From contig CAILCI010000033.1 in assembly GCA_903832625.1 (NCBI GenBank), positions 1-64,000 on the forward strand: DNA of 64,000 nt, written 5' to 3'. The notes under the pieces are model-generated. The model was not told the origin of the DNA and did not search any database. It saw only the letters and a program-made list of their open reading frames with translations. The stretch comes from an uncultured Burkholderiales bacterium (GTDB lineage: Bacteria > Pseudomonadota > Gammaproteobacteria > Burkholderiales > Burkholderiaceae_C). The translations under genes and the position numbers were made by a program. Position 1 is the stretch's first letter. The number at the start of each line of letters is the position of its first letter. Shown piece after piece: positions 1-64,000 of this stretch.

Positions 1-67
1 TGGTGTTCAGGGGAAGAGTCTTCACCGAAGCGTCGCCACTTTCATGGCGCAGATTAATATTGGCCAT
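1..67 (-). CDS. Possible 5' end of an unidentified protein running off the left edge
   Basis: An open frame on the minus strand begins with an ATG at position 67 and stays open to the window edge (about 22 residues). The short peptide is hydrophilic and looks like ordinary coding sequence (MANINLRHESGD). The same frame is also open upstream to about position 280, so the true start is uncertain. There is no clear ribosome binding site. I do not recognise the family, and it may be a chance frame. Confidence 0.2.
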   Translation of the reverse strand, partial: MANINLRHESGDASVKTLPLNT

Positions 68-1002
68 CAGTGGGTGTGACTTGTCTTCAGAACCAGTGCG
101 ACCAGTGTCGGGGCCAGCGTTGACAGTCGACGCAACCCGATCAATCGACAAACCACACAAACACAACAAAAACTGTGCTTGGACACTACGACGGCCCCAA
201 AAAAAGAAACATAAGGCCGCGCACACTGGCGGCCAATGCTGTTCGAGAGCAATCATGCACGACGCTGATTGCCGACAAAGGTTCCGACACTGATGACACT
301 GATTCTGAAGTAAATGCACAAACGCTGCTCGGAAAAATCGGCAGAAGGTCAAATCTCAAGCGCGGAGTCAAAATAAACAATTGATTGACACAGTCTTTCG
401 AGCGCAGAATATTCAAGCTATGGTTGGTGATATTCACTTAAAACTTGATCACTTTGAAAAATCGAATTTCCGTTTCCTAGCGCTGGGACGTCGACAAAAA
501 TTTACCGATGAATTTGTCCCAGTCAGCAATGATGGCGATGCAGACAACAAACCCCATTTAGCAAACCAAACTTTGGCGCAAAATGTTTTATTCAATGTCC
601 CGCAATCAGTATTAACCAGAAAATTCCTCACAAGCTCTTTATTGGCGCTGGGAGAATTTCGTGTCTTGTGCAAACAAATCGCTGTTGCCTTGACGTTGAT
701 TGTGTTTTCCTCACCCATTTATACCCAGTCGGCCAATCACCGAGCAGCTGCCGGTGTCTTAGTCAAATCCCAACTTACGTCCGAAATATTGCAGGCTCCC
801 GATTCACTCGATAAATAATAATGTTCTAGTGGTTGGATGAATCGACTTTAAAAATTAATTCGCTCAGATCGTCTCACCCGCCTTGGCACACCCAGATGTA
901 CTTTACCCGCCTGAAACTGAGGGTTTGATTTCAGGTTTAGACACCAATGAAAAGTAAAATGCATATTGCCGAGACAATCAAATACCAATCAGGAGACGAT
1001 TC
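68..1002. other. Stretch without a confident gene
   Basis: About 0.9 kb separates the left edge from the first secure gene. Several frames of 60-145 codons exist on both strands, but none has a good Shine-Dalgarno sequence, a recognisable domain or a signal peptide, and they overlap one another. The composition is AT-rich. It could be a decayed gene, an untranslated region or an accessory-region boundary. No tRNA, terminator or repeat was seen. Confidence 0.5.
381..818 (+). CDS. Doubtful hypothetical protein
   Basis: The longest frame in the left-hand stretch encodes 145 residues (no ATG; alternative start codon) and matches no family I know. Its one hydrophobic patch lies near the C-terminal third (residues about 100-115, VALTLIVFSSPI). 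There is no Shine-Dalgarno sequence. A competing frame of 89 codons lies on the opposite strand at 449-718. It is listed only because it is the best candidate in an otherwise empty region; a decayed gene or chance frame is at least as likely. Confidence 0.15.
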   Translation: MIDTVFRAQNIQAMVGDIHLKLDHFEKSNFRFLALGRRQKFTDEFVPVSNDGDADNKPHLANQTLAQNVLFNVPQSVLTRKFLTSSLLALGEFRVLCKQIAVALTLIVFSSPIYTQSANHRAAAGVLVKSQLTSEILQAPDSLDK

Positions 1003-1818
1003 ATGAGTCACTCAATTGATGCAAGTCCTACATGGCGGCAAAAAATTGAATATTTTATAGCCCATGACAAGGTTCAAAATGTTTTAATTTTTCTAATATT
1101 ATTGAATGCAATTATTCTCGGGTTTGAAACCTCGCCAGATATTGTCCAACAATACGGACACACCCTTTCTTTGGTAGATCACGGCATTTTGGGCATTTTC
1201 ATCTTGGAGATCGGCTTGTTGATTGCCGTGCGCGGCCTGAGTTACTTCAAAGATCCTTGGTGCGTGTTCGACTTTTTGGTTGTTGGTGTTTCCTTGGTTC
1301 CCGCCAATTTGGGTTCATCGGTATTTCGCTCGTTACGAATTTTGCGGATGCTTCGCTTCATCAACAAAGTTCAAAGCATCAAAAAAGTGGCTGCAGGGCT
1401 GATCACTGCTATTCCAGGCTTAGGCGCAGTCGTGGGTTTGATGCTTATTCTTTACTACGTCACGGCGGTTTTTGCTACCAATGAATTTGGGCAAAGCTAT
1501 CCGGATCTGTTTGGCAATATCGGTCTTTCATTTTTTACGCTGTTTCAAATCATGACCCTCGATGGATGGTCGGACAGCGTCGCAAGACCCGTCATGCAAC
1601 AGTTTCCCTACGCTTGGATTTTCTTTATTATTTTTATCTTGCTGGCTACCTTCATTGTGGTGAATTTGTTTTTAGCGGTCATCGAGGAATCATTGATTTC
1701 CGAGTCTGAAGACAACAAACTTATCAAGGCGTTGAGCGAGCATGTCCACACGCTGGAAAACAAACTCAATCAACAAAACCTCATGCTGTCTGAATTAAAG
1801 GACTTGTTGAAGAAATAA
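1003..1818 (+). CDS. Voltage-gated cation channel, single domain (NaChBac/CavMr-like)
   Basis: This 271-residue protein has the architecture of a bacterial homotetrameric voltage-gated channel. S1-S3 lie in about residues 20-100. S4 carries arginines every third position at R109, R112, R115 and R118. The S5-pore-S6 module spans about 140-230, and a C-terminal coiled coil covers about 238-271 (HTLENKLNQQ region). The pore-loop selectivity filter reads TLDGWSD (residues 185-191). Typical sodium-selective relatives have TLESWS, whereas the engineered calcium channel CavAb has TLDDWSD and native CavMr has Asp plus Gly at the equivalent positions. This filter therefore suggests calcium permeation, which is inference. 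An AGGAG ribosome site lies 8 nt before the ATG. It appears to be a stand-alone inner-membrane gene. Confidence 0.9.
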   Translation: MSHSIDASPTWRQKIEYFIAHDKVQNVLIFLILLNAIILGFETSPDIVQQYGHTLSLVDHGILGIFILEIGLLIAVRGLSYFKDPWCVFDFLVVGVSLVPANLGSSVFRSLRILRMLRFINKVQSIKKVAAGLITAIPGLGAVVGLMLILYYVTAVFATNEFGQSYPDLFGNIGLSFFTLFQIMTLDGWSDSVARPVMQQFPYAWIFFIIFILLATFIVVNLFLAVIEESLISESEDNKLIKALSEHVHTLENKLNQQNLMLSELKDLLKK

Positions 1819-1911
1819 ATTCACCGCATTTGTGCTCTAGGGTATCTCCCTAAGCGTAGTGATCGCCAGACGACAAGAATAGGCTTGCAAATTAAAGGAG
1901 TCATTGTCGTG

Positions 1912-3234
1912 ATGGTTTTCAAATCAATGTATGTTTTTATCGCCTTATGCTTGGGTATGTCTGGCATCGCTTCTGCGCAACAAGCTGCCTCTAATCTGCC
2001 AGATGCCAAGGCCTCTGATCCCAAGGCTTTGGGCATCATGCAAGGCTTTCCCCCAGCACCTAATTTACAAGTTAAATTTGCCGATGGCAGTATGTGGGCA
2101 TTTCCAAAAATGCGTTGGAGCTTTTCGCATGTGCGCGAACTTGGGCCAACCAGCAATGTGTGGCGGGGTTCTGGCAAGGCGACGGTCTTGCCCAAAAACA
2201 TCAATAAAACCCTCGACCAGGTGACATTCACCAGCTTAGATGGTCAAAATTTAACTTGGGAACAATCACTAGCGCTCAATTACACAGACGGCATTCTTGT
2301 CATGCACAAAGGCAAAATTGTGTATGAAAAATACTTTGGCGCATTGAATGAGCGAACACCGCACATTGCCATGTCGATGACCAAGTCTTTCGTTGGCACA
2401 CTGGCAGCCATGTTGGCAGAAGAAGGCAAGCTCGACACCCAAGCCTTGGTGACCCAATATGTGCCTGAACTCAAAGACACGGTGTATGCAGACGCAACCG
2501 TCAGACAAGTCATGGACATGACTATTTCCGTGCAATATTCTGAAAAATACAGCGACCCAAAAGCCGAGATCTGGGACTACATCAGAGCCGGCGGGAGCAT
2601 GCCAACACCACCTAATTATTCTGGCCCCCGTAGTTTGTATGAGTTTTTACAAAACTTAAAAACCAAAGACGGCGAACACGGCAATGCGTTTGCTTATAAA
2701 ACGCCCAATGCCGAAGTATTGGGCTGGATTGTGCAACGTGCTAGCGGTAAAGCGACTGCCGAGTTATTGTCCGAAAGAATTTGGCAAAAGCTAGGCACCG
2801 AAGAGGATGCTTATTTCAGCACCGACTCGATGGGCACCTCTGTGGCGGGTGGCGGATTAAACACCACGCTTCGCGATTTGGCACGCGTTGGGGAAATGTT
2901 TCGCTTGAACGGCAATTTCAACGGTCAACAAATTGTGCCTGCCAGTGTGGTGGCGGATATTCGCCGCGGGGCAATTAAAGAAAACTTTGCCAAAGCGGGC
3001 TACACCACCTTGCCTGGCTGGACATATCGCAACATGTGGTGGGTTGCACCCGCCGAACAAGGCGTCATGACCATGCGCGGTATACACGGACAAACGCTTT
3101 GGATTGATAGCAAATCGGACATGGTCATTGCCCGCTATGCCTCTAACCCCGTGGCAGCCAACCCAGCCAATGACCCGATTTCATTGCCCGCCTATGCGGC
3201 TATAGGCGCACATTTACGAGCCACTTCGAAATAG
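1912..3234 (+). CDS. Secreted serine hydrolase, beta-lactamase fold (class C / NylB-like)
   Basis: The protein is a serine hydrolase of the penicillin-binding-protein / class C beta-lactamase family, a group covering esterases and amide hydrolases such as 6-aminohexanoate-dimer hydrolase. The catalytic SxxK is SMTK at about residue 155, a Tyr-containing second motif lies around YKTPN, and HGQTLWID sits where the third motif is expected. The N-terminus is a signal peptide ending near SAQQ, so it acts in the periplasm or outside. An AAAGGAG site at 1894-1900 places the start at ATG 1912 or GTG 1909; a TTG at 1885 lies upstream of that site and is unlikely. The gene converges with the next one 3 nt away. 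The substrate cannot be told. Confidence 0.85.
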   Translation: MVFKSMYVFIALCLGMSGIASAQQAASNLPDAKASDPKALGIMQGFPPAPNLQVKFADGSMWAFPKMRWSFSHVRELGPTSNVWRGSGKATVLPKNINKTLDQVTFTSLDGQNLTWEQSLALNYTDGILVMHKGKIVYEKYFGALNERTPHIAMSMTKSFVGTLAAMLAEEGKLDTQALVTQYVPELKDTVYADATVRQVMDMTISVQYSEKYSDPKAEIWDYIRAGGSMPTPPNYSGPRSLYEFLQNLKTKDGEHGNAFAYKTPNAEVLGWIVQRASGKATAELLSERIWQKLGTEEDAYFSTDSMGTSVAGGGLNTTLRDLARVGEMFRLNGNFNGQQIVPASVVADIRRGAIKENFAKAGYTTLPGWTYRNMWWVAPAEQGVMTMRGIHGQTLWIDSKSDMVIARYASNPVAANPANDPISLPAYAAIGAHLRATSK

Positions 3235-3237
3235 GTT

Positions 3238-4296
3238 TTAGTATTTGCGCAACAACTCCGCAAGCCGAGCTTTCCACCACTTGGCCTGCGCAGTTGTGCC
3301 GTGGCCTTGGGTTTGATCGCTAGCGGGAATTAGAAAATAGTCAATGTTTTTGTTGCGTTTGATTGCCTGCTCAACCGCGCCCAATTCGGGTGGATTTCTC
3401 TCATCATCCGCCGAATTAATGACCAGCACATGCGCTTTTATTTTTTCTAAGTCTTGTGTTGGATTGAAATCGCGTGAAGCTTCCCACTGGTAGAGATGGT
3501 CGTTCGCATCGGCCGTCGATTTTGCATTCAATTTGTCATTCAAAAATTGGTCGGCTTTTTCTCGAGTCGGCGTATTTTTCTGAATATTCTGTGAGCCTCC
3601 GTTGGTCGCCAAGGAGTAAAAAACAGAAGCAAATTGCAAGCTCTTGGGCTGTTGTTTGTATTCACCATTGAGCCAAGTTGGATCATTGCGGATCGAGTCT
3701 GTGATCAAGCGGCGCAGCATCCAATTCCGCCCTGATATTTCAATGGGCGATGAGGCCATAGGAATAGCAATGTCCATGAATTCGGGATATTGGATGGCCC
3801 ACATCCAAGTGTGCATGCCCCCCATTGAGTTGCCAATGATCAAACGCAAATGTTGAATGCCCAATCCTTGCTTAACCAGCATGTATTGCGCCTTAACCAT
3901 ATCTGCATAGTTGTAGTTTGGAAATTTTGCGTGCAGCCCATCTGACGGTTTGCTAGAGCCGCCCATGCCAATTGAATCGGGCAAGATAATGAAATATTTT
4001 TTGGCGTCCAGCACTTGGCCTGGCGCGAATAATTCACCTGCAAAATTTGGATTCAACATCCCTTCACCCGTGCCTGTGGTGCCGTGCAGTATCAACACTG
4101 CAGGGTTGGCTGGGTCGCCCAAGGTGGTGTAGCCTATTTTGAGTTGCGGCAATCGTCTTGCATCATGAAACTCAAAGTCATTGATCGTGTAGATGCCACT
4201 CTTTTGAGATTCAAAGCTTTGCGTCAAGCCAGAGGTGGGATTGAGGCTCAACACCACCACCAAGCAACGAAATAAATAAGCAAACGCAAGCCTCAT
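3238..4296 (-). CDS. Secreted alpha/beta-fold hydrolase (MetX-like fold)
   Basis: The 352-residue protein is an alpha/beta hydrolase resembling the homoserine O-acetyltransferase group in sequence. The nucleophile elbow is GNSMGG with Ser157, the acid is probably Asp297 or Asp298 (SADDERNP), and the catalytic His is His332 (GHGTT). The oxyanion region is ILHGTTGTG near residue 70. An N-terminal signal peptide (residues 1-26) argues against a role in methionine synthesis, since true MetX is cytoplasmic. An AGGAG site precedes the ATG by 7 nt. It lies 40 nt downstream of a small secreted Cys-rich protein on the same strand and may belong to the cytochrome operon. The substrate is unknown. Confidence 0.85.
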   Translation of the reverse strand: MRLAFAYLFRCLVVVLSLNPTSGLTQSFESQKSGIYTINDFEFHDARRLPQLKIGYTTLGDPANPAVLILHGTTGTGEGMLNPNFAGELFAPGQVLDAKKYFIILPDSIGMGGSSKPSDGLHAKFPNYNYADMVKAQYMLVKQGLGIQHLRLIIGNSMGGMHTWMWAIQYPEFMDIAIPMASSPIEISGRNWMLRRLITDSIRNDPTWLNGEYKQQPKSLQFASVFYSLATNGGSQNIQKNTPTREKADQFLNDKLNAKSTADANDHLYQWEASRDFNPTQDLEKIKAHVLVINSADDERNPPELGAVEQAIKRNKNIDYFLIPASDQTQGHGTTAQAKWWKARLAELLRKY

Positions 4297-4336
4297 GTTT
4301 GTCTCCTGATTGTTTGCGCACTTGCGCGCAATTTGC

Positions 4337-4609
4337 TTAGGTTTTTAAGCAAGCCCCTTTGAAATTAGGTTTGCCGCCATTTGAGCAAGAACCCTTGTTC
4401 ACACAAATTTTAGGGCCGGTGATGCTGGGCTGATCTAAGTGGCTACCCGTTGGACATTTCAAATCTTTTTGTTTGTCGAACTCAGTTTGGCAATATCCTT
4501 CCGAGCTCCAGCGCAAACCTTGTGGGCAATTGACCTGTGGTTGTGCAAGCGCCCAATGCGGTATGACGCACAGCGCTAACAGGGCAATTTTTTTCAATAA
4601 ACTTTTCAT
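4337..4609 (-). CDS. Small secreted Cys-rich protein of unknown function
   Basis: The protein is about 90 residues with a clear signal peptide (MKSLLKKIALLALC, cleavage after ALA). The mature part contains six cysteines with recurring CP.G and C.N.G motifs, which suggests disulfide-stabilised knots. The start was placed at the ATG at 4609 because the signal peptide begins there; an upstream in-frame alternative would add 15 polar residues. I do not recognise the family. It lies 56 nt downstream of the cytochrome c4-like gene in the same direction and may be co-transcribed with it. Confidence 0.6.
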   Translation of the reverse strand: MKSLLKKIALLALCVIPHWALAQPQVNCPQGLRWSSEGYCQTEFDKQKDLKCPTGSHLDQPSITGPKICVNKGSCSNGGKPNFKGACLKT

Positions 4610-4665
4610 CGACCGCGACCTTGTTTGACAATTTTTTTGAGCGCTAATTGTCAATCAAGCGTCAC

Positions 4666-5295
4666 TTATTTCATAGTAGATAAATAGTTTGCAACCTGCT
4701 CCATTTCTTTTTCACTCAAGTTTTGCGTCACCATAGCCATTGGCGTATCGGGTCTGGCGTGCGTGTTTTTAAACACATGCAGTTGCTTGAGCAAATACTC
4801 TTTGTGCTGCCCCGCGAGCCTAGGAAATATTTGTTGACCTTGCGCTAATTCACCGTGACAAGCAGCACACGCCATGACTGACCGCTCTTGAATTCCTAAG
4901 TTATATATTTGCTTTCCCAAACTCGTGTCGCCCGAATAAAGCGAGGTGTTACTGGGTGTTTGTTGATAGAAATATTCAGCAATTTCTTGTTTTTGTTTTT
5001 CGTTCAAACCGCTGCTCATGCCAGCCATCACTTCAAGCGCCAAACGATCTGTTCTTGCGTGGCTTGCAAAATTGTTCAATTGACTCACCACATACGCTGT
5101 TTGCTGCCCAGCCAGTTTGGGATATTGTGCTGAATGTGAATTTCCATCTTCGCCATGACAGCTTGAGCAAACTTGTTGCGCAATGGTTTTGCCCTCGATG
5201 TTTGGGTTATTCAATGCACGCGATCTATCCGCTACCGTGCAAGCGGACAATGCAGACGCTGCTATCGATATTGCGATGATGAGGTATTTGTTCAT
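4666..5295 (-). CDS. Di-haem cytochrome c4-like lipoprotein
   Basis: The 209-residue protein has two c-type haem sites, CSSCH (residues 43-47) and CAACH (143-147), each followed by a P.LAGQ motif typical of the cytochrome c4 family. The N-terminus is a lipoprotein signal with lipobox LSAC (Cys19), so the protein is probably tethered to a membrane facing the periplasm. Cytochromes c4 shuttle electrons in the periplasm. The gene lies 13 nt downstream of a fused haem/beta-barrel outer-membrane protein, so the two are almost certainly one transcript and plausibly one electron-transfer route. Confidence 0.92.
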   Translation of the reverse strand: MNKYLIIAISIAASALSACTVADRSRALNNPNIEGKTIAQQVCSSCHGEDGNSHSAQYPKLAGQQTAYVVSQLNNFASHARTDRLALEVMAGMSSGLNEKQKQEIAEYFYQQTPSNTSLYSGDTSLGKQIYNLGIQERSVMACAACHGELAQGQQIFPRLAGQHKEYLLKQLHVFKNTHARPDTPMAMVTQNLSEKEMEQVANYLSTMK

Positions 5296-5308
5296 TTCAA
5301 TCTTTCAG

Positions 5309-6601
5309 TTAATAAGCTGCCCAAACATACAAGCGCACACTGTTTGCGTCTGAGGGGTTGACGATGCCCGCAAGCTTATTGAAGGTGGTGAATTGCAAAC
5401 CAACTCTCACATTTTGAAGCGGCATGTAAAACACCTCTGCCGTATTACCTTGGGTTGCCATGCTGAAGTCACCGCTTTGGTTGAAATAGGCCAAACTGCT
5501 TCCGTATTTGGCCATGTAAATATAGGAGGCTTTGCCTCTGAAAATATTGGTGTTTGAATTTCCCGATCCTGAAGCGTCCATGCCTGAGGCTAAAACAACT
5601 TGGTTTTGATAAACCGCTTGAACTGTGATGGTGTGAGGGTCTAGTAAATATTGGTATTGGCTGTCAATACCTCTGACCTTTACCGACTGATAGCTCAATG
5701 GATTAGACAATGACACACCATTGTTCAAGTCATACGGATGAGATGCCATGCCAGACAAGCCCACCATCATATTGCTGGCATTCCAGTCTTTGTTATAGGC
5801 CACGCGCCAATAGGGATTGGTAGAGCTCAGGGTTGCGTTTTGAATAGGGTCTGTATTGCCCGCATTCATAAAACTCAATACGCCTTTGGCGGTCTGATAA
5901 AGACCGACTTCTGCATAATATGTTTTATTCAAAAATGCATAACTTGTCAGCCCGCCATAGTGTCCGCCCGACAAGCCTGAACCCGCATAAGGTGTGGTTG
6001 CATCAATATGCGCATTCGCCCCTTTTCCTGCCGTAGCGGGAACATAATTCATCCACGCCCAAGACGTATTCCATGGATCGCTCACCGAAGGATTGTTGTT
6101 GAGCGAAAACCCATAAATCAAATCGCGTGTGGGCGACACGATTTGATCTGCCCAACGAAAATCCATCGTGTCTGCGGCTGTATGTCCCACCACATTATTT
6201 CCCGCCGCATCTGGTGCGGCGTAATTGTCATAGGTGACTTGCACAAAGGCGCCCACGTTGTCGGTGACTTTGCCTGCAAAAAATACGCTTCCTGTTTCAA
6301 AGTTTGGTTTGTTGTTGTTGATCGGCGTATTCAAAGCAGATTGGTCATTGATTGAATTGGGTTGGCGCATATGTGTGGCACCCAACACGCCCATCACTGA
6401 AATTGGGATAGTTTTTTTCTCGCCAATCGTATAACCCGTCAATTTAAAAATTCGCCCATACGACGTGAGTTCCGGATATTGCCCCCCCGCATGACAAGCC
6501 AAACAACTTTGTCCCGTTTGATTTGCAAATGCAGGTAATGCGCGCGCCCCAGAGCACAGCAGACTGAGCAAAACCCAGATAAAGATGTTTTTAGAAACCA
6601 T
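5309..6601 (-). CDS. Outer-membrane cytochrome-porin fusion (Cyc2-like architecture)
   Basis: The 430-residue protein has a signal peptide (cleavage near ARA-LPA), then one haem c site CLACH (Cys33, Cys36, His37) about a dozen residues into the mature chain, then a YGR.FKLTGYT motif. The rest, about 350 residues, alternates aromatic and polar residues like a beta-barrel and ends in an aromatic residue (VWAAY), as outer-membrane barrels do. A monohaem N-terminus plugged into a porin is the arrangement of Cyc2, the outer-membrane Fe(II) oxidase; assignment to Cyc2 proper is not shown. The start at ATG 6601 follows an AAGGG site; an upstream in-frame start would add 16 residues. The FNR/Anr box at 6661-6674 lies upstream. 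The c4-like gene follows 13 nt downstream. Confidence 0.75.
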   Translation of the reverse strand: MVSKNIFIWVLLSLLCSGARALPAFANQTGQSCLACHAGGQYPELTSYGRIFKLTGYTIGEKKTIPISVMGVLGATHMRQPNSINDQSALNTPINNNKPNFETGSVFFAGKVTDNVGAFVQVTYDNYAAPDAAGNNVVGHTAADTMDFRWADQIVSPTRDLIYGFSLNNNPSVSDPWNTSWAWMNYVPATAGKGANAHIDATTPYAGSGLSGGHYGGLTSYAFLNKTYYAEVGLYQTAKGVLSFMNAGNTDPIQNATLSSTNPYWRVAYNKDWNASNMMVGLSGMASHPYDLNNGVSLSNPLSYQSVKVRGIDSQYQYLLDPHTITVQAVYQNQVVLASGMDASGSGNSNTNIFRGKASYIYMAKYGSSLAYFNQSGDFSMATQGNTAEVFYMPLQNVRVGLQFTTFNKLAGIVNPSDANSVRLYVWAAY

Positions 6602-6660
6602 GACATTGCCCTTTTGTGGCTTTAATGGATTCATTTCACAGCGCAACACACACTTGGCCC

Positions 6661-6674
6661 TTGATCTATATCAA
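6661..6674. promoter_or_regulatory. FNR/Anr box
   Basis: TTGATCTATATCAA matches the FNR/Anr consensus TTGAT-N4-ATCAA perfectly. Its centre (6667.5) is about 66 nt upstream of the cytochrome-porin ATG. If it acts at -41.5, transcription of the minus-strand operon would start near 6626, with TGAAAT at 6638-6633 as a plausible -10. The ATP-grasp gene diverges at 6756, so regulation of that side is also possible. Oxygen-dependent control is inferred from the motif. Confidence 0.75.
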
Positions 6675-6755
6675 CTCAATTCATTTGAGCTATGGCAAAT
6701 ATTGACCGCTGTAGCGCCCATAAACCTTGGGTACATTTTTTGCTCGTAAAGAGGC

Positions 6756-8006
6756 ATGGCACATTTACTCATCATCGAATTACCCGGCGGCAACGACACC
6801 GATATTGTTCAAGCAGCACTGGCGCTGGGTCATGAATTTACTTTTTTGACCCAAGATATATCGCTCTACACACGACAACCGGTCGTGGCCACTTGGGTAA
6901 ATCAAGCAGTGCGCGTGATTGAATCGCGAGACTTTGACTACCCCTCTGTACTGGCTCAGGTGTTGCAAGCGCACGAGGTGCAGCCCTTAGATGCCGTGAT
7001 TTGCTTGCTCGATATTCGTCTGATCGAAGCTGCACGGTTGGCAAAGGCGCTCGAGCTCAACTACTTGAATCCAGACTCCGCTACGTTGTTGCGCGATAAA
7101 TTCAATGTCCGCACGCGGCTAGCACAAGCTGGCATTGAACAACCCGAATTTGCGTTAGCCACCAACAATGCGCAAATTCAGCAAGCGATTGATGCCTTAG
7201 GCCTGCCCATTTTGCTCAAGCCCAGCGACGGCTATGGCTCACAAAATATTTTGACGCTCCTCACACAAGCTGATTTACAACGCGCACAACCCCTCTTGAC
7301 GCAGCTATTGCCCATGGCATCAGACTACGGCTTAGGCGTGATGAGCAATGATCGGCTGCTGATTGAGCGCTATATGAGCGGCGTTTTCATTGGGTGCGAC
7401 ACCTTGACGGTCAATGGCACGCATCACCTTTTGGGCATCCATGAAAAGCTCATGTTCAGTCCGCCGTCTTTTGCTATCAAAGGTGGCTGCTTTTTACCCA
7501 ACCAAGGTGAGTGGCCCGGTTTGGAAGATTATTTAAAGCGCCTCTTGAACGCTGTCGGCTTTGACTGCGGCGCGGCTCACATTGAAATCATGCTCACGCC
7601 CCAAGGGCCGCGCTTGGTAGAGATCAACCCACGTTTGGTGGGTGCCAAAATTGCGCGGCTGGTTGCTTATTCGCTCAATTGCTCGGTGCATGAGTTGCTC
7701 ATCCAATTGCATTTAGGCCTTGAACCTTTGCCCCTGCCCGATACCCAACGCGCACAGCCTGCCGTCTCACGTTGGTTTATTGCTGAAAATACCGGTCAAT
7801 TTGCGGGCTTTACGCCCCCGCAATGGCAAAACGAGGGCATCAAATGCACTGAAATTCTCAAAAAAATCGGTGACACCGTGAGCTACCCATTTGAGAATGC
7901 CCAGCGCTTGGGCTACGTGATGGCCTGTTGCCCGACCCGCCAAGAGGCCGAGCATTTAGCGGAAAAATATATCGAGGATTCGCGCATCGCAATCCACAGC
8001 CATTAA
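6756..8006 (+). CDS. ATP-grasp family ligase
   Basis: The 416-residue protein has an N-terminal Rossmann-like preATP-grasp domain (residues about 1-100) and an ATP-grasp fold (about 110-320). The nucleotide-binding lysine is in ILLKPSDGYGS, and metal ligands lie in IEIMLTPQG and VEINPRLVG. It resembles the carboxylate-amine ligases that join a carboxylate to an amine, thiol or carbonate nucleophile with ATP; the substrates are not apparent. It stands 77 nt before a tiny Ala-rich gene in the same direction, a neighbourhood reminiscent of peptide-modifying ATP-grasp ligases. It lacks an obvious match to graspetide enzymes and is longer than them. Confidence 0.85.
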   Translation: MAHLLIIELPGGNDTDIVQAALALGHEFTFLTQDISLYTRQPVVATWVNQAVRVIESRDFDYPSVLAQVLQAHEVQPLDAVICLLDIRLIEAARLAKALELNYLNPDSATLLRDKFNVRTRLAQAGIEQPEFALATNNAQIQQAIDALGLPILLKPSDGYGSQNILTLLTQADLQRAQPLLTQLLPMASDYGLGVMSNDRLLIERYMSGVFIGCDTLTVNGTHHLLGIHEKLMFSPPSFAIKGGCFLPNQGEWPGLEDYLKRLLNAVGFDCGAAHIEIMLTPQGPRLVEINPRLVGAKIARLVAYSLNCSVHELLIQLHLGLEPLPLPDTQRAQPAVSRWFIAENTGQFAGFTPPQWQNEGIKCTEILKKIGDTVSYPFENAQRLGYVMACCPTRQEAEHLAEKYIEDSRIAIHSH

Positions 8007-8083
8007 TTTTTTTTGGATTGCCCTCAAGTTTATAAATTTGCTTCCGATCATGACTACATCTCAATCTCTCTTTAGGAGTTCCT

Positions 8084-8275
8084 ATGGGAATGTCAGTCGG
8101 ATCAAGCGGCGCAAGTAGCGCAATGGCTCAAATTCAAGCCGCCCAAGCAGCGCCTCAAGCTGCGGCAGCACCCGCAGCGGCGCTCAATGCAGCCAGCGCT
8201 GCACAAGACAGCTCCATCAAAGCATTGCTCAGCGCCCTCACGGGCCAAGGTGGCAATGTCGACGTGATGGCATAA
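8084..8275 (+). CDS. 63-residue Ala/Ser/Gln-rich peptide, possible precursor or structural peptide
   Basis: The start is well supported: an AGGAG site lies 7 nt before the ATG. The peptide has a Gly/Ser-rich head (MGMSVGSSGASS), a central stretch almost entirely Ala, Gln and Pro, and a more varied tail containing SSIKALLSAL and ending GGNVDVMA. There is no signal peptide, Cys or aromatic residue. A hairpin follows the stop codon, so the peptide may be made in excess of the downstream proteins. The layout (short leader-like peptide, ATP-grasp enzyme before it, modification-type proteins after it) resembles a ribosomally made, modified peptide locus, but the Ala-rich core also suits a structural or low-complexity role. 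No family was recognised. Confidence 0.65.
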   Translation: MGMSVGSSGASSAMAQIQAAQAAPQAAAAPAAALNAASAAQDSSIKALLSALTGQGGNVDVMA

Positions 8276-8290
8276 GGCAGCCACCACCCT

Positions 8291-8320
8291 GCGGCAAGTT
8301 ATTGCCGCTTGTTTGCTTTC
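8291..8320 (+). terminator. Hairpin with T-rich tail, possible attenuator
   Basis: GCGGCAA (8291-8297) and TTGCCGC (8302-8308) form a perfect 7-bp stem with loop GTTA, followed by TTGTTTGCTTTC. It lies 15 nt after the small peptide gene and before the WD40 gene. A partial terminator there would raise peptide output relative to the rest of the operon. The tail is not a pure U-tract, so termination would be incomplete. Confidence 0.5.
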
Positions 8321-8366
8321 AAGGGCCGAAAAACGCCAGTGGTACGAGACTTGCATTCGGCTCCTT

Positions 8367-10046
8367 ATGCTCAAACATCTCGGACCAATTGCAGGGATGG
8401 CCGCCCACGCCTCATGGGTGGCCTCCGCTGGCTACGACAACAAAGTCATCTTGTGGGATGCCGCCACGAAAAAACCATTGGCGCAAGGTCTTCATGACCA
8501 TTTGGTCAACAGTTGCGCCTTCAGCGCGGATGGTCAGTGGCTAGTGAGCGCCAGCAGCGACTATTCGGCACGATTGTGGTCACTGCCCAACCTGCGGCTG
8601 CACGCCGTACTGCTCGGCCACGAAGACGATGTGGACATGGCCGTGTTTTCGCCTAACAGCCAACTCATTGCCACGTGTGCGCTCGATCGACGGGTGCGAG
8701 TTTTCGATTTGCAAGGGCGCTGTCAAATGACCTTTGAGGGACACACCGGCAATGTGCTGGCCTTGGCTTGGACAGCCGACGGTCAAGGGCTGATTTCCAC
8801 CAGTGTGGACGGCACGATTCGCCAATGGAGTTTGCCAACGGGTCAGCAATCCAGCATCAACGATTTGCAGATTCGCACCGATTCGCTGGAGATTGCCAGC
8901 GATGGCACGATTTACGCAGGCGACGATTTGGGCCGCATCGCCAGCGTTCGCAACGGGCACATCGCCTACACCCAGGCGCATCAAGCGGGCATCAAAAAAG
9001 TGGTGCTCAACGATGCGCGACAACAATTGGTCTGCCTGAGTTATGACAGCAGCATGAGTATTTGGGATGTGCGCCAAAGCGAACCCCACTTGCTCAGCCG
9101 ATGCCCCTTGCCGGCGTTGATATGGGCTCGCAGCGCAGCTATTCTTGAAGACTCACGCGTGGCAGTAGGCACATTTGGCAGCACCTATGCGGTGTTTGAT
9201 AGCGAAACCATGTCTTGGGACATGACGGGAGTTGAAGCGGGCTCGGCCATCAATGCACTGCTGAGCGTGAACAACCACACCTACGCAGTAGGCGACTCTG
9301 GCGCAGTGCTTGACAACGGCGAGCGCATCGCAGAGATGGGGAGTTTGTGCAATTTTTTAGTGTTGTCACACCACTTATTGCTGACCGGTGGCCAACTTGG
9401 CCAGTTGTTCAACGCCAAATCGGGTGAGGTACTTCACCAACACCACTCACCCTTGAACTGTGGCGTTGCGTTCACTCATGCGCACAAGCCGCATTTGGCC
9501 ATCGGCACGTACACGGGCGAGATACTGATTTTTAAATTCAGTGGCTTAGAGCTTGAATTGATCCACACCCTCAAAACCTACGACAACGCAGTCAAGGGTT
9601 TGAGTGTGGCGCAAGGGAAGTTGTTCTCCGTTTGTGCCAATACCCGCATTGCCTGGCACAGCTTAGAAGACTTTTCTTTGTTGCACCACATAGATCACGC
9701 CCACGACAAAATTGTCAACGATTGTTGCGGCATTGACGCGCATCACTTTGCCACGGTGAGCCGCGACCGCAGCCTCAAAATTTGGAATGATCAAGACGTA
9801 GAAGTTTTTGCCAGCCCACATCTGAATTCAATCAAATGCATTGCCATTGACGACACAAAAACCCATTTGCTCACGGGCAGCTACGGTGGCAGCTTGGCGC
9901 TGTTTGACCTTGAGCACAAAACTTGGTCCCAGTTTGCACGCCCCACCACAGCGGGTATTTCAGACATCACATGGGACGCCAGTCAACAACAGTTTTTGGC
10001 GGCGTCTTACGATGGGCACATTTACCCTTTGCGAATTTCGCCATGA
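8367..10046 (+). CDS. WD40-repeat beta-propeller protein
   Basis: The protein is about 559 residues and consists almost wholly of WD40 repeats, visible as recurring cores such as SAGYDNKVILWD, SASSDYSARLWS and TVSRDRSLKIWN; the later ones are degenerate. About 12-14 blades are suggested, i.e. probably two propellers. No signal peptide or catalytic domain is present, so it is likely a cytoplasmic scaffold. The ATG at 8367 was chosen because the first blade begins there; a TTG at 8313 would add 18 residues. The stop overlaps the next start (ATGA at 10043-10046), so it is translationally coupled to the FGE-fold protein. Confidence 0.85.
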   Translation: MLKHLGPIAGMAAHASWVASAGYDNKVILWDAATKKPLAQGLHDHLVNSCAFSADGQWLVSASSDYSARLWSLPNLRLHAVLLGHEDDVDMAVFSPNSQLIATCALDRRVRVFDLQGRCQMTFEGHTGNVLALAWTADGQGLISTSVDGTIRQWSLPTGQQSSINDLQIRTDSLEIASDGTIYAGDDLGRIASVRNGHIAYTQAHQAGIKKVVLNDARQQLVCLSYDSSMSIWDVRQSEPHLLSRCPLPALIWARSAAILEDSRVAVGTFGSTYAVFDSETMSWDMTGVEAGSAINALLSVNNHTYAVGDSGAVLDNGERIAEMGSLCNFLVLSHHLLLTGGQLGQLFNAKSGEVLHQHHSPLNCGVAFTHAHKPHLAIGTYTGEILIFKFSGLELELIHTLKTYDNAVKGLSVAQGKLFSVCANTRIAWHSLEDFSLLHHIDHAHDKIVNDCCGIDAHHFATVSRDRSLKIWNDQDVEVFASPHLNSIKCIAIDDTKTHLLTGSYGGSLALFDLEHKTWSQFARPTTAGISDITWDASQQQFLAASYDGHIYPLRISP

Positions 10047-11065
10047 ATCACACACCGCACCACGACTGGCATTGGCCCGTGTTTGAAGAAACCCTGTGCG
10101 GCACCATGACTGACCGCGAGCGCTTAGGCCTGCCCCAGCACTATGTGCAAGGTCGGCTGGATGCGCAAATTGCCGAGGCTTATGCGTTTTTGTATGGTCT
10201 GAGCCGCGACAACTTGCTCAACCTCATCGCCTCCACACACCACACGCTCGCGCAGCGTATTGCCGCAGGCAATTTATTGGCTTTGCTGGGCGATCCGCGC
10301 ATTGAGGTGATGCAGCCCGCAATGGTGGAAATTGCAGGCGGCGATGTTCAGCTTGGTTTAGACCCCGATCAAGTCGATGCCGTGTTGGAGCGCTTTAGCG
10401 GCCTAGGCCTCAACCGCGCTTGGATTGAAAAAGAATGTCCAAGCTACTCGGCGTCAATCCAGCCCTTCAAGATCGCCAAATACCCCGTCACCCACCAAGA
10501 ATACAAAGCGTTTTTGTTGGACACGGCTTTTCCAGAAATTCCCAGCAGTTGGGACTTTAGGCGCTATCCGCAAGAACGCGCCAATCATCCTGTCTACACC
10601 GTCAGCCATGCGGCAGCGCAAGCTTATGCGCTGTGGTTGTCAGCGAAAACAGGTCGCGCGTTTCGCTTGCCGACCGAGGCCGAATGGGAGTGGGCTGCCA
10701 TGGGACACGACCATCGTGAGTTTCCGTGGGGCAACAGCTTTCATGCCGACTTTGCCAATTCGGCTGAAACGGGTCTGTTCACCACCACGGCTGTGGGCGT
10801 GTTTTTAGAAGGCGATTCGCCATTTGGCGTGAGCGACATGGCGGGCAATGTGGAGGAATACGTGGCCGACGCCTATGCGCCCTACCCCAACGGTCAATTT
10901 GTACAAGACCATTTGGTGGACATCCACGGTCAATACCACGTCGCACGCGGTGGCAGCTTTGCGCGCTTTCGCGATTTGCTGCGCACCAAGCGCCGACACG
11001 GCCACAACCCCAAGTCGTCCACGTATGCCATGGGGTTTCGTTTGGCTGAAACGCCCAGCGCCTAA
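10043..11065 (+). CDS. FGE-sulfatase-fold (SUMF1/EgtB/PvdO superfamily) protein without catalytic cysteines
   Basis: The 340-residue protein has an N-terminal alpha-helical region (about 1-90) and a C-terminal formylglycine-generating-enzyme fold (about 92-336). The hallmarks are FRLPTEAEWEWAA (207-219), MAGNVEEYV (266-274), RGGSF (302-306) and GFRLA (331-335). In true formylglycine generators two cysteines lie in the segment between RGGS and GFR; here that segment has none, and the only cysteines are Cys19 and Cys132. It is therefore not a standard formylglycine oxidase. It could be a PvdO-like or other oxidoreductase, or a binding module. It starts inside the stop of the WD40 gene and is followed after 9 nt by the TPR gene. 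Confidence 0.85.
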   Translation: MNHTPHHDWHWPVFEETLCGTMTDRERLGLPQHYVQGRLDAQIAEAYAFLYGLSRDNLLNLIASTHHTLAQRIAAGNLLALLGDPRIEVMQPAMVEIAGGDVQLGLDPDQVDAVLERFSGLGLNRAWIEKECPSYSASIQPFKIAKYPVTHQEYKAFLLDTAFPEIPSSWDFRRYPQERANHPVYTVSHAAAQAYALWLSAKTGRAFRLPTEAEWEWAAMGHDHREFPWGNSFHADFANSAETGLFTTTAVGVFLEGDSPFGVSDMAGNVEEYVADAYAPYPNGQFVQDHLVDIHGQYHVARGGSFARFRDLLRTKRRHGHNPKSSTYAMGFRLAETPSA

Positions 11066-11074
11066 ACTTTGCGC

Positions 11075-12496
11075 ATGTCAGAGAATCACCGCGCAGCGCT
11101 GCAACAACTCAACGCCAGCATTGAGGCCGATGCGCACAACTTGCTCACCCGCTTTCAGCGCAGTATGTTGCATCAACTCCTCGCACAGCCTGAGCAGGCG
11201 CTGGCAGATGTGCAAATTGCGCTCGAACTAGAGCCTCATCATCCAGAAGTGCTCAACCTCAGAGGCACGATTTATCTGGATTTGAAGCTGCCTTCAAAAG
11301 CGCTTGCAGATTTTCAACAAGCCTCGCAACACGCTCCGCAATACGCCACGGCTTTTTTCAACTGGGGCAGCACGCTGCAAAGTTTGGGGCAATTGGAAGA
11401 TGCCATTGCTTGCTTTGACCAAGCCCTGGCCATAGAACCTCAGTTTGTGCAAGCCTTGAGCAACAAAGGCACTGCGCTGCACGCGCTCAACCGCCCCAAC
11501 GATGCACTGGCTTGCTACGACCAAGCGTTGATGTACAGCCCCGATTTGCCCGATGTGCAATGGAACAAAGCGCTCTCTTTGCTGACCTTGGGCGACTTCA
11601 AACAAGGCTGGCCTTTGTACGAATACCGCTGGCAAACTCAAGGTTTTATGCCACGCACCTTGCCCAGCACAAGGTGGCTGGGTGAAACCCGCTTGCAAGG
11701 CAAGCGCATTCACATCTATGCAGAACAAGGCTTGGGCGACACGATTCAGTTTTTGCGCTACCTCAGGCCGCTGGCGCAAACGGGCGCGATCATCACACTG
11801 GAAGTGCATTCGTCACTGCTGAGTTTGGCGCAAAAAATTCCGCGCATCGCGCAAGTCATTGCGCTGGGCGAGCGGCCACCTGCGTGCGATGTTCATTGCG
11901 CCCTGATGTCATTGCCTTTGGCCTTGGGTTTGCATTCGCCTATTTCAGCAACTGAGCTGGGCGCTGCGCTGCAAGCCTCGTCGCACCACTTGGCACTTTG
12001 GAATAACAGACTGGGCGCGAAAACCAAGCCACGCATTGGCTTGGTCATGCACGGCAATTTGCGCAATGAAAAAGACGCTTTGCGCAGCATTGCCGCTCCC
12101 TTGTGGTTGAAGCATTTACCGCCCGAATTTGACTATGTGTTGTTGCACGAGCATTTGAGCAGTTCGCAGCGTGAGCATTTTGAAACGCGAGAAAATTTCC
12201 ATTATTTTGGCGACCACATAACCAGCTTTGAAGACACTGCCGCGTTGTGCCAACTGATGGACGTGGTGGTCAGCGTTGACACCAGCGTGGCGCACCTCAG
12301 CGCCAGCTTAGGCCGCCCCACATGGCTGGTTTTGCCCCACGCGCCGGATTGGCGCTGGCAGCTTGAGCGCACTGACAGCCCTTGGTATGCGTCGATGCGT
12401 TTGTTTCGTCAAACACAGGCAACGCAGTGGACAGAAGCTTTACAAAGCATCGCACATGAATTGAGCCGATTTCTTTTGCTGGGCGATAAAATTTGA
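11075..12496 (+). CDS. TPR protein with C-terminal glycosyltransferase-9-like domain
   Basis: The protein is 473 residues. Residues about 1-175 are tetratricopeptide repeats, seen as repeated A...F..AL...P blocks such as AIACFDQALAIEPQF and ALACYDQALMYSPDL. Residues about 200-465 resemble heptosyltransferase/GT-B enzymes, with YAEQGLGDTIQFLRYL near 215-230 and a VSVDTSVAHLSASLGRPTW motif near 400-420, the usual donor-side signature. Proteins of this fusion type are often linked to glycosylation, but donor and acceptor cannot be told. The ATG at 11075 is preferred over a TTG at 11069. The gene is tightly packed with its FGE-fold neighbour and precedes a TonB receptor. Confidence 0.85.
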   Translation: MSENHRAALQQLNASIEADAHNLLTRFQRSMLHQLLAQPEQALADVQIALELEPHHPEVLNLRGTIYLDLKLPSKALADFQQASQHAPQYATAFFNWGSTLQSLGQLEDAIACFDQALAIEPQFVQALSNKGTALHALNRPNDALACYDQALMYSPDLPDVQWNKALSLLTLGDFKQGWPLYEYRWQTQGFMPRTLPSTRWLGETRLQGKRIHIYAEQGLGDTIQFLRYLRPLAQTGAIITLEVHSSLLSLAQKIPRIAQVIALGERPPACDVHCALMSLPLALGLHSPISATELGAALQASSHHLALWNNRLGAKTKPRIGLVMHGNLRNEKDALRSIAAPLWLKHLPPEFDYVLLHEHLSSSQREHFETRENFHYFGDHITSFEDTAALCQLMDVVVSVDTSVAHLSASLGRPTWLVLPHAPDWRWQLERTDSPWYASMRLFRQTQATQWTEALQSIAHELSRFLLLGDKI

Positions 12497-12560
12497 CTCT
12501 GTATCGCATTTATCTTTTTATCTTGTGACCGCGTTTTTGCCTGTTTTCTAAGGACTGTGA

Positions 12561-14660
12561 ATGCCCCGTTTCCCGCTGAATTGCTGGGCTTGTGCCATTG
12601 CAGTGTTGTTGGGCTCCGCCAGCCACGCCGACGATTCAACCGTTGAAATTGCACCCATCACCATCAAACTCAAGCGCTTAGACACCGCTCGAAACGGCTT
12701 GTCTACCGATACCGGCAGCTCCACCTACAACTTTGACGCCACCGACATCGAGGCTCTGCCCTTGGGCGCGAGCACTCCCATCAACCAAGTGCTGTTGCAA
12801 GCGCCAGGTGTGGTGCAAGATTCTTATGGCCAATTGCATGTGCGCGGCGACCATGCCAATGTGCAATACCGCATCAACGGCGTGCTCATTCCAGAACCCA
12901 TTTCTGGTTTTGGTCCGGCCATTGATACGCGGTTTGCCAACAACATCAACTTTCTGACCGGCGCTTTACCGGCGCAATACGGCTATCGCACAGCGGGCGT
13001 GGTGGACATTCAAACCAAGGGTGCAGACGAGCTAGAAAACGGCGCAGAAATTGGCACGGTGTTGGGCAGCAACGGCCACCGCGAACTCAACGCCAGCATT
13101 TCGGGCGTCAAAGGCGACTGGACATATTTCTTCACCGGCACGGGATTAACCAATCCGCTTGGCATTGAAAACACCACCCGCGAACGCACCGCTTTGCACG
13201 ACAAAACTAATCAAAGCAAAGGCTTTGGCTATGCGTCGTATTTGATAGACAGCGCGAGTCGGCTCAGTTTTATGGCGGGCGTGTCGGCTTCAAAATTTCA
13301 AATACCCAACTTGCCGGGGCTCTCGCCCAGCTACAGCTATACAGGCGCGAGCGTTCCCGCCTCGGCTAATCTGAACGCCAACCAGCAAGAACGCAACCAG
13401 TTCCAAACCGTCACTTATCAACACAGCGGCGACGGTGCGCTGGACTACCAAATTTCCGCGTTTCATCGCATCAGCGCGGTGGACTACCAACCCGACACCG
13501 TGGGCGATTTGGTCTACAACGGCATTGCCGCCCGCATACACCGCCAAAGCGATGCTTATGGTTTGCAGTCTGATGCGAGCTACAAAATCGACGCCCGCAA
13601 CACCTTGCGTAGCGGCTTTTTCTTGCAGCACGAGCGCATGGTGGTGGACAACAACTCTTTGGTGTTTGCGGCCAATGCCAGCGGCGTTCAAACCGGATTC
13701 ACGCCCCTTGGCATTCAAGACAACAACACATTTGGCGGCTACACCCTAGGCGTGTATGTGCAAAACGAATTCAAACCCTCGCAGCAATGGACGCTCAACT
13801 ACGGCGCGCGTTACGACCATGTCAACACCGTCACGACTGAGGGGCAACTCAGCCCGCGTTTTGGCGTGGTGTTTGACGCCAGCGACGCCACACGGCTTCA
13901 CGCGGGTTATGCGCGGTATTTCACACCGCCGTCGAGCGAAAAAATCAACACCACGTCGGTCGCCCTGTTTCAAGGCACCACCAATGCCTTGCCTTCTGAC
14001 GCCAACACCGCCGTCAAAGCCGAGCGCTCCAACTACTTTGACGTCGGCGTTTCACACATTGTGAACCCACAGCTCACGCTCGGCATGGATGCCTATTACC
14101 GCCAAGTGAGCAACTTGCAAGACGAAGGCCAGTTTGGCAACGCCTTGATTTACTCCGCCTTCAACTATGCGCAAGGGCGCATTGGCGGCATTGAATGGTC
14201 GGCCAACTACCACGACCACAACTTCAGTGCCTACGGCAATTTGTCGCGCTCGGTGGCCTATGCGCAAAACCTCAGCACAGGGCAATTCAACTTCAGCCCC
14301 GATCAGCTCAACTACATTGCCAACCACTGGGTTCACTTAGACCACGACCAAATGTGGACCGGCTCAGGCGGCATGAGCTACCGCCTGGGCGACAAAACAC
14401 TCAGCGGCGATATGCTGTTTGGCACGGGCTTGCGCAATGGTTTTGCCAACACCGACCACTTGCCTTTTTATGCGCAGTTCAACGCCTCGGTCTTTCAAAA
14501 ATTCAAGTCCTCGCAGTTGGGCAACAACACCGTGCGTTTGAGCGTGCTCAATGTGTTTGACCGCGCCTATGAATTGCGTGATGGCACGGGCATTGGCGTG
14601 GGCGCGCCGCAATGGGGACAACGCCGCACGCTCTATTTAGGGTTGAGCCATGCTTTTTAA
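12561..14660 (+). CDS. TonB-dependent outer-membrane receptor
   Basis: The 699-residue protein has a signal peptide (residues 1-24, cleavage near SHA-DDS), a plug domain (about 40-160; VLLQAPGVVQDSYGQLHVRG and YRINGVLIPEP are typical) and a 22-stranded-barrel region ending in an aromatic terminus (LSHAF). Such receptors import scarce ligands such as metal chelates, vitamins or oligosaccharides using TonB energy. An AAGGA site precedes the ATG. It is the last gene of the 8-14.7 kb cassette, 64 nt after the TPR-glycosyltransferase gene, which suggests the cassette makes or uses a ligand taken up here. The ligand is unknown. Confidence 0.9.
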   Translation: MPRFPLNCWACAIAVLLGSASHADDSTVEIAPITIKLKRLDTARNGLSTDTGSSTYNFDATDIEALPLGASTPINQVLLQAPGVVQDSYGQLHVRGDHANVQYRINGVLIPEPISGFGPAIDTRFANNINFLTGALPAQYGYRTAGVVDIQTKGADELENGAEIGTVLGSNGHRELNASISGVKGDWTYFFTGTGLTNPLGIENTTRERTALHDKTNQSKGFGYASYLIDSASRLSFMAGVSASKFQIPNLPGLSPSYSYTGASVPASANLNANQQERNQFQTVTYQHSGDGALDYQISAFHRISAVDYQPDTVGDLVYNGIAARIHRQSDAYGLQSDASYKIDARNTLRSGFFLQHERMVVDNNSLVFAANASGVQTGFTPLGIQDNNTFGGYTLGVYVQNEFKPSQQWTLNYGARYDHVNTVTTEGQLSPRFGVVFDASDATRLHAGYARYFTPPSSEKINTTSVALFQGTTNALPSDANTAVKAERSNYFDVGVSHIVNPQLTLGMDAYYRQVSNLQDEGQFGNALIYSAFNYAQGRIGGIEWSANYHDHNFSAYGNLSRSVAYAQNLSTGQFNFSPDQLNYIANHWVHLDHDQMWTGSGGMSYRLGDKTLSGDMLFGTGLRNGFANTDHLPFYAQFNASVFQKFKSSQLGNNTVRLSVLNVFDRAYELRDGTGIGVGAPQWGQRRTLYLGLSHAF

Positions 14661-14667
14661 GAAAAGA

Positions 14668-15171
14668 CTAAGGCCGCTTTTGCAGCAGCGGCGTGATCAA
14701 ACTCTCCAACATCTCGGTGGTGACGGCTGCATCGCCCACATGCCCGTTTTTGCGCAACACGCCGTCGCGGTCCATCACAAAGGTCGAGGGCAAACGCCAA
14801 ACACGGCCTAGTTCGGCCATGTTGGCATCAGACTTGTGCGCCAGCGAAAAACTGAATGGCTTGGCATACGCTTTGACCGCATTCAAGTTTTTGGCGTCGT
14901 CCATGCTGACAGCGAGCACCTCAAAACCTTGGTCTTTGTGCGCTTGATAAAAAGCCTCGATGGCAGGCATTTCTTCTTTGCACGGCGCACACCAAGTTGC
15001 CCAAAAATTCACCAACACCACGCGGCCTTTGAGTTGTGCGCTGCTGAGCACGGTTTGACCATCTAGCAGCTTGGCTTGGAATTGCGGTTGGGATACGCCG
15101 AGTTGTAGGTCTGCGGCTTGGGTGCTGAAGCACAAACAACAACAGATCAATGTGAAAAATAACTTGAACAT
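14668..15171 (-). CDS. TlpA-family periplasmic thiol-disulfide oxidoreductase
   Basis: The 167-residue protein has a signal peptide (cleavage near TQA-ADL) and a thioredoxin fold with active site WCAPC (Cys61, Cys64), a cis-proline-type loop in RLPSTFVMD and the VNFWATWC lead-in. It resembles TlpA/ResA proteins, which reduce disulfides in the periplasm, for example on apocytochromes or copper proteins. It converges with the TonB receptor gene only 7 nt away, so the pair are not co-transcribed. Confidence 0.9.
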   Translation of the reverse strand: MFKLFFTLICCCLCFSTQAADLQLGVSQPQFQAKLLDGQTVLSSAQLKGRVVLVNFWATWCAPCKEEMPAIEAFYQAHKDQGFEVLAVSMDDAKNLNAVKAYAKPFSFSLAHKSDANMAELGRVWRLPSTFVMDRDGVLRKNGHVGDAAVTTEMLESLITPLLQKRP

Positions 15172-15273
15172 GCCAACCTTGAATCAGTAGTAGCAGCCCT
15201 GAGGCACAAATGCTGCAATTGGCTCTACTATACGAAACATCAATTCACCCACCCTCATCCCAAGGAAAAAGAT

Positions 15274-15780
15274 ATGGAACTACTCACCAAAATGCGCGGC
15301 GACGGCGCGGCTTTGCCGCCCGTGCCTTCTAAAAAATCAGTCGCCATTGCGTGGTTGGGCGGATTTGTGACGTTGGCGCTTTTAGCTGGCGTGAGCAACG
15401 GCTTGAATGTGGCGCTGGTGTTGGGCTCGTTTGGCGCGTCTTGTGTGCTGGTGTTTGGTTTTCCAGATGCGCCTTTTTCGCAACCGCGCAATGTGGTGCT
15501 AGGGCATGTCATCAGCTCATTGATTGGACTCGGGTGTATGCAGCTTTTTGGCGCCGAGTGGTGGTCGGTGGCCATTGCCGTGGGCACAGCCATTGCCGTC
15601 ATGATGCTCACCCGCACCGTGCATCCGCCTGCTGGCTCCAATCCGGTGATTGTGTTTTTAGGCCACCCAAGCTGGGGCTTTTTGCTATTTCCCACATTGG
15701 TTGGCGCAGTGCTGATCGTGCTGGTGGCCTTGGTTTACAACAACCTCAGCCGTGAGGCGCGGTGGCCTAAGTATTGGTGA
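15274..15780 (+). CDS. HPP-family integral membrane protein
   Basis: The 168-residue protein has about four transmembrane helices and the family's diagnostic HPP motif in TRTVHPPAGSNPV. HPP proteins are inner-membrane proteins; a plastid member has been linked to nitrite transport, but the bacterial role is mostly unassigned. An AAGGA-type site precedes the ATG. The gene stands alone between the divergent tlpA-like gene and the MBL hydrolase. Confidence 0.88.
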   Translation: MELLTKMRGDGAALPPVPSKKSVAIAWLGGFVTLALLAGVSNGLNVALVLGSFGASCVLVFGFPDAPFSQPRNVVLGHVISSLIGLGCMQLFGAEWWSVAIAVGTAIAVMMLTRTVHPPAGSNPVIVFLGHPSWGFLLFPTLVGAVLIVLVALVYNNLSREARWPKYW

Positions 15781-15925
15781 TTTTTAATTGCAAAAGCAGA
15801 AGTCGTTCGACCAAAGCAAACTCGCCGTGGAAATGCAAATAGTTCTGATCTTGCGTTTTTTGGCATTGAAGGCAATCATCTATATTTACGTCTGAGTTTT
15901 CAGCTGACGTCCCGATAATCCCCCC

Positions 15926-16564
15926 ATGCTCCACTACCAAACCATCCCCGTCACCCCCTTCCAACAAAACTGCTCGCTGGTCTGGTGCGACAAAACGCTG
16001 CAAGCTGCTGTCATCGACCCCGGTGGCGATTTGGAGGTGTTGCTCGACGCCGTCAAACAACTGGGTTTGACCTTGGAGCAAATTTGGATCACCCACGGCC
16101 ACATTGACCATGCGGGCGCAACCGCCGAATTGGCGCAAATGCTGAATTTGCCCATCATCGGCCCGCACGAAGGCGATCAGTTTTGGATCGACGGCTTGCC
16201 CCAAGCGGCGGCCAGCTATGGTTTTGCGCCTGCGCAAGTGTTCACACCCACGCGCTGGTTGCACGATGGCGATACCGTCACCCTGGGCGAGCACACGCTG
16301 CAAGTGCGCCATTGCCCAGGGCATACGCCGGGGCATGTGGTGTTTTATTCGCCCGAAATCAAACGCGCGTTTGTGGGCGATGTGCTGTTTGCGGGCAGCA
16401 TTGGCCGCACCGATTTTCCGCGTGGCAATCACCAAGATTTGATCAACAGCATCACCCAACGCCTGTGGCCCATGGGCGACGACACGGTGTTCATTCCCGG
16501 CCACGGGCCCGAGAGCACCTTTGGGCGCGAGCGCATCAGCAACCCTTATGTGGGTGGGACTTGA
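15926..16564 (+). CDS. Metallo-beta-lactamase-fold hydrolase (glyoxalase II-like)
   Basis: The 212-residue protein carries the di-metal HxHxDH motif (HGHIDH, residues 57-62) plus the later ligands in CPGHTPGH, FVGDVLF and IPGHGPE. This pattern matches the short glyoxalase II-like / YcbL group that hydrolyses thioesters such as S-lactoylglutathione; the exact substrate is not shown. It is shorter than classical GloB (about 250 residues). It converges with the M48 protease gene, with a 3-nt gap. Confidence 0.9.
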   Translation: MLHYQTIPVTPFQQNCSLVWCDKTLQAAVIDPGGDLEVLLDAVKQLGLTLEQIWITHGHIDHAGATAELAQMLNLPIIGPHEGDQFWIDGLPQAAASYGFAPAQVFTPTRWLHDGDTVTLGEHTLQVRHCPGHTPGHVVFYSPEIKRAFVGDVLFAGSIGRTDFPRGNHQDLINSITQRLWPMGDDTVFIPGHGPESTFGRERISNPYVGGT

Positions 16565-16567
16565 TGT

Positions 16568-17392
16568 TTAACGATTAGCAATAGCTTGCTCATACAAGGG
16601 CATGACCTTGGGCAAGTTGGCTTGTATTTCTTGAATGCGCGTCGTGCTGGCGGGGTGCGTGCTCAACCACTGGGGCGGTGCGCCTTTGTTGGCTTGACTC
16701 ATTTTTTGCCACAAGGTTACGCCCGAGCGCGGATCAAAACCAGCGCGTGCGGCCAATTCCATGCCCACCAAGTCAGCCTCGGTTTCGTCGTCGCGGCTGA
16801 ATTTGAGGGTAAGCAAGTTGGCACCTTGTTTGGCCACAAAGTCGGTCACATTGGGGCTGATGCCAAAAAACACCGAGGCTACGGTGCTGCCAATGGTCGC
16901 CAAGCCGTTCGTGGCGGTGGCTTTGCCCATGCGCTCGCGGGCGTGTTCGCGCAGGGCGTGGGCAATTTCGTGGCCCATGACCATGGCCACTTCGTCGTCG
17001 CTCAAATCGAGTTGCTTCAAGATGGCGCTGTAAAACACAATTTTTCCGCCCGGCATACAAAACGCGTTGATTTGGTTGGCGCCCAACAGGTTGACCTCCC
17101 ATTTCCAATCGCGCGCACGCGGGTTCCAGTCGTAACTCTGCGGAATCAGCTGATTGGCAATGCGACGCAAGCGTATGACTTGCGGGTGTTCGTCTGAGCC
17201 CAAGGCGTTTTGGCTGGCTGCATCTTTGAGGATTTGCGCGTATTGCTGCTTGGCCGATTGCTCCACTTGTTCGGCAGGCACCAGTTTGGCAAACGCCGAT
17301 TCTTGGCCGACTTCCACGCCGTCGCGCGCCAACATGGGCGCAGGGCTGGCCAAGCACGCGGCAACGCATAAAAACACCAGACTTCGTTTCAT
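16568..17392 (-). CDS. M48-family zinc metalloprotease
   Basis: The 274-residue protein has a signal peptide (residues 1-22) and the zinc-binding HEIAH motif (His141, Glu142, His145) with the downstream glutamate in DETEADLVGMELAARAG. It resembles the periplasmic YggG/LoiP and BepA-type proteases that survey outer-membrane protein assembly. There are no C-terminal TPRs, so it is closer to LoiP. It diverges from the AmpG-like transporter across 35 nt. Confidence 0.9.
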   Translation of the reverse strand: MKRSLVFLCVAACLASPAPMLARDGVEVGQESAFAKLVPAEQVEQSAKQQYAQILKDAASQNALGSDEHPQVIRLRRIANQLIPQSYDWNPRARDWKWEVNLLGANQINAFCMPGGKIVFYSAILKQLDLSDDEVAMVMGHEIAHALREHARERMGKATATNGLATIGSTVASVFFGISPNVTDFVAKQGANLLTLKFSRDDETEADLVGMELAARAGFDPRSGVTLWQKMSQANKGAPPQWLSTHPASTTRIQEIQANLPKVMPLYEQAIANR

Positions 17393-17427
17393 TTAAGCCC
17401 CTAGACATTTCGCACGAAAATAACAGT

Positions 17428-18771
17428 ATGAACGATACAACAAGCCAAGCCAACAAAACGCCCTCTTTTGCTTCAAAAAGCTGGCTGTCTGCACTTCAGG
17501 TTTATCTAGAGCCTGCCTCGCTGCGCATGTTGTCTTTGGGTTTTGCCGCAGGTTTGCCCTTGTTGCTGGTGTTGGGCACCTTGAGTTTTAGGTTGCGCGA
17601 AGCGGGCATTGACCGTGCGACGATTGGTTTTTTGAGTTGGGTGGGTTTGGCCTACGGCTTTAAATGGATGTGGTCGCCACTGGTGGACAGACTGCCTTTG
17701 CCTTGGCTCACGCGCTGGCTTGGGCGGCGACGCAGTTGGTTGTTGCTCGCGCAAAGCGGCGTCATGGCGGGCTTGGTGGGCATGGCATTGCTCGACCCAC
17801 AAATTGCGCTAGAACCCGTGGTCTGGTGCGCTTTGGTGGTGGCTTTTTTCTCGGCCACGCAAGACATTGCGCTGGATGCGTTTCGCATCGAATCGGTCAA
17901 CATCGAACGCCAAGCCGCGCTGGCCGCAAGCTACCAAACGGGCTATCGCCTCGCCATGATTTGGGCAGGCGCGGGCGTGTTGTGGATTGCTGCGCGTGTG
18001 GCACATGCCGACACGGCTTATGTTCACCAAGCTTGGCAAACCGCTTATTTGGTGATGGCAGCTTCTATGCTGGTGGGCGTGGTGACAGTGCTGGCCTCTA
18101 AAGAACCTGCACACGTGGTGTTACCCCCAGCCCGCAATGCACGCGAATGGTTGCGCGACACCTTGGTTGCGCCTTTTGCCGAATTTTTGCAACGCTACCG
18201 CTGGCAGGCGGTGCTCATTTTGAGTTTGATTGCGATCTACCGCATCAGCGACGTGGTGATGGGCATCATGGCCAATCCGTTTTATGTGGACATGGGCTAC
18301 ACCAAAGACGAAGTGGCCGCCGTCACCAAAGTGTTTGGCGTGGTGATGACGCTGGCGGGTGCGTTTGTGGGCGGCGTGATGTCCATGCGCTGGGGCGTGA
18401 TGCGAATTTTGATGCTGGGCGCGGTGCTGAGTTCGCTCACCAATTTGCTGTTTTCTTGGCTAGCCACACAAGGCCACGATTTGACGGCTTTGGTGTGGGT
18501 TATCTCAGCCGACAACTTGGCCAGTGGCATTGCTTCGGCGGCGTTTATTGCGTATTTGTCGGGCTTGACCAATGTCAACTACTCGGCAACCCAATACGCA
18601 CTGTTTAGCTCCATGATGCTGCTCGCGCCCAAATGGCTGGCGGGGTTTTCTGGCGTGTTTGTGGATGCGCATGGGTATGCCACGTTTTTCAACTGCACCG
18701 CCTTGCTGGGTGCGCCTGTGCTGGTGTTGGTGTGGTTGGCGTCTCAGGTGGTGGCGGTGAAGACGCCTTGA
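17428..18771 (+). CDS. MFS transporter, AmpG-like
   Basis: The 447-residue protein has about 12 hydrophobic helices. Its sequence (GFKWMWSPLVDRLP; ATQDIALDAFRIE) matches the AmpG branch, which in enterobacteria imports anhydromuropeptides for cell-wall recycling. In beta-proteobacteria several AmpG-like paralogues exist with uncertain substrates, so the gene symbol is withheld. The gene stands alone with no linked beta-lactamase regulator. Confidence 0.8.
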   Translation: MNDTTSQANKTPSFASKSWLSALQVYLEPASLRMLSLGFAAGLPLLLVLGTLSFRLREAGIDRATIGFLSWVGLAYGFKWMWSPLVDRLPLPWLTRWLGRRRSWLLLAQSGVMAGLVGMALLDPQIALEPVVWCALVVAFFSATQDIALDAFRIESVNIERQAALAASYQTGYRLAMIWAGAGVLWIAARVAHADTAYVHQAWQTAYLVMAASMLVGVVTVLASKEPAHVVLPPARNAREWLRDTLVAPFAEFLQRYRWQAVLILSLIAIYRISDVVMGIMANPFYVDMGYTKDEVAAVTKVFGVVMTLAGAFVGGVMSMRWGVMRILMLGAVLSSLTNLLFSWLATQGHDLTALVWVISADNLASGIASAAFIAYLSGLTNVNYSATQYALFSSMMLLAPKWLAGFSGVFVDAHGYATFFNCTALLGAPVLVLVWLASQVVAVKTP

Positions 18772-18831
18772 TTTACCGATTCTTTACGAAATAGATAAGC
18801 GCAGGCTTTACAAACGGCGCACCATTCCTCC

Positions 18832-19542
18832 ATGACTACCTTGCTCATCATTGAAGACGACCACCGACTTGCCCAAATGGTGGGGGAATATCTCACCCAA
18901 TCAGGCTTTACTGTGCACCACGCCAGTGGCGGAGTTCAGGGCTTGCAAATGCTGCAAACCTTGACGCCCGCGCTGGTGCTGCTTGATTTGATGTTGCCAG
19001 ACATTGACGGACTAGAAGTGTGCCGACGCATTCGCTCATTGCCGGGCGCATTTGCGCAAACGCCGGTGCTCATGCTCACCGCCAAAGGTGATCCGATGGA
19101 TCGCATTGTTGGTCTAGAAATTGGTGCAGACGATTACCTGCCCAAGCCTTTTGAGCCGCGTGAATTGCTAGCGCGTGTGCGTGCGGTGCTGCGCCGCCAT
19201 CAACCCGGCAATGAAGCGTCATCGAACAGCAAAGAGCCTTTAAAGTTCGGCTCCTTGCAAATAGACCGCGATGCACGCACTGTGTCCGTGCATGGCCAAC
19301 CCTGCGAATTGACCTCTTACCAATTCGATTTGTTGTGGGTGCTGGCCGAACGAGCTGGGCGCGTGCTCTCGCGCGATCAAATCATGGAGGCTGTACGTGG
19401 CCGTGAACTCGAAGCCTTTGACCGCTCGATTGACGTCCACATGGGACGCATTCGCGCCGCCATTGAAGACGATGTCAAAACGCCCAAACGCATCCTCACA
19501 GTGCGCGGTGTAGGCTACGTGTTTGCCAAACAACAAGACTAA
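18832..19542 (+). CDS. OmpR-family response regulator
   Basis: The 236-residue protein has a receiver domain (residues 1-120) with acidic pocket residues in IIEDD, phospho-acceptor Asp52 (LLDLMLPDIDG), switch Thr in MLTAKG and Lys in YLPKPFEPREL, and a winged-helix DNA-binding domain (about 140-235; DRSIDVHMGRIRAAIEDD). It precedes the histidine kinase by 4 nt and forms a two-component pair with it. Confidence 0.95.
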   Translation: MTTLLIIEDDHRLAQMVGEYLTQSGFTVHHASGGVQGLQMLQTLTPALVLLDLMLPDIDGLEVCRRIRSLPGAFAQTPVLMLTAKGDPMDRIVGLEIGADDYLPKPFEPRELLARVRAVLRRHQPGNEASSNSKEPLKFGSLQIDRDARTVSVHGQPCELTSYQFDLLWVLAERAGRVLSRDQIMEAVRGRELEAFDRSIDVHMGRIRAAIEDDVKTPKRILTVRGVGYVFAKQQD

Positions 19543-19546
19543 AACC

Positions 19547-20785
19547 ATGCCTCACAACGCCAGCGAGCGACTCATCAGTATTCCCTTGTATGTGCGCATT
19601 TGGTTGGCGGTGGTTTTGGCAGTGGCCTTGTTGACCCTGGCCGCGGGTTGGATTTTGCGCATCACAGCCGAGCCTCCTTTGCGTGAAGTGGTGGTGCGCA
19701 ACCTTCAGGGCGATGTGGTGGGCAAAGGACAAGCTCGCTTTCGTGCGCCTGATGGTTTGCCCATTGAAGCACCGGCGCCCCAACCGCCGGGCATGATTCA
19801 TCCACCAGGACATTTTGGCAACGGGCCAGAATTTTTGGTCACGATGGACAACGGCGAGGTCATGCACATTCACCTTCCGCGCCCGCCGCACAATTTTTGG
19901 AGTCGGCCGCCCTTTGGGTTTTTCTGGACCTTGGGTGTGGTTGGATTGGCGGTTGCTTTGGCCATCTATCCCATCGTGCGTCAGCTCACGCGCCACCTAG
20001 AAGCGCTGCAAAAAGGCGTGGAGCAATGGGGCACGGGCAATTTGTCTGCGCGCGTGGCGGTCCACGGTAACGACGAAGTGGCCTATCTAGCGAAACGATT
20101 CAACCACGCAGCGCAACAAGTGGAGGAATTGGTCAATTCTCACAAAAGCTTGCTTGCCAATGCCTCGCATGAGCTGCGCTCGCCCTTGACGCGTATTCGA
20201 ATGGGCCTTGAGCTGATGGGCGATGTGCCATCACAAACGCTCAAACAAGAAATTGCGCGCAGCGTGTTGGAGCTGGATCAACTCATCGATGAAATTTTGC
20301 TTGCCAGCCGCTTAGATACACAAGAGGTCGACATAGGCGCCATAGAGAGCGTGGACTTGGTCGGCTTGGCCAGCGAAGAGTGCGCACGCGCCGATGCCGA
20401 GTTAGACCTGGGCGACAAACCTCAGGCTATTTTGGTGTCGGGGGTGGCCAAACTGTTGCGCCGCATGTTGCGCAATTTGTTGGAAAACGCCCGCCGTTAT
20501 GGCCGCGATGATATATGTCTGGCCCTGCGCGTTTTGCCAACGCAAGAAGTTGAGATTCGCGTCTGCGACCGTGGCCCAGGCGTGCCGCCTGATTTGCGAG
20601 AACGAATTTTCGAGCCCTTTTATCGCCTGCCCGGTGCGAGTGAAAAAGACGGTGGTGTGGGACTTGGCTTGGCTTTGGTGCGTTCTATCGCGCAACGCCA
20701 CAACGCCAGCGTTCATTGCGAAGATCGCGCGGGCGGTGGCGCTTGTTTTGTGGTGTGCTTGCCAGCGCAAGAACTCGGCTTTTAA
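19547..20785 (+). CDS. Sensor histidine kinase with His/Pro-rich periplasmic domain
   Basis: The 412-residue protein has a first transmembrane helix (about 15-37), a periplasmic domain (about 40-122), a second helix (about 124-144), HAMP, a dimerisation domain with phospho-acceptor His208 (ANASHELRSPL) and an HATPase domain with DRGPGVPP and GGVGLGLALV. The periplasmic part is short and rich in His, Met and Pro (PPGMIHPPGHF, MHIHLPRPPHNF), which hints at metal sensing; that is inference. The start at ATG 19547, just after the regulator stop, was preferred over a start inside the upstream gene. Confidence 0.92.
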   Translation: MPHNASERLISIPLYVRIWLAVVLAVALLTLAAGWILRITAEPPLREVVVRNLQGDVVGKGQARFRAPDGLPIEAPAPQPPGMIHPPGHFGNGPEFLVTMDNGEVMHIHLPRPPHNFWSRPPFGFFWTLGVVGLAVALAIYPIVRQLTRHLEALQKGVEQWGTGNLSARVAVHGNDEVAYLAKRFNHAAQQVEELVNSHKSLLANASHELRSPLTRIRMGLELMGDVPSQTLKQEIARSVLELDQLIDEILLASRLDTQEVDIGAIESVDLVGLASEECARADAELDLGDKPQAILVSGVAKLLRRMLRNLLENARRYGRDDICLALRVLPTQEVEIRVCDRGPGVPPDLRERIFEPFYRLPGASEKDGGVGLGLALVRSIAQRHNASVHCEDRAGGGACFVVCLPAQELGF

Positions 20786-20814
20786 TTCCGGATTAATTCC
20801 GAGTTAAATCTGCG

Positions 20815-21867
20815 TCAAAGCAGCGCCAACACACGCTCTGGCTCAATGTCTGTCAAGCAGCGCGTATGCCCCAGCGGACATTCGCGTGCATAGCAAGGCG
20901 AACAGGCCAAGGGCGGGTAATAGTTATTGTCCACCCGCAACCACACCACGCGGGCTTTGTCGCTCAAAGGCGGCGTGTGCTCGGGGCTGGAAGAGCCAAA
21001 CACCGCCACTTGCGGCACGCCCAATGCGGCTGCCACATGCATCAAACCCGAATCATTGCTGAGCACGCGCCAAGCCAATGAGATGAGGGCGAAGGCCTGC
21101 TCTAGCGTGGTCTGGCCTGCCAAGTTAAAGCAGCAGCCCTTGTTGACCGCGTTGGCTTGGGCCGCAATGTCGTCGCACACGGCACGGTCTTTGGATGAGC
21201 CAAGCAGTAAAACGGGTCGGTCCATTTTGGCGGCCACGGCGGCAAAGTTTTGCGCTGGCCAGCGTTTGGCTGGGCCGTATTCTGCGCCGGGCGCAAACAC
21301 CACAAAGCTTTTGCGCGCCAACGTGGGCAAGTCGCGTCGCTGCGCCAATTGTTCCAACGCCTGCTCGGTGGCAATGCCCGGCAAACTCAGACGCGGGCGT
21401 AAATCGCCACTCAAGCGCATGGGGCCTGATTGCCCCAACAAACTCAGCGCAGCGTAAAACTCGACCATGGGCGGGCGCTGTTCTTTGCTGGGATTGGGCA
21501 AGCGTTCATTCAACAAGCCCCAGCGCATCTCGCCCGTATAACCCACGCGACGCGGAATCCGCGCCAGCCAAGGGATGAGCGCGCTTTTGAGGGAATTGGG
21601 GCAGACATAAGCCGTGTCAAAACGGCCTTGCAGTTGGCGCGCAAGCTGAAGCCGTTCGCGCAATTGCAACTGGCCACGCGCACTGGGCAGCTCTATGACT
21701 TGCGCCACGCCAGGCATGGCGCGGTAGACCGCTGCAACTCCCGCCGTTGCGCCTACGGTGATGCGTTCGCCGCGCGCCACCAAACGGCGCAGCAAAGGCT
21801 CGGTCATCACCGCGTCGCCAATCCATTGGGGCGCGATGAAGAGACTGTGTTTAGTGGTGGCCGCCAA
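20815..21867 (-). CDS. waaF: Lipopolysaccharide heptosyltransferase II
   Basis: The 350-residue GT9 enzyme adds the second L-glycero-D-manno-heptose to the LPS inner core at the cytoplasmic face of the inner membrane. WaaF-type features are APQWIGDAVM near the N-terminus, FAPGAEYGPAKRWP near 190 and SNDSGLMHVAAALGVPQVAVFG near 265-285. The start is a TTG at 21867 because the next ATG would remove the first beta-strand; it overlaps the end of the zinc-finger gene by 17 nt. Confidence 0.92.
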   Translation of the reverse strand: MAATTKHSLFIAPQWIGDAVMTEPLLRRLVARGERITVGATAGVAAVYRAMPGVAQVIELPSARGQLQLRERLQLARQLQGRFDTAYVCPNSLKSALIPWLARIPRRVGYTGEMRWGLLNERLPNPSKEQRPPMVEFYAALSLLGQSGPMRLSGDLRPRLSLPGIATEQALEQLAQRRDLPTLARKSFVVFAPGAEYGPAKRWPAQNFAAVAAKMDRPVLLLGSSKDRAVCDDIAAQANAVNKGCCFNLAGQTTLEQAFALISLAWRVLSNDSGLMHVAAALGVPQVAVFGSSSPEHTPPLSDKARVVWLRVDNNYYPPLACSPCYARECPLGHTRCLTDIEPERVLALL

Positions 21868-22054
21868 CGTGTTCGCCGGCTTTGAGTGCGTAATGGGTGC
21901 CGCAGTAAGGGCATTTGGCTTCGCCGGTTTTGGCGATGTCCAAATACACCTTGGGGTGGCTGTTCCAGAGTTTCATGTCCGCTTTGGGGCTGGGGCAAAA
22001 AACACCGCCGTGACCGTTGAGGTCTGTGGCTTTGAGTTCAATCGTGTGGCTCAT
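21851..22054 (-). CDS. Small zinc-finger protein (YmcC/NDUFS6-like type)
   Basis: The 67-residue protein contains one CPYCGTHY pair plus an upstream Cys and C-terminal histidines (GGHH), the pattern of the short zinc-binding proteins related to the C-terminal domain of mitochondrial complex I subunit NDUFS6. Its function in bacteria is unknown. The ATG at 22054 lies 2 nt after the ilvE stop, so it is translationally linked to ilvE; it also overlaps waaF. This ilvE / zinc finger / waaF order is common in Burkholderiales, to my knowledge. Confidence 0.85.
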   Translation of the reverse strand: MSHTIELKATDLNGHGGVFCPSPKADMKLWNSHPKVYLDIAKTGEAKCPYCGTHYALKAGEHVGGHH

Positions 22055-22056
22055 GC

Positions 22057-22995
22057 TCAAACTTTCGTCAACCAGTGTGCGTATTTGGGGTTGCGGCCAT
22101 TGACGATGTCAAAGAACGCGCTTTGAATTTTCTCGGTGATGGGGCCACGGCTGCCCGCGCCCAATTCGATGCGGTCGAGTTCACGAATCGGCGTGACTTC
22201 AGCGGCCGTTCCGGTGAAGAAGGCCTCATCGGCAATATAGACCTCGTCGCGGGTGATGCGTTTTTGCACAATCTCCAGACCTAAATCTTTGGCGATGTGA
22301 AACACCGTGTTGCGGGTGATGCCGTTCAAGGCACCAGCCGACAAATCGGGCGTGTAGATGACGCCGTTTTTGATCACGAAAATGTTTTCGCCCGCACCCT
22401 CAGACACAAAACCCGAGGAGTCGAGCAACAAAGCTTCGTCGTAGCCCTCGTCGGTGACTTCCATGTTGGCCAAGATGGAGTTGGTGTAGTTGCTCACCGC
22501 TTTGGCTTGCGTCATGGTGATGTTCACATGATGCCGCGTGTAGCTCGAAGTTTTGACGCGAATGCCGCGCTTCATGCCGTCTTCGCCCAAGTAAGCGCCC
22601 CAGGCCCACGCCGCCACCATCAGGTGAATGGTGTTGCCTTTGGGGGAGACGCCCAATTTTTTGTCGCCAATCCAAGTCAAGGGGCGCAGGTAGCAGCTCT
22701 CCAGCTTGTTTTCGCGCACCACGGCTTTTTGCGCTTCGTTGACTTCTTCTTTGCTGAAAGGCATGTTCATGCGCAAAATTTTGGCGCTATTGAACAAGCG
22801 TTCGGTGTGCTCTTCCAAGCGGAAGATGGCGGTTCCGTCCACCGTGTTGTAGGCGCGCACGCCTTCAAATGCGCCGCAGCCGTAATGCAAGGTGTGGGTC
22901 AAGACGTGAATCTTGGCGTCGCGCCAATCCACCATTTGACCGTCCATCCAAATTTTGCCGTCGCGGTCTGACATGGAGGGGGGAAGCACGCTCAT
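22057..22995 (-). CDS. ilvE: Branched-chain amino acid aminotransferase
   Basis: The 312-residue protein is a fold-type IV PLP enzyme that transfers amino groups between glutamate and the 2-oxo acids of Leu, Ile and Val. Typical segments are HYGCGAFEGVRAY (residues about 37-49), SYTRHHVNI with the region around the PLP lysine, AKAVSNYTNSILANMEA-like near 165 and DEAFFTGTAAEVTPIREL near 255-272. It is the first gene of a three-gene minus-strand operon. Confidence 0.95.
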   Translation of the reverse strand: MSVLPPSMSDRDGKIWMDGQMVDWRDAKIHVLTHTLHYGCGAFEGVRAYNTVDGTAIFRLEEHTERLFNSAKILRMNMPFSKEEVNEAQKAVVRENKLESCYLRPLTWIGDKKLGVSPKGNTIHLMVAAWAWGAYLGEDGMKRGIRVKTSSYTRHHVNITMTQAKAVSNYTNSILANMEVTDEGYDEALLLDSSGFVSEGAGENIFVIKNGVIYTPDLSAGALNGITRNTVFHIAKDLGLEIVQKRITRDEVYIADEAFFTGTAAEVTPIRELDRIELGAGSRGPITEKIQSAFFDIVNGRNPKYAHWLTKV

Positions 22996-23051
22996 GGAAG
23001 TTCCTTTGGATTCGAAAGTTGTATGGCAGCAGTGGCCATGATCCAGAGATT

Positions 23052-23447
23052 TTAACTAGGCCGCTCCAAGCTCCAAGTTTGCAGCTTGCCGTGCACAAAA
23101 ATGCAGCGCACCACAGAGTCAGAACCATCGCGCCAACTGAAGATTTCGGGTTGTGCGTTTTTCTCGGTTTCGAGCTGCCCCAGAGCGCGGGTCAGAGCAA
23201 TGACGTGCATCAAATTGACGCCCGCTTTGAGCTTGGCGTTGAGCATGACGGCGCTGTCAACAAAGCCAATGGGGCGTTGTGTGGCGCGTTTCATGACCTG
23301 CATGAGGCGGTAAAAATGCAGCAAGAGCCACATCACACCGGCGCTGAACACAAAGGCCACGCCCATCCAGCCCGAGGTTTGCCAAGCCCACACGGTCAAG
23401 CCGATCACGGCGACGGGAATTAAAAAACGTTGGTAATTCATGTCCAT
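23052..23447 (-). CDS. Small inner-membrane protein of unknown function
   Basis: The 131-residue protein has two closely spaced transmembrane helices at the N-terminus (residues about 8-25 and 28-46) and a soluble C-terminal half. I know similar proteins in Burkholderiales only as hypothetical, sometimes mislabelled glycerate kinase; nothing in the sequence supports a kinase. It lies between ilvE and radA on the same strand, with about 55 and 75 nt gaps. Confidence 0.7.
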   Translation of the reverse strand: MDMNYQRFLIPVAVIGLTVWAWQTSGWMGVAFVFSAGVMWLLLHFYRLMQVMKRATQRPIGFVDSAVMLNAKLKAGVNLMHVIALTRALGQLETEKNAQPEIFSWRDGSDSVVRCIFVHGKLQTWSLERPS

Positions 23448-23522
23448 ATTGTCTCTGAGCCGCTGAGCGCGAGGCTACGCAATCGCCCTTATGGCGTGAG
23501 CTTGTGGCTTGCTTGGCGCACC

Positions 23523-24902
23523 TCAATCCAACTGGCGCAACAAGGCCACCGCTTCGTCCACCCGCTCCACCGCATGAACCGTCAGGCCTTCGATGGGTTT
23601 TTTGGGCGCATTGGCTTTGGGGATGATGGCCACGCTAAAGCCCAGTTTGGCGGCTTCTTTGAGGCGCTCTTGGCCACGCGGTGCGGGGCGCACTTCGCCC
23701 GCCAAGCCCAATTCGCCAAAAGCAATAAAACCCTGGGGCAGCGGCTTGCCGCGCAAGCTGCTTTGAATGGCGAGCATGACGGCCAAATCGGCCGCCGGTT
23801 CGGTGATGCGCACGCCACCCACGGCGTTGACAAACACATCTTGGTCAAGGCAAGCCACGCCAGCATGGCGATGCAGCACCGCCAAGAGCATGGCCAAACG
23901 GTCGCGGTCTAGCCCGACGCTGAGGCGACGGGGCGAAGGTCCGCCGGTGTCTACCAAGGCTTGAATTTCGACCAACAAGGGGCGCGTGCCTTCGAGCGTG
24001 ACCAAGACGCAACTGCCCGGCACGGGCTGGCTGTGTTGGCTCAAAAAGATGGCGCTGGGGTTGCTCACGCCTTTCAAGCCTTTTTCAGTCATGGCGAAGA
24101 CGCCAATCTCGTTGACCGCGCCAAAACGGTTTTTGATGGCACGCACCAAGCGGTAGGGCGAATGCGTGTCACCCTCAAAATAAAGCACGGTGTCCACCAT
24201 GTGCTCCAGCACGCGCGGCCCCGCCAATGCACCTTCTTTGGTGACGTGGCCAACCAACACCACCGCCGTGCCGCTGGATTTGGCCATGCGTGTGAGGTGC
24301 GCCGCGCATTCGCGCACCTGCGCCACCGAACCGGGCGCACTGGTGAGTTGGTCGGAATACACGGTTTGAATCGAGTCCATGACCACAATGGCGGGCTGCA
24401 ATTTGTCGATGGTGGCCAGTACTTTTTCGAGCTGGGTTTCGGCCAGCACCTGTACTTGGCTGTGGTCCAGCCCCAAGCGACGCGAACGCAACGCCACTTG
24501 TGCGCCCGACTCCTCGCCCGTCACATACAAGGTGCTCAAGCCGCTGCGCTGCAATCCGTCCAGGGCTTGCAACAACAAGGTCGATTTGCCAATGCCGGGG
24601 TCGCCACCGATCAGCACCACACCGCCTTCGACCATGCCGCCGCCGAGCACGCGGTCGAGTTCTTCTTGGCCGGTGGGCGTGCGCGCCACGTCTTGGGCCT
24701 CGATGTCTGAGAGCACCGCCACCTCAGACGCAGGCGCCAGCGCCGCCATGCCTGCGTAGCGGTTTTTGCTCACGCCGTTGTTGGATTCGGCCACGCTTTC
24801 AATCAGCGTGTTCCACGCATTACAGCTTTGGCACTTGCCCAGCCACTTGGGGCTGGTCGCGCCGCAGTCGGTGCAGGTGTAGAGGGTTTTGTCTTTGGCC
24901 AT
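23523..24902 (-). CDS. radA: DNA repair protein RadA
   Basis: The 459-residue protein has the N-terminal zinc finger CTDC...CQSC (residues about 9-26), Walker A GGDPGIGKST (about 100), Walker B VVMDSIQ, the RadA-specific KNRFG motif and a C-terminal Lon-protease-like domain. RadA drives branch migration during recombination. The start at ATG 24902 gives the standard N-terminus; upstream in-frame starts would add a non-homologous tail. A LexA-like palindrome lies 10 nt before the start. Confidence 0.95.
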   Translation of the reverse strand: MAKDKTLYTCTDCGATSPKWLGKCQSCNAWNTLIESVAESNNGVSKNRYAGMAALAPASEVAVLSDIEAQDVARTPTGQEELDRVLGGGMVEGGVVLIGGDPGIGKSTLLLQALDGLQRSGLSTLYVTGEESGAQVALRSRRLGLDHSQVQVLAETQLEKVLATIDKLQPAIVVMDSIQTVYSDQLTSAPGSVAQVRECAAHLTRMAKSSGTAVVLVGHVTKEGALAGPRVLEHMVDTVLYFEGDTHSPYRLVRAIKNRFGAVNEIGVFAMTEKGLKGVSNPSAIFLSQHSQPVPGSCVLVTLEGTRPLLVEIQALVDTGGPSPRRLSVGLDRDRLAMLLAVLHRHAGVACLDQDVFVNAVGGVRITEPAADLAVMLAIQSSLRGKPLPQGFIAFGELGLAGEVRPAPRGQERLKEAAKLGFSVAIIPKANAPKKPIEGLTVHAVERVDEAVALLRQLD

Positions 24903-24911
24903 CGGCAAATC

Positions 24912-24933
24912 ATACTGGATAAACAAACAGTAT
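24912..24933 (-). promoter_or_regulatory. LexA-like inverted repeat upstream of radA
   Basis: ATACTG (24912-24917) and CAGTAT (24928-24933) form a 22-bp palindrome. In the minus-strand direction it reads CTGT-N8-CCAG, one base from the LexA SOS box CTGT-N8-ACAG. It sits 10 nt from the radA start codon, where repressor binding would block initiation of transcription or elongation. The fit to a DNA repair gene is suggestive only. Confidence 0.45.
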
Positions 24934-24969
24934 AGGCAATTCACAGGGTTAGCCCTAGTCTTGCTGGGC

Positions 24970-24998
24970 TTGGCTTGCCAGCCCAAATTATTTAACAT
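24970..24998 (+). promoter_or_regulatory. Predicted sigma-70 promoter of the hpa operon
   Basis: TTGGCT (24970-24975) and TAACAT (24993-24998) are separated by 17 nt. The -10 element lies inside the HpaR palindrome, which is the arrangement expected for repression. The predicted start (about 25005) leaves a leader of about 13 nt without a clear Shine-Dalgarno sequence. Confidence 0.45.
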
Positions 24999-25010
24999 GC
25001 TAAATAATTT
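24985..25010. promoter_or_regulatory. Putative HpaR (MarR-family) operator
   Basis: AAATTATTTA (24985-24994) and TAAATAATTT (25001-25010) are perfect inverted 10-bp arms around ACATGC, directly before hpaR. MarR-type dimers bind such palindromes, and HpaR is known to repress its catabolic operon until the substrate binds. Repressor identity and autoregulation are inferred from position. Confidence 0.75.
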
Positions 25011-25017
25011 CCCCCGT

Positions 25018-25470
25018 ATGAAAAACCAAGCCTTCGCCCATCGCAACTTACCGCGCCTGTTGTTGCAAGCGCGGGAATCGGTCATGGCGCACACGCGGCC
25101 CGGATTGCGTGGTCATGGCTTGAGCGATCAGCAGTGGCGCGTGTTGCGGGTGCTGGGCGAAGCCCATGCAAGCGGTCATGCGGGGGTGGAGACCGGTTTT
25201 ATTGCCCGCGAGGCTTTCATCATTGGCCCGAGTTTGAGCGGCATGCTCTCGCGCATGGAACGCGACGGTTTGATTGAGCGCGAACGCGACGCCAGCGACC
25301 AACGCCGCACCGTGGTGCGCGCCACCGCCAAGGGCTTGGAGAGCGTCGGCACGCTCTCGCACACCATCGAAGCGCATTACCGCTGGATGGAGCGCCGCTT
25401 GGGCAAAGACAAATTGCAACAACTCTACGCCTTGCTCGACGAGGTGATCGCCTTGGACGCCGAGGCTTGA
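25018..25470 (+). CDS. hpaR: Homoprotocatechuate operon repressor, MarR family
   Basis: The 150-residue protein matches the HpaR subfamily: HRNLPRLLLQARESVMA at the N-terminus, recognition region GPSLSGMLSRMERDGLI (about 70-88) and wing RERDASDQRRT. It represses the meta-cleavage genes for 4-hydroxyphenylacetate / homoprotocatechuate. The ATG at 25018 was chosen because the in-frame ATG at 24997 lies within the operator palindrome. It heads the operon in the same direction as hpaG1. Confidence 0.92.
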   Translation: MKNQAFAHRNLPRLLLQARESVMAHTRPGLRGHGLSDQQWRVLRVLGEAHASGHAGVETGFIAREAFIIGPSLSGMLSRMERDGLIERERDASDQRRTVVRATAKGLESVGTLSHTIEAHYRWMERRLGKDKLQQLYALLDEVIALDAEA

Positions 25471-25496
25471 GCCCCAACACAGAAAAATCACTCCGC

Positions 25497-26180
25497 ATGC
25501 ACAACCCCGACATTCCCATTCACGGCACGGTTTACGGCGTGTTGCTCAATTCGCAGGCCGAGTGGCACAGCGCCGAGCACGCCATGCACGACGCGCCCTA
25601 CAAAGCGCCACCCGCCGCGCCCGTGCTCTACATCAAAACCGCCAATACTTGGTCGGCGCACGCGGCCAGCATTGCCATTCCAGCGCCAGCCGCAGAAGTG
25701 GAAATTGGCGCAACGCTGGGCGCCGTCATGGGCGCACCCAACGCCAGCGGCGCGCCCCATGTGCGCGGTTTTGTTTTGCTCAACGATGTGTCGCTGCCGC
25801 ACAGCGTGGCTCAGCAAGGGTTTTATCGACCCCCCGTGAAATACAAAAACTGCGATGGCTTTTTGGGCATAGGCGCACAACTTGTCTCCGCCAGCGATGT
25901 GCCGCATCCCCATGCTTTGCATATTGAGGTGCGCATCAACGGCGAGCTGCGCCAAACCGTGGCCTTGGCCGATATGCGGCGTCAACTCCCGCAACTGCTG
26001 GCGGAAGTGGGCGAGTTCATGACGTTGCAAGCTGGCGATGTGTTGATGTTGGGTCTCGACGTTTGCGCCGACACAGCGCAACGCCCCCGCGTCAAAGCAG
26101 GCGATGTGGTGGACATCCATGTGCCTGAGTTGCCCGCATTGGGCACGCTGCGCAACAGCTTCACACAGGAGGCCGTATGA
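25497..26180 (+). CDS. hpaG1: HpaG1: fumarylacetoacetate-hydrolase-family subunit of the decarboxylase/isomerase
   Basis: The 227-residue FAH-fold protein corresponds to the N-terminal half of enterobacterial HpaG, the bifunctional 5-oxopent-3-ene-1,2,5-tricarboxylate decarboxylase / 2-hydroxyhepta-2,4-diene-1,7-dioate isomerase. Two separate genes, G1 and G2, replace the single fused enzyme. The start at ATG 25497 follows the family N-terminus. Its stop overlaps hpaG2 by 4 nt (ATGA), so the subunits are translationally coupled. Confidence 0.9.
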   Translation: MHNPDIPIHGTVYGVLLNSQAEWHSAEHAMHDAPYKAPPAAPVLYIKTANTWSAHAASIAIPAPAAEVEIGATLGAVMGAPNASGAPHVRGFVLLNDVSLPHSVAQQGFYRPPVKYKNCDGFLGIGAQLVSASDVPHPHALHIEVRINGELRQTVALADMRRQLPQLLAEVGEFMTLQAGDVLMLGLDVCADTAQRPRVKAGDVVDIHVPELPALGTLRNSFTQEAV

Positions 26181-26944
26181 AACACGCCCGCGTCGTGCTC
26201 AACGGCCAGACCGTTGACGCCATCGAACAAGACGGCCAATTGCAACTCGCCGACGGTCGCCGCGTTGGCTTTGACGAGGTGCAATGGCTGCCGCCGTTGC
26301 AGCCCGTGACTCGCCCGCGCACGGTGTTGGCGCTGGGTTTGAACTACGCCGACCACGCCAAAGAACTGGCCTTCAAAGAACCGCCCAAAGAGCCCTTGGC
26401 GTTTGTCAAAGGCGAAGCTGGTTTGATTGGCCACCAGCAACACACCCTGCGCCCCAACGGTGTGAGTTTCATGCACTACGAATGCGAGCTGGCCGTGGTG
26501 ATTGGCCGCACGGCGCGCCGCGTGCGCAAAGACGACGCACTGGATTTTGTTGGCAGCTACAGCATTGCCAACGACTACGCGATTCGCGATTATTTGGAGA
26601 ACTGGTATCGACCCAATTTGCGCGTGAAAAACCGCGACACCTGCACCCCACTGGGACCGTGGCGCGTTGACGCCGCCGATTTGCACGCGCTTTACGGCGA
26701 CCGCTTAGAGTTGGCGCTCACCACCACCGTCAACGGCCAGCTCACCCAAAGCGGCAACACCCGCGACATGATTTTTGACGTGCCAACCTTGATCGAATAC
26801 TTCAGCAGCTTCATGACGCTCAACCCGGGCGACCTCATCCTCACCGGTACGCCTGACGGCGTGGTCGATTGCCAGCCTGGCGACGTCATCATCACCGCCA
26901 TCGAAGGCATTGGCGAACTCACCAACACCATTTCTCACGCTTGA
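26177..26944 (+). CDS. hpaG2: HpaG2: fumarylacetoacetate-hydrolase-family subunit of the decarboxylase/isomerase
   Basis: The 255-residue FAH-fold protein corresponds to the C-terminal half of HpaG. Typical motifs are LGLNYADHAKEL, FMHYECELAVVIGR with metal-binding glutamates, and ILTGTPDGVVDCQPGD. With HpaG1 it decarboxylates the product of HpaF and isomerises it to 2-oxohept-3-ene-1,7-dioate-type intermediates. hpaE starts 1 nt after its stop. Confidence 0.92.
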   Translation: MKHARVVLNGQTVDAIEQDGQLQLADGRRVGFDEVQWLPPLQPVTRPRTVLALGLNYADHAKELAFKEPPKEPLAFVKGEAGLIGHQQHTLRPNGVSFMHYECELAVVIGRTARRVRKDDALDFVGSYSIANDYAIRDYLENWYRPNLRVKNRDTCTPLGPWRVDAADLHALYGDRLELALTTTVNGQLTQSGNTRDMIFDVPTLIEYFSSFMTLNPGDLILTGTPDGVVDCQPGDVIITAIEGIGELTNTISHA

Positions 26945-26945
26945 T

Positions 26946-28418
26946 ATGCAACACATTCAACACCTCATCAACGGCCAATCGGTGGACAGCGCGCAGCGTT
27001 TTGACACCATCAATCCCGCCACCCAAGAAGTGCTGGCGCAAGTCGCGGCGGGCGGCGCGACAGAAATCAACGCCTCGGTGGCTGCGGCCAAAGAAGCTTT
27101 TCCCAAATGGGCCAACACACCCGCCACCGAACGCGCCAAGGTGCTGCGCCGCTTGGGCGAACTCATCACCCAACATGTGCCCGACATTGCCCGCACCGAA
27201 ACCCAAGACAGCGGCCAAACCATCAGCCAAACCGGCAAGCAACTCATTCCGCGTGCAGCCGACAACTTCAGCTACTTTGCCGAAATGTGTACCCGCGTAG
27301 ACGGCCACACCTATCCCACGCCCACGCATTTGAACTACACCTTGTTCCACCCGGTTGGCGTGTGCGCCTTGATCAGCCCCTGGAACGTGCCGTTCATGAC
27401 CGCCACTTGGAAAACCGCACCCTGCTTGGCCTTTGGCAATACGGCGGTGCTCAAAATGAGCGAACTCTCGCCCTTGACGGCTGCGCGTTTGGGCGAGTTG
27501 GCGCTGGAGGCGGGCGTGCCCAAAGGCGTGCTCAACATCGTGCACGGCTATGGCAAAGACGCGGGCGAGTCCTTGGTGGCGCACCCCGATGTGCGCGCCA
27601 TTTCATTCACCGGATCGACCGCCACCGGCAATCACATTGTCAAAACCGCAGGCTTGAAAAAGTTCAGCATGGAGCTGGGCGGCAAATCGCCCTTTGTGAT
27701 TTTTGACGATGCCAACCTCGATCGCGCCTTAGACGCCGCCGTGTTCATGATCTTCAGCAACAACGGCGAACGCTGCACGGCGGGCAGCCGCATCTTGGTG
27801 CAGCAAAGCATTTACGCCGACTTTGTGCAAAAGTTTGTCGAACGCGCCAAACGCATCAGCGTGGGCGATCCGCTGGACGAAAAAACCATCGTCGGCCCCA
27901 TGATCAGCCAAGCCCACTTGGCCAAAGTGCGCAGCTACATCGAGCTCGGCCCCAAAGAAGGCGCAACGCTGTTGTGCGGCGGCCTCGACCGCCCCAGCTA
28001 CGCGCCCGAGCTGCCGGCGCATGTGGCACGCGGCAACTTTGTGTGGCCGACCGTGTTTGCCGACGTGGACAACCAAATGCGCATCGCGCAAGACGAGATT
28101 TTTGGCCCGGTGGCATGTTTGATTCCTTTCAAAGACGAAGCTGACGCCATCCGTTTGTCCAACGACATCCAATACGGCCTGAGCAGCTATGTGTGGACGG
28201 AAAACCTCGGTCGTGCGCACCGCGTGGCCGCAGCAGTAGAAGCTGGCATGTGCTTTGTCAACAGCCAAAACGTGCGCGACTTGCGCCAGCCCTTTGGCGG
28301 CACCAAAGCCAGCGGCACAGGACGCGAGGGCGGGAGCTGGAGTTACGAAGTGTTTTGCGAACCCAAAAACGTGGCCGTCAGCTTGAGCGACCACCACATT
28401 CCACACTGGGGAGTTTGA
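26946..28418 (+). CDS. hpaE: 5-carboxymethyl-2-hydroxymuconate semialdehyde dehydrogenase
   Basis: The 490-residue NAD-dependent aldehyde dehydrogenase has the catalytic Cys in NNGERCTAGSR, the general base Glu in MELGGKSPF and the cofactor motif SFTGSTATGN. It oxidises the ring-fission product of HpaD. HpaE-specific identity rests on family resemblance (HLINGQ...; cluster context). The start at ATG 26946 directly follows the hpaG2 stop. Confidence 0.93.
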   Translation: MQHIQHLINGQSVDSAQRFDTINPATQEVLAQVAAGGATEINASVAAAKEAFPKWANTPATERAKVLRRLGELITQHVPDIARTETQDSGQTISQTGKQLIPRAADNFSYFAEMCTRVDGHTYPTPTHLNYTLFHPVGVCALISPWNVPFMTATWKTAPCLAFGNTAVLKMSELSPLTAARLGELALEAGVPKGVLNIVHGYGKDAGESLVAHPDVRAISFTGSTATGNHIVKTAGLKKFSMELGGKSPFVIFDDANLDRALDAAVFMIFSNNGERCTAGSRILVQQSIYADFVQKFVERAKRISVGDPLDEKTIVGPMISQAHLAKVRSYIELGPKEGATLLCGGLDRPSYAPELPAHVARGNFVWPTVFADVDNQMRIAQDEIFGPVACLIPFKDEADAIRLSNDIQYGLSSYVWTENLGRAHRVAAAVEAGMCFVNSQNVRDLRQPFGGTKASGTGREGGSWSYEVFCEPKNVAVSLSDHHIPHWGV

Positions 28419-28420
28419 CC

Positions 28421-29398
28421 ATGCAACGCCGCCGTTTGTTGGAACACATTGCCACGGGCGCAGCGCTGGCGGCCTCTGCGCCGTGGAGCGCCGCGCAAAG
28501 CACATGGCCGAGCAAGCCGCTGCGCTTGATCGTGCCGTTTCCGGCAGGCGGCACCTCTGACTTGCTGGGGCGACACATGGCGAACGCCTTGAGCCAAGCC
28601 TTGGGTCAGCCCGTCATTGTGGACAACAAACCCGGCGCAGGCACTGTCATTGGCATAGATGCCGCCGCCAAAGCCGCACCCGACGGCCTGACCTTGGTCG
28701 GCGTGGCCAACAGTTTTTGCGTCAACCAAACCTTGGTCAAAAACCTGCCCTACGACGCCGCACGCGACTTGCGCGGCGTGGGCTTGCTGGCCGTGGCCGA
28801 CCATGTGCTGGCCACCCATCCGCACAGCGGCATTCGCAACTTGGCCGATCTGATTGCACAAGCCAAAAAGAACCCCGGCAAGCTGAGTTACGCCTCGTTT
28901 GGCAACGGCACCTCGGCGCATTTGGGCGGCGCGATGCTGGCCAATTTGGCCGGTATCGACTTGATTCATGTGCCCTACAAAGGCCAAGCCCCCGCCATGA
29001 ATGACCTCATGGGCGGGCAAGTCAGCATGATGTTTGGCAACTGGCCGGAGTTTCGTCCGCAAATTCACGCGGGCAAGTTGGTGGGCGTGGGCATGGCCAC
29101 GCTGCAACGCTCGCCCCAAGCGCCCGACCTGCCCACCTTAGCCGAGCAAGGCGTGAGCATGGAATCCAACTCTTGGTTTGGCCTCATGACGCGCAATGGC
29201 ACACCACCCGCCGTGGTGCAGCGCTTGAACACGGAAATCAACAAAGCCCTGCAAACCCCCGATTTATTACAGGTGCTGCAAGAAGGCGGCATGCGCTCGC
29301 TGGCCAACACCACCGAGAATTTTGAGAAATTTTTACGCGCTGAAATTGACAAATACGCGCGCGTTATTCAGCAAGCGCATATCAGTTTAGAAAGTTAG
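28421..29398 (+). CDS. Bug-family periplasmic receptor (tripartite tricarboxylate transporter type)
   Basis: The 325-residue protein has an Arg-rich N-terminus (MQRRRLLEHIATGAALAAS) that resembles a signal peptide, then the Bug fold: WPSKPLRLIVPFPAGGTSD, PVIVDNKPGAGT and FEKFLRAEIDKYARV. Bug proteins capture carboxylates in the periplasm; many lack a cognate membrane partner nearby, as here. Its position inside the hpa operon suggests binding of an aromatic acid such as 4-hydroxyphenylacetate or an intermediate. It could also be a sensor. Confidence 0.9.
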   Translation: MQRRRLLEHIATGAALAASAPWSAAQSTWPSKPLRLIVPFPAGGTSDLLGRHMANALSQALGQPVIVDNKPGAGTVIGIDAAAKAAPDGLTLVGVANSFCVNQTLVKNLPYDAARDLRGVGLLAVADHVLATHPHSGIRNLADLIAQAKKNPGKLSYASFGNGTSAHLGGAMLANLAGIDLIHVPYKGQAPAMNDLMGGQVSMMFGNWPEFRPQIHAGKLVGVGMATLQRSPQAPDLPTLAEQGVSMESNSWFGLMTRNGTPPAVVQRLNTEINKALQTPDLLQVLQEGGMRSLANTTENFEKFLRAEIDKYARVIQQAHISLES

Positions 29399-29404
29399 AT
29401 TTGT

Positions 29405-30328
29405 ATGGGACAACTCGCCCTAGCCGCCAAAATCACCCACGTGCCCAGCATGTACCTGAGCGAACTGCCGGGGCCGCGCTTTGGCACGCGGCAAGACGCG
29501 ATTGATGGGCATCTAGAAATCAGCCGGCGCTGTCGCGCTTTGGGTGTGGACACCTTGGTGGTGTTTGACACGCATTGGTTGGTCAACGCGAGTTATCACA
29601 TCAATTGCGCAGCGCATTTCAAGGGCACTTACACCAGCAATGAGTTGCCGCACTTCATCAGCAACATGGCATTTGAATCGCCCGGCAACCCAGAGCTAGG
29701 GCATCTGCTGGCCAAGGTGTGCAACGAATTTGGCGTGGATACGCTGGCGCACGACGCCACCACGCTCGCCCCCGAATACGGCACGCTGGTGCCGCTGCGC
29801 TACATGAATGCCGATCAGCATTTCAAAGTCGTGTCGGTCTCGGCCTTGTGCCAAGCGCATTATTTGAACGACAGCGCCCGCTTGGGCTGGGCCATGCGTC
29901 AAGCGGTGGAGCAGCATTACACAGGAAAGGTGGCGTTTTTGGCCAGCGGTTCGCTCAGCCACCGATTTGCGCAAAACGGCATGGCGCCTGAATACGCCTT
30001 CAAGCTGTGGAGTCCGTTTTTAGAGCAACTCGACCGCAATGTTTTGCACATGTGGCAAACCGCGCAGTGGCGTGATTTTTGTACCATGCTGCCCGAATAC
30101 GCCAGCAAAGGTCACGGCGAAGGTTTCATGCATGACACGGCCATGCTCTTGGGTGCTTTAGGATGGACAGATTACGACGAGCCCGCAGAAATCATCACGC
30201 CCTACTTTGGCGCGTCTGGCACGGGGCAGCTCAATGCGGTGTTTCCTGTGACGCCGCAAAAGGGCGAGCACATTCCCGCAGCGCAGGCCAGTGCTGCGCA
30301 GGGGTTTCAGGCGGTCAGTCGTTTGTGA
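29405..30328 (+). CDS. hpaD: 3,4-dihydroxyphenylacetate 2,3-dioxygenase
   Basis: The 307-residue protein is a LigB-type extradiol dioxygenase that cleaves homoprotocatechuate next to the hydroxyls using Fe(II). The N-terminus (LALAAKITHVPSMYLSELPG), the THWLVN and CAAHFKGTYTSNELPH segments and LASGSLSHRF are nearly those of the enterobacterial enzyme. The C-terminus is about 20 residues longer than usual (after VFPVTP). It is the ring-cleaving step of the operon. Confidence 0.95.
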   Translation: MGQLALAAKITHVPSMYLSELPGPRFGTRQDAIDGHLEISRRCRALGVDTLVVFDTHWLVNASYHINCAAHFKGTYTSNELPHFISNMAFESPGNPELGHLLAKVCNEFGVDTLAHDATTLAPEYGTLVPLRYMNADQHFKVVSVSALCQAHYLNDSARLGWAMRQAVEQHYTGKVAFLASGSLSHRFAQNGMAPEYAFKLWSPFLEQLDRNVLHMWQTAQWRDFCTMLPEYASKGHGEGFMHDTAMLLGALGWTDYDEPAEIITPYFGASGTGQLNAVFPVTPQKGEHIPAAQASAAQGFQAVSRL

Positions 30329-30349
30329 GCACACATTGAGGAGCAATTT

Positions 30350-30781
30350 ATGCCGCACTTGGTCATTCTCTATACCGCCCAGTTGGACGACGAAACCGAC
30401 ATGAGCGCCGTTTGCCGCCACTTGGCCGACACCATGTTGGAGATCACCGACGAAACGGGTAAGCCCGTCTTTCCCATCGGCGGCACACGGGTGCTGGCCT
30501 ATCCTGCGCCGCATTACGCGATTGCCGATGGCGGCGCAGCGGGAATTCACGTCGGTGGTTCGGGCGACTACGGCTTTGTCTACCTCAACTTGCGCATGGG
30601 CAAAGGCCGCAGCGAAGCAGTGCACCAGCGCGTCGGGCAGGCCTTGATTGACGCCACCAAACATGCCTTGCGCGATGTATTTGCCCGCACCCACATGGGC
30701 GTGACGCTGCAAATCGATGTCGGCCAAGAAGTCTTTGACGCCAAGCACAGCACGCTGCACCCACTTTTTAACAACCATTGA
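30350..30781 (+). CDS. hpaF: 5-carboxymethyl-2-hydroxymuconate delta-isomerase
   Basis: The 143-residue protein is a member of the tautomerase superfamily; the mature N-terminal Pro is expected right after Met ([15 protein letters not shown]). It isomerises 5-carboxymethyl-2-hydroxymuconate before decarboxylation by HpaG. The C-terminal half also matches CHMI ([18 protein letters not shown]). It is embedded between hpaD and hpaH. Confidence 0.93.
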
Positions 30782-30786
30782 CCGCC

Positions 30787-31602
30787 ATGTTTGACGACAC
30801 CCTCATTCAACAACTGGCCCACGAGCTAGACCAATCCGAAAAATCGCGGGTTCAAATTGAGCACTTTTCAAAACGCTTTCCCGCCATGACGATGGAGGAC
30901 GGCTACCGCATCAACCGCGCTTGGATGCAACTCAAAGCCACGCAAGGTCGCCACACCATTGGTCACAAAATTGGCCTCACCAGCCGCGCCATGCAGCAAG
31001 CCAGCCAAATTGACGAGCCCGACTACGGCACCTTGCTCGACAACATGCGCTACGACTGCACGCCCGCTCAAACGCTGGCCATTCCATTTACTCACTTCAT
31101 TGCACCGCGCGTTGAGGTGGAGCTGGCCTTTGTGCTCAAGCACGATTTGCGCGGCCCCGACGTGACACTGCAACAAGTGCTTGACGCAACCGATTACGTC
31201 ACGCCCGCAGTAGAAATCATCGACTCTCGCATCGAACAATTCGACCGCCACACCAAAGTCATGCGCCGCGTGTTTGACACCATCAGCGACAACGCGGCCA
31301 ATGCGGGCATTGTGTTGGGCGGCGCGCAGGTTGACCCGCACACCACCAACTTGCCTTGGTGCGGCGCGGTGCTGCGCCAAAACGGCGTCGTCGAAGAAAC
31401 AGGTTTGGCCGCCGGCGTGCAAGGCCACCCAGCCATTGGTATTGCTTGGCTGGCCAACAAACTCGCGCCCTGGGACGAATACTTAAAAGCTGGCGAAATT
31501 GTGCTCGCTGGCTCTTTCACCCGCCCCGTCGCGGCCAAAATAGGCGATGTGTTCGAAGCCGATTACGGCGCTTTGGGCTGCCTGAATTTTCAATTTGTTT
31601 AA
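30787..31602 (+). CDS. hpaH: 2-oxo-hept-4-ene-1,7-dioate hydratase
   Basis: The 271-residue protein belongs to the HpaH/MhpD hydratase branch of the FAH superfamily. Motifs include [31 protein letters not shown] with metal-binding glutamates, and [11 protein letters not shown]. It adds water to the dienoate to give 4-hydroxy-2-oxoheptanedioate. An ATG at 30787 is used; a TTG at 30778 would overlap the hpaF stop. Confidence 0.94.
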
Positions 31603-31614
31603 ACCCTTTTCATC

Positions 31615-32433
31615 ATGCAAACACCTACCAATTCTTTCAAACAAGCCCTTCATCAACGCAAAACACAAATTGGTTTGTGGATGGGTTTGGGCAATGCCGT
31701 GGCAGCCGAAATTTGCGCAGGCGCGGGCTTTGACTGGCTGGTCTTAGACGGCGAACACGGCCCCAATGACCTCACCACACTGCTCGCGCAACTCCAAGTG
31801 GTAGGCGCTTATCCAGGCGCCAACCCCGTGGTGCGCGTACCGCACGACAGCCCCGCTTTGCTGAAACAAATTCTGGACATTGGCGCGCCTACGGTGCTCG
31901 TGCCCATGGTGGACACGGCAGAACAAGCGGCGGCCATCGTCAAAGCCTGCCGCTATCCGCAAGATGACGGCAAAGGCGGTATTCGCGGCATGGCGGGCAC
32001 ACGCGCCGCGCGTTGGGGGCGCTATCCCAACTACGCCAAAGAGGCCAATGCACAAATTTGCGTGCTGGTGCAAGCCGAAACCCGTGAAGCCCTCAACAAC
32101 TTGGACGCCATTGCCGCCACCGAAGGCGTTGACGGCGTCTTCATTGGCCCCGCAGACTTGTCTGCCTCGCTCGGCCATGTGGGCAACCCAACCCACCCCG
32201 AAGTGCAACACGCCATTGAAGATGCGTTTGCTCGCATTCTCAAAGCGGGCAAAGCGCCTGGCATTTTGATGGGGGACGAAACGTTGGCACGCCACTACAT
32301 TGCGCTGGGCGCGGTGTTTGTGGCCGTGGGCGTAGACGCCATGATTTTGTCCCGCCAAACCTCGCAGTTGGCAGCCAAGTACAAAGACGCGGTTTCCGCC
32401 GCCCCCGCCGCTGGCAAAGCCAGCGTTTATTAA
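31615..32433 (+). CDS. hpaI: 4-hydroxy-2-oxoheptanedioate aldolase
   Basis: The 272-residue protein is a class II, metal-dependent HpaI/HpcH aldolase. The metal site and base are in LVLDGEHGPND, the arginine in VVRVPH, and VDGVFIGPADLSASLGH covers the metal-binding Glu/Asp region. It releases pyruvate and succinic semialdehyde, completing the pathway to central metabolism. Confidence 0.95.
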   Translation: MQTPTNSFKQALHQRKTQIGLWMGLGNAVAAEICAGAGFDWLVLDGEHGPNDLTTLLAQLQVVGAYPGANPVVRVPHDSPALLKQILDIGAPTVLVPMVDTAEQAAAIVKACRYPQDDGKGGIRGMAGTRAARWGRYPNYAKEANAQICVLVQAETREALNNLDAIAATEGVDGVFIGPADLSASLGHVGNPTHPEVQHAIEDAFARILKAGKAPGILMGDETLARHYIALGAVFVAVGVDAMILSRQTSQLAAKYKDAVSAAPAAGKASVY

Positions 32434-32462
32434 GCGACCCACTGACCGCCGAGAGCCGCACC

Positions 32463-33224
32463 ATGTCTCACCAATTTCACCCCGACGAATGGGCCGCCCG
32501 CTTAGAGCTGGCCGCTTGCTACCGCATCTTCGCCATGCTGGGCTGGACGGAGATGATCTACAACCACATCACGGCGCGCTTGCCCGCCAGCGTGTGCGGC
32601 ACAGACAAACAGTTTTTGATCAACCCTTTTGGTCTTCACTACACCGAGGTCACGGCCAGCAATTTGGTCAAAATCAATTTGCAAGGCGAGGTATTGGATG
32701 GCTCGCCCCACCCCATCAACCCGGCTGGCTATGTGCTGCACAGCACAATTCATGCGGGCATTGACAACGCACACTGCGTCATGCACACCCACACCACTGC
32801 GGGCGTCGCGGTGGCGTGTTTGCGCGGTGGCTTGGTGCAAAGCAATTTTTATTCGGCGCAATTGCACGACATGGTGGCCTATCACGACTTTGAGGGCATC
32901 ACCATCCACGCCGAAGAAGGTCCGCGCGTGTTGCACAGCATAGGCAACAAACCCGCCGTTATTTTGCGCAACCACGGCTTGCTGTCTTGGGGGCGAACCG
33001 TTCCCGAAGCCTTTGCCATTTTGTGGACACTGCAACGCGCTTGCGAAATTCAAATGGCGACCTTGAGCATGGGTCAGCCCATTCCTGTGCCAGCCCACAT
33101 TGCCCAAAAATGCACCCGCGATTCTTTGCAGTTCGACGACCAACATGGCGGCGGCGCGGGTGTGGATGTCTTCAAAGCCTTGGTGCGACAAGTCGATCGC
33201 ATCGACACGAGTTACCAACAATGA
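32463..33224 (+). CDS. Class II aldolase/adducin-family protein
   Basis: The 253-residue protein is a member of the zinc-dependent class II aldolase/adducin fold. Metal ligands are visible in VMHTHTTAG and ILRNHGLLSWG. Cluster membership suggests a role with hpa intermediates, but these proteins (fuculose-phosphate aldolase relatives) have varied substrates, so no symbol is given. Its stop overlaps the start of the next gene by 4 nt. Confidence 0.88.
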   Translation: MSHQFHPDEWAARLELAACYRIFAMLGWTEMIYNHITARLPASVCGTDKQFLINPFGLHYTEVTASNLVKINLQGEVLDGSPHPINPAGYVLHSTIHAGIDNAHCVMHTHTTAGVAVACLRGGLVQSNFYSAQLHDMVAYHDFEGITIHAEEGPRVLHSIGNKPAVILRNHGLLSWGRTVPEAFAILWTLQRACEIQMATLSMGQPIPVPAHIAQKCTRDSLQFDDQHGGGAGVDVFKALVRQVDRIDTSYQQ

Positions 33225-34231
33225 TGTTTCGTAAGATTTGTATTTACGGCGCCGGGGCGATTGGCGGCTGGATAGGCGCACGTTTGGCGCAAGTCGCAGA
33301 CGTGCACTTGTCTGTGGTGGCGCGGGGCGCAACATTGAGCGCTTTGCAAAGCTCGGGCTTGCGCCTGCTGGCCAACCCACAAGGCGGCTCTGGCTTTGCC
33401 AATGTTCAGGCCCAAGTTCAAACCAGCGCCAACCCCGCCGATTTGGGCGTGCAAGACTTGGTCATCATCGCCGTCAAAGCCCCTGCACTGCCCGACGTGG
33501 CGCAGCACATCGCACCCCTCATTGGTGAACACACGGTGGTGTTGACCGCCATGAACGGCGTGCCTTGGTGGTTTTTGCACAATTTTGGCGGTCGCTTTGC
33601 CAACACAGCGTTGAGCAGTGTTGACCCCAGCGGACGCATTGCACACGCAATAGCGCCGCACCATGTGCTGGGCTGTGTGGTTCATGCGAGTTGCTCGGTG
33701 CGCGAACCGGCTGTTATTCAACATCATTTTGGCAATGGGCTGATCTTGGGCGAGCCCTCAGGTGTGCGTAGCCCTCGCGCTGAGGCGCTTCACGCCTTGC
33801 TCAAAGACGCGGGCTTTGACGCCACGCTGTCCGAGCAAATCCAAAAAGATGTTTGGTACAAGCTGTGGGGCAATATGAGTGTCAACCCCGTCAGCGCACT
33901 CACAGGTGCCACAACCGACAAGATACTGGACGACCCGCTGGTGCTGGACTTCATCTCCAGCGTCATGCTTGAAGCCCGCGCCATTGGCGAGTGCATTGGC
34001 ATTCCCATTGCGCAATCGCCGCAAGACCGCCACGCTGTCACGCGCAAGCTGGGCGCGTTCAAAACATCCATGCTGCAAGACGTGCAGGCCTTGCGCCCTG
34101 TGGAGCTAGACGCCTTGGTGGGTGCGGTGTGCGAGCTGGGTCGCATCACCGCAGTGGCCACGCCTTTTAGTAATGCATTGATGGGACTTGCGCGTTTGCA
34201 AGCCCAGGGCTTGGGGCTTTATTCAGCCTGA
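33221..34231 (+). CDS. 2-dehydropantoate 2-reductase-like oxidoreductase
   Basis: The 336-residue protein is in the ApbA/PanE family. The Rossmann motif is [13 protein letters not shown] (residues about 9-21), the conserved Lys lies in [10 protein letters not shown], and the C-terminal helical domain has [19 protein letters not shown]. It could serve in pantothenate synthesis, but its position at the end of the hpa operon suggests a different oxo-acid substrate. The start (33221 or 33224, MMFRK) overlaps the preceding gene; the end overlaps alr by 13 nt on the other strand. Confidence 0.85.
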
Positions 34232-35334
34232 TTTGCGGTCTGATCGTCCACAAACTTCACGCGCGAGGACAAGGCGCACATCAACTCATAGCCCACTGTG
34301 CCTGCGGCTTGCGCGACTTCGTCGATAGGTAGAGCCGTTCCTTTGCTCGACACACCCCACATCGTGACTTCGGTGCCAAAGCCCGCGTTTGAACACGGCG
34401 TGAGGTCCACCGCCAACATGTCCATGCTGACCCGCCCCAAGGTGCGCGTTCGCACACCGTCAACCAAGATAGGCGTGCCCGTGGGGCAATGGCGTGGATA
34501 GCCGTCTGCATAACCGCAAGCCACCACGCCCACGCGCATGGCGTGCTCGGCCTTGAACGCTGAACCATAGCCCACGGTCTCACCCGCCTGCACATCTTGC
34601 ACACCAATGATTTGGCTGCGCAAACTCAAGGTGGGCTGCAAGCCCCAATGGGCGATGTCGTGCTCAGGAAAATCGGGGGAGCTGCCATACAAAGCAATGC
34701 CCGGACGCACCCAATCTGCAGCCACGGCGTTATCGCTGGCGTGGCGCAACAAAGCAGCGCTGTTGCTGGTGCTGCGCTCGCCCGGTAAATCTTGTGTGGC
34801 CAGCTCAAACTGCGCCATTTGTGCGGCAACGCCTTTGCTGCCATCGGCATCGCTGAAATGCGTCATGAACGAGATTTCGTCCACCTGCGGCAGTTGGTTG
34901 AGCCTTGCCCAGGCTGATCGCAAGCGCAATGCGGGAAATCCTAGGCGATTCATTCCGCTGTTCATTTTGAGAAATATCCGATGCCCAACCTGCGTTTTGT
35001 GGCGACTTAGCATCTCAATTTGATCATCGCAATGCACCACATGCCACAGGTCTAAGCTGGAGCAAAGCTCCAAATCGCGAGTCTCGAAAACACCCTCTAA
35101 AAGCAGCACGGGTCCGCGCCAGCCCAATGCCCGTAAGCGTTTAGCCTCTTCGAGGTCGAGCAGCGCAAAACCATCAGCAGCTCTAAAACTGTCAAAAACG
35201 CGCTCAATACCATGCCCATAAGCATTGGCCTTGACGACCGCCCACAGGCGTGAGTTGGGCGCGGCTTGGCGCACGCGCTCAAGGTTTTGGCGCAAAGCGG
35301 CGGGATGAACAAAGGCATGAATCGGACGGGGCAT
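34219..35334 (-). CDS. alr: Alanine racemase
   Basis: The 371-residue protein is a fold-type III PLP enzyme making D-alanine for peptidoglycan. PLP-binding Lys35 is in [11 protein letters not shown] and the catalytic Tyr is in VGYGSAF near residue 255. The start at ATG 35334 was preferred over a TTG two codons upstream. It converges with the reductase gene with a 13-nt overlap and diverges from lplT. Confidence 0.95.
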
Positions 35335-35432
35335 AGCCAATATTGTGGCACTCGCGTGATATAACCCTATGTCTTTAGAAAAGAGAAATCGAGAAACAGT
35401 TTTCGCAACCTGGTTGCGGAGTCCAGATTTTT

Positions 35433-36740
35433 ATGAAGCGCGGTTTTTACACCATCATGGCGGCCCAGTTTTTCAGCTCGTTGGCCGACAACGCATTATT
35501 TGTCACTGCGGTTGAGTTGCTCAAAACAAATGGCTCGGGCGAGTGGCAACGTGCGGCATTGGTGCCCATGTTTGCTTTGTTTTATGTCATCTTGGCGCCC
35601 TTTGTTGGCGCTTTTGCTGATTCCCGCCCCAAAGGCGAGGTAATGCTCATGAGCAACACCATCAAAGTCTTTGGTTGCTTGCTCATGTTGTTTGGCGTCC
35701 ATCCCTTGTTGGCATATGCCTTGGTGGGTTTGGGTGCGGCGGCTTATTCACCCGCCAAATACGGCATCTTGACTGAACTACTGCCTGCGTCACAACTCGT
35801 CAAAGCCAATGGCTGGATTGAGGGCTTGACGATCACTTCAATTATTTTGGGCGTGTTGTTGGGCGGGCAATTGGTGGGGCATCAGCTCTCTTCATGTTTG
35901 CTGTCGTTTGACATGCCTTTTTTCAACACCGGCATTGACACCCCCGTGGAGGCAGCCATTTCTTTATTGGTTGTGCTCTACGGCATAGCTGCTTGGTTCA
36001 ATACCCGCATTCCTTACACAGGCGCGGCTCTCATGCCCATGCGCAGCGATCCCAACAAAAGCATGTTGCGCAACTTGGCACATTTGCTGCCCGATTTTTG
36101 GCAATGCAATCAACGCTTGTGGCAAGACAAGCTGGGTCAAATTTCACTCGCCACCACCACCTTGTTTTGGGGCGTGAGCGGTAATTTGCGCTACATCGTG
36201 CTGGCTTGGAGCGCAGCCGCATTGGGCTATGGGACAACGCAGGCCTCTAGTTTGGTGGGGGTTGTGGCCATTGGTACCGCCGTTGGCGCCATCGTCGCTT
36301 CATTGAAGATGCGCTTAGAGCACGCCACGCGCGTCATTCCATTGGGCATACTCATGGGTATTTTTGTGGTGGCCATGAACTTCATCACCAACCTCGAAGT
36401 GGCTGTGCCGTTCTTGATTGTTTTGGGCGCTTTGGGCGGCTTCATGGTCGTGCCCATGAATGCTTTGCTGCAACATCGAGGCCACAACCTCATGGGCGCG
36501 GGGCGCTCGATTGCTGTGCAAAACCTCAACGAACAACTGTGTATTTTGGGACTTGGCGGCCTCTACACTTTGTGCACCAGCCTTGGTTTGAGCGCTTACG
36601 GGGCAATCACCGGCTTTGGCGTGCTGGTGGCCTACACCATGTGGCTCATCAAGATCTGGTTTGAAACCAACACGGTCAAACATCGCGCCGAGCTGGATCG
36701 CCTCATCAACATTGCCCGCCACGACGAACTTCACGGATAA
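35433..36740 (+). CDS. lplT: Lysophospholipid transporter, MFS family
   Basis: The 435-residue protein has about 12 helices and the LplT-type opening MKRGFYTIMAAQFFSSLADNA-like block. LplT flips 2-acyl-lysophospholipids inward so that they can be re-acylated. Enterobacterial lplT is linked to aas, which is absent here. glutathione peroxidase follows after 4 nt in the same direction, so the two are likely co-transcribed. Confidence 0.9.
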   Translation: MKRGFYTIMAAQFFSSLADNALFVTAVELLKTNGSGEWQRAALVPMFALFYVILAPFVGAFADSRPKGEVMLMSNTIKVFGCLLMLFGVHPLLAYALVGLGAAAYSPAKYGILTELLPASQLVKANGWIEGLTITSIILGVLLGGQLVGHQLSSCLLSFDMPFFNTGIDTPVEAAISLLVVLYGIAAWFNTRIPYTGAALMPMRSDPNKSMLRNLAHLLPDFWQCNQRLWQDKLGQISLATTTLFWGVSGNLRYIVLAWSAAALGYGTTQASSLVGVVAIGTAVGAIVASLKMRLEHATRVIPLGILMGIFVVAMNFITNLEVAVPFLIVLGALGGFMVVPMNALLQHRGHNLMGAGRSIAVQNLNEQLCILGLGGLYTLCTSLGLSAYGAITGFGVLVAYTMWLIKIWFETNTVKHRAELDRLINIARHDELHG

Positions 36741-36744
36741 CACC

Positions 36745-37230
36745 ATGACTCAACTCAGCCAATTTGAAGCACAACGCATTGACGGCACGCCACTTAAGTT
36801 TTCTGAGCTGCAAGGCAAGGTTGTTTTGATCGTTAACACCGCCAGCGCTTGCGGCTTTACGCCTCAGTTTGAAGGTCTGCAAAAGCTGCACGAACACTAT
36901 GCCGCACAAGGCCTAGAAGTGATTGGCTTTCCGTGCAACCAATTCGGCGGCCAAGACCCTGCCAGCAACACAGAAATTGGCGCTTTTTGCCAAAAAAATT
37001 ACGGCGTCAACTTCACCATGATGGAGAAGATCGATGTCAACGGCGATCAAGCGCATCCCATCTACCAATGGCTCAAGCAAGAAGCCACGGGCATTTTGGG
37101 CAGCAAAGCCATCAAGTGGAACTTCACCAAGTTCTTGATTGGTAAAAACGGGTTGGTGCTCAAACGCTATGCGCCGCTGGATAAGCCTGAAAAGTTGGCG
37201 CGAGACATTGAGACAGCGCTAGCAGCTTAA
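36745..37230 (+). CDS. Glutathione peroxidase family protein
   Basis: The 161-residue protein is a cysteine-type peroxidase. Peroxidatic Cys36 lies in NTASACGFTPQ, the resolving region has FPCNQFGGQ and the catalytic tetrad is completed by WNFTKF. Bacterial BtuE-like members often use thioredoxin or glutathione and remove organic hydroperoxides. Coupling to lplT (4 nt upstream) suggests defence against lipid peroxides. Confidence 0.93.
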   Translation: MTQLSQFEAQRIDGTPLKFSELQGKVVLIVNTASACGFTPQFEGLQKLHEHYAAQGLEVIGFPCNQFGGQDPASNTEIGAFCQKNYGVNFTMMEKIDVNGDQAHPIYQWLKQEATGILGSKAIKWNFTKFLIGKNGLVLKRYAPLDKPEKLARDIETALAA

Positions 37231-37243
37231 ACACTCGGCGTGA

Positions 37244-38497
37244 TCACGCCTCTTGCGTCAGCACGCCATCCAACATCTCCACCCAATGCCGCACCGGCGT
37301 GGCCGTGCCGCTTTGCAAATGGGTGATGCAGCCCACATTGGCGCTCACAATGCCGCTGGGCTGCGAGGCTTGTAAATGCCCCAGCTTGCGGTCGCGCAGG
37401 CTGTACGCCATGTCTGGGTTGAGCACGCTGTAAGTGCCAGCCGAGCCGCAGCACAAATGCGGCTCCACAGCCGCGGTCTGCACCGCAAAACCCAAGTCGC
37501 CCAAGTGCTTTTCGACGCCACCTTTGAGTTGCTGGCCATGTTGCAGGGTGCAAGGTGGGTGAAACACTTGTTGCCCTGCTTGCGCTAATTTCGCGCCATC
37601 TATTTTGGGTTTCAGCACGCTCACCAATTCGGGCAGCAGTTCGCTCAAATCTTTCGTGAGCTCGCTGATGCGCTGGGCTTTGGCCGCGTAAGCCACATCG
37701 TTGCGCAGCACATGGCCATAGTCTTTGACCATGACGCCGCAGCCCGAGGCATTCATCACAAGGGCTTCGACGGCTTGTGCATTTTCTGGCGCAACAAACG
37801 GCCACCAAGCGTCGATGTTGGCGCGCATTTGCACCAAAGCCTGGTCTTGGTCGTTCAAATGAAATTTCACAGCGCCGCAGCAGCCTGCCGCTGGCGCAAT
37901 CACAGTTTGAATGCCTGCCGCATCCAGCACACGCGCGGTGGCGCTGTTGATATTGGGCAGCATGGCGGGCTGTACGCACCCGGCCAGCATCAGCACTTTG
38001 CGCGCATGTGTTTTTGTCGGCCAAACGCCTGCGTCTTGGGGGGCAGGCACTTTGGCCTTGAGGGACGCGGGCAACAAGCCACGCACGGCTTGACCCAGCT
38101 TCATCGCCGGCGCAAACAAGGGCGAAGGCAAACCTTCTTTCAATGCCCAGCGCACAGCGCGTTCGCCCAAGGGGCGTTTGACTTTTTGATCGACCAGTTT
38201 GCGGCCAATGTCCACCAAATGGCCGTATTGCACGCCGCTGGGGCAAGTGCTTTCGCAATTGCGGCAGGTCAGGCAACGGTCTAAATGCTGTTGTGTGGCG
38301 CGGGTGGGCTCCGCACCTTCAAGCACTTGCTTCATGAGGTAGATGCGCCCACGCGGACCGTCCAACTCGTCGCCCAGCAATTGGTAAGTGGGGCAAGTGG
38401 CGGTGCAAAAACCGCAGTGCACACATTTGCGCAGAATAGCTTCGGCTTCGCGGCCTTCTGGCGTGTTTTGGTATTCGGGGGCGAGATGGGTTTGCAT
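37244..38497 (-). CDS. glcF: Glycolate oxidase iron-sulfur subunit
   Basis: The 417-residue protein has two ferredoxin-type 4Fe-4S motifs, CVHCGFCTATCPT (residues about 28-40) and CLTCRNCESTCPS (about 79-91), and two CCG domains (AAGCCGAVKFH; CCGSAGTYS). It passes electrons from the FAD subunits to the respiratory chain during glycolate oxidation to glyoxylate. It lies 11 nt after glcE. glcD is not in the window. Confidence 0.94.
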   Translation of the reverse strand: MQTHLAPEYQNTPEGREAEAILRKCVHCGFCTATCPTYQLLGDELDGPRGRIYLMKQVLEGAEPTRATQQHLDRCLTCRNCESTCPSGVQYGHLVDIGRKLVDQKVKRPLGERAVRWALKEGLPSPLFAPAMKLGQAVRGLLPASLKAKVPAPQDAGVWPTKTHARKVLMLAGCVQPAMLPNINSATARVLDAAGIQTVIAPAAGCCGAVKFHLNDQDQALVQMRANIDAWWPFVAPENAQAVEALVMNASGCGVMVKDYGHVLRNDVAYAAKAQRISELTKDLSELLPELVSVLKPKIDGAKLAQAGQQVFHPPCTLQHGQQLKGGVEKHLGDLGFAVQTAAVEPHLCCGSAGTYSVLNPDMAYSLRDRKLGHLQASQPSGIVSANVGCITHLQSGTATPVRHWVEMLDGVLTQEA

Positions 38498-38508
38498 GGT
38501 GTGAGGCT

Positions 38509-39657
38509 TTAAACGCGACCGGGGTTGAACACGCCCGCTGGATCAAATTGATGATTCAACTCGGCTTGAATGCGTTGCTGCACGGCCTCTAGCGGGCTAA
38601 ACACACCCACGGCTTTGTCGGCCTCGCCATGCTGAGCGCTGGTTCTGAACAAGGTGGCGTGACCGCCCACTTGTTGGGCGACTTGGCGCAAAGCCTCAGC
38701 CCGCGCAGCGCTTGCCCATAGCCAACGCTGTGCGCCGTGCCATTCCACATAGCAGTGTTCGCCAACGCCCAAGCTGGCCAAATCGGGCGTGGTTTGCGGC
38801 ACAGACAAGCGCCACAAGCACGCATCGGCGCTGGGAGCTTGGGTGAAAAAAGGCAAGCTTTGTTCGGTGCTGGCTTGCCAGTCGGCTTGCGCTTCTGAGC
38901 CCATGCGCGTCACTTTAGCCGCCAAAGCTTGGCCCTCGGCGCTCATTTTGACGACAGCCGCCTCCACCGCAGCAGCCGCGCCGCGCAAGCGCACGTACAA
39001 CATGTTTTTGCCTGAAGTCGCATCGTGCAGCCACGCGCTGGCGTTCAACGGCAGCGGCTGGCCGCCCCAGCGGTTGAGCGCATCCAGCGCTTGCTGCTGG
39101 CGCAAGCCTTCAAAAGCCAAAGTCGCTTCGCCTGCGGCCACGGGCAACACTTTGAGAGACACCTCGGTGATCAACGCCAATTGCCCCATGCTGCCCGCCA
39201 TCAAACGCGACACGTCATAGCCCGCCACGTTTTTCATGACTTGGCCGCCATAGGTCAGGTCTTCGCCTTTGCCGTTCAAGACGCGAATGCCCAGCACAAA
39301 GTCGCGCACCGTGCCCACGCTGGCACGCGATGCGCCCGCCAAACCCGCAGCCACCATGCCGCCTACGGTGGCTGTGTCGCCAAAGTGGGGGGGCTCAAAA
39401 GCCAAGCATTGGCCTTTCTCGGCCAACAAGTGTTCGACTTCTCGCAACGACGTTCCTGCACGCACAGTCATCACCAATTCGCTGGGCTCATAGCTGATCA
39501 CGCCTTGGTAGGCGCGCGTGTCGAGCACTTCGCCTTGCAGCGTTTGGCCGTAAAAATCTTTGCTACCGCCGCCGCGAATGCGCAGAGGCGTTTTGGAGTG
39601 AGCGGCAGCGCGAATGCGCTGCGCGAAGTCGTCGAGTGTGGCTTGCATGGCTGTCAT
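38509..39657 (-). CDS. glcE: Glycolate oxidase FAD-binding subunit
   Basis: The 382-residue protein has an FAD-binding PCMH-type domain, visible in LVMTVRAGTSL, VGGMVAAGLAG and YDVSRLMAGSMGQLALI, and a VFNPGRV C-terminus. GlcE works with GlcD and GlcF. The start may be at 39657 or three codons downstream; both give the family N-terminus (MQATLDDFAQRIR). Confidence 0.93.
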   Translation of the reverse strand: MTAMQATLDDFAQRIRAAAHSKTPLRIRGGGSKDFYGQTLQGEVLDTRAYQGVISYEPSELVMTVRAGTSLREVEHLLAEKGQCLAFEPPHFGDTATVGGMVAAGLAGASRASVGTVRDFVLGIRVLNGKGEDLTYGGQVMKNVAGYDVSRLMAGSMGQLALITEVSLKVLPVAAGEATLAFEGLRQQQALDALNRWGGQPLPLNASAWLHDATSGKNMLYVRLRGAAAAVEAAVVKMSAEGQALAAKVTRMGSEAQADWQASTEQSLPFFTQAPSADACLWRLSVPQTTPDLASLGVGEHCYVEWHGAQRWLWASAARAEALRQVAQQVGGHATLFRTSAQHGEADKAVGVFSPLEAVQQRIQAELNHQFDPAGVFNPGRV

Positions 39658-39707
39658 GTTAGCGGCTCACCGACATGTGGTTTTTGAATTTTTTGAACAA
39701 GAGTCTC

Positions 39708-39738
39708 AAAAATAAAAAAGGCCCGCTTGCGCGGGCCT
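39708..39738 (-). terminator. Intrinsic terminator of the torF-glnK-amtB operon
   Basis: AGGCCCGC (39719-39726) and GCGGGCCT (39731-39738) form an 8-bp GC-rich stem with loop TTGC. On the minus strand the hairpin is followed by a T-rich tract (complement of AAAAATAAAAAA). It lies about 35 nt downstream of the amtB stop. Confidence 0.9.
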
Positions 39739-39773
39739 GAAAGTCCAAGGAAAACCTTTAGAGCTTTGATTGC

Positions 39774-41264
39774 TTAACGGTGATAAGCCGTTTCGCCGTG
39801 TGAACTGATGTCCAGACCTTCGCGTTCTTCTTCTTCGCTCACGCGCAGACCCAACACGATGTCCACCAATTTGTAGGCAATGTAGGAGACCACGCCCGAC
39901 CAGACCAAAGTGGTCACCACAGCTTGGAATTGAATCCAAACTTGGTTGGTGATGGAGTAGTCAGCGGCCACGGCATTGGCCACGTAGTCATAGACGCCTG
40001 TGCCGCCCAAAGCTGGGGATGCAAACACGCCAGTCAACAAAGCGCCCAAGATGCCGCCCACGCCGTGCACGCCGAAGACGTCCAAGGAGTCGTCCGCACC
40101 AATCAGGTGTTTCAAACCATTGACACCCCACAAGCAGATGAAGCCAGCGAGCAAGCCAATCACGATGGCACCCATGGGTCCCACGAAACCGCAAGCAGGT
40201 GTAATCGCAACCAAGCCAGCCACAGCACCAGAGGCTGCGCCCAACATAGAAGCTTTGCCTTTAGACAACGCTTCACCAGCGATCCAGCTCAAAGTTGCAG
40301 CAGCAGTCGCCACCAAGGTGTTGACGAAGGCCAAAGCGGTCACGCCATTGGCTTCCAAGTTAGAACCAGCGTTGAAGCCGAACCAACCCACCCACAGCAA
40401 GGATGCGCCCACCATGGTCAATGTCAGGCTGTGTGGCGCCATGGCTTCTTTGCCGTAGCCCACGCGTTTGCCGATCACGAAAGCACCCACCAAACCAGCC
40501 ACAGCCGCGTTGATGTGCACCACTGTTCCGCCTGCGAAGTCCAGAGCGCCTTTGGCCCACAACCAGCCAGCAGCGGCAGTCACTTTGTCCAAAGAAGCAG
40601 CGTCGGTGATGGCGTCAGGGCCGTCCCAATACCAAACCATGTGCGCGATGGGCATGTAGCTAAATGTGAACCACAACACGCAGAACAAGACCACAGCCGA
40701 GAAACGAGCGCGTTCAGCAAATGCGCCCACGATCAAGGTGCAGGTGATGGCAGCGAAAGTGGCTTGGAAAGCGGCAAAGGTGAATTCAGGAATCACAACG
40801 CCTTTGCTGAAGGTTGCAGCCACGGAGTCAGGTGTGATGCCTTTGAAGAACAGTTTGTCCAAGCTGCCAATGAAAGGGTTGCTTGCTGTAAACGTCAAGC
40901 TGTAGCCATACAAGACCCACAAGACGTAAATCACAGAAGTCACCACAAACACTTGCATCAAGATGGACAGCATGTTTTTGCTGCGCACCAAGCCGCCGTA
41001 GAACAAGGCAAGGCCTGGGATGGTCATCAAAATCACCAACACGGTGGCGACCGTCATCCAAGCGGTATCGCCTTTGTTGGGCACAGGTGCGGGAGCAGCT
41101 GCGGCTTCAGCGGTGGCTGGAGCAGCGGTTGCGGCAGCGGCAGGAGCTGCATCAGCTTTGGCAACAGCAGCAGGAGCCGCCGCGGGTGCAGTTTGTGCCA
41201 TGGCGACGGAGCCGCCAAACCACAAACCCAAGCCCAGTGCGAGAGAGGCTAAAAGTTTTTTCAT
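39774..41264 (-). CDS. amtB: Ammonium transporter
   Basis: The 496-residue protein has a cleavable signal peptide (residues 1-23), an Ala-rich periplasmic linker (about 24-60) and about 11 helices of the Amt/Rh fold. The pore motif regions are visible in ALFYGGLVRSKN and HINAAVAGLVGAF (twin-His region). AmtB conducts ammonium and is blocked by GlnK when nitrogen is plentiful. An GAGGAA site precedes the ATG. It follows glnK by 15 nt. Confidence 0.95.
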   Translation of the reverse strand: MKKLLASLALGLGLWFGGSVAMAQTAPAAAPAAVAKADAAPAAAATAAPATAEAAAAPAPVPNKGDTAWMTVATVLVILMTIPGLALFYGGLVRSKNMLSILMQVFVVTSVIYVLWVLYGYSLTFTASNPFIGSLDKLFFKGITPDSVAATFSKGVVIPEFTFAAFQATFAAITCTLIVGAFAERARFSAVVLFCVLWFTFSYMPIAHMVWYWDGPDAITDAASLDKVTAAAGWLWAKGALDFAGGTVVHINAAVAGLVGAFVIGKRVGYGKEAMAPHSLTLTMVGASLLWVGWFGFNAGSNLEANGVTALAFVNTLVATAAATLSWIAGEALSKGKASMLGAASGAVAGLVAITPACGFVGPMGAIVIGLLAGFICLWGVNGLKHLIGADDSLDVFGVHGVGGILGALLTGVFASPALGGTGVYDYVANAVAADYSITNQVWIQFQAVVTTLVWSGVVSYIAYKLVDIVLGLRVSEEEEREGLDISSHGETAYHR

Positions 41265-41279
41265 GATGGGTAATTCCTC

Positions 41280-42445
<1,166 letters not shown>

Positions 42446-42489
42446 TTGTTTTCTCCGATTGAATTTGAAAAAAAGGACAGAAGTACTTA

Positions 42490-42504
42490 GCAGAGTTCAT
42501 GCCA
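42490..42504 (-). promoter_or_regulatory. Sigma-54 promoter of torF-glnK-amtB
   Basis: On the minus strand TGGCATGAACTCTGC has GG and GC spaced 12 nt start to start as in TGGCAC-N5-TTGC, with one deviation in each element. The predicted start is near 42478, about 33 nt before torF. Nitrogen-dependent control fits the operon. Confidence 0.7.
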
Positions 42505-42586
42505 ATGTTGCAATCGAGAAAACAGCGCGTAAATCTCTACTTTCAACCCAATTTGATGCAGTAATCTCGGACTCTTATCGTTTTTA

Positions 42587-42603
42587 TGCGCTTTTTTGGT
42601 GCA
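42587..42603. promoter_or_regulatory. NtrC-like enhancer site
   Basis: TGCGCTTTTTTGGTGCA matches the NtrC palindrome TGCACY-N5-GGTGCA except for two positions in the left half. It is about 110 nt upstream of the predicted sigma-54 start, a usual enhancer distance, and just ahead of comM on the other side. Confidence 0.55.
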
Positions 42604-42641
42604 GTTTTTTGAGTTTCACGCTCAGTTTTGGGGATTTTTGC

Positions 42642-44183
42642 ATGTCTTTAGCGCTTATATATAGCCGCTCACTTTTGGGTTTACAGGCACACAGCGTCAC
42701 GGTTGAGGTTCATTTGGCCAACGGATTGCCCAGTTTTACCTTGGTCGGCTTGGCCGATACAGAAGTCAAAGAAGCCCGCGAGCGGGTGCGTTGCGCCTTA
42801 CAAAATTCGGGGTTTGAGTTCCCACACAATAAGCGCATCACGGTCAACCTTGCACCCGCCGATTTGCCCAAAGATTCGGGGCGTTTCGATTTGCCCATTG
42901 CTTTGGGTATCTTGGCCGCTGCGGGCGAGCTCGACGTGGAAGCGCTCAAACACTACGAATTTGCGGGCGAATTGTCTTTGTCGGGCGATTTGCGGCCTGT
43001 GCGCGGCGCGCTGGCCATGAGTTTGGCACTGCATTTGGCCAAAGTGCGCTCGCGCTTGGTCTTGCCTGCGATCAGCGCAGAAGAGGCGGCTTTGGTGCCT
43101 TCCACCGAAGTCTACCGAGCGCTCACGCTGTGCGATGTGGTGGCGCAATTCAAGCTGCCCAGCCCAAATGAAGCGCCGCCTGAACCAAGCGAAGGCTGGT
43201 CGCGTATCATCGCCTCAGATTTGACACCGAAAAGCGCCAGTACCCCGTTTGATTTAGCCGATGTCAAAGGCCAAGCCAGCGCCCGCCGGGCCTTAGAAAT
43301 TGCCGCCGCTGGCGCGCATTCTTTGCTTTTGGTGGGGCCGCCTGGCAGCGGAAAATCCATGTTGGCGCAACGTTTCGCAGCGCTTTTGCCCGAAATGACG
43401 CTGGACGAAGCGCTGGAAAGCGCAGCCCTGCATAGCCTGAGCCAAGCCTTTGATCTTTCACAGTGGAGAATTCGCCCGACCCGCTCGCCGCATCACACCT
43501 GCACCTCAGTTGCCATGGTGGGTGGCGGGCGACCCGTGCGTCCTGGCGAGATTTCTCTCGCCCACAACGGCGTACTATTTTTAGACGAATTGCCCGAGTT
43601 TCCGCGCCGCGCACTTGAAGCGCTGCGTGAACCCTTAGAAAACGCTCGCATCACACTGGCGCGCGCCAATGTTCACACCGAGTTTCCGGCCAAGTTCCAA
43701 CTCATAGCAGCCATGAATCCTTGCCCATGCGGCTATTTAGGCGCAAGCCACAAAACCTGCCGCTGCACGCCCGATCAAATTTCGCGCTACCAAAGCAAAC
43801 TCAGCGGCCCATTGCTCGACCGCATTGACTTGCTGGTTGAAGTTCCCGCCTTGTCCAACGAAGTGCTGCTCCATCCAGCGCAAGGCGAGACCACCCAGCA
43901 GGTGCGCCAGCGCTGCCTACAAGCCAGACAACGCGCTTTGGAGCGACAAGGCTGCAGCAACCAAACATTGAACCATCAAGCGCTTGAACAGTTTGCGCAG
44001 CTCGATCCTGTGGCGCACACCTTTTTGCTCAACACCGCCAAACAACTCGGTTGGTCAGCGCGGAGCACCCATCGAGTGGTGCGCGTGGCACGCACCGTGG
44101 CCGACTTGGCCAGCAGCACCAGCATTCAAGTCGGCCACATTGCGGAGGCCGTGCAATACAGACGTGCACTGCCGCAAGCTTGA
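42642..44183 (+). CDS. comM: YifB/ComM-family AAA+ ATPase (Mg-chelatase-like)
   Basis: The 513-residue protein has an N-terminal Lon-like domain (residues about 1-165), a Mg-chelatase AAA+ module with Walker A GPPGSGKSML (about 229) and Walker B VLFLDELPEFPR, a zinc-type cluster (CPCGYLGASHKTCRC) and the C-terminal helical domain. ComM is a hexameric helicase promoting branch migration during natural transformation. The start at ATG 42642 gives the standard N-terminus; upstream in-frame codons are not conserved. Confidence 0.9.
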   Translation: MSLALIYSRSLLGLQAHSVTVEVHLANGLPSFTLVGLADTEVKEARERVRCALQNSGFEFPHNKRITVNLAPADLPKDSGRFDLPIALGILAAAGELDVEALKHYEFAGELSLSGDLRPVRGALAMSLALHLAKVRSRLVLPAISAEEAALVPSTEVYRALTLCDVVAQFKLPSPNEAPPEPSEGWSRIIASDLTPKSASTPFDLADVKGQASARRALEIAAAGAHSLLLVGPPGSGKSMLAQRFAALLPEMTLDEALESAALHSLSQAFDLSQWRIRPTRSPHHTCTSVAMVGGGRPVRPGEISLAHNGVLFLDELPEFPRRALEALREPLENARITLARANVHTEFPAKFQLIAAMNPCPCGYLGASHKTCRCTPDQISRYQSKLSGPLLDRIDLLVEVPALSNEVLLHPAQGETTQQVRQRCLQARQRALERQGCSNQTLNHQALEQFAQLDPVAHTFLLNTAKQLGWSARSTHRVVRVARTVADLASSTSIQVGHIAEAVQYRRALPQA

Positions 44184-44203
44184 CGCATTGATTGCGCTTT
44201 GGT

Positions 44204-44941
44204 TTATGCCACCGTGCCCAAAATCACACCCGCTTCGCGCAAGTCATTCAAAATATGAACGCCCTCGGCTTGCAAGTCTTGCGGGTTTTTGAGCTCAAAC
44301 CAAGCCGCCATAGCGGCCATGGCTTCTTGACCTGTCAAGCCCGATTTGAGCAAAGACACCAATTGCACCGTGAACAAATCTGTAGGCACCACTTGCAGCT
44401 CTTCGTTGTTGATGCGAAGCACCCACAGCACTGTGGTGGCAGGCTCGATGGGATCGCATTCTTTTTCAATGCTATGTACGGGCCAGTCAAAACTTGCATC
44501 TTCACGCGCAGGGTTGAGCACCACACGCTCACGCATCAAGTCGCCTGTAGGGTTGAACGCAGGTGTTTCCACATTCATGGCTGAGACGCGCCACTGCATC
44601 CACTCATATTGCGCAAAATTAGCAAACCAAGCAGGAATTTCTTCGGTTTTCGGAAACTCCGCCAAAAAGCATACAAACTCGTAGGGCAAATGGTTTTGCC
44701 GTGTGCCGTGCGTTGGCCAATGCCAATAAAAATGTTCGACCAGTTCACTCCAAGCCTGATTGCCCACCAATAAATGGCTGCGCACGAACACCAGCGCCAA
44801 AACTTCTTTGACGCGCGCAAAGCGAGCGCTTTGATAAATTTCCACGCTCTGGGGCGTGACGCCCTCTGGCCTTGGAAACACATGCGGTTGGCGCAAATGA
44901 CGCGCAAACTCGAACTGAAAATGTCTAAAGTCTTTCACCAC
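44204..44941 (-). CDS. DUF2063 (HvfC/BufC-like) protein
   Basis: The 245-residue protein carries the N-terminal DUF2063 domain (about 5-110; VEIYQSARFARVKEVLALVFV and FANFAQYEWMQWRV are typical) and a C-terminal winged-helix-like domain (about 160-240). Such proteins are obligate partners of DUF692/MNIO enzymes that modify cysteines in small peptides (bufferins, TglHI, MbnBC). Here it lies 12 nt downstream of a DUF692 protein on the same strand. Confidence 0.82.
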   Translation of the reverse strand: MVKDFRHFQFEFARHLRQPHVFPRPEGVTPQSVEIYQSARFARVKEVLALVFVRSHLLVGNQAWSELVEHFYWHWPTHGTRQNHLPYEFVCFLAEFPKTEEIPAWFANFAQYEWMQWRVSAMNVETPAFNPTGDLMRERVVLNPAREDASFDWPVHSIEKECDPIEPATTVLWVLRINNEELQVVPTDLFTVQLVSLLKSGLTGQEAMAAMAAWFELKNPQDLQAEGVHILNDLREAGVILGTVA

Positions 44942-44953
44942 AATATTTCTCCC

Positions 44954-45787
44954 TCAAACCTGCGCACGAAATTGCAAACGGGCAATTTGCCCCACATCCT
45001 CAACGCAGCTTGACCAATCGCTGGGTTGCGGTTGGTATTGCAAGCAAGTTGGCGTTTGCGGCTTGATCTTTTCTCCCAAACTCGCCAACAGCTGCCAAAC
45101 AGGCGCATTCACCGGCTCAAGACGCGAGGGCGTCAGCAGCCCATAAGCGCCTTGCGTGACGCCCGAGACCAACACATAGTTGACCAATTCAAGCGGCAAC
45201 TCATTCAAAAAGCTTTGCGCATCAAAGGCAAAGTTTTGGCTGTTGACATACAAGGCTGTGACGTCCAAATGCAATTTACAGTCCGCTTCTTTGACCACGG
45301 CCGCAATGAATTCAGCCTCATTGATTTGCGCATCGGGTGGCACCATGAAATGCGCGACGTTGCTCACGCCAATTTGCATGCCCAAGGCATCTTGCACTTG
45401 GGCAATGCGAGAAGCTGTCCAGCGCACAGCTTCGTAAGTGCCGGGAATTGGGAACGAGCCATACAAAGGCATGTCGTCGGCACTCCAAGCCAATTGCTCG
45501 GTCATAGAAGTGATTTTTTGTGCTTTGATGAAGCTCTTCAAATCTTGAATCAACTGGTGATCCAAAATGCCCGGCCCGCCCAAAGACAGACCGCGACCGT
45601 GACACGCAATTGGGTAGCGGTCACTTAATTTTTGCAGCGCGCTTGCGTACGAGCCGCCCAATCCAAGCCATTCTTCAGAGCAAATGGCGAGGAAATCTAA
45701 TGGCGGTATGGGTTCTTGCTCTAAAAGCTTCAAATTTACTGGGCGCAATGCCCAACCGGCGCCTTTAAGGTTTTTAGTTTGCATCAT
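44954..45787 (-). CDS. Divergent DUF692 (MNIO-family) protein, probably missing metal ligands
   Basis: The 277-residue protein aligns by eye with the DUF692 TIM barrel of multinuclear non-haem iron oxidases: RYPIACHGRGLSLGG (about 57-71), TEQLAWS (96-102), ASRIAQVQDALG (125-136), LDVTALYVNSQNFAFD (174-189). At positions where active members have metal ligands, it shows Cys/Ser for EVHPEN, Gln98 for the His of SEHLAW, Ser-Asn for ENP, Thr-Ala for DVNN, Gln184 for the following His, Val for IHLAGH and no His in the DTHGHPV segment. His63 and Asp175 remain. It is likely a pseudoenzyme or an enzyme with altered chemistry. No precursor peptide is adjacent. Confidence 0.75.
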   Translation of the reverse strand: MMQTKNLKGAGWALRPVNLKLLEQEPIPPLDFLAICSEEWLGLGGSYASALQKLSDRYPIACHGRGLSLGGPGILDHQLIQDLKSFIKAQKITSMTEQLAWSADDMPLYGSFPIPGTYEAVRWTASRIAQVQDALGMQIGVSNVAHFMVPPDAQINEAEFIAAVVKEADCKLHLDVTALYVNSQNFAFDAQSFLNELPLELVNYVLVSGVTQGAYGLLTPSRLEPVNAPVWQLLASLGEKIKPQTPTCLQYQPQPSDWSSCVEDVGQIARLQFRAQV

Positions 45788-45901
45788 ATTCTTTGTAGGA
45801 ATGAGTTGTTAAACAAATGAATCACGGGAGTAAATTCGCTGCAGCAAAGTAAATAGTTACGAAAGTAATCGCAAGTCGCAATCTTTGTGATTTTGACATC
45901 G

Positions 45902-46483
45902 ATGCTCACACTCATGAATACTCGCCTTCACACTGTTGAATCACAGTTGAACGCCTTGTGGCTCAAAGCCAAGGCGGGGGATGCGATCAGCTATTCATTG
46001 CTGCTGCACGAGTTGAGTCGCCACTTGCGAAGCTTTTTAAAACGTCGCTTGCAATCCAGAGTTCATGAGGTAGAGGACTTGGTGCAAGAGGTGTTGCTGG
46101 CCATTCATCAAAAACGTCACACTTATCAAGCAGATCAGCCATTGACCTCATGGGTGTACGCGATTGCGCGGTATAAATTGATTGATCACCTGCGCAGCTA
46201 TGCCCGCCGCGAAAGCCAGCAAGACGATATCGAAGACTGGCAAGACGAGCTGTGGGGTTATGACCCCAGCACGGCCAGCGATTCCAAAGGAATGCTCAAC
46301 AGTATGTTGTCAGAATTACCAGATAAACAACGATTGCCGATTCAATTGACCAAACTTGAGGGGCATAGTCTTGAAGAGTCGGCACGAATCACGGGACAAT
46401 CGTTGGCATCGGTCAAAGTAAATATTCACCGCGGTTTAAAAGACCTCAAGGAACTCGCCAAGAAATTGGGAGGTAATCCATGA
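45902..46483 (+). CDS. ECF-type RNA polymerase sigma factor
   Basis: The protein is about 193 residues, with sigma region 2 (EVEDLVQEVLLAIHQKRHTY ... LTSWVYAIARYKLIDHLR) and region 4 (SLEESARITGQSLASVKVNIHRG) and no region 3. Its stop overlaps the DUF1109 gene by 4 nt. ECF factors with a DUF1109 anti-sigma typically control MNIO/DUF2282 loci and respond to metals. The start may be 45902 or 45914; no clear ribosome site helps. Confidence 0.9.
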   Translation: MLTLMNTRLHTVESQLNALWLKAKAGDAISYSLLLHELSRHLRSFLKRRLQSRVHEVEDLVQEVLLAIHQKRHTYQADQPLTSWVYAIARYKLIDHLRSYARRESQQDDIEDWQDELWGYDPSTASDSKGMLNSMLSELPDKQRLPIQLTKLEGHSLEESARITGQSLASVKVNIHRGLKDLKELAKKLGGNP

Positions 46484-47178
46484 ACACGGATGACTTTATC
46501 GCGCAACTTGTTGCTCAGGCGTATCCTGATTCAGCAAACAAACCTGTGGTTGGTAAACCGATAGGTTTTGTGTTGCTGGGTATGGCCGTGAGCCTTGCTT
46601 TGTTTGTCTTGATTTGGGGCGTCAATCCAGAACTGCAGGCGCTAGCAAATTCTGGATTGTTTGAGTTTCGTATTGTTTTGTTAACGCTGGCGAGCCTGAT
46701 GGCTCTGCACAATGTTTGGCTGATGGCTCAACCCAGAATCAATTTATCGCGCATCGGTTTGCAATCGGGCGCGTGTCTGACAGCGATGTTGGTGATCACC
46801 TTAGCGCCTTTGACGCCCGGGATTCCCAGTGAATCACTGGTTTTGGCGCAAAGTCACGGCTGGTCACTGGCCAGCGTGCCCAGCGAGGTGAGCCTCCCTT
46901 TTACATGGGAAAGTGTGTGGCGCACCAGTGGCGGGGTGGCGGTGGTGTCATTGCCTGTGTTTTTTGGCTTGATGTGGTTGATGCGTCACATGGCGCCCAC
47001 ACAACCCGCCTTGGCAGGCGCAGCTGCTGGTGTCGCCGCGACTGCGCTGGGCATGTTGGAGTTCGCGTTCAACGCGCCTTACGATTTGAGCCTGTGTGCC
47101 TGCTTGGGTTATTTGCTGTGCTTGACCACGCTGCCCGCAGTGGGTGCGTTCATCGGGCACCGCTGGCTGCGCTGGTAA
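46480..47178 (+). CDS. DUF1109 (NrsF-like) anti-sigma factor
   Basis: The 232-residue protein has six predicted transmembrane helices and the cytoplasmic N-terminus MNTDDFIAQLVAQ typical of DUF1109/NrsF. Such proteins hold ECF sigma factors at the membrane until a signal (oxidants, metals) releases them; NrsF-type sensors use cysteines, and Cys residues are present near the C-terminus (LCACLGYLLC). The ATG overlaps the sigma factor stop. Confidence 0.88.
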   Translation: MNTDDFIAQLVAQAYPDSANKPVVGKPIGFVLLGMAVSLALFVLIWGVNPELQALANSGLFEFRIVLLTLASLMALHNVWLMAQPRINLSRIGLQSGACLTAMLVITLAPLTPGIPSESLVLAQSHGWSLASVPSEVSLPFTWESVWRTSGGVAVVSLPVFFGLMWLMRHMAPTQPALAGAAAGVAATALGMLEFAFNAPYDLSLCACLGYLLCLTTLPAVGAFIGHRWLRW

Positions 47179-47199
47179 GCGCTGCCCTCACTCGCGCGC

Positions 47200-49959
47200 T
47201 CACAAGTTGGGCGCCAGCAATCGCTCCAAATCTTTCACGGCGACCGCTTGACGCTCGGCCAGTTGATGCACTTGGTCTTCACTAATGCGCCCAACGTTGA
47301 AATACTTTGCCTCTGGATGCGCCAAATAAAACCCACTCACGCTGGCTGCAGGTGTCATGGCCAAACTCTCGGTCAAGCGCATGCCAATGTCTTCGCATTG
47401 CAACAGCTCGAACATGGCGCGTTTGGCGCTGTGGTCGGGGCAAGCGGGGTAACCGGGTGCGGGACGAATGCCTTGGTATTTTTCTTGGATCAATTCTTCA
47501 CTGTTCAACGATTCACCTGCGGCATAGCCCCATAAATCGGTGCGCACGCGCTGATGCATGCATTCGGCAAAGGCTTCGGCCAAACGGTCGGCCAAGGCTT
47601 TGAAGAGGATGGCGGAATAGTCGTCGTGCGCATCGATGAAGCGCTTTTCTTGCTTCTCGCTGCCCAAGCCCGCGGTGACGGCAAACAAGCCGACGTAGTC
47701 TGCGGCTTGGGTGGGATCGGCCACAAAATCGGACAAGCAACGGTTGGGGTTGCGCACGCCGTCGTGCATGGGTTTGAGGGTTTGTTGGCGCAATCCGTAC
47801 CACGTCATCACCTGTTGTTGACGGGTTTCGTCGGCGTAGAGCACGATGTCATCGCCCACGCGCTGCGCGGGGTATAAGCCAACCACCGCATTGGCGCTGA
47901 GCCAGCGGTTGGCAATGATTTTTTTCAGCATGGCCTGCCCGTCGGCAAATACTTTTTGCGCCTCAGCGCCCACTACCGAGTCTTGCAAGATGGCGGGGAA
48001 GGGGCCGGCCAAATCCCAAGTTTGGAAAAACGGACCCCAGTCGATGTATTTTTCTAACTCAGCTAAATCGAAGTTTTTGAACACGCGTCTGCCAATGAAT
48101 TTGGGCGTTGTGGGCGTGTAGTGCGCAAAGCTGACTTGCGCGGCATTGGCGCGTGCTTCTTTCAAGGTGACGAGCGGGGTTTGTTTTTTGTTGGCGTGTT
48201 GCTCGCGTACCTTGACGTAATCGGCATTGATTTCGGCAATGTATTTGGCCGCTTGTTCGGACAACAAACCTTGCGCCACGCTCACGCTGCGCGATGCGTC
48301 GGGCACGTAGACCACAGGGCCTTCGTAGTGCGGTGCAATTTTGACGGCGGTGTGCACACGGCTGGTGGTGGCGCCGCCAATCATCAAGGGCATGGCGCGC
48401 AGTCGGAAGTAATCGTCTTTTTGCATCTCGCCTGCGACGTACTGCATTTCTTCGAGGCTGGGCGTGATCAGGCCCGACAAACCAATGATGTCTGCGCCTT
48501 CTTCTTTGGCTTTGGCCAAAATTTCGTGGCAAGGCACCATCACGCCCATGTTGACCACCTCAAAGTTGTTGCATTGCAAGACCACGGTGACGATGTTTTT
48601 ACCAATGTCGTGCACATCGCCTTTGACCGTCGCCATGACAATCTTGCCTTTGGCTTTGACGTCTTGACCTGCAGCGGCTTGCAAGCGTTTTTCTTCTTCA
48701 ATGTAGGGCACCAAGTGCGCCACGGCTTGCTTCATCACCCGCGCCGACTTGACCACTTGCGGCAAAAACATCTTGCCTTGGCCAAACAAATCGCCCACCA
48801 CATTCATGCCGTCCATCAACGGGCCTTCGATGACGTGCAGCGGACGGCCGCCTTTGGCCAAAATGTCACGGTACGCCTCTTCGGTGTCTTCGGTGATGAA
48901 CTCGGTGATGCCATGCACCAACGCGTGGCTCAAGCGTTGCGCCACCGTCACGGGTGCGTCAGGCGTGCCGCGCCAAGCCAGTTTTTGGGTGTCGTCTTTG
49001 GCCGCACCTTTGGCCGATTCGGCCACTTCAATCAGACGCTCGCCTGCGGTTAAGTGCGCCTCGCCCGGCTGGTAGTTGGGCGTGCGGTTGAGCACCACAT
49101 CTTCTACCCGTTCGCGCAGCGTGGGTTCGAGCTGGTCGTACACGCCCACCATGCCCGCGTTGACAATGCCCATGTCCATGCCCGCTTGAATCGCGTGGTA
49201 CAAAAACACCGTGTGAATGGCCTCGCGCACTGGATCGTTGCCGCGAAAGCTGAACGACACGTTGGAGACGCCGCCGCTCACCTTCGCGCCGGGCAAGTTT
49301 TGCTTGATCCAGCGCGTGGCGTTGATGAAATCGACCGCGTAGTTGTCGTGCTCTTCAATGCCTGTGGCAATGGCAAAAATATTTGGGTCAAAAATAATGT
49401 CTTCGGGCGGAAAACCCACCTCGTCCACCAACAAACGGTACGCGCGTTCGCAAATCTCAATCTTGCGCTCGTAGGTGTCGGCTTGGCCTTTTTCGTCAAA
49501 GGCCATCACCACGGCGGCCGCGCCATAGCGCTTGACCAGCTTGGCTTGCTGCAAGAACGACGCAACGCCTTCTTTCATGCTGATGGAGTTGACGATGCCC
49601 TTGCCTTGGATGCAACGCAAGCCGGCTTCAATGACCGACCATTTGCTGGAATCGACCATCACGGGTACGCGGGCAATGTCGGGTTCGCCGGCCATGAGGT
49701 TCAAAAAACGCACCATGGCTCCTTGGCTGTCGAGCATGGCTTCGTCCATGTTGACGTCAATCACTTGCGCGCCGTTTTCCACTTGCTGGCGCGCCACGGC
49801 CAATGCTTGCTCGTAGTCACCATTCAAAATCATGCGGGCAAAGGCTTTGGAGCCCGTCACATTGGTGCGCTCGCCCACGTTGACAAACAAAGAGCCTTCT
49901 CCCACGGAGACGGGTTCTAAGCCTGCGAGCTTCATGGGGGGGACGGCGTGTGGATTCAT
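47200..49959 (-). CDS. metH: Cobalamin-dependent methionine synthase, folate/cobalamin/activation part
   Basis: The 919-residue protein holds the methyltetrahydrofolate-binding (pterin) domain (about 20-290; [12 protein letters not shown]), the cap and cobalamin-binding domain (about 340-600; DVHDIGKN with the lower-axial His, then [25 protein letters not shown]) and the AdoMet-binding reactivation domain (about 640-919; [15 protein letters not shown]). The homocysteine-binding domain is encoded separately at 50893-51942. An SAH riboswitch lies upstream. Confidence 0.95.
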
Positions 49960-49966
49960 AGTGGGA

Positions 49967-50063
49967 GCTCACCTGGGTGCGAAAGTTCAGGTGAGCGTCG
50001 TTGCAGAGAAAAAGCCCCAAGCCTGACCACACACTGCTGGGTGCGGTTGCAACGCTCCTCGGG
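49967..50063 (-). promoter_or_regulatory. SAH riboswitch upstream of metH
   Basis: The minus strand reads CCCGAGGAGCGTTGCAAC (from 50063), then GGTCAGGCTTGGGG, then AACGACGCTCACC. These are the three conserved blocks of the S-adenosylhomocysteine riboswitch. GCTC (49996-49993) can pair either with GAGC of the aptamer or within the 9-bp hairpin GCTCACCTG/CAGGTGAGC (49996-49988 and 49975-49967) that hides the Shine-Dalgarno AGGTGAG 8 nt before the metH ATG. SAH binding should therefore open translation, consistent with the known ON behaviour. Confidence 0.92.
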
Positions 50064-50070
50064 AACCTTT

Positions 50071-50098
50071 ATTTTAGCTTGCTTGGTTTCGATGCAAA
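50071..50098 (-). promoter_or_regulatory. Predicted sigma-70 promoter of metH
   Basis: On the minus strand TTTGCA (50098-50093) and TAAAAT (50076-50071) are spaced 16 nt. The expected start falls just upstream of the riboswitch aptamer. Confidence 0.5.
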
Positions 50099-50141
50099 GT
50101 TAACCCGAATCATTTAATACTACTTGAGTGTTACTTTTATG

Positions 50142-50147
50142 TATAAT
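50142..50147 (+). promoter_or_regulatory. -10 element of the outer-membrane protein gene
   Basis: A perfect TATAAT lies 31 nt before the ATG at 50178. A matching -35 at normal spacing was not found, so this is a partial prediction. Confidence 0.35.
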
Positions 50148-50177
50148 GCTATTCTTTTTACTACAAATGAACTATTG

Positions 50178-50774
50178 ATGAAGAAAAAACTCGTTGCTGC
50201 AACCGTCGGATTGTTCTGCGCTCTCGCACAGGCTGAAACGGACACCAACCCCTTTAGCTTGGTCGGATCTATCGGTTTCCGAGTCGGTGGCGGTGATATT
50301 CCTGTTGGCAAATTTAGTAATGGCAATACCTACGGCTTAAATGCTGGTACTGGCGGCGCGTATTCAGTGGGCGTTAGCTATGCTTTGAGTCCCAAAGTTG
50401 ATTTGCAGGCATCCATCGGTTATGAGGGCGATGCCAAGTACTACAAAGGTTTGGCCGTGTTTGATCGCTTTGTGCCTGAAGCTTTGGCTTTTTATAACTT
50501 CTCAGACAAATACCGCTTAGGTGCCGGTATTCGCAAAGCAAGAAACATTGAGCTCTCGGGCGCTGGGGTAGAGTCCGCTTACGCAGGACAAAGCTTCAAG
50601 TCCAAACTAGGCTTTGTGTTGGAAGGTCAATATGTTTTCAAACCCAAAACGGCTGACCGAAACGTAGAGGTTGCAGCCTACACACGGCTGGTGACTGACC
50701 GCTTTACAAGCAACGCATCTTCACAGACCATCTACGCTGACCACATCGGTATTGGCTTTGCGTTCAACTATTAA
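50178..50774 (+). CDS. Small outer-membrane beta-barrel protein
   Basis: The 198-residue protein has a signal peptide (MKKKLVAATVGLFCALAQA-ETD) and alternating beta-strands ending in an aromatic residue (GFAFNY), the features of an 8-10-stranded OmpX/OmpW-like barrel. The function is unknown. The gene points against and separates the two methionine synthase genes. ATG 50178 was chosen because the signal peptide begins there. A strong terminator follows. Confidence 0.8.
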   Translation: MKKKLVAATVGLFCALAQAETDTNPFSLVGSIGFRVGGGDIPVGKFSNGNTYGLNAGTGGAYSVGVSYALSPKVDLQASIGYEGDAKYYKGLAVFDRFVPEALAFYNFSDKYRLGAGIRKARNIELSGAGVESAYAGQSFKSKLGFVLEGQYVFKPKTADRNVEVAAYTRLVTDRFTSNASSQTIYADHIGIGFAFNY

Positions 50775-50796
50775 GTAAACGCGTTTCTTTACGTAA

Positions 50797-50836
50797 ACAG
50801 GTGGTGTTTGCGCTGACACCACCTGTACTTGTTTTT
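50797..50836 (+). terminator. Intrinsic terminator
   Basis: ACAGGTGGTGT (50797-50807) and ACACCACCTGT (50816-50826) form an 11-bp perfect stem with an 8-nt loop, followed by ACTTGTTTTT. It ends transcription of the outer-membrane protein gene. Confidence 0.93.
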
Positions 50837-50892
50837 AGCGCCCTTGGATTGCCTGAGTCCTTTAACAACTAAAAACGATCACGCTTACTATC

Positions 50893-51942
50893 TTATTCAG
50901 CGTTCGTTTCTCTATAGAACGGCCCAGCACTCAAAACCCGCGCTTTTTCAGGCGCCAGCGCAGTGGCAATGGCTGCGATGTGCTCTGGCGTGGTGCCGCA
51001 GCAGCCGCCCACAATGTTGACCCAGCCTTCGGCCGCGAACTCGTGCACCAAGCGACTGGTGACGTCTGGGGTTTCGTCAAAGCCGGTGTCGCTCATGGGG
51101 TTGGGCAAGCCCGCGTTGGGGTAGCAGCTGATGAAGGTGTCGCCCGCCACTTTGTGCAACTCTTGAATGTATGGTCGCATGAGCGCCGCACCCAAAGCGC
51201 AATTGAGGCCAACAGCCAGAGGCTTGGCGTGGCGCACACTGTGCCAAAACGCGGTCACGGTTTGGCCGCTCAAAATGCGCCCTGAAGCGTCGGTGACGGT
51301 GCCGCTGATGAGTATGGGCAAGCGCTCGCCACTGGCTTCAAAGTATTCGTCAATCGCAAACAATGCCGCTTTGGCATTGAGCGTGTCAAAGATGGTTTCG
51401 ACCAGCAACACATCTGCACCGCCTTCGACCAAGGCTTGGGTTTGCTGGTAATACGCGGCACGCAATTCCTCAAAGTTGACATTGCGAGCGCCCGCGTCAT
51501 TCACGTCGGGGCTGATGCTGGCGGTTTTGGGTGTGGGGCCCAAGGCGCCCGCGACAAAGCGGGGTTTGTCAGGCGTGCTGAATTTGTCGCACGCGGCGCG
51601 GGCGATGCGGGCCGAGGCCAAGTTCATCTCAAAGGCCAAGTCGGCCATGTCGTAATCGGCTTGCGCCACAGTGGTCGCGCCAAAGGTGTTGGTTTCGATC
51701 AAATCTGCGCCAGCGGCCAAATAGCCTTCGTGAATGTCACGGATCACATCGGGGCGAGTCAGGCTCAGCAATTCGTTGTTGCCTTTGACGTCTTTGTGAA
51801 AATCTTTGAAGCGCTCACCCCGATACTGCGCTTCGCTCAATTTGAAACGCTGAATCATGGTGCCCATTGCACCGTCCAAAATGGCGATGCGGTGTTGCAA
51901 AATTTCAGGCAGTTGTTGGGCGCGTGTGTAGGCTTGGTTCAT
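50893..51942 (-). CDS. Methionine synthase, homocysteine-binding domain as separate protein
   Basis: The 349-residue protein is the N-terminal homocysteine S-methyltransferase module of Met[16 protein letters not shown] near the start, [18 protein letters not shown] and the zinc-binding GGCCGTT pair near the C-terminus, with the third Cys in GLNCALG. It must act with the 919-residue protein at 47200-49959. Unlike that gene it has no riboswitch. It diverges from recQ. Confidence 0.93.
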
Positions 51943-52060
51943 CCTGCAATTGTAAGAAGATGGACAATAGCCCTCTTATGCAACACGCGAATTTCCCTTC
52001 AACTCCAGCCCAAGCACGCCTGCATCGCCGTGCCACAAGCTTTGCAATGACTGCCCTGAC

Positions 52061-53950
52061 GTGAGCCTAGATGTGAATCCCCTGCACATCCTGCGCGAGG
52101 TGTTTGGTTATCCTGCTTTCCGAGGTCATCAACAAGCCATCATTGAACATGTGGTGGGCGGTGGTGACGCGCTGGTGCTCATGCCCACCGGAGGGGGCAA
52201 ATCGCTGTGCTATCAAATCCCGGCCATTGCGCGTCAGCGATTGGGGCAGGGTTTGGCGATTGTGGTGTCGCCCCTCATCGCCTTGATGCACGACCAAGTG
52301 GGTGCGTTGCACGAAGCGGGCGTTCAGGCTGATTTTTTGAACTCCAGCTTGAGCGGCGAAGAAGCCAACGCGGTGGAGCAACGCCTGCGCCGTGGCGATA
52401 TCACGCTGCTCTACGCCGCGCCCGAACGTCTGACCACGCCGCGCTTTTTGGCGCAACTGGACATGCTCTACGAACAAGGCCAACTCGGCTTGTTTGCGAT
52501 TGACGAAGCCCATTGCGTGAGCCAATGGGGACATGACTTCCGCCCCGAATACCGCGCCCTCACCGTGCTGCACGAGCGCTACCCTGGCGTGCCGCGCATC
52601 GCCCTCACCGCCACCGCCGACGCGCTGACCCGCGCCGACATTGTGGAGCGCTTGCAGCTTGAACAAGCCGAACAATTTGTCAGCAGTTTTGACCGCCCCA
52701 ACATCCGCTACACGATTGTTGAAAAGAAAGATGCCACACAACAATTGCTGCGCTTTATTCAGCGTGAGCATTCAGATGGTCAACAGCACGACAGTGGCAT
52801 CGTCTACTGTCAATCGCGCAAACGGGTGGAAGAAATTGCCCAAACCTTGTGCGATGCGGGCATTCAAGCGCTGCCCTATCACGCAGGCTTAGACCGCGCA
52901 ATCCGCCAGCGCAACCAAGACAAGTTTTTGCGCGAAGAAGGCGTGGTGATGGTTGCCACCATTGCGTTTGGCATGGGCATCGACAAACCCGATGTGCGCT
53001 TTGTGGCGCACTTAGACATGCCCAAAAACATCGAAGGCTACTACCAAGAAACAGGCCGAGCAGGCCGCGACGGACAAGCCGCGCACGCTTGGATGGTCTA
53101 TGGCCTCAACGATGTGGTCAACCAACGCCGCATGATCGACGAAAGCCCCGCTGGCGAAGAATTCAAACAAGTCATGCGCGGCAAACTCGACGCCTTGTTG
53201 GCGCTGGCCGAAGCCACCGATTGCCGCCGCGTGCGTTTGCTGGGCTACTTTGGTCAAGCCTATTCGCCCGAAGGCAACACGCCGCTGATGCGCTGCGGCA
53301 ATTGCGACAACTGTTTGCAGCCGCCCGACATTTGGGACGGTACCGAAGCCGCCCGCATGTTGCTCTCCACCATCTACCGCATTCAGCAGCACAGCGGCAT
53401 TGCTTATGGCGCGGTGCATATTGTCGATGTGCTGCGTGGCAAAACCACGCCCAAGGTGGAGCAATTTGGCCACCAGACCCTCAGCACCTTTGGCATTGGC
53501 AGCAAGTTCAGCGAAGCGCAACTGCGCGGCGTGCTGCGCCAGTTGCTGGCGATTGGTGCGCTGGGCATTGACGGGCAGGCCTTCAACACCTTGTTTTTGA
53601 CCGAACTCTCACGCGCCGTGCTCAAAGGCGAACTCAAAGTGCAGTTGCGCGCCTCCCTATCGACCCCCGCCGAGCGCAAACCCAAACGCAGCACCAGCCT
53701 CAAAACCGTCGAAACCAACTTGGACGGCCAAGCCCAGCAACGCTTTGCCGACCTCAAAGCCTGGCGCGGCGAAGTCGCCAAATCGCACAACTTGCCCGCC
53801 TACGTCATATTCCACGATGCCACACTGGCCGCCATTGCCCAAGCGCACCCCGCCAATTTGGAGGAACTCCAAAATATTGCAGGCATAGGCGTCAAGAAAT
53901 TGGAGGCTTATGGGCAAGAGGTTTTGCGGATTGTTGACCAATCCGCCTAA
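52061..53950 (+). CDS. recQ: ATP-dependent DNA helicase RecQ
   Basis: The 629-residue protein has helicase motif [13 protein letters not shown] (about 41), motif [19 protein letters not shown], motif [13 protein letters not shown], the zinc-binding RQC region ([11 protein letters not shown] ... CGNCDNC) and a C-terminal HRDC domain. RecQ unwinds recombination and fork intermediates. No ATG is suitable; a GTG at 52061 is the best start. Confidence 0.94.
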
Positions 53951-53988
53951 AGATTTAGAATAGTGCAATTCAATTGAGGAGACAGTTC

Positions 53989-54117
53989 ATGTCACACGAC
54001 ACACACGCCGAGCAAGACGTTGTTGAATCTATCGTTCCGCTCATGCCCATTGTTTTGCCCGTGGGCGGTGCAATTCTTATTTTCTTGCTGGCTTTCATCG
54101 CTGTTTTCATGGCTTGA
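53989..54117 (+). CDS. 42-residue single-span membrane protein
   Basis: A GAGGAG ribosome site lies 7 nt before the ATG. The peptide has an acidic, His-containing N-terminus (MSHDTHAEQDVVES), a Pro-containing turn (PLMPIVLPVGG) and one transmembrane helix (about 25-42, AILIFLLAFIAVFMA). A terminator follows 40 nt later. It looks like a subunit-size membrane peptide. I do not recognise the family; the length falls below usual gene-calling cut-offs. Confidence 0.75.
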   Translation: MSHDTHAEQDVVESIVPLMPIVLPVGGAILIFLLAFIAVFMA

Positions 54118-54154
54118 TTGCCTAAAACAGTCACTTCAGCGACAAACCGCACTC

Positions 54155-54178
54155 AAAAGCGCCGAATTCGGCGCTTTT
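54155..54178. terminator. Bidirectional intrinsic terminator
   Basis: AAAAGCGCCG (54155-54164) and CGGCGCTTTT (54169-54178) form a perfect palindrome around AATT, with runs of A and T on both sides, so it can end transcription in either direction. It closes the small membrane protein gene. Confidence 0.93.
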
Positions 54179-54271
54179 TCGCATCTTGCGCATTTTTACA
54201 GTGCGTTTGAAAGGCTGCGTAAGGCTTTAATTTTTACAATACCAACCCTTGCGTCATCGAATTGAAATGGC

Positions 54272-54325
54272 TTGAGGTCAGGTTTTGGCACCTATTTTTG
54301 GCCGAGCCCTGACCTCAACTTTTTT
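54272..54325 (+). terminator. Hairpin in the pckG leader, possible attenuator
   Basis: TTGAGGTCAGG (54272-54282) and CCTGACCTCAA (54308-54318) are perfect 11-bp arms with a 25-nt loop, followed directly by CTTTTTT (54319-54325). This is an intrinsic terminator shape only 17 nt before the pckG start codon. It may be a leader attenuator or a read-through block. Confidence 0.65.
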
Positions 54326-54341
54326 GACTTAGGAGCTTTCG

Positions 54342-56180
<1,839 letters not shown>

Positions 56181-56190
56181 GTTTGGGCGC

Positions 56191-57105
56191 TTAAGCGGCA
56201 ATCCGGAGGTCATCATCCATGATGACCTCTTGCGCCAAACGCACAAAGGCATCGAGCGCAAAGCTGTGTTGTTCTGGGTTCCAAGCCAGCATGGCGGCAG
56301 CCGTCGTTTTTTGACCTTTGATGGGCACAAATGTCGTGCCGCTGATGCGCGAGTTACTCATGCTCGCAGGCACCAACGCCACGCCCATGCCTGCGCCCAC
56401 CATCGCCACCACAGTCAGCCATTGACGCGCTGCGTGGCGGGTTTTGGGATGCACGCCTGCGCGGTGCAAGGTGGAAATCACGTTGTCGTGGTTGGTGGGC
56501 GCCACCTCACGGGCAAACATCACAAACGGTTCATCTTCAAGTTGCTTGAGGTTGACGCCGTCTTTGTCGGCCAGCGGGTGGTTGCTGGGCAAGCAGCATA
56601 CGAGTTGGTCTTCGCGCAGACTCAAGCAGCGCAAACCTGATGTGACAGAAGCGGGTTCTTTGATGTTGATAAAGCCTGCCTGAAGTTGGCCGCGCTTGAG
56701 GCCATCGATTTGTTCGGTGGTGGAGAGCTCATGCAAGATGACTTCCATGCGTGGATGCTGCTCGGCAAAGGCCGTCACCACCTGGGGTAAATCGCGGTAC
56801 AACATGGAGCTGGTAAAGCCCACATCCAAGCGCCCCAACAGGCCTTCAGCCGCGCCTCGGGCAATGTCGCAAGCGCGCTCCATGCGCTCCAAAATGGCTT
56901 GCGCTTCTGACAAGAAGGCGTTGCCTGCCGGGGTGAGACGCACACGTTTGTTGTCGCGGTAAAACAGGCTGACGTTGATGTCTTCCTCAAGCTGGCGAAT
57001 GGCGGTGCTCAATGGCGGCTGCGTCATCGATAGTTTTTGGGCAGCGCGTCCGAAATGCAACTCCTCCGCCAAGACCACAAAGTACTTCAACAAGTGCGTT
57101 TTCAT
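56191..57105 (-). CDS. LysR-family transcriptional regulator
   Basis: The 304-residue protein has the N-terminal winged helix (FGRAAQKLSMTQPPLSTAIRQLE, about 18-40) and the substrate-binding domain (about 90-295) of the BenM/CatM-like type. It is divergent from the branched-chain-type ABC operon (251 nt gap, AT-rich, with a TTT-N-ATGCAT-N-AAA palindrome at 57141-57153), so it likely regulates that operon and itself. Confidence 0.88.
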   Translation of the reverse strand: MKTHLLKYFVVLAEELHFGRAAQKLSMTQPPLSTAIRQLEEDINVSLFYRDNKRVRLTPAGNAFLSEAQAILERMERACDIARGAAEGLLGRLDVGFTSSMLYRDLPQVVTAFAEQHPRMEVILHELSTTEQIDGLKRGQLQAGFINIKEPASVTSGLRCLSLREDQLVCCLPSNHPLADKDGVNLKQLEDEPFVMFAREVAPTNHDNVISTLHRAGVHPKTRHAARQWLTVVAMVGAGMGVALVPASMSNSRISGTTFVPIKGQKTTAAAMLAWNPEQHSFALDAFVRLAQEVIMDDDLRIAA

Positions 57106-57356
57106 ATCTAACCACCCAAAAATGATGAAAAGAAATTAATTTTGATGCATAAAACTAATTCTTTAATACTATATTGTTGCACAGTTTTTTAGCGCTTCTT
57201 ACTCCATATTTGATTCAATATTAATTCGATAGAGCGATTCGAGTCTCTATTGCAAACAAAAGAAACTTCGCGTCACGTTAGTTGGTGTTGGCTTATTTGT
57301 TTAGACTCGGATGCTGCGATTTAACTGTGTTTTCCTCAATACTTTTTCCCCTCCAC

Positions 57357-58559
57357 ATGCCCTCCACATTTGCTTTTTCAAAACTCTTTTGTATCGGTTC
57401 TTTGAGCTTGTTGACCTGTGCAAGCTGGGCGCAAAACACCCTCAAGATCGGTGAAATCAACAGCTACAAAGCGCAACCCGCCTTTTTGGAACCCTACAAA
57501 AAAGGCATGGAACTCGCGGTAGAAGAAATCAATGCCGCTGGTGGCGTCAACGGCAAAAAGTTGGAATTGATCACCCGCGACGACAACGCCAACCCCGGCG
57601 ACGCCGTGCGCGCAGCCGAAGAGCTGCTCAGCCGCGAAAAGGTAGATGTCTTGAGCGGCGCGTTTTTGTCCAACATCGGCTTGGCTTTGGGCGACTTTGC
57701 CAAGCAACGCAAGGTGTTTTTCTTGGCGGGCGAGCCACTGACCGACAAAATGGTCTGGCAAAACGGCAATGCCTACACCTTTCGCTTGCGCGCCTCAACT
57801 TACATGCAAGTCGCCATGCTGGTGCCCGAAGCGGCCAAGCTGAAGAAAAAACGCTGGGCGGTGGTCTACCCCAATTACGAATACGGCCAGTCGGCGGCGG
57901 CCACCTTCAAGCAGTTGCTCAAAGCCGCGCAACCCGATGTGGAGTTTGTCGCGGAACAAGCGCCGGCACTGGGCAAGATTGACGCGGGTTCTGTGACCCA
58001 AGCCTTGGCCGATGCCAAGCCCGATGCGATTTTCAACGTGTTGTTTGCCGCCGACTTGACCAAGTTTGTGCGCGAGGGCAACACACGCGGCTTGTTTGAC
58101 AAGCGCAGCGTGGTGAGCTTGCTCACGGGCGAGCCCGAGTATTTGGAGCCACTCAAAGACGAAACGCCCAATGGCTGGATCGTCACAGGCTACCCTTGGT
58201 ACGGCATTCAAACGCCTGAGCACAAAGCTTTCTTTTTGGCCTATCACCGCAAATACAACGACCATCCGCGCTTGGGCTCCATCGTGGGCTACAGCATGAT
58301 TCAAGCGCTGGCGGCGGGCATTGGCAAAGCCAAAAGCACCGACAACGATGCACTGGTGCGGGCGTTCACGGGCTTGAAGTTCAGCACACCGTTTGGTCCG
58401 GTGATGTTCCGCGCACAAGATCACCAATCGACCATGGGCGCATTTCTGGGCTACACCAAAAACGAAGGCGGCAAAGGCGTGATGGTGGACTACCGTTACA
58501 TTGACGGCGCCAGCGTTCAACCCAGCGACGACGTGGTGAAAAAGCTGCGCAACGAGTAA
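57357..58559 (+). CDS. ABC transporter substrate-binding protein (LivK/HAAT type)
   Basis: The 400-residue protein has a signal peptide (cleavage near SWA-QNT) and the two-lobed periplasmic binding fold of the branched-chain amino acid group (KIGEINSYKAQPAFLEP; GGVNGKKLELITRDDNANPGDAVRAAEEL). The ligand is unknown; members of this family also bind amides, urea and aromatic acids. The start at ATG 57357 was chosen for the signal peptide. The permease gene follows after 9 nt. Confidence 0.9.
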   Translation: MPSTFAFSKLFCIGSLSLLTCASWAQNTLKIGEINSYKAQPAFLEPYKKGMELAVEEINAAGGVNGKKLELITRDDNANPGDAVRAAEELLSREKVDVLSGAFLSNIGLALGDFAKQRKVFFLAGEPLTDKMVWQNGNAYTFRLRASTYMQVAMLVPEAAKLKKKRWAVVYPNYEYGQSAAATFKQLLKAAQPDVEFVAEQAPALGKIDAGSVTQALADAKPDAIFNVLFAADLTKFVREGNTRGLFDKRSVVSLLTGEPEYLEPLKDETPNGWIVTGYPWYGIQTPEHKAFFLAYHRKYNDHPRLGSIVGYSMIQALAAGIGKAKSTDNDALVRAFTGLKFSTPFGPVMFRAQDHQSTMGAFLGYTKNEGGKGVMVDYRYIDGASVQPSDDVVKKLRNE

Positions 58560-58568
58560 GCCCCGCGC

Positions 58569-60512
58569 ATGGACTTCGCCAGCTTGACCGTGCAAGCCCT
58601 CAACGGGCTGGCCAGCGCGTCTTCGTTGTTTTTGGTGGCCTCCGGCTTGTCGCTGATTTTTGGTGTGACGCGCATCGTCAACTTTGCGCATGGCTCGTTT
58701 TTCATGCTGGGCTTGTATCTGGCCTATTCTTTGACCGATTTTTTGGGCGCGCGATTGGGCTTGGCGGTGAGCTTTTGGCCGTCGTTGTTGCTGGCCTCGG
58801 TGGTGACGGGTTTGCTGGGCGCACTGGTGGAGGTGTTGGTGTTGCGACGCATCTACCGCGCCAGCGAGTTGTTTCAATTGCTGGCCACCTTTGCGCTGGT
58901 CCTGGTGTTGCAAGACGCCACGCTGTGGCTGTGGGGCGCAGAAGATTTGCTGGGGCCGCGCGCACCCGGTTTGACGGGTTTTGTGAGCTTGCTGGACAGA
59001 CGCCTGCCCAGCTATGACTTGTTCTTGATGGCCGCAGGCCCTTTGGTGTTGGGTCTGTTGTGGTGGTTTTTAAAACGCACCCGCTTTGGCTTGCTGATCC
59101 GCGCTGCCACGCAAGACCGCGAGATGGTGGGCGCTTTGGGCGTGCCGCAACAATGGTTGTTCACCGGCGTGTTTGCTTTGGGCTGCGCCTTGGCGGGCTT
59201 AGGAGGCGCACTGCAATTGCCGCGTGAGCCAGCGCATTTGGGGTTGGATTTACAAACCATTGGCGACGCCTTTGTGGTGGTGGTGGTGGGCGGCATGGGG
59301 TCGATTCCGGGCGCTTATGTGGCGGCGGTCTTGATTGCGCAAATCAAAGCGCTGTGCATTGGATTGGGCACCGTCGAGCTGTTGGGCGTGTCGTTTGCAT
59401 TTTCCAAACTCACCTTGGTGGCCGAATTTTTGGTGATGGCATTGGTGCTGGTGTTCAAGCCTTGGGGCTTGATGGGCAAGCCGCAAACCACGGTCCGAAC
59501 ACAACATATCGAGCAACCGCTCAGCCTCAACTCACGCGGACAAACAGCGCTGTGGGCCTTGTGCTTGGGACTGCTGTGCGCTTTACCGCAACTCGCCAGC
59601 GATTCGCCTTACACCGTGGTGTTGGCGGTCGATGTGTTGGTGGCGGTGTTGTTTGCCAGCAGCTTGCACTTTATTTTGGGCCCGGCGGGACTGCACTCGT
59701 TTGGCCATGCGGCGTATTTTGGCGTGGGCGCTTATGCGGCAGCGCTGTTGTTGCAACGTGTGGCCTTGCCCATGCCGTTGAGCTTGGCGATGGCACCGTT
59801 CGCCAGTGCTTTGCTGGCCGTTGTGTTTGGCTGGTTCTGTGTGCGTTTGTCGGGCGTGTATTTGGCCATGCTCACCTTGGCGTTTGGTCAAATCATGTGG
59901 TCGATTGTGTTTCAGTGGGACGATCTGACGGGCGGCAGCAATGGTTTGACGGGCATTTGGGCCTCAGAATTTTGGGCTGACAAAACCCAGTTTTTTTATG
60001 GCGTTCTGGCCGTTGTGGGCTGGAGCGTTTTTGTGCTGCGGCGCATTTTGCACGCGCCCTTTGGCTATGCCTTGCGCGCCAGTCGAGACTCTGAATTGCG
60101 CGCTGCTGCTTTGGGGCTGAATGTCAAGCGACTGCAATGGTTGGGCTTTGTGGTGGCCGCGTTTTTTGCGGGCTTGGGTGGCGCCTTGTTTGCGTTTGCC
60201 AAAGGCAATATGTCGCCTGAGGTGCTGGGTATTTCACGCTCGGTCGATGGCTTGGTGATGGTCTTGCTGGGCGGTGTGCAAAGCCTGAGCGGGCCAGTGC
60301 TCGGCGCGTTGAGCTTCACGCTGCTGCAAGACAGCGTGGCGCGCAGCACCGAGTATTGGCGTGCTTTGTTGGGCGGCATTTTGCTGCTGTTGGTGATTGC
60401 ACTGCCCCATGGCCTGACGGGGTTGGGCTTGCTAAATTGGCGGGGCTTTTATGTGCGGTGTGTGTCGCGACTCAAGTCACGCCTGTGGCCGCAAAGGAGC
60501 GACCATGCTTGA
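58569..60512 (+). CDS. Fused LivH-LivM branched-chain-type ABC permease
   Basis: The 647-residue protein joins two permease domains that are usually separate: a LivH-like half (about 1-300; LFGVTRIVNFAHGSFFMLG and the EAA-like loop GGLGGALQLPRE) and a LivM-like half (about 320-635; GPAGLHSFGHAAYFGVGAYAA and RASRDSELRAAALGLNV). A single polypeptide would give a fixed 1:1 ratio. Its stop overlaps the ATPase gene by 8 nt. Confidence 0.9.
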   Translation: MDFASLTVQALNGLASASSLFLVASGLSLIFGVTRIVNFAHGSFFMLGLYLAYSLTDFLGARLGLAVSFWPSLLLASVVTGLLGALVEVLVLRRIYRASELFQLLATFALVLVLQDATLWLWGAEDLLGPRAPGLTGFVSLLDRRLPSYDLFLMAAGPLVLGLLWWFLKRTRFGLLIRAATQDREMVGALGVPQQWLFTGVFALGCALAGLGGALQLPREPAHLGLDLQTIGDAFVVVVVGGMGSIPGAYVAAVLIAQIKALCIGLGTVELLGVSFAFSKLTLVAEFLVMALVLVFKPWGLMGKPQTTVRTQHIEQPLSLNSRGQTALWALCLGLLCALPQLASDSPYTVVLAVDVLVAVLFASSLHFILGPAGLHSFGHAAYFGVGAYAAALLLQRVALPMPLSLAMAPFASALLAVVFGWFCVRLSGVYLAMLTLAFGQIMWSIVFQWDDLTGGSNGLTGIWASEFWADKTQFFYGVLAVVGWSVFVLRRILHAPFGYALRASRDSELRAAALGLNVKRLQWLGFVVAAFFAGLGGALFAFAKGNMSPEVLGISRSVDGLVMVLLGGVQSLSGPVLGALSFTLLQDSVARSTEYWRALLGGILLLLVIALPHGLTGLGLLNWRGFYVRCVSRLKSRLWPQRSDHA

Positions 60513-61248
60513 GGTGCGGCATCTTCATAAATCGTTTGGCACGCAGCGTGTGGTGAACGATGTGTCGTTTGATGTGGCGGCTGGCGAAATCGTGGCGCTG
60601 ATTGGGCCCAACGGCGCGGGCAAATCGACCACCTTCAACATGCTCAACGGCCAGTTGGCGGCTGACTCTGGGCAGATTAGCCTCAACGCAAAACCTATGC
60701 TCGGCTTGAAGCCGCATGAGATTTGCCGCTTGGGCGTGGGGCGCACGTTTCAAATTGCGCAAACCTTTGGCTCGCTCACTGTGCTCGAAAACGTGCAAAT
60801 GGCCTTGATCGCCCATCACCAAAAAAGCTGGCGGTTTTGGCAACGCGCGACACTCTTTCACACCGAGCAAGCACTGGCTTTGCTCACGCAGGTTGAGCTG
60901 CAAGCCCAAGCCACACAAGCCTGTAGCGCCTTGGCCTATGGCGACATCAAACGTCTGGAGCTGGCGATGGTGCTGGCCGCGCAACCGCGTTTGTTGCTGT
61001 TGGACGAACCCACCGCAGGCATGGCCAGCGCCGAGCGCCACGAATTGATGGCTTTGGTGAGGCATTTGGTCACGCAGCACCAAATGGCGGCCTTGTTCAC
61101 CGAACACAGCATGGACGTGGTGTTTGACTTTGCCGACCGGCTGGTGGTCATGGCCGCAGGACGAATCATTGCGCAAGGTAGCGCCGCTGCGGTTCGCGAC
61201 AACCCACAGGTGCAAGCGGTGTACTTTGGCAGCGGGGGGTTGGTATGA
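60505..61248 (+). CDS. ABC transporter ATP-binding protein (LivG type)
   Basis: The 247-residue protein has Walker A GPNGAGKST, the family's degenerate signature region SALAYGDIKRLELAMVLA and Walker B LLLLDEPTAGM. It powers the fused permease. The start at 60505 follows an AAAGGAG site; its stop overlaps the next gene by 4 nt. Confidence 0.93.
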   Translation: MLEVRHLHKSFGTQRVVNDVSFDVAAGEIVALIGPNGAGKSTTFNMLNGQLAADSGQISLNAKPMLGLKPHEICRLGVGRTFQIAQTFGSLTVLENVQMALIAHHQKSWRFWQRATLFHTEQALALLTQVELQAQATQACSALAYGDIKRLELAMVLAAQPRLLLLDEPTAGMASAERHELMALVRHLVTQHQMAALFTEHSMDVVFDFADRLVVMAAGRIIAQGSAAAVRDNPQVQAVYFGSGGLV

Positions 61249-61904
61249 GCGCCAAGCCTTTGCTCTCTTGCCAACACCTCAACGCTTGGTACGGCGCAGC
61301 GCAGGTGGTGTTTGACATTAGCCTGCAAATTGCACCGGGCGAAGTGGTTGCCTTGACAGGCAGCAACGGCGCGGGCAAATCGAGCACGCTCAAAGCCTTG
61401 ATGGGTTTGATGCCCAAGCGCAGCGGATTGATGACATTTGCAGGCCTCGATATTTCAAACGCCCAGCCCTATCAAGCCGCGCAACTGGGCTTGGGTTATG
61501 TGCCGGAAGACCGACGCATTTTTACCGACCTCACCGTGCTGGAGAACTTGCAAGTCGGCATGCAAGCCCAGCGCCAAAAAGACCGCGCCAAGACTTGGAC
61601 TTTGGACACCGTGTTTTCGCTCTTTCCCGCATTGCGCGAGATGCAGCACCGCGCCAGCGCACACATGAGCGGCGGCGAGCAGCAAATGCTCAGCATTGCC
61701 CGCACCCTCATGGGCAACCCCAAGCTGCTGTTGCTGGACGAACCCTCAGAAGGCGTCGCACCCGTGGTGGCAGAGCTACTCGCGCAGGCCATTTTGACCA
61801 TGAAGGCGCAAGGCGTGAGCGTGTTGCTGTCGGAGCAAAATTTGGCCTTCACACGCCTCGTGTGCGACCGCACCTACACACTGGCCAAAGGTCAATTGGT
61901 ATGA
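61245..61904 (+). CDS. ABC transporter ATP-binding protein (LivF type)
   Basis: The 219-residue protein has Walker A GSNGAGKSS, signature MSGGEQQMLSIAR and Walker B LLLLDEPSEG. It is the second ATPase of the branched-chain-type importer. The stop overlaps the nicotinamidase start (ATGA at 61901-61904). Confidence 0.93.
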   Translation: MSAKPLLSCQHLNAWYGAAQVVFDISLQIAPGEVVALTGSNGAGKSSTLKALMGLMPKRSGLMTFAGLDISNAQPYQAAQLGLGYVPEDRRIFTDLTVLENLQVGMQAQRQKDRAKTWTLDTVFSLFPALREMQHRASAHMSGGEQQMLSIARTLMGNPKLLLLDEPSEGVAPVVAELLAQAILTMKAQGVSVLLSEQNLAFTRLVCDRTYTLAKGQLV

Positions 61905-62521
61905 GAGCCGATGCTGCTTTGTTGGTCATCGATGTTCAAAATTCTTTTGTCGAAGGGGGCGCGTTGGCCGTGCCGCAGGGCTCGCACGTCGTGCCTGTTG
62001 TCAATCGGCTCATGCCGCTTTTTGCGCATGTGGTGCTCACCCAAGACTGGCATACGGCGCAGCACCAATCGTTTGCCAGCGCACATGCGGGCAAACAAGC
62101 CTTTGAAAAAACGCAGTTTTTTTACGGCGAACAAATCCTGTGGCCCGACCATTGCGTGCAAGGCACGCACGGCGCTGAGTTACATGCCGATTTACATACG
62201 CACCACGCTGATCTTATTTTGCGCAAAGGCTGCGACCCGCAGGTAGACAGCTATTCCGCTTTCATGCACGCTGACCGCACGAGCTTGACCGGTCTTGCCA
62301 GTTTCTTAAAAGAACGCAGCGTGCGCGCGGTGTATTGCTGTGGACTCGCCACCGATTTTTGTGTGGCCTGGACAGCGATAGACGCCCGCGCCGCAGGCTT
62401 TGCCACCTACGTGGTGGAAGACGCTTGTCGCGCCATCGACCTCAACGGCTCTTTGGCTGCCGCTTGGCACGCCATGACCAACGCGGGTGTGCAGCGCACA
62501 ACCTCTGCTGCGCTGACTTAA
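61901..62521 (+). CDS. pncA: Nicotinamidase-family amidohydrolase
   Basis: The 206-residue protein is in the isochorismatase-like hydrolase group. The catalytic Asp11 lies in LLVIDVQNSFVEGGAL, metal-binding residues in LTQDWHTAQHQSFAS (Asp and His), the catalytic Lys in LILRKGCDP and the Cys in CGLATDFCVAWT. These match nicotinamidase (nicotinamide to nicotinate, NAD salvage). Coupling to the ABC importer hints that the transported solute may be nicotinamide or a related amide. Its end overlaps the HAD gene by 4 nt. Confidence 0.88.
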   Translation: MRADAALLVIDVQNSFVEGGALAVPQGSHVVPVVNRLMPLFAHVVLTQDWHTAQHQSFASAHAGKQAFEKTQFFYGEQILWPDHCVQGTHGAELHADLHTHHADLILRKGCDPQVDSYSAFMHADRTSLTGLASFLKERSVRAVYCCGLATDFCVAWTAIDARAAGFATYVVEDACRAIDLNGSLAAAWHAMTNAGVQRTTSAALT

Positions 62522-63294
62522 GCCTTTGTCGCCAATAAAAACCGCGCCAACTCGACAAAGCCCGCGCCGCGTTCTTGCTGCGTGATGTAGCGCGGCAAAT
62601 GACTCAGGCTGTGGGCGCACTGTGCAATATTGGCTACGCCCACGCTGTGAATGAAATGCTCAAACATCACCACGTCATTGGCTGAGTCGCCCACATACAC
62701 CCAATGATTGAGCTCGTCTTGAAGGTCGCGCCCCAAGAGTTCACGCACCACCCACTGCGCGCCCACCCATTTGTTGTGCTGCCCAAACCAGCCATTGATA
62801 TGGATGCTGCTGACCGTGGCTGTCATGCCGTGCGCGCGCATGATGCGCACCACTTCTGCAATTTCGTCTTTGTTCAAATGCGCAAACTCGCTGTGGTCAA
62901 TGGCGATGTCGGTCTCGCGGCCTGCACTGTCTTGCGCCAAACGCGCTTGTGGCATGGTTTGCAAAATGTTCGCCGCCACTTGCGCCATGCGGTGTTGGTT
63001 AGTTTGGCGCGTGGCGGCGTCTTGCAAATACAGCTTGGTCTGCCCGCGCAAGGCCACTGCGCCGTTTTCGGCCACGATGGCGTCAATCGGCCAGGTGTTG
63101 GCGAACGGCTCGCTCCAGCCCACGGGTCGGCCTGTGATGGCAATGACCGCCAGCCCCGCCGCTTTGAGCGCACCCAAAGCAGCCACCACGTCGGGCGAGA
63201 CTTGGCCGTGGCTGGTGAGCGTGTCGTCAATGTCGGTCAACACGCCGCGAATATGGGCGCGCGACGCAAGTGGCCAGTGTTTAAGTTCTAACAT
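62518..63294 (-). CDS. HAD-superfamily IIB phosphatase
   Basis: The 258-residue protein carries HAD motif I in LTDIDDTLTSHG (nucleophile Asp), a Thr in ITGRPVGW for motif II and motif IV in YVGDSANDVVMF. The cap is of type C2B, as in mannosyl-3-phosphoglycerate and sucrose phosphatases. The substrate cannot be told. It converges with pncA. Confidence 0.85.
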   Translation of the reverse strand: MLELKHWPLASRAHIRGVLTDIDDTLTSHGQVSPDVVAALGALKAAGLAVIAITGRPVGWSEPFANTWPIDAIVAENGAVALRGQTKLYLQDAATRQTNQHRMAQVAANILQTMPQARLAQDSAGRETDIAIDHSEFAHLNKDEIAEVVRIMRAHGMTATVSSIHINGWFGQHNKWVGAQWVVRELLGRDLQDELNHWVYVGDSANDVVMFEHFIHSVGVANIAQCAHSLSHLPRYITQQERGAGFVELARFLLATKA

Positions 63295-63402
63295 GTTGTG
63301 TTCGATTGGTGGTTTTCACGTAGCTTGCGCATTGGCAATCAGCGTCAAAATAGTTTCATTTGGGCTAGGCAAGATGTTTGGCTTTACACACTGGAGACTC
63401 AG

Positions 63403-64000
63403 ATGACATTGACTGCATTGAATTTACGCCTGTTGGGCTTGGGCTTGCTCACGAGTTTGTGCAGCTTACAAGCGCAAGCCGAGATTGAAATTCAATGGTG
63501 GCATTCCATGACCGCCGTCAACAACGAATGGGTCAACGACTTGGCGAAAAACTTCAACGCCACCCAAAAAGATTACAAGATTGTGCCCGTCTACAAAGGC
63601 GCTTACGACGAATCCATGACCGCTGCTGTCGCCGCCTACCGCGCAGGCAACGCACCTGCGATTTTGCAGGTGTTTGAAGTCGGCACGGCCACCATGATGG
63701 CCAGCAAAGGCGTGGTCATGCCGGTTGGTCAAATCATGAAAGATGCGGGCTATAAGTTCGACCCGTCTGTGTACGTGCCAGCCGTTGCGGGTTATTACAC
63801 AGCGCCTAACGGGCAAATGCTGTCTTTCCCGTTCAACAGCTCCACCACGGTGTTTTATTTCAACAAAGACGCATTCAAAGCCGCAGGCATCAGCACCGAT
63901 AAAGCGCCCGCCACTTGGCCTGAAGTGGCGCTGGCAGCGGCCAAACTCAAAGCTAACGGCCACAAATGTCCGCTGACCATTGCATGGCAAGGCTGGACAC
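63403..64000 (+). CDS. ugpB: sn-glycerol-3-phosphate-type ABC substrate-binding protein, 5' part
   Basis: About 199 residues are present and the frame is open to the right edge. A signal peptide ends near QAQA-EIE; the mature part (EIQWWHSMTAVNNEWVNDLA, LQVFEVGTATMMASKG, FPFNSSTTVFYFNKDAFKAAG) matches UgpB, which binds glycerol-3-phosphate and glycerophosphodiesters in the periplasm. GGAG precedes the ATG by 6 nt. The remaining ugp genes would lie to the right. Confidence 0.88.
   Translation, partial: MTLTALNLRLLGLGLLTSLCSLQAQAEIEIQWWHSMTAVNNEWVNDLAKNFNATQKDYKIVPVYKGAYDESMTAAVAAYRAGNAPAILQVFEVGTATMMASKGVVMPVGQIMKDAGYKFDPSVYVPAVAGYYTAPNGQMLSFPFNSSTTVFYFNKDAFKAAGISTDKAPATWPEVALAAAKLKANGHKCPLTIAWQGWT

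What the first reader, a model, noticed from the sequence alone, without database searches (positions are those of the whole stretch)
6756..14660. Unrecognised cassette: ATP-grasp, tiny Ala-rich peptide, WD40, Cys-less FGE fold, TPR-glycosyltransferase and TonB receptor
Six same-strand genes in compact order combine a short peptide with a strong ribosome site, a preceding ATP-grasp ligase, a scaffold (WD40), an FGE-fold protein, a possible glycosyltransferase and an outer-membrane importer. WD40 and FGE are fused by an ATGA overlap. The set resembles a peptide-modification or ligand-uptake locus, but I know no described system with this composition. Whether the ATP-grasp gene belongs to the operon is inferred only from direction and the 77-nt gap.
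Basis: partly seen in the sequence, partly recalled or inferred. Interest (0 to 1): 0.72.

Follow-up and report, generated by a model that had tools for sequence, protein, structure and literature searches.

The report
Peptide-ligase locus with toxoflavin-type enzymes
A bacterium carries a tiny protein of an unnamed family beside an enzyme that probably forms peptide bonds and two enzymes like those that build the yellow compound toxoflavin, and the same kinds of genes recur together in other bacteria, so the cell may join a small ring compound to a gene-encoded peptide.

Summary
Four of the six genes form a conserved set: ATP-grasp ligase, 63-aa peptide, WD40, FGE-fold. The WD40-FGE pair is not unknown: FGE matches solved ToxD (E 6.5e-94), and the pair is that of toxoflavin/pseudoiodinine-type operons, where it is proposed to join ribitylaminouracil to glycine by an N-N bond. 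The window lacks those operons' dedicated ribA, ribD and methyltransferase genes. New is a peptide family with no family match over cut-off (Pfam 7 members scanned, NCBIfam 1, PHROGs 2): MGMx[IV] at the start, a variable middle, and usually Gxx[IVL][ND]xx[AV] at the very end. It occurs in 28 of 31 loci of the window's ToxD clade; its pattern finds none in 54 other ToxD loci. In the genus, 15 of 15 genomes with this ATP-grasp have such a peptide gene, but of the 9 also searched for ToxD only 3 have it. So peptide plus ligase is the core, and ToxC/ToxD an added or often lost module. TPR-glycosyltransferase (2 of 31 loci) and TonB receptor (1 of 31) look like passengers. Best reading: a candidate RiPP-like pathway that conjugates a GTP-derived azapteridine-type ring to a ribosomal peptide. 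The chemistry is inferred.

The parts
6756..8006 (+). ATP-grasp ligase, L-amino-acid-ligase type (416 aa)
   Evidence: Pfam ATP-grasp_4 and LAL_C2 over cut-off; model of mean pLDDT 92.7 with L-amino acid ligases 3vot, 4wd3 and BacD 3vmm among its seven best Foldseek hits; a relative of at least 36% identity in 26 of 31 loci
8084..8275 (+). MGM peptide (63 aa): conserved N-end MGMSVGSS, Ala/Ser/Gln-rich middle, conserved C-end GGNVDVMA
   Evidence: family of 33 distinct peptides; alignment A1; control scans; genome tests
8291..8308 (+). 7-bp G+C-rich hairpin followed by a T-rich stretch just after the peptide stop; possible leaky terminator
   Evidence: similar hairpins after 7 of 33 family peptides against 12 of 1650 mononucleotide shuffles; but the region-wide scan finds no excess (12 found, 13.0 expected) and the folding energy is ordinary (z 0.49)
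8367..10046 (+). WD40 protein, PsdE-like and by inference ToxC-like; all-beta, long enough for two propellers (inferred)
   Evidence: beside FGE in 52 of 54 toxoflavin-type loci, identity 26-47%, 40% or more in 48 of 52; model of 559 residues, mean pLDDT 95.5
10043..11065 (+). FGE-fold protein, ToxD/PsdC-like, no cysteine after residue 132
   Evidence: PDB 7spq ToxD, E 6.5e-94 over residues 21-337; tree of 87 relatives
11075..12496 (+). TPR protein with a glycosyltransferase-9-like C-terminal part, 9 nt after FGE; probably a passenger of this copy
   Evidence: of the other 30 loci only L027 has a relative
12561..14660 (+). TonB-dependent receptor; probably a passenger of this copy
   Evidence: none in the other 30 loci at the 60-bit limit; weak 27% matches of 40 bits in L008 and L009

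Best explanation
The locus is a candidate RiPP-like biosynthetic cassette. Proposed working: the WD40 protein (ToxC-like) and the FGE-fold protein (ToxD-like) turn a GTP-derived riboflavin-pathway intermediate, supplied by the cell's housekeeping genes, into a small nitrogen-rich ring of the azapteridine kind. The ATP-grasp enzyme (amino-acid-ligase type) makes an amide bond between that ring, or its precursor, and the MGM peptide. The peptide's two ends are the recognition or attachment sites and its middle is a spacer. Shown here: homology of the parts, their co-occurrence, and the conserved ends of the peptide. Inferred: the ring chemistry, the amide bond, which end of the peptide is used, and the fate of the product.
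For: FGE is ToxD-like: E 6.5e-94 to 7spq. In 54 loci without the peptide, WD40 is present in 52, RibA in 49, RibD in 33, a methyltransferase in 31. In the pseudoiodinine operon psdC (sulphatase-modifying-factor protein) and psdE (WD-40) are needed, feeding 1,6-didesmethyltoxoflavin rescues both mutants, and the authors propose that PsdE and/or PsdC join ribitylaminouracil with glycine through an N-N bond (PMC9911603, passages). Peptide-bearing loci fall into one group of 31 FGE proteins (support 83/92, not a starred branch): 28 with peptide, of which 24 by pattern, L006, L018, L020 by a relaxed scan and L005 cut at a contig end. Strict pattern: 24 hits in 19 of 26 loci against 0 in 54 control loci; relaxed pattern: 27 of 31 against 2 of 54, the two being unlike the family. 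ATP-grasp in 26 of 31 loci and FMN_red in 19 of 31, against 5 of 54 (all 31% identity or less) and 1 of 54. In G253, G313 and G342 ATP-grasp and FMN_red lie together elsewhere in the genome. In the genus 15 of 61 genomes have the ATP-grasp at E 1e-60; a peptide gene was found in 15 of 15 (12 by profile; 3 by pattern) and by profile in 0 of the 46 others (one-sided p 2.6e-10; 1.0e-7 without the 4 genomes that gave rows to the profile; neither corrected for kinship). The ATP-grasp model is closest to amino-acid ligases, and an ATP-grasp that acylates the N-terminus of a ribosomal peptide is known (PGM1, pheganomycin; PMC8359417, passage).
Against: Of the 9 genus genomes with the ATP-grasp that were also searched for FGE, 6 have peptide and ATP-grasp but no FGE match at E 1e-3 (G004, G020, G025, G031, G032, G033); G032 is 100% complete. 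So the peptide can do without ToxD, and in this genus mostly does. The nearest relative L003 (draft genome G027, 85% complete) has WD40-FGE but no peptide in its 7.6-kb contig nor by profile elsewhere, and no ATP-grasp at 1e-60. The window's genome has no dedicated ribA and no FMN_red of this kind. One peptide starts MEM, not MGM. The C-end is shared with YjfB proteins, which have no such ligase within the about 1.5 kb on each side held for 15 loci, so it may be a signal unrelated to the ligase. No chemical data exist.
Confidence: 0.45

Rival explanations
1. Peptide plus ATP-grasp is a system of its own (peptide end-modification, or a carrier peptide as LysW is for amino acid biosynthesis, recalled), and the ToxC/ToxD pair only shares the locus and makes a free azapteridine that never meets the peptide.
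For: Six genus genomes have peptide plus ATP-grasp and no FGE match; G439 has no WD40 or FGE in the 19 kb taken. L206 shares flanking genes with L004 and L007 but has no WD40 or FGE. A peptide gene lies within 160 nt of the ATP-grasp in 9 of 31 loci.
Against: The ToxC/ToxD loci in which no peptide was found fall outside the peptide-bearing FGE clade, apart from three in it (L003, and L016 and L030 at contig ends). In 14 of 31 loci WD40 starts 12-71 nt from a peptide gene by match ends. In the ATP-grasp tree, loci without FGE sit among FGE-bearing ones, which suits later loss, but the root is only a midpoint.
Confidence: 0.32
2. The peptide is a structural, secreted or regulatory partner (for example a sink or export tag for a reactive azapteridine) and is not covalently modified; the ATP-grasp attaches an amino acid to the small molecule.
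For: The family ranges from 54 to 362 aa with low-complexity middles and shares its C-end with YjfB; ATP-grasp relatives of 30-31% also lie near WD40/FGE in Streptomyces-type loci without such a peptide (L064, L066, L069, L082).
Against: Does not explain why ATP-grasp and peptide stay paired in genomes without FGE.
Confidence: 0.15
3. One reading: the TonB receptor imports a ligand that the other genes make or process.
For: Same strand, 64 nt from the TPR-GT gene.
Against: TonB in 1 of 31 and TPR-GT in 2 of 31 loci of the family, window included.
Confidence: 0.05

Closest known systems
Toxoflavin operon toxABCDE and pseudoiodinine operon psdABCDEFG
   Same: WD40 next to or near FGE-fold protein; FGE 45-55% identical to the window's in 54 such loci, WD40 26-47% in 52
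   Different: No dedicated GTP cyclohydrolase II in the genome, and no RibD or methyltransferase of that kind in window 1-20000; a ribosomal peptide and an ATP-grasp ligase instead
Pheganomycin (PGM1 ATP-grasp acting on a ribosomal peptide)
   Same: ATP-grasp amide ligase paired with a ribosomal peptide
   Different: Peptide family, partner enzymes and probably the small acid differ (recalled); PGM1 was not compared by sequence here
L-amino acid ligases BL00235, RizA, BacD
   Same: Fold of the ATP-grasp gene product
   Different: 15-19% identity in the Foldseek alignments; paired with an MGM peptide gene in 15 of 15 genus genomes
YjfB family (PF14070, putative motility protein)
   Same: Length near 65 aa and the very C-terminus (LGQNINTTA, LGRNIDVKA)
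   Different: N-terminal part differs; the window peptide is not matched by PF14070; only the last 11 columns align

Membership tests
Toxoflavin-type operon | ToxD homologue | tested here: met
   7spq E 6.5e-94
Toxoflavin-type operon | WD40 (PsdE, by inference ToxC) homologue adjacent | tested here: met
   that ToxC is the WD40 protein is recalled and inferred from gene order (PMC5851621 passages, calls ToxC a protein of unknown function)
Toxoflavin-type operon | Dedicated GTP cyclohydrolase II (ToxB) | tested here: not met
   One PF00925 match at E 1e-5 or better in the genome, on another contig
Toxoflavin-type operon | RibD-like deaminase (ToxE) and methyltransferase (ToxA) in the operon | tested here: not met
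   No match to the two queries used in window 1-20000
RiPP | Short conserved precursor gene linked to modifying enzymes | tested here: met
   that the enzymes modify it is not shown
RiPP | Post-translational modification of the precursor | not testable with these tools
   needs mass spectrometry
Graspetide | RimK-like ligase with acidic core residues for side-chain links (recalled) | tested here: not met
   RimK match just under cut-off (20.8 of 21 bits), LAL_C2 over it; the 63-aa peptide has two Asp and no Glu
Formylglycine-generating enzyme | Active-site cysteine pair in the C-terminal part (recalled) | tested here: not met
   No Cys after residue 132 in the translation
EgtB / SenA | NCBIfam equivalog cut-off | tested here: not met
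   76.4 of 360 bits and 72.5 of 420 bits
YjfB (PF14070) | Match to the Pfam model | tested here: not met
   No PF14070 match of the peptide and none over cut-off in the genome; profile comparison aligns the last 11 columns only, probability 34%
PGM1-type peptide ligase | Acylates the N-terminus of a ribosomal peptide | not testable with these tools
   needs an enzyme assay

The most novel reading that the evidence does not exclude
The glycine that ToxC/ToxD-type enzymes are proposed to build into the azapteridine ring is here the peptide's own N-terminal glycine. After removal of Met1 the family starts with Gly-Met (Gly2 in 32 of 33 peptides; partly imposed by the search pattern, but also so in the blastp cluster). 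Fusing this glycine to ribitylaminouracil through an N-N bond would give a ribosomal protein capped with a redox-active, flavin-like azapteridine: a new kind of protein-borne cofactor or RiPP.
Probability: 0.1. Interest if true: 0.93.

Novelty: new variant of a known kind. Interest (0 to 1): 0.68.

Why it matters
It ties the ToxC/ToxD-type pair, whose N-N bond chemistry is still a proposal in the passages I saw, to a gene-encoded peptide and a likely peptide-bond-forming ligase. If right, it is a RiPP class with a heterocycle made from GTP, it offers a simple test substrate for the pair, and it names an unstudied peptide family. The shared C-terminus with YjfB, a family found in 30 of 120 genomes of the order, gives that family a lead too.

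Tried and rejected
Search for the window peptide alone in its own genome found only itself (a second match, E 0.18, had stops). A graspetide reading was dropped (acid-poor peptide, LAL-type ligase). A link to the Cyc2-like gene 5309-6649 was dropped as non-specific: 46 of 250 order genomes have a relative at E 1e-20, although it lies near the cassette in L010, L013 and L132. The second ATP-grasp of the own genome (C65, beside moaA- and mobA-like genes by eye) has no MGM pattern in the 19 kb taken. A model in which the peptide needs ToxC/ToxD was weakened by six genomes without an FGE match. The hairpin after the peptide is not above chance in the region-wide scan or by energy. Type-specific residues in WD40 and FGE were listed but not mapped, since no coordinates are given. 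PF14070 as parent family: only the last 11 columns align. WD40 against the PDB by sequence and fold gave only general propellers.

Limits of the counts. Loci were chosen by FGE similarity (best 80 of 271), and most of the peptide-bearing ones are draft MAGs. Eighteen duplicate ids were dropped before the tree; five duplicates or short pieces were dropped, and L006 and L018 for length. The pattern imposes M1, Gly or Glu at 2, M3 and a C-end, so conservation there is partly imposed; the blastp cluster c12, made before any pattern, shows MGM (once MEM) at the N-ends not cut by a contig. In one search, four of the five hit genomes had given rows to the profile and the fifth (G342) has the same peptide as one row, so these hits are circular; the absence in the other 394 is not. 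In one search, four of 12 hit genomes (G000, G011, G018, G448) had given rows. The profile misses some longer members (G004, G031, G439 found by pattern only), so absence by profile is an upper limit on true absence. In G457 peptide and ATP-grasp lie on different contigs. WD40 absence outside the stretches taken was not tested. Odds: on recounting, six rather than four genus genomes lack FGE, so I lowered the best explanation from 0.5 to 0.45, raised the first rival from 0.27 to 0.32 and lowered the bold reading from 0.12 to 0.10.
Full report
What is there. Gaps are 77, 91 and 9 nt, with one ATGA overlap, then 64 nt; the TonB gene is followed by a convergent one. The peptide has a good ribosome site (AGGAG) and is followed by a hairpin and T-rich stretch (8291-8319).

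The WD40-FGE pair is that of toxoflavin-type operons. The FGE protein matches the solved ToxD 7spq with E 6.5e-94. A scan of genome contigs gave 271 relatives, of which the best 80 were kept. In 54 of these (L028, L029, L031-L082) WD40 is near FGE in 52, RibA-like GTP cyclohydrolase II in 49, RibD-like in 33, the methyltransferase in 31, and all of the last three in 26. An annotated Azospirillum plasmid has methyltransferase, SUMF1, WD40 and ribD in a row, with no gene listed in the gap where RibA would lie. The pseudoiodinine paper (PMC9911603, passages) shows that psdC (sulphatase-modifying-factor protein) and psdE (WD-40) are needed, that 1,6-didesmethyltoxoflavin restores production in both mutants, and proposes that PsdE and/or PsdC form the N-N bond between ribitylaminouracil and glycine. 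A 2025 preprint (PMC12154649, passages) mentions ToxC as a proposed oxidase family for N-N bond formation. That ToxC is the WD40 protein is recalled and inferred from gene order.

A second kind of locus. In 26 of the 80 loci (L003-L027, L030), in the window and in four further loci, the pair lies instead, in most cases, with the ATP-grasp gene (26 of 31), a FMN_red protein (19 of 31) and MGM proteins; RibA is near in 5 of 31. The FGE tree of 87 rows puts these 31 in one group (83/92, not a starred branch); 28 carry the peptide. L016 and L030 are cut by contig ends, and L003 has none within its contig. Of the 28, 24 were found by pattern, L006, L018 and L020 by a relaxed scan, and in L005 the gene is cut at a contig end. 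The 31 include Acetobacteraceae, Marinobacteraceae, Gallionella and Ferrovum records by title.

The peptide family. Thirty-three distinct members (54-362 aa) have no cysteine. Position 2 is Gly in 32 of 33; position 5 is Ile or Val in 33; the C-end has Gly at -8 in 29, Asn or Asp at -4 in 31, Ala or Val at the end in 33 (partly imposed by the pattern). The stricter motif Gxx[IVL][ND]xxA is met by 19 of 33. The strict pattern gives 24 hits in 19 of 26 loci (404 kb) and 0 in 54 control loci (1.06 Mb); a relaxed pattern gives 27 of 31 loci and 2 of 54, both unlike the family.

Whole-genome tests. Among 399 order genomes 10 have ToxD-like FGE at E 1e-75 or better and 5 have a short MGM peptide at 1e-6; the 5 are among the 10, but the profile was made from these or identical peptides. 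Of the other five, three (G260, G293, G352) carry longer or other MGM genes (L127, L018, L020) and two (G068, G201) are of the toxoflavin type. In the genus, 15 of 61 genomes have the ATP-grasp at 1e-60. Twelve of the 15 and none of the other 46 match the peptide profile at 1e-3, and the remaining three carry longer MGM genes beside the ATP-grasp.

What argues against a simple story. Of the 37 genus genomes searched for FGE (own included), 4 have the full-length protein (G000, G011, G018, G027). Nine of the 37 have the ATP-grasp, and of these only 3 have FGE: G004, G020, G025, G031, G032 and G033 have peptide and ATP-grasp side by side but no FGE match. L206 (G032, 100% complete) shares flanking genes with L004 and L007 but has no WD40 or FGE. 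In the ATP-grasp tree such loci sit among FGE-bearing ones, which reads as repeated loss, but the root is only a midpoint. One of them, L201, keeps a GTP cyclohydrolase II beside the ATP-grasp, and L210 has an ApbE gene downstream (L212 looks alike by eye): a flavin or GTP-derived theme may persist.

Mechanism. The best Foldseek hit of the ATP-grasp model (mean pLDDT 92.7) is a protein named phosphoribosylglycinamide synthetase (4dim); the next six are L-amino acid ligases. Amide formation is thus the likely reaction. PGM1 of pheganomycin is a precedent for an ATP-grasp acylating a ribosomal peptide (PMC8359417, passage). Hence the proposal: the ToxC/ToxD-like pair makes a ring from a riboflavin intermediate, and the ligase joins it, or a related unit, to the peptide. 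Each chemical step is inferred. That the ring takes up glycine rests on the proposal in PMC9911603; that N-terminal Met is removed before Gly is recalled.

In print. Searches covered an open-access library. In the rows listed (all; none held; 25 of 123, 15 of 26 and 15 of 146) I saw no title or abstract start that joins toxoflavin-type genes, or WD40, formylglycine-type and ATP-grasp genes, to a precursor peptide. Most subscription journals are not held.

Noticed in passing
window 5309-6649 (-) and 4666-5295 (-): Outer-membrane cytochrome-porin-like protein and a diheme cytochrome. Relatives in L010 and L013 fit the published Cyc2 motif AXPXFAR[QK][TY] (PMC8406198, passages; sequences); the window's copy has Asn for the Arg. 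The first recurs near the cassette in L010, L013, L132 but is widespread (46 of 250 genomes).
   Followed up: partly
L174-L187 (YjfB loci): Nine YjfB-family proteins of the window's order end in forms such as LGQNINTTA, LGNQIDTYA or LGRNIDVKA, much like the MGM peptides; a paper search for YjfB listed six papers, none about its role by title (listing only).
   Followed up: partly
L018, L019, L020, L025: A TPR protein with, by eye, an ATP-grasp-like C-terminal part lies between WD40 and FGE (L019, L025) or before WD40 (L018, L020); Pfam shows only the TPR part in L020.
   Followed up: no
G000:C65:52384-53460 (L151): Second ATP-grasp of the same family in the window's genome, beside moaA- and mobA-like genes and an RND-efflux-like gene by eye, without an MGM pattern nearby; similar surroundings in G027 (L152).
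   Followed up: partly
L064, L066, L069, L082: Streptomyces-type loci with WD40, FGE, RibA, a cysteine-synthase-like gene (c30, by eye), ATP-grasp (30-31%) and an MFS-like transporter (c40, by eye): a further uncharacterised cluster of this type.
   Followed up: no
L210, L212: ApbE gene directly downstream of a second-type ATP-grasp gene (Pfam in L210; by eye in L212).
   Followed up: no
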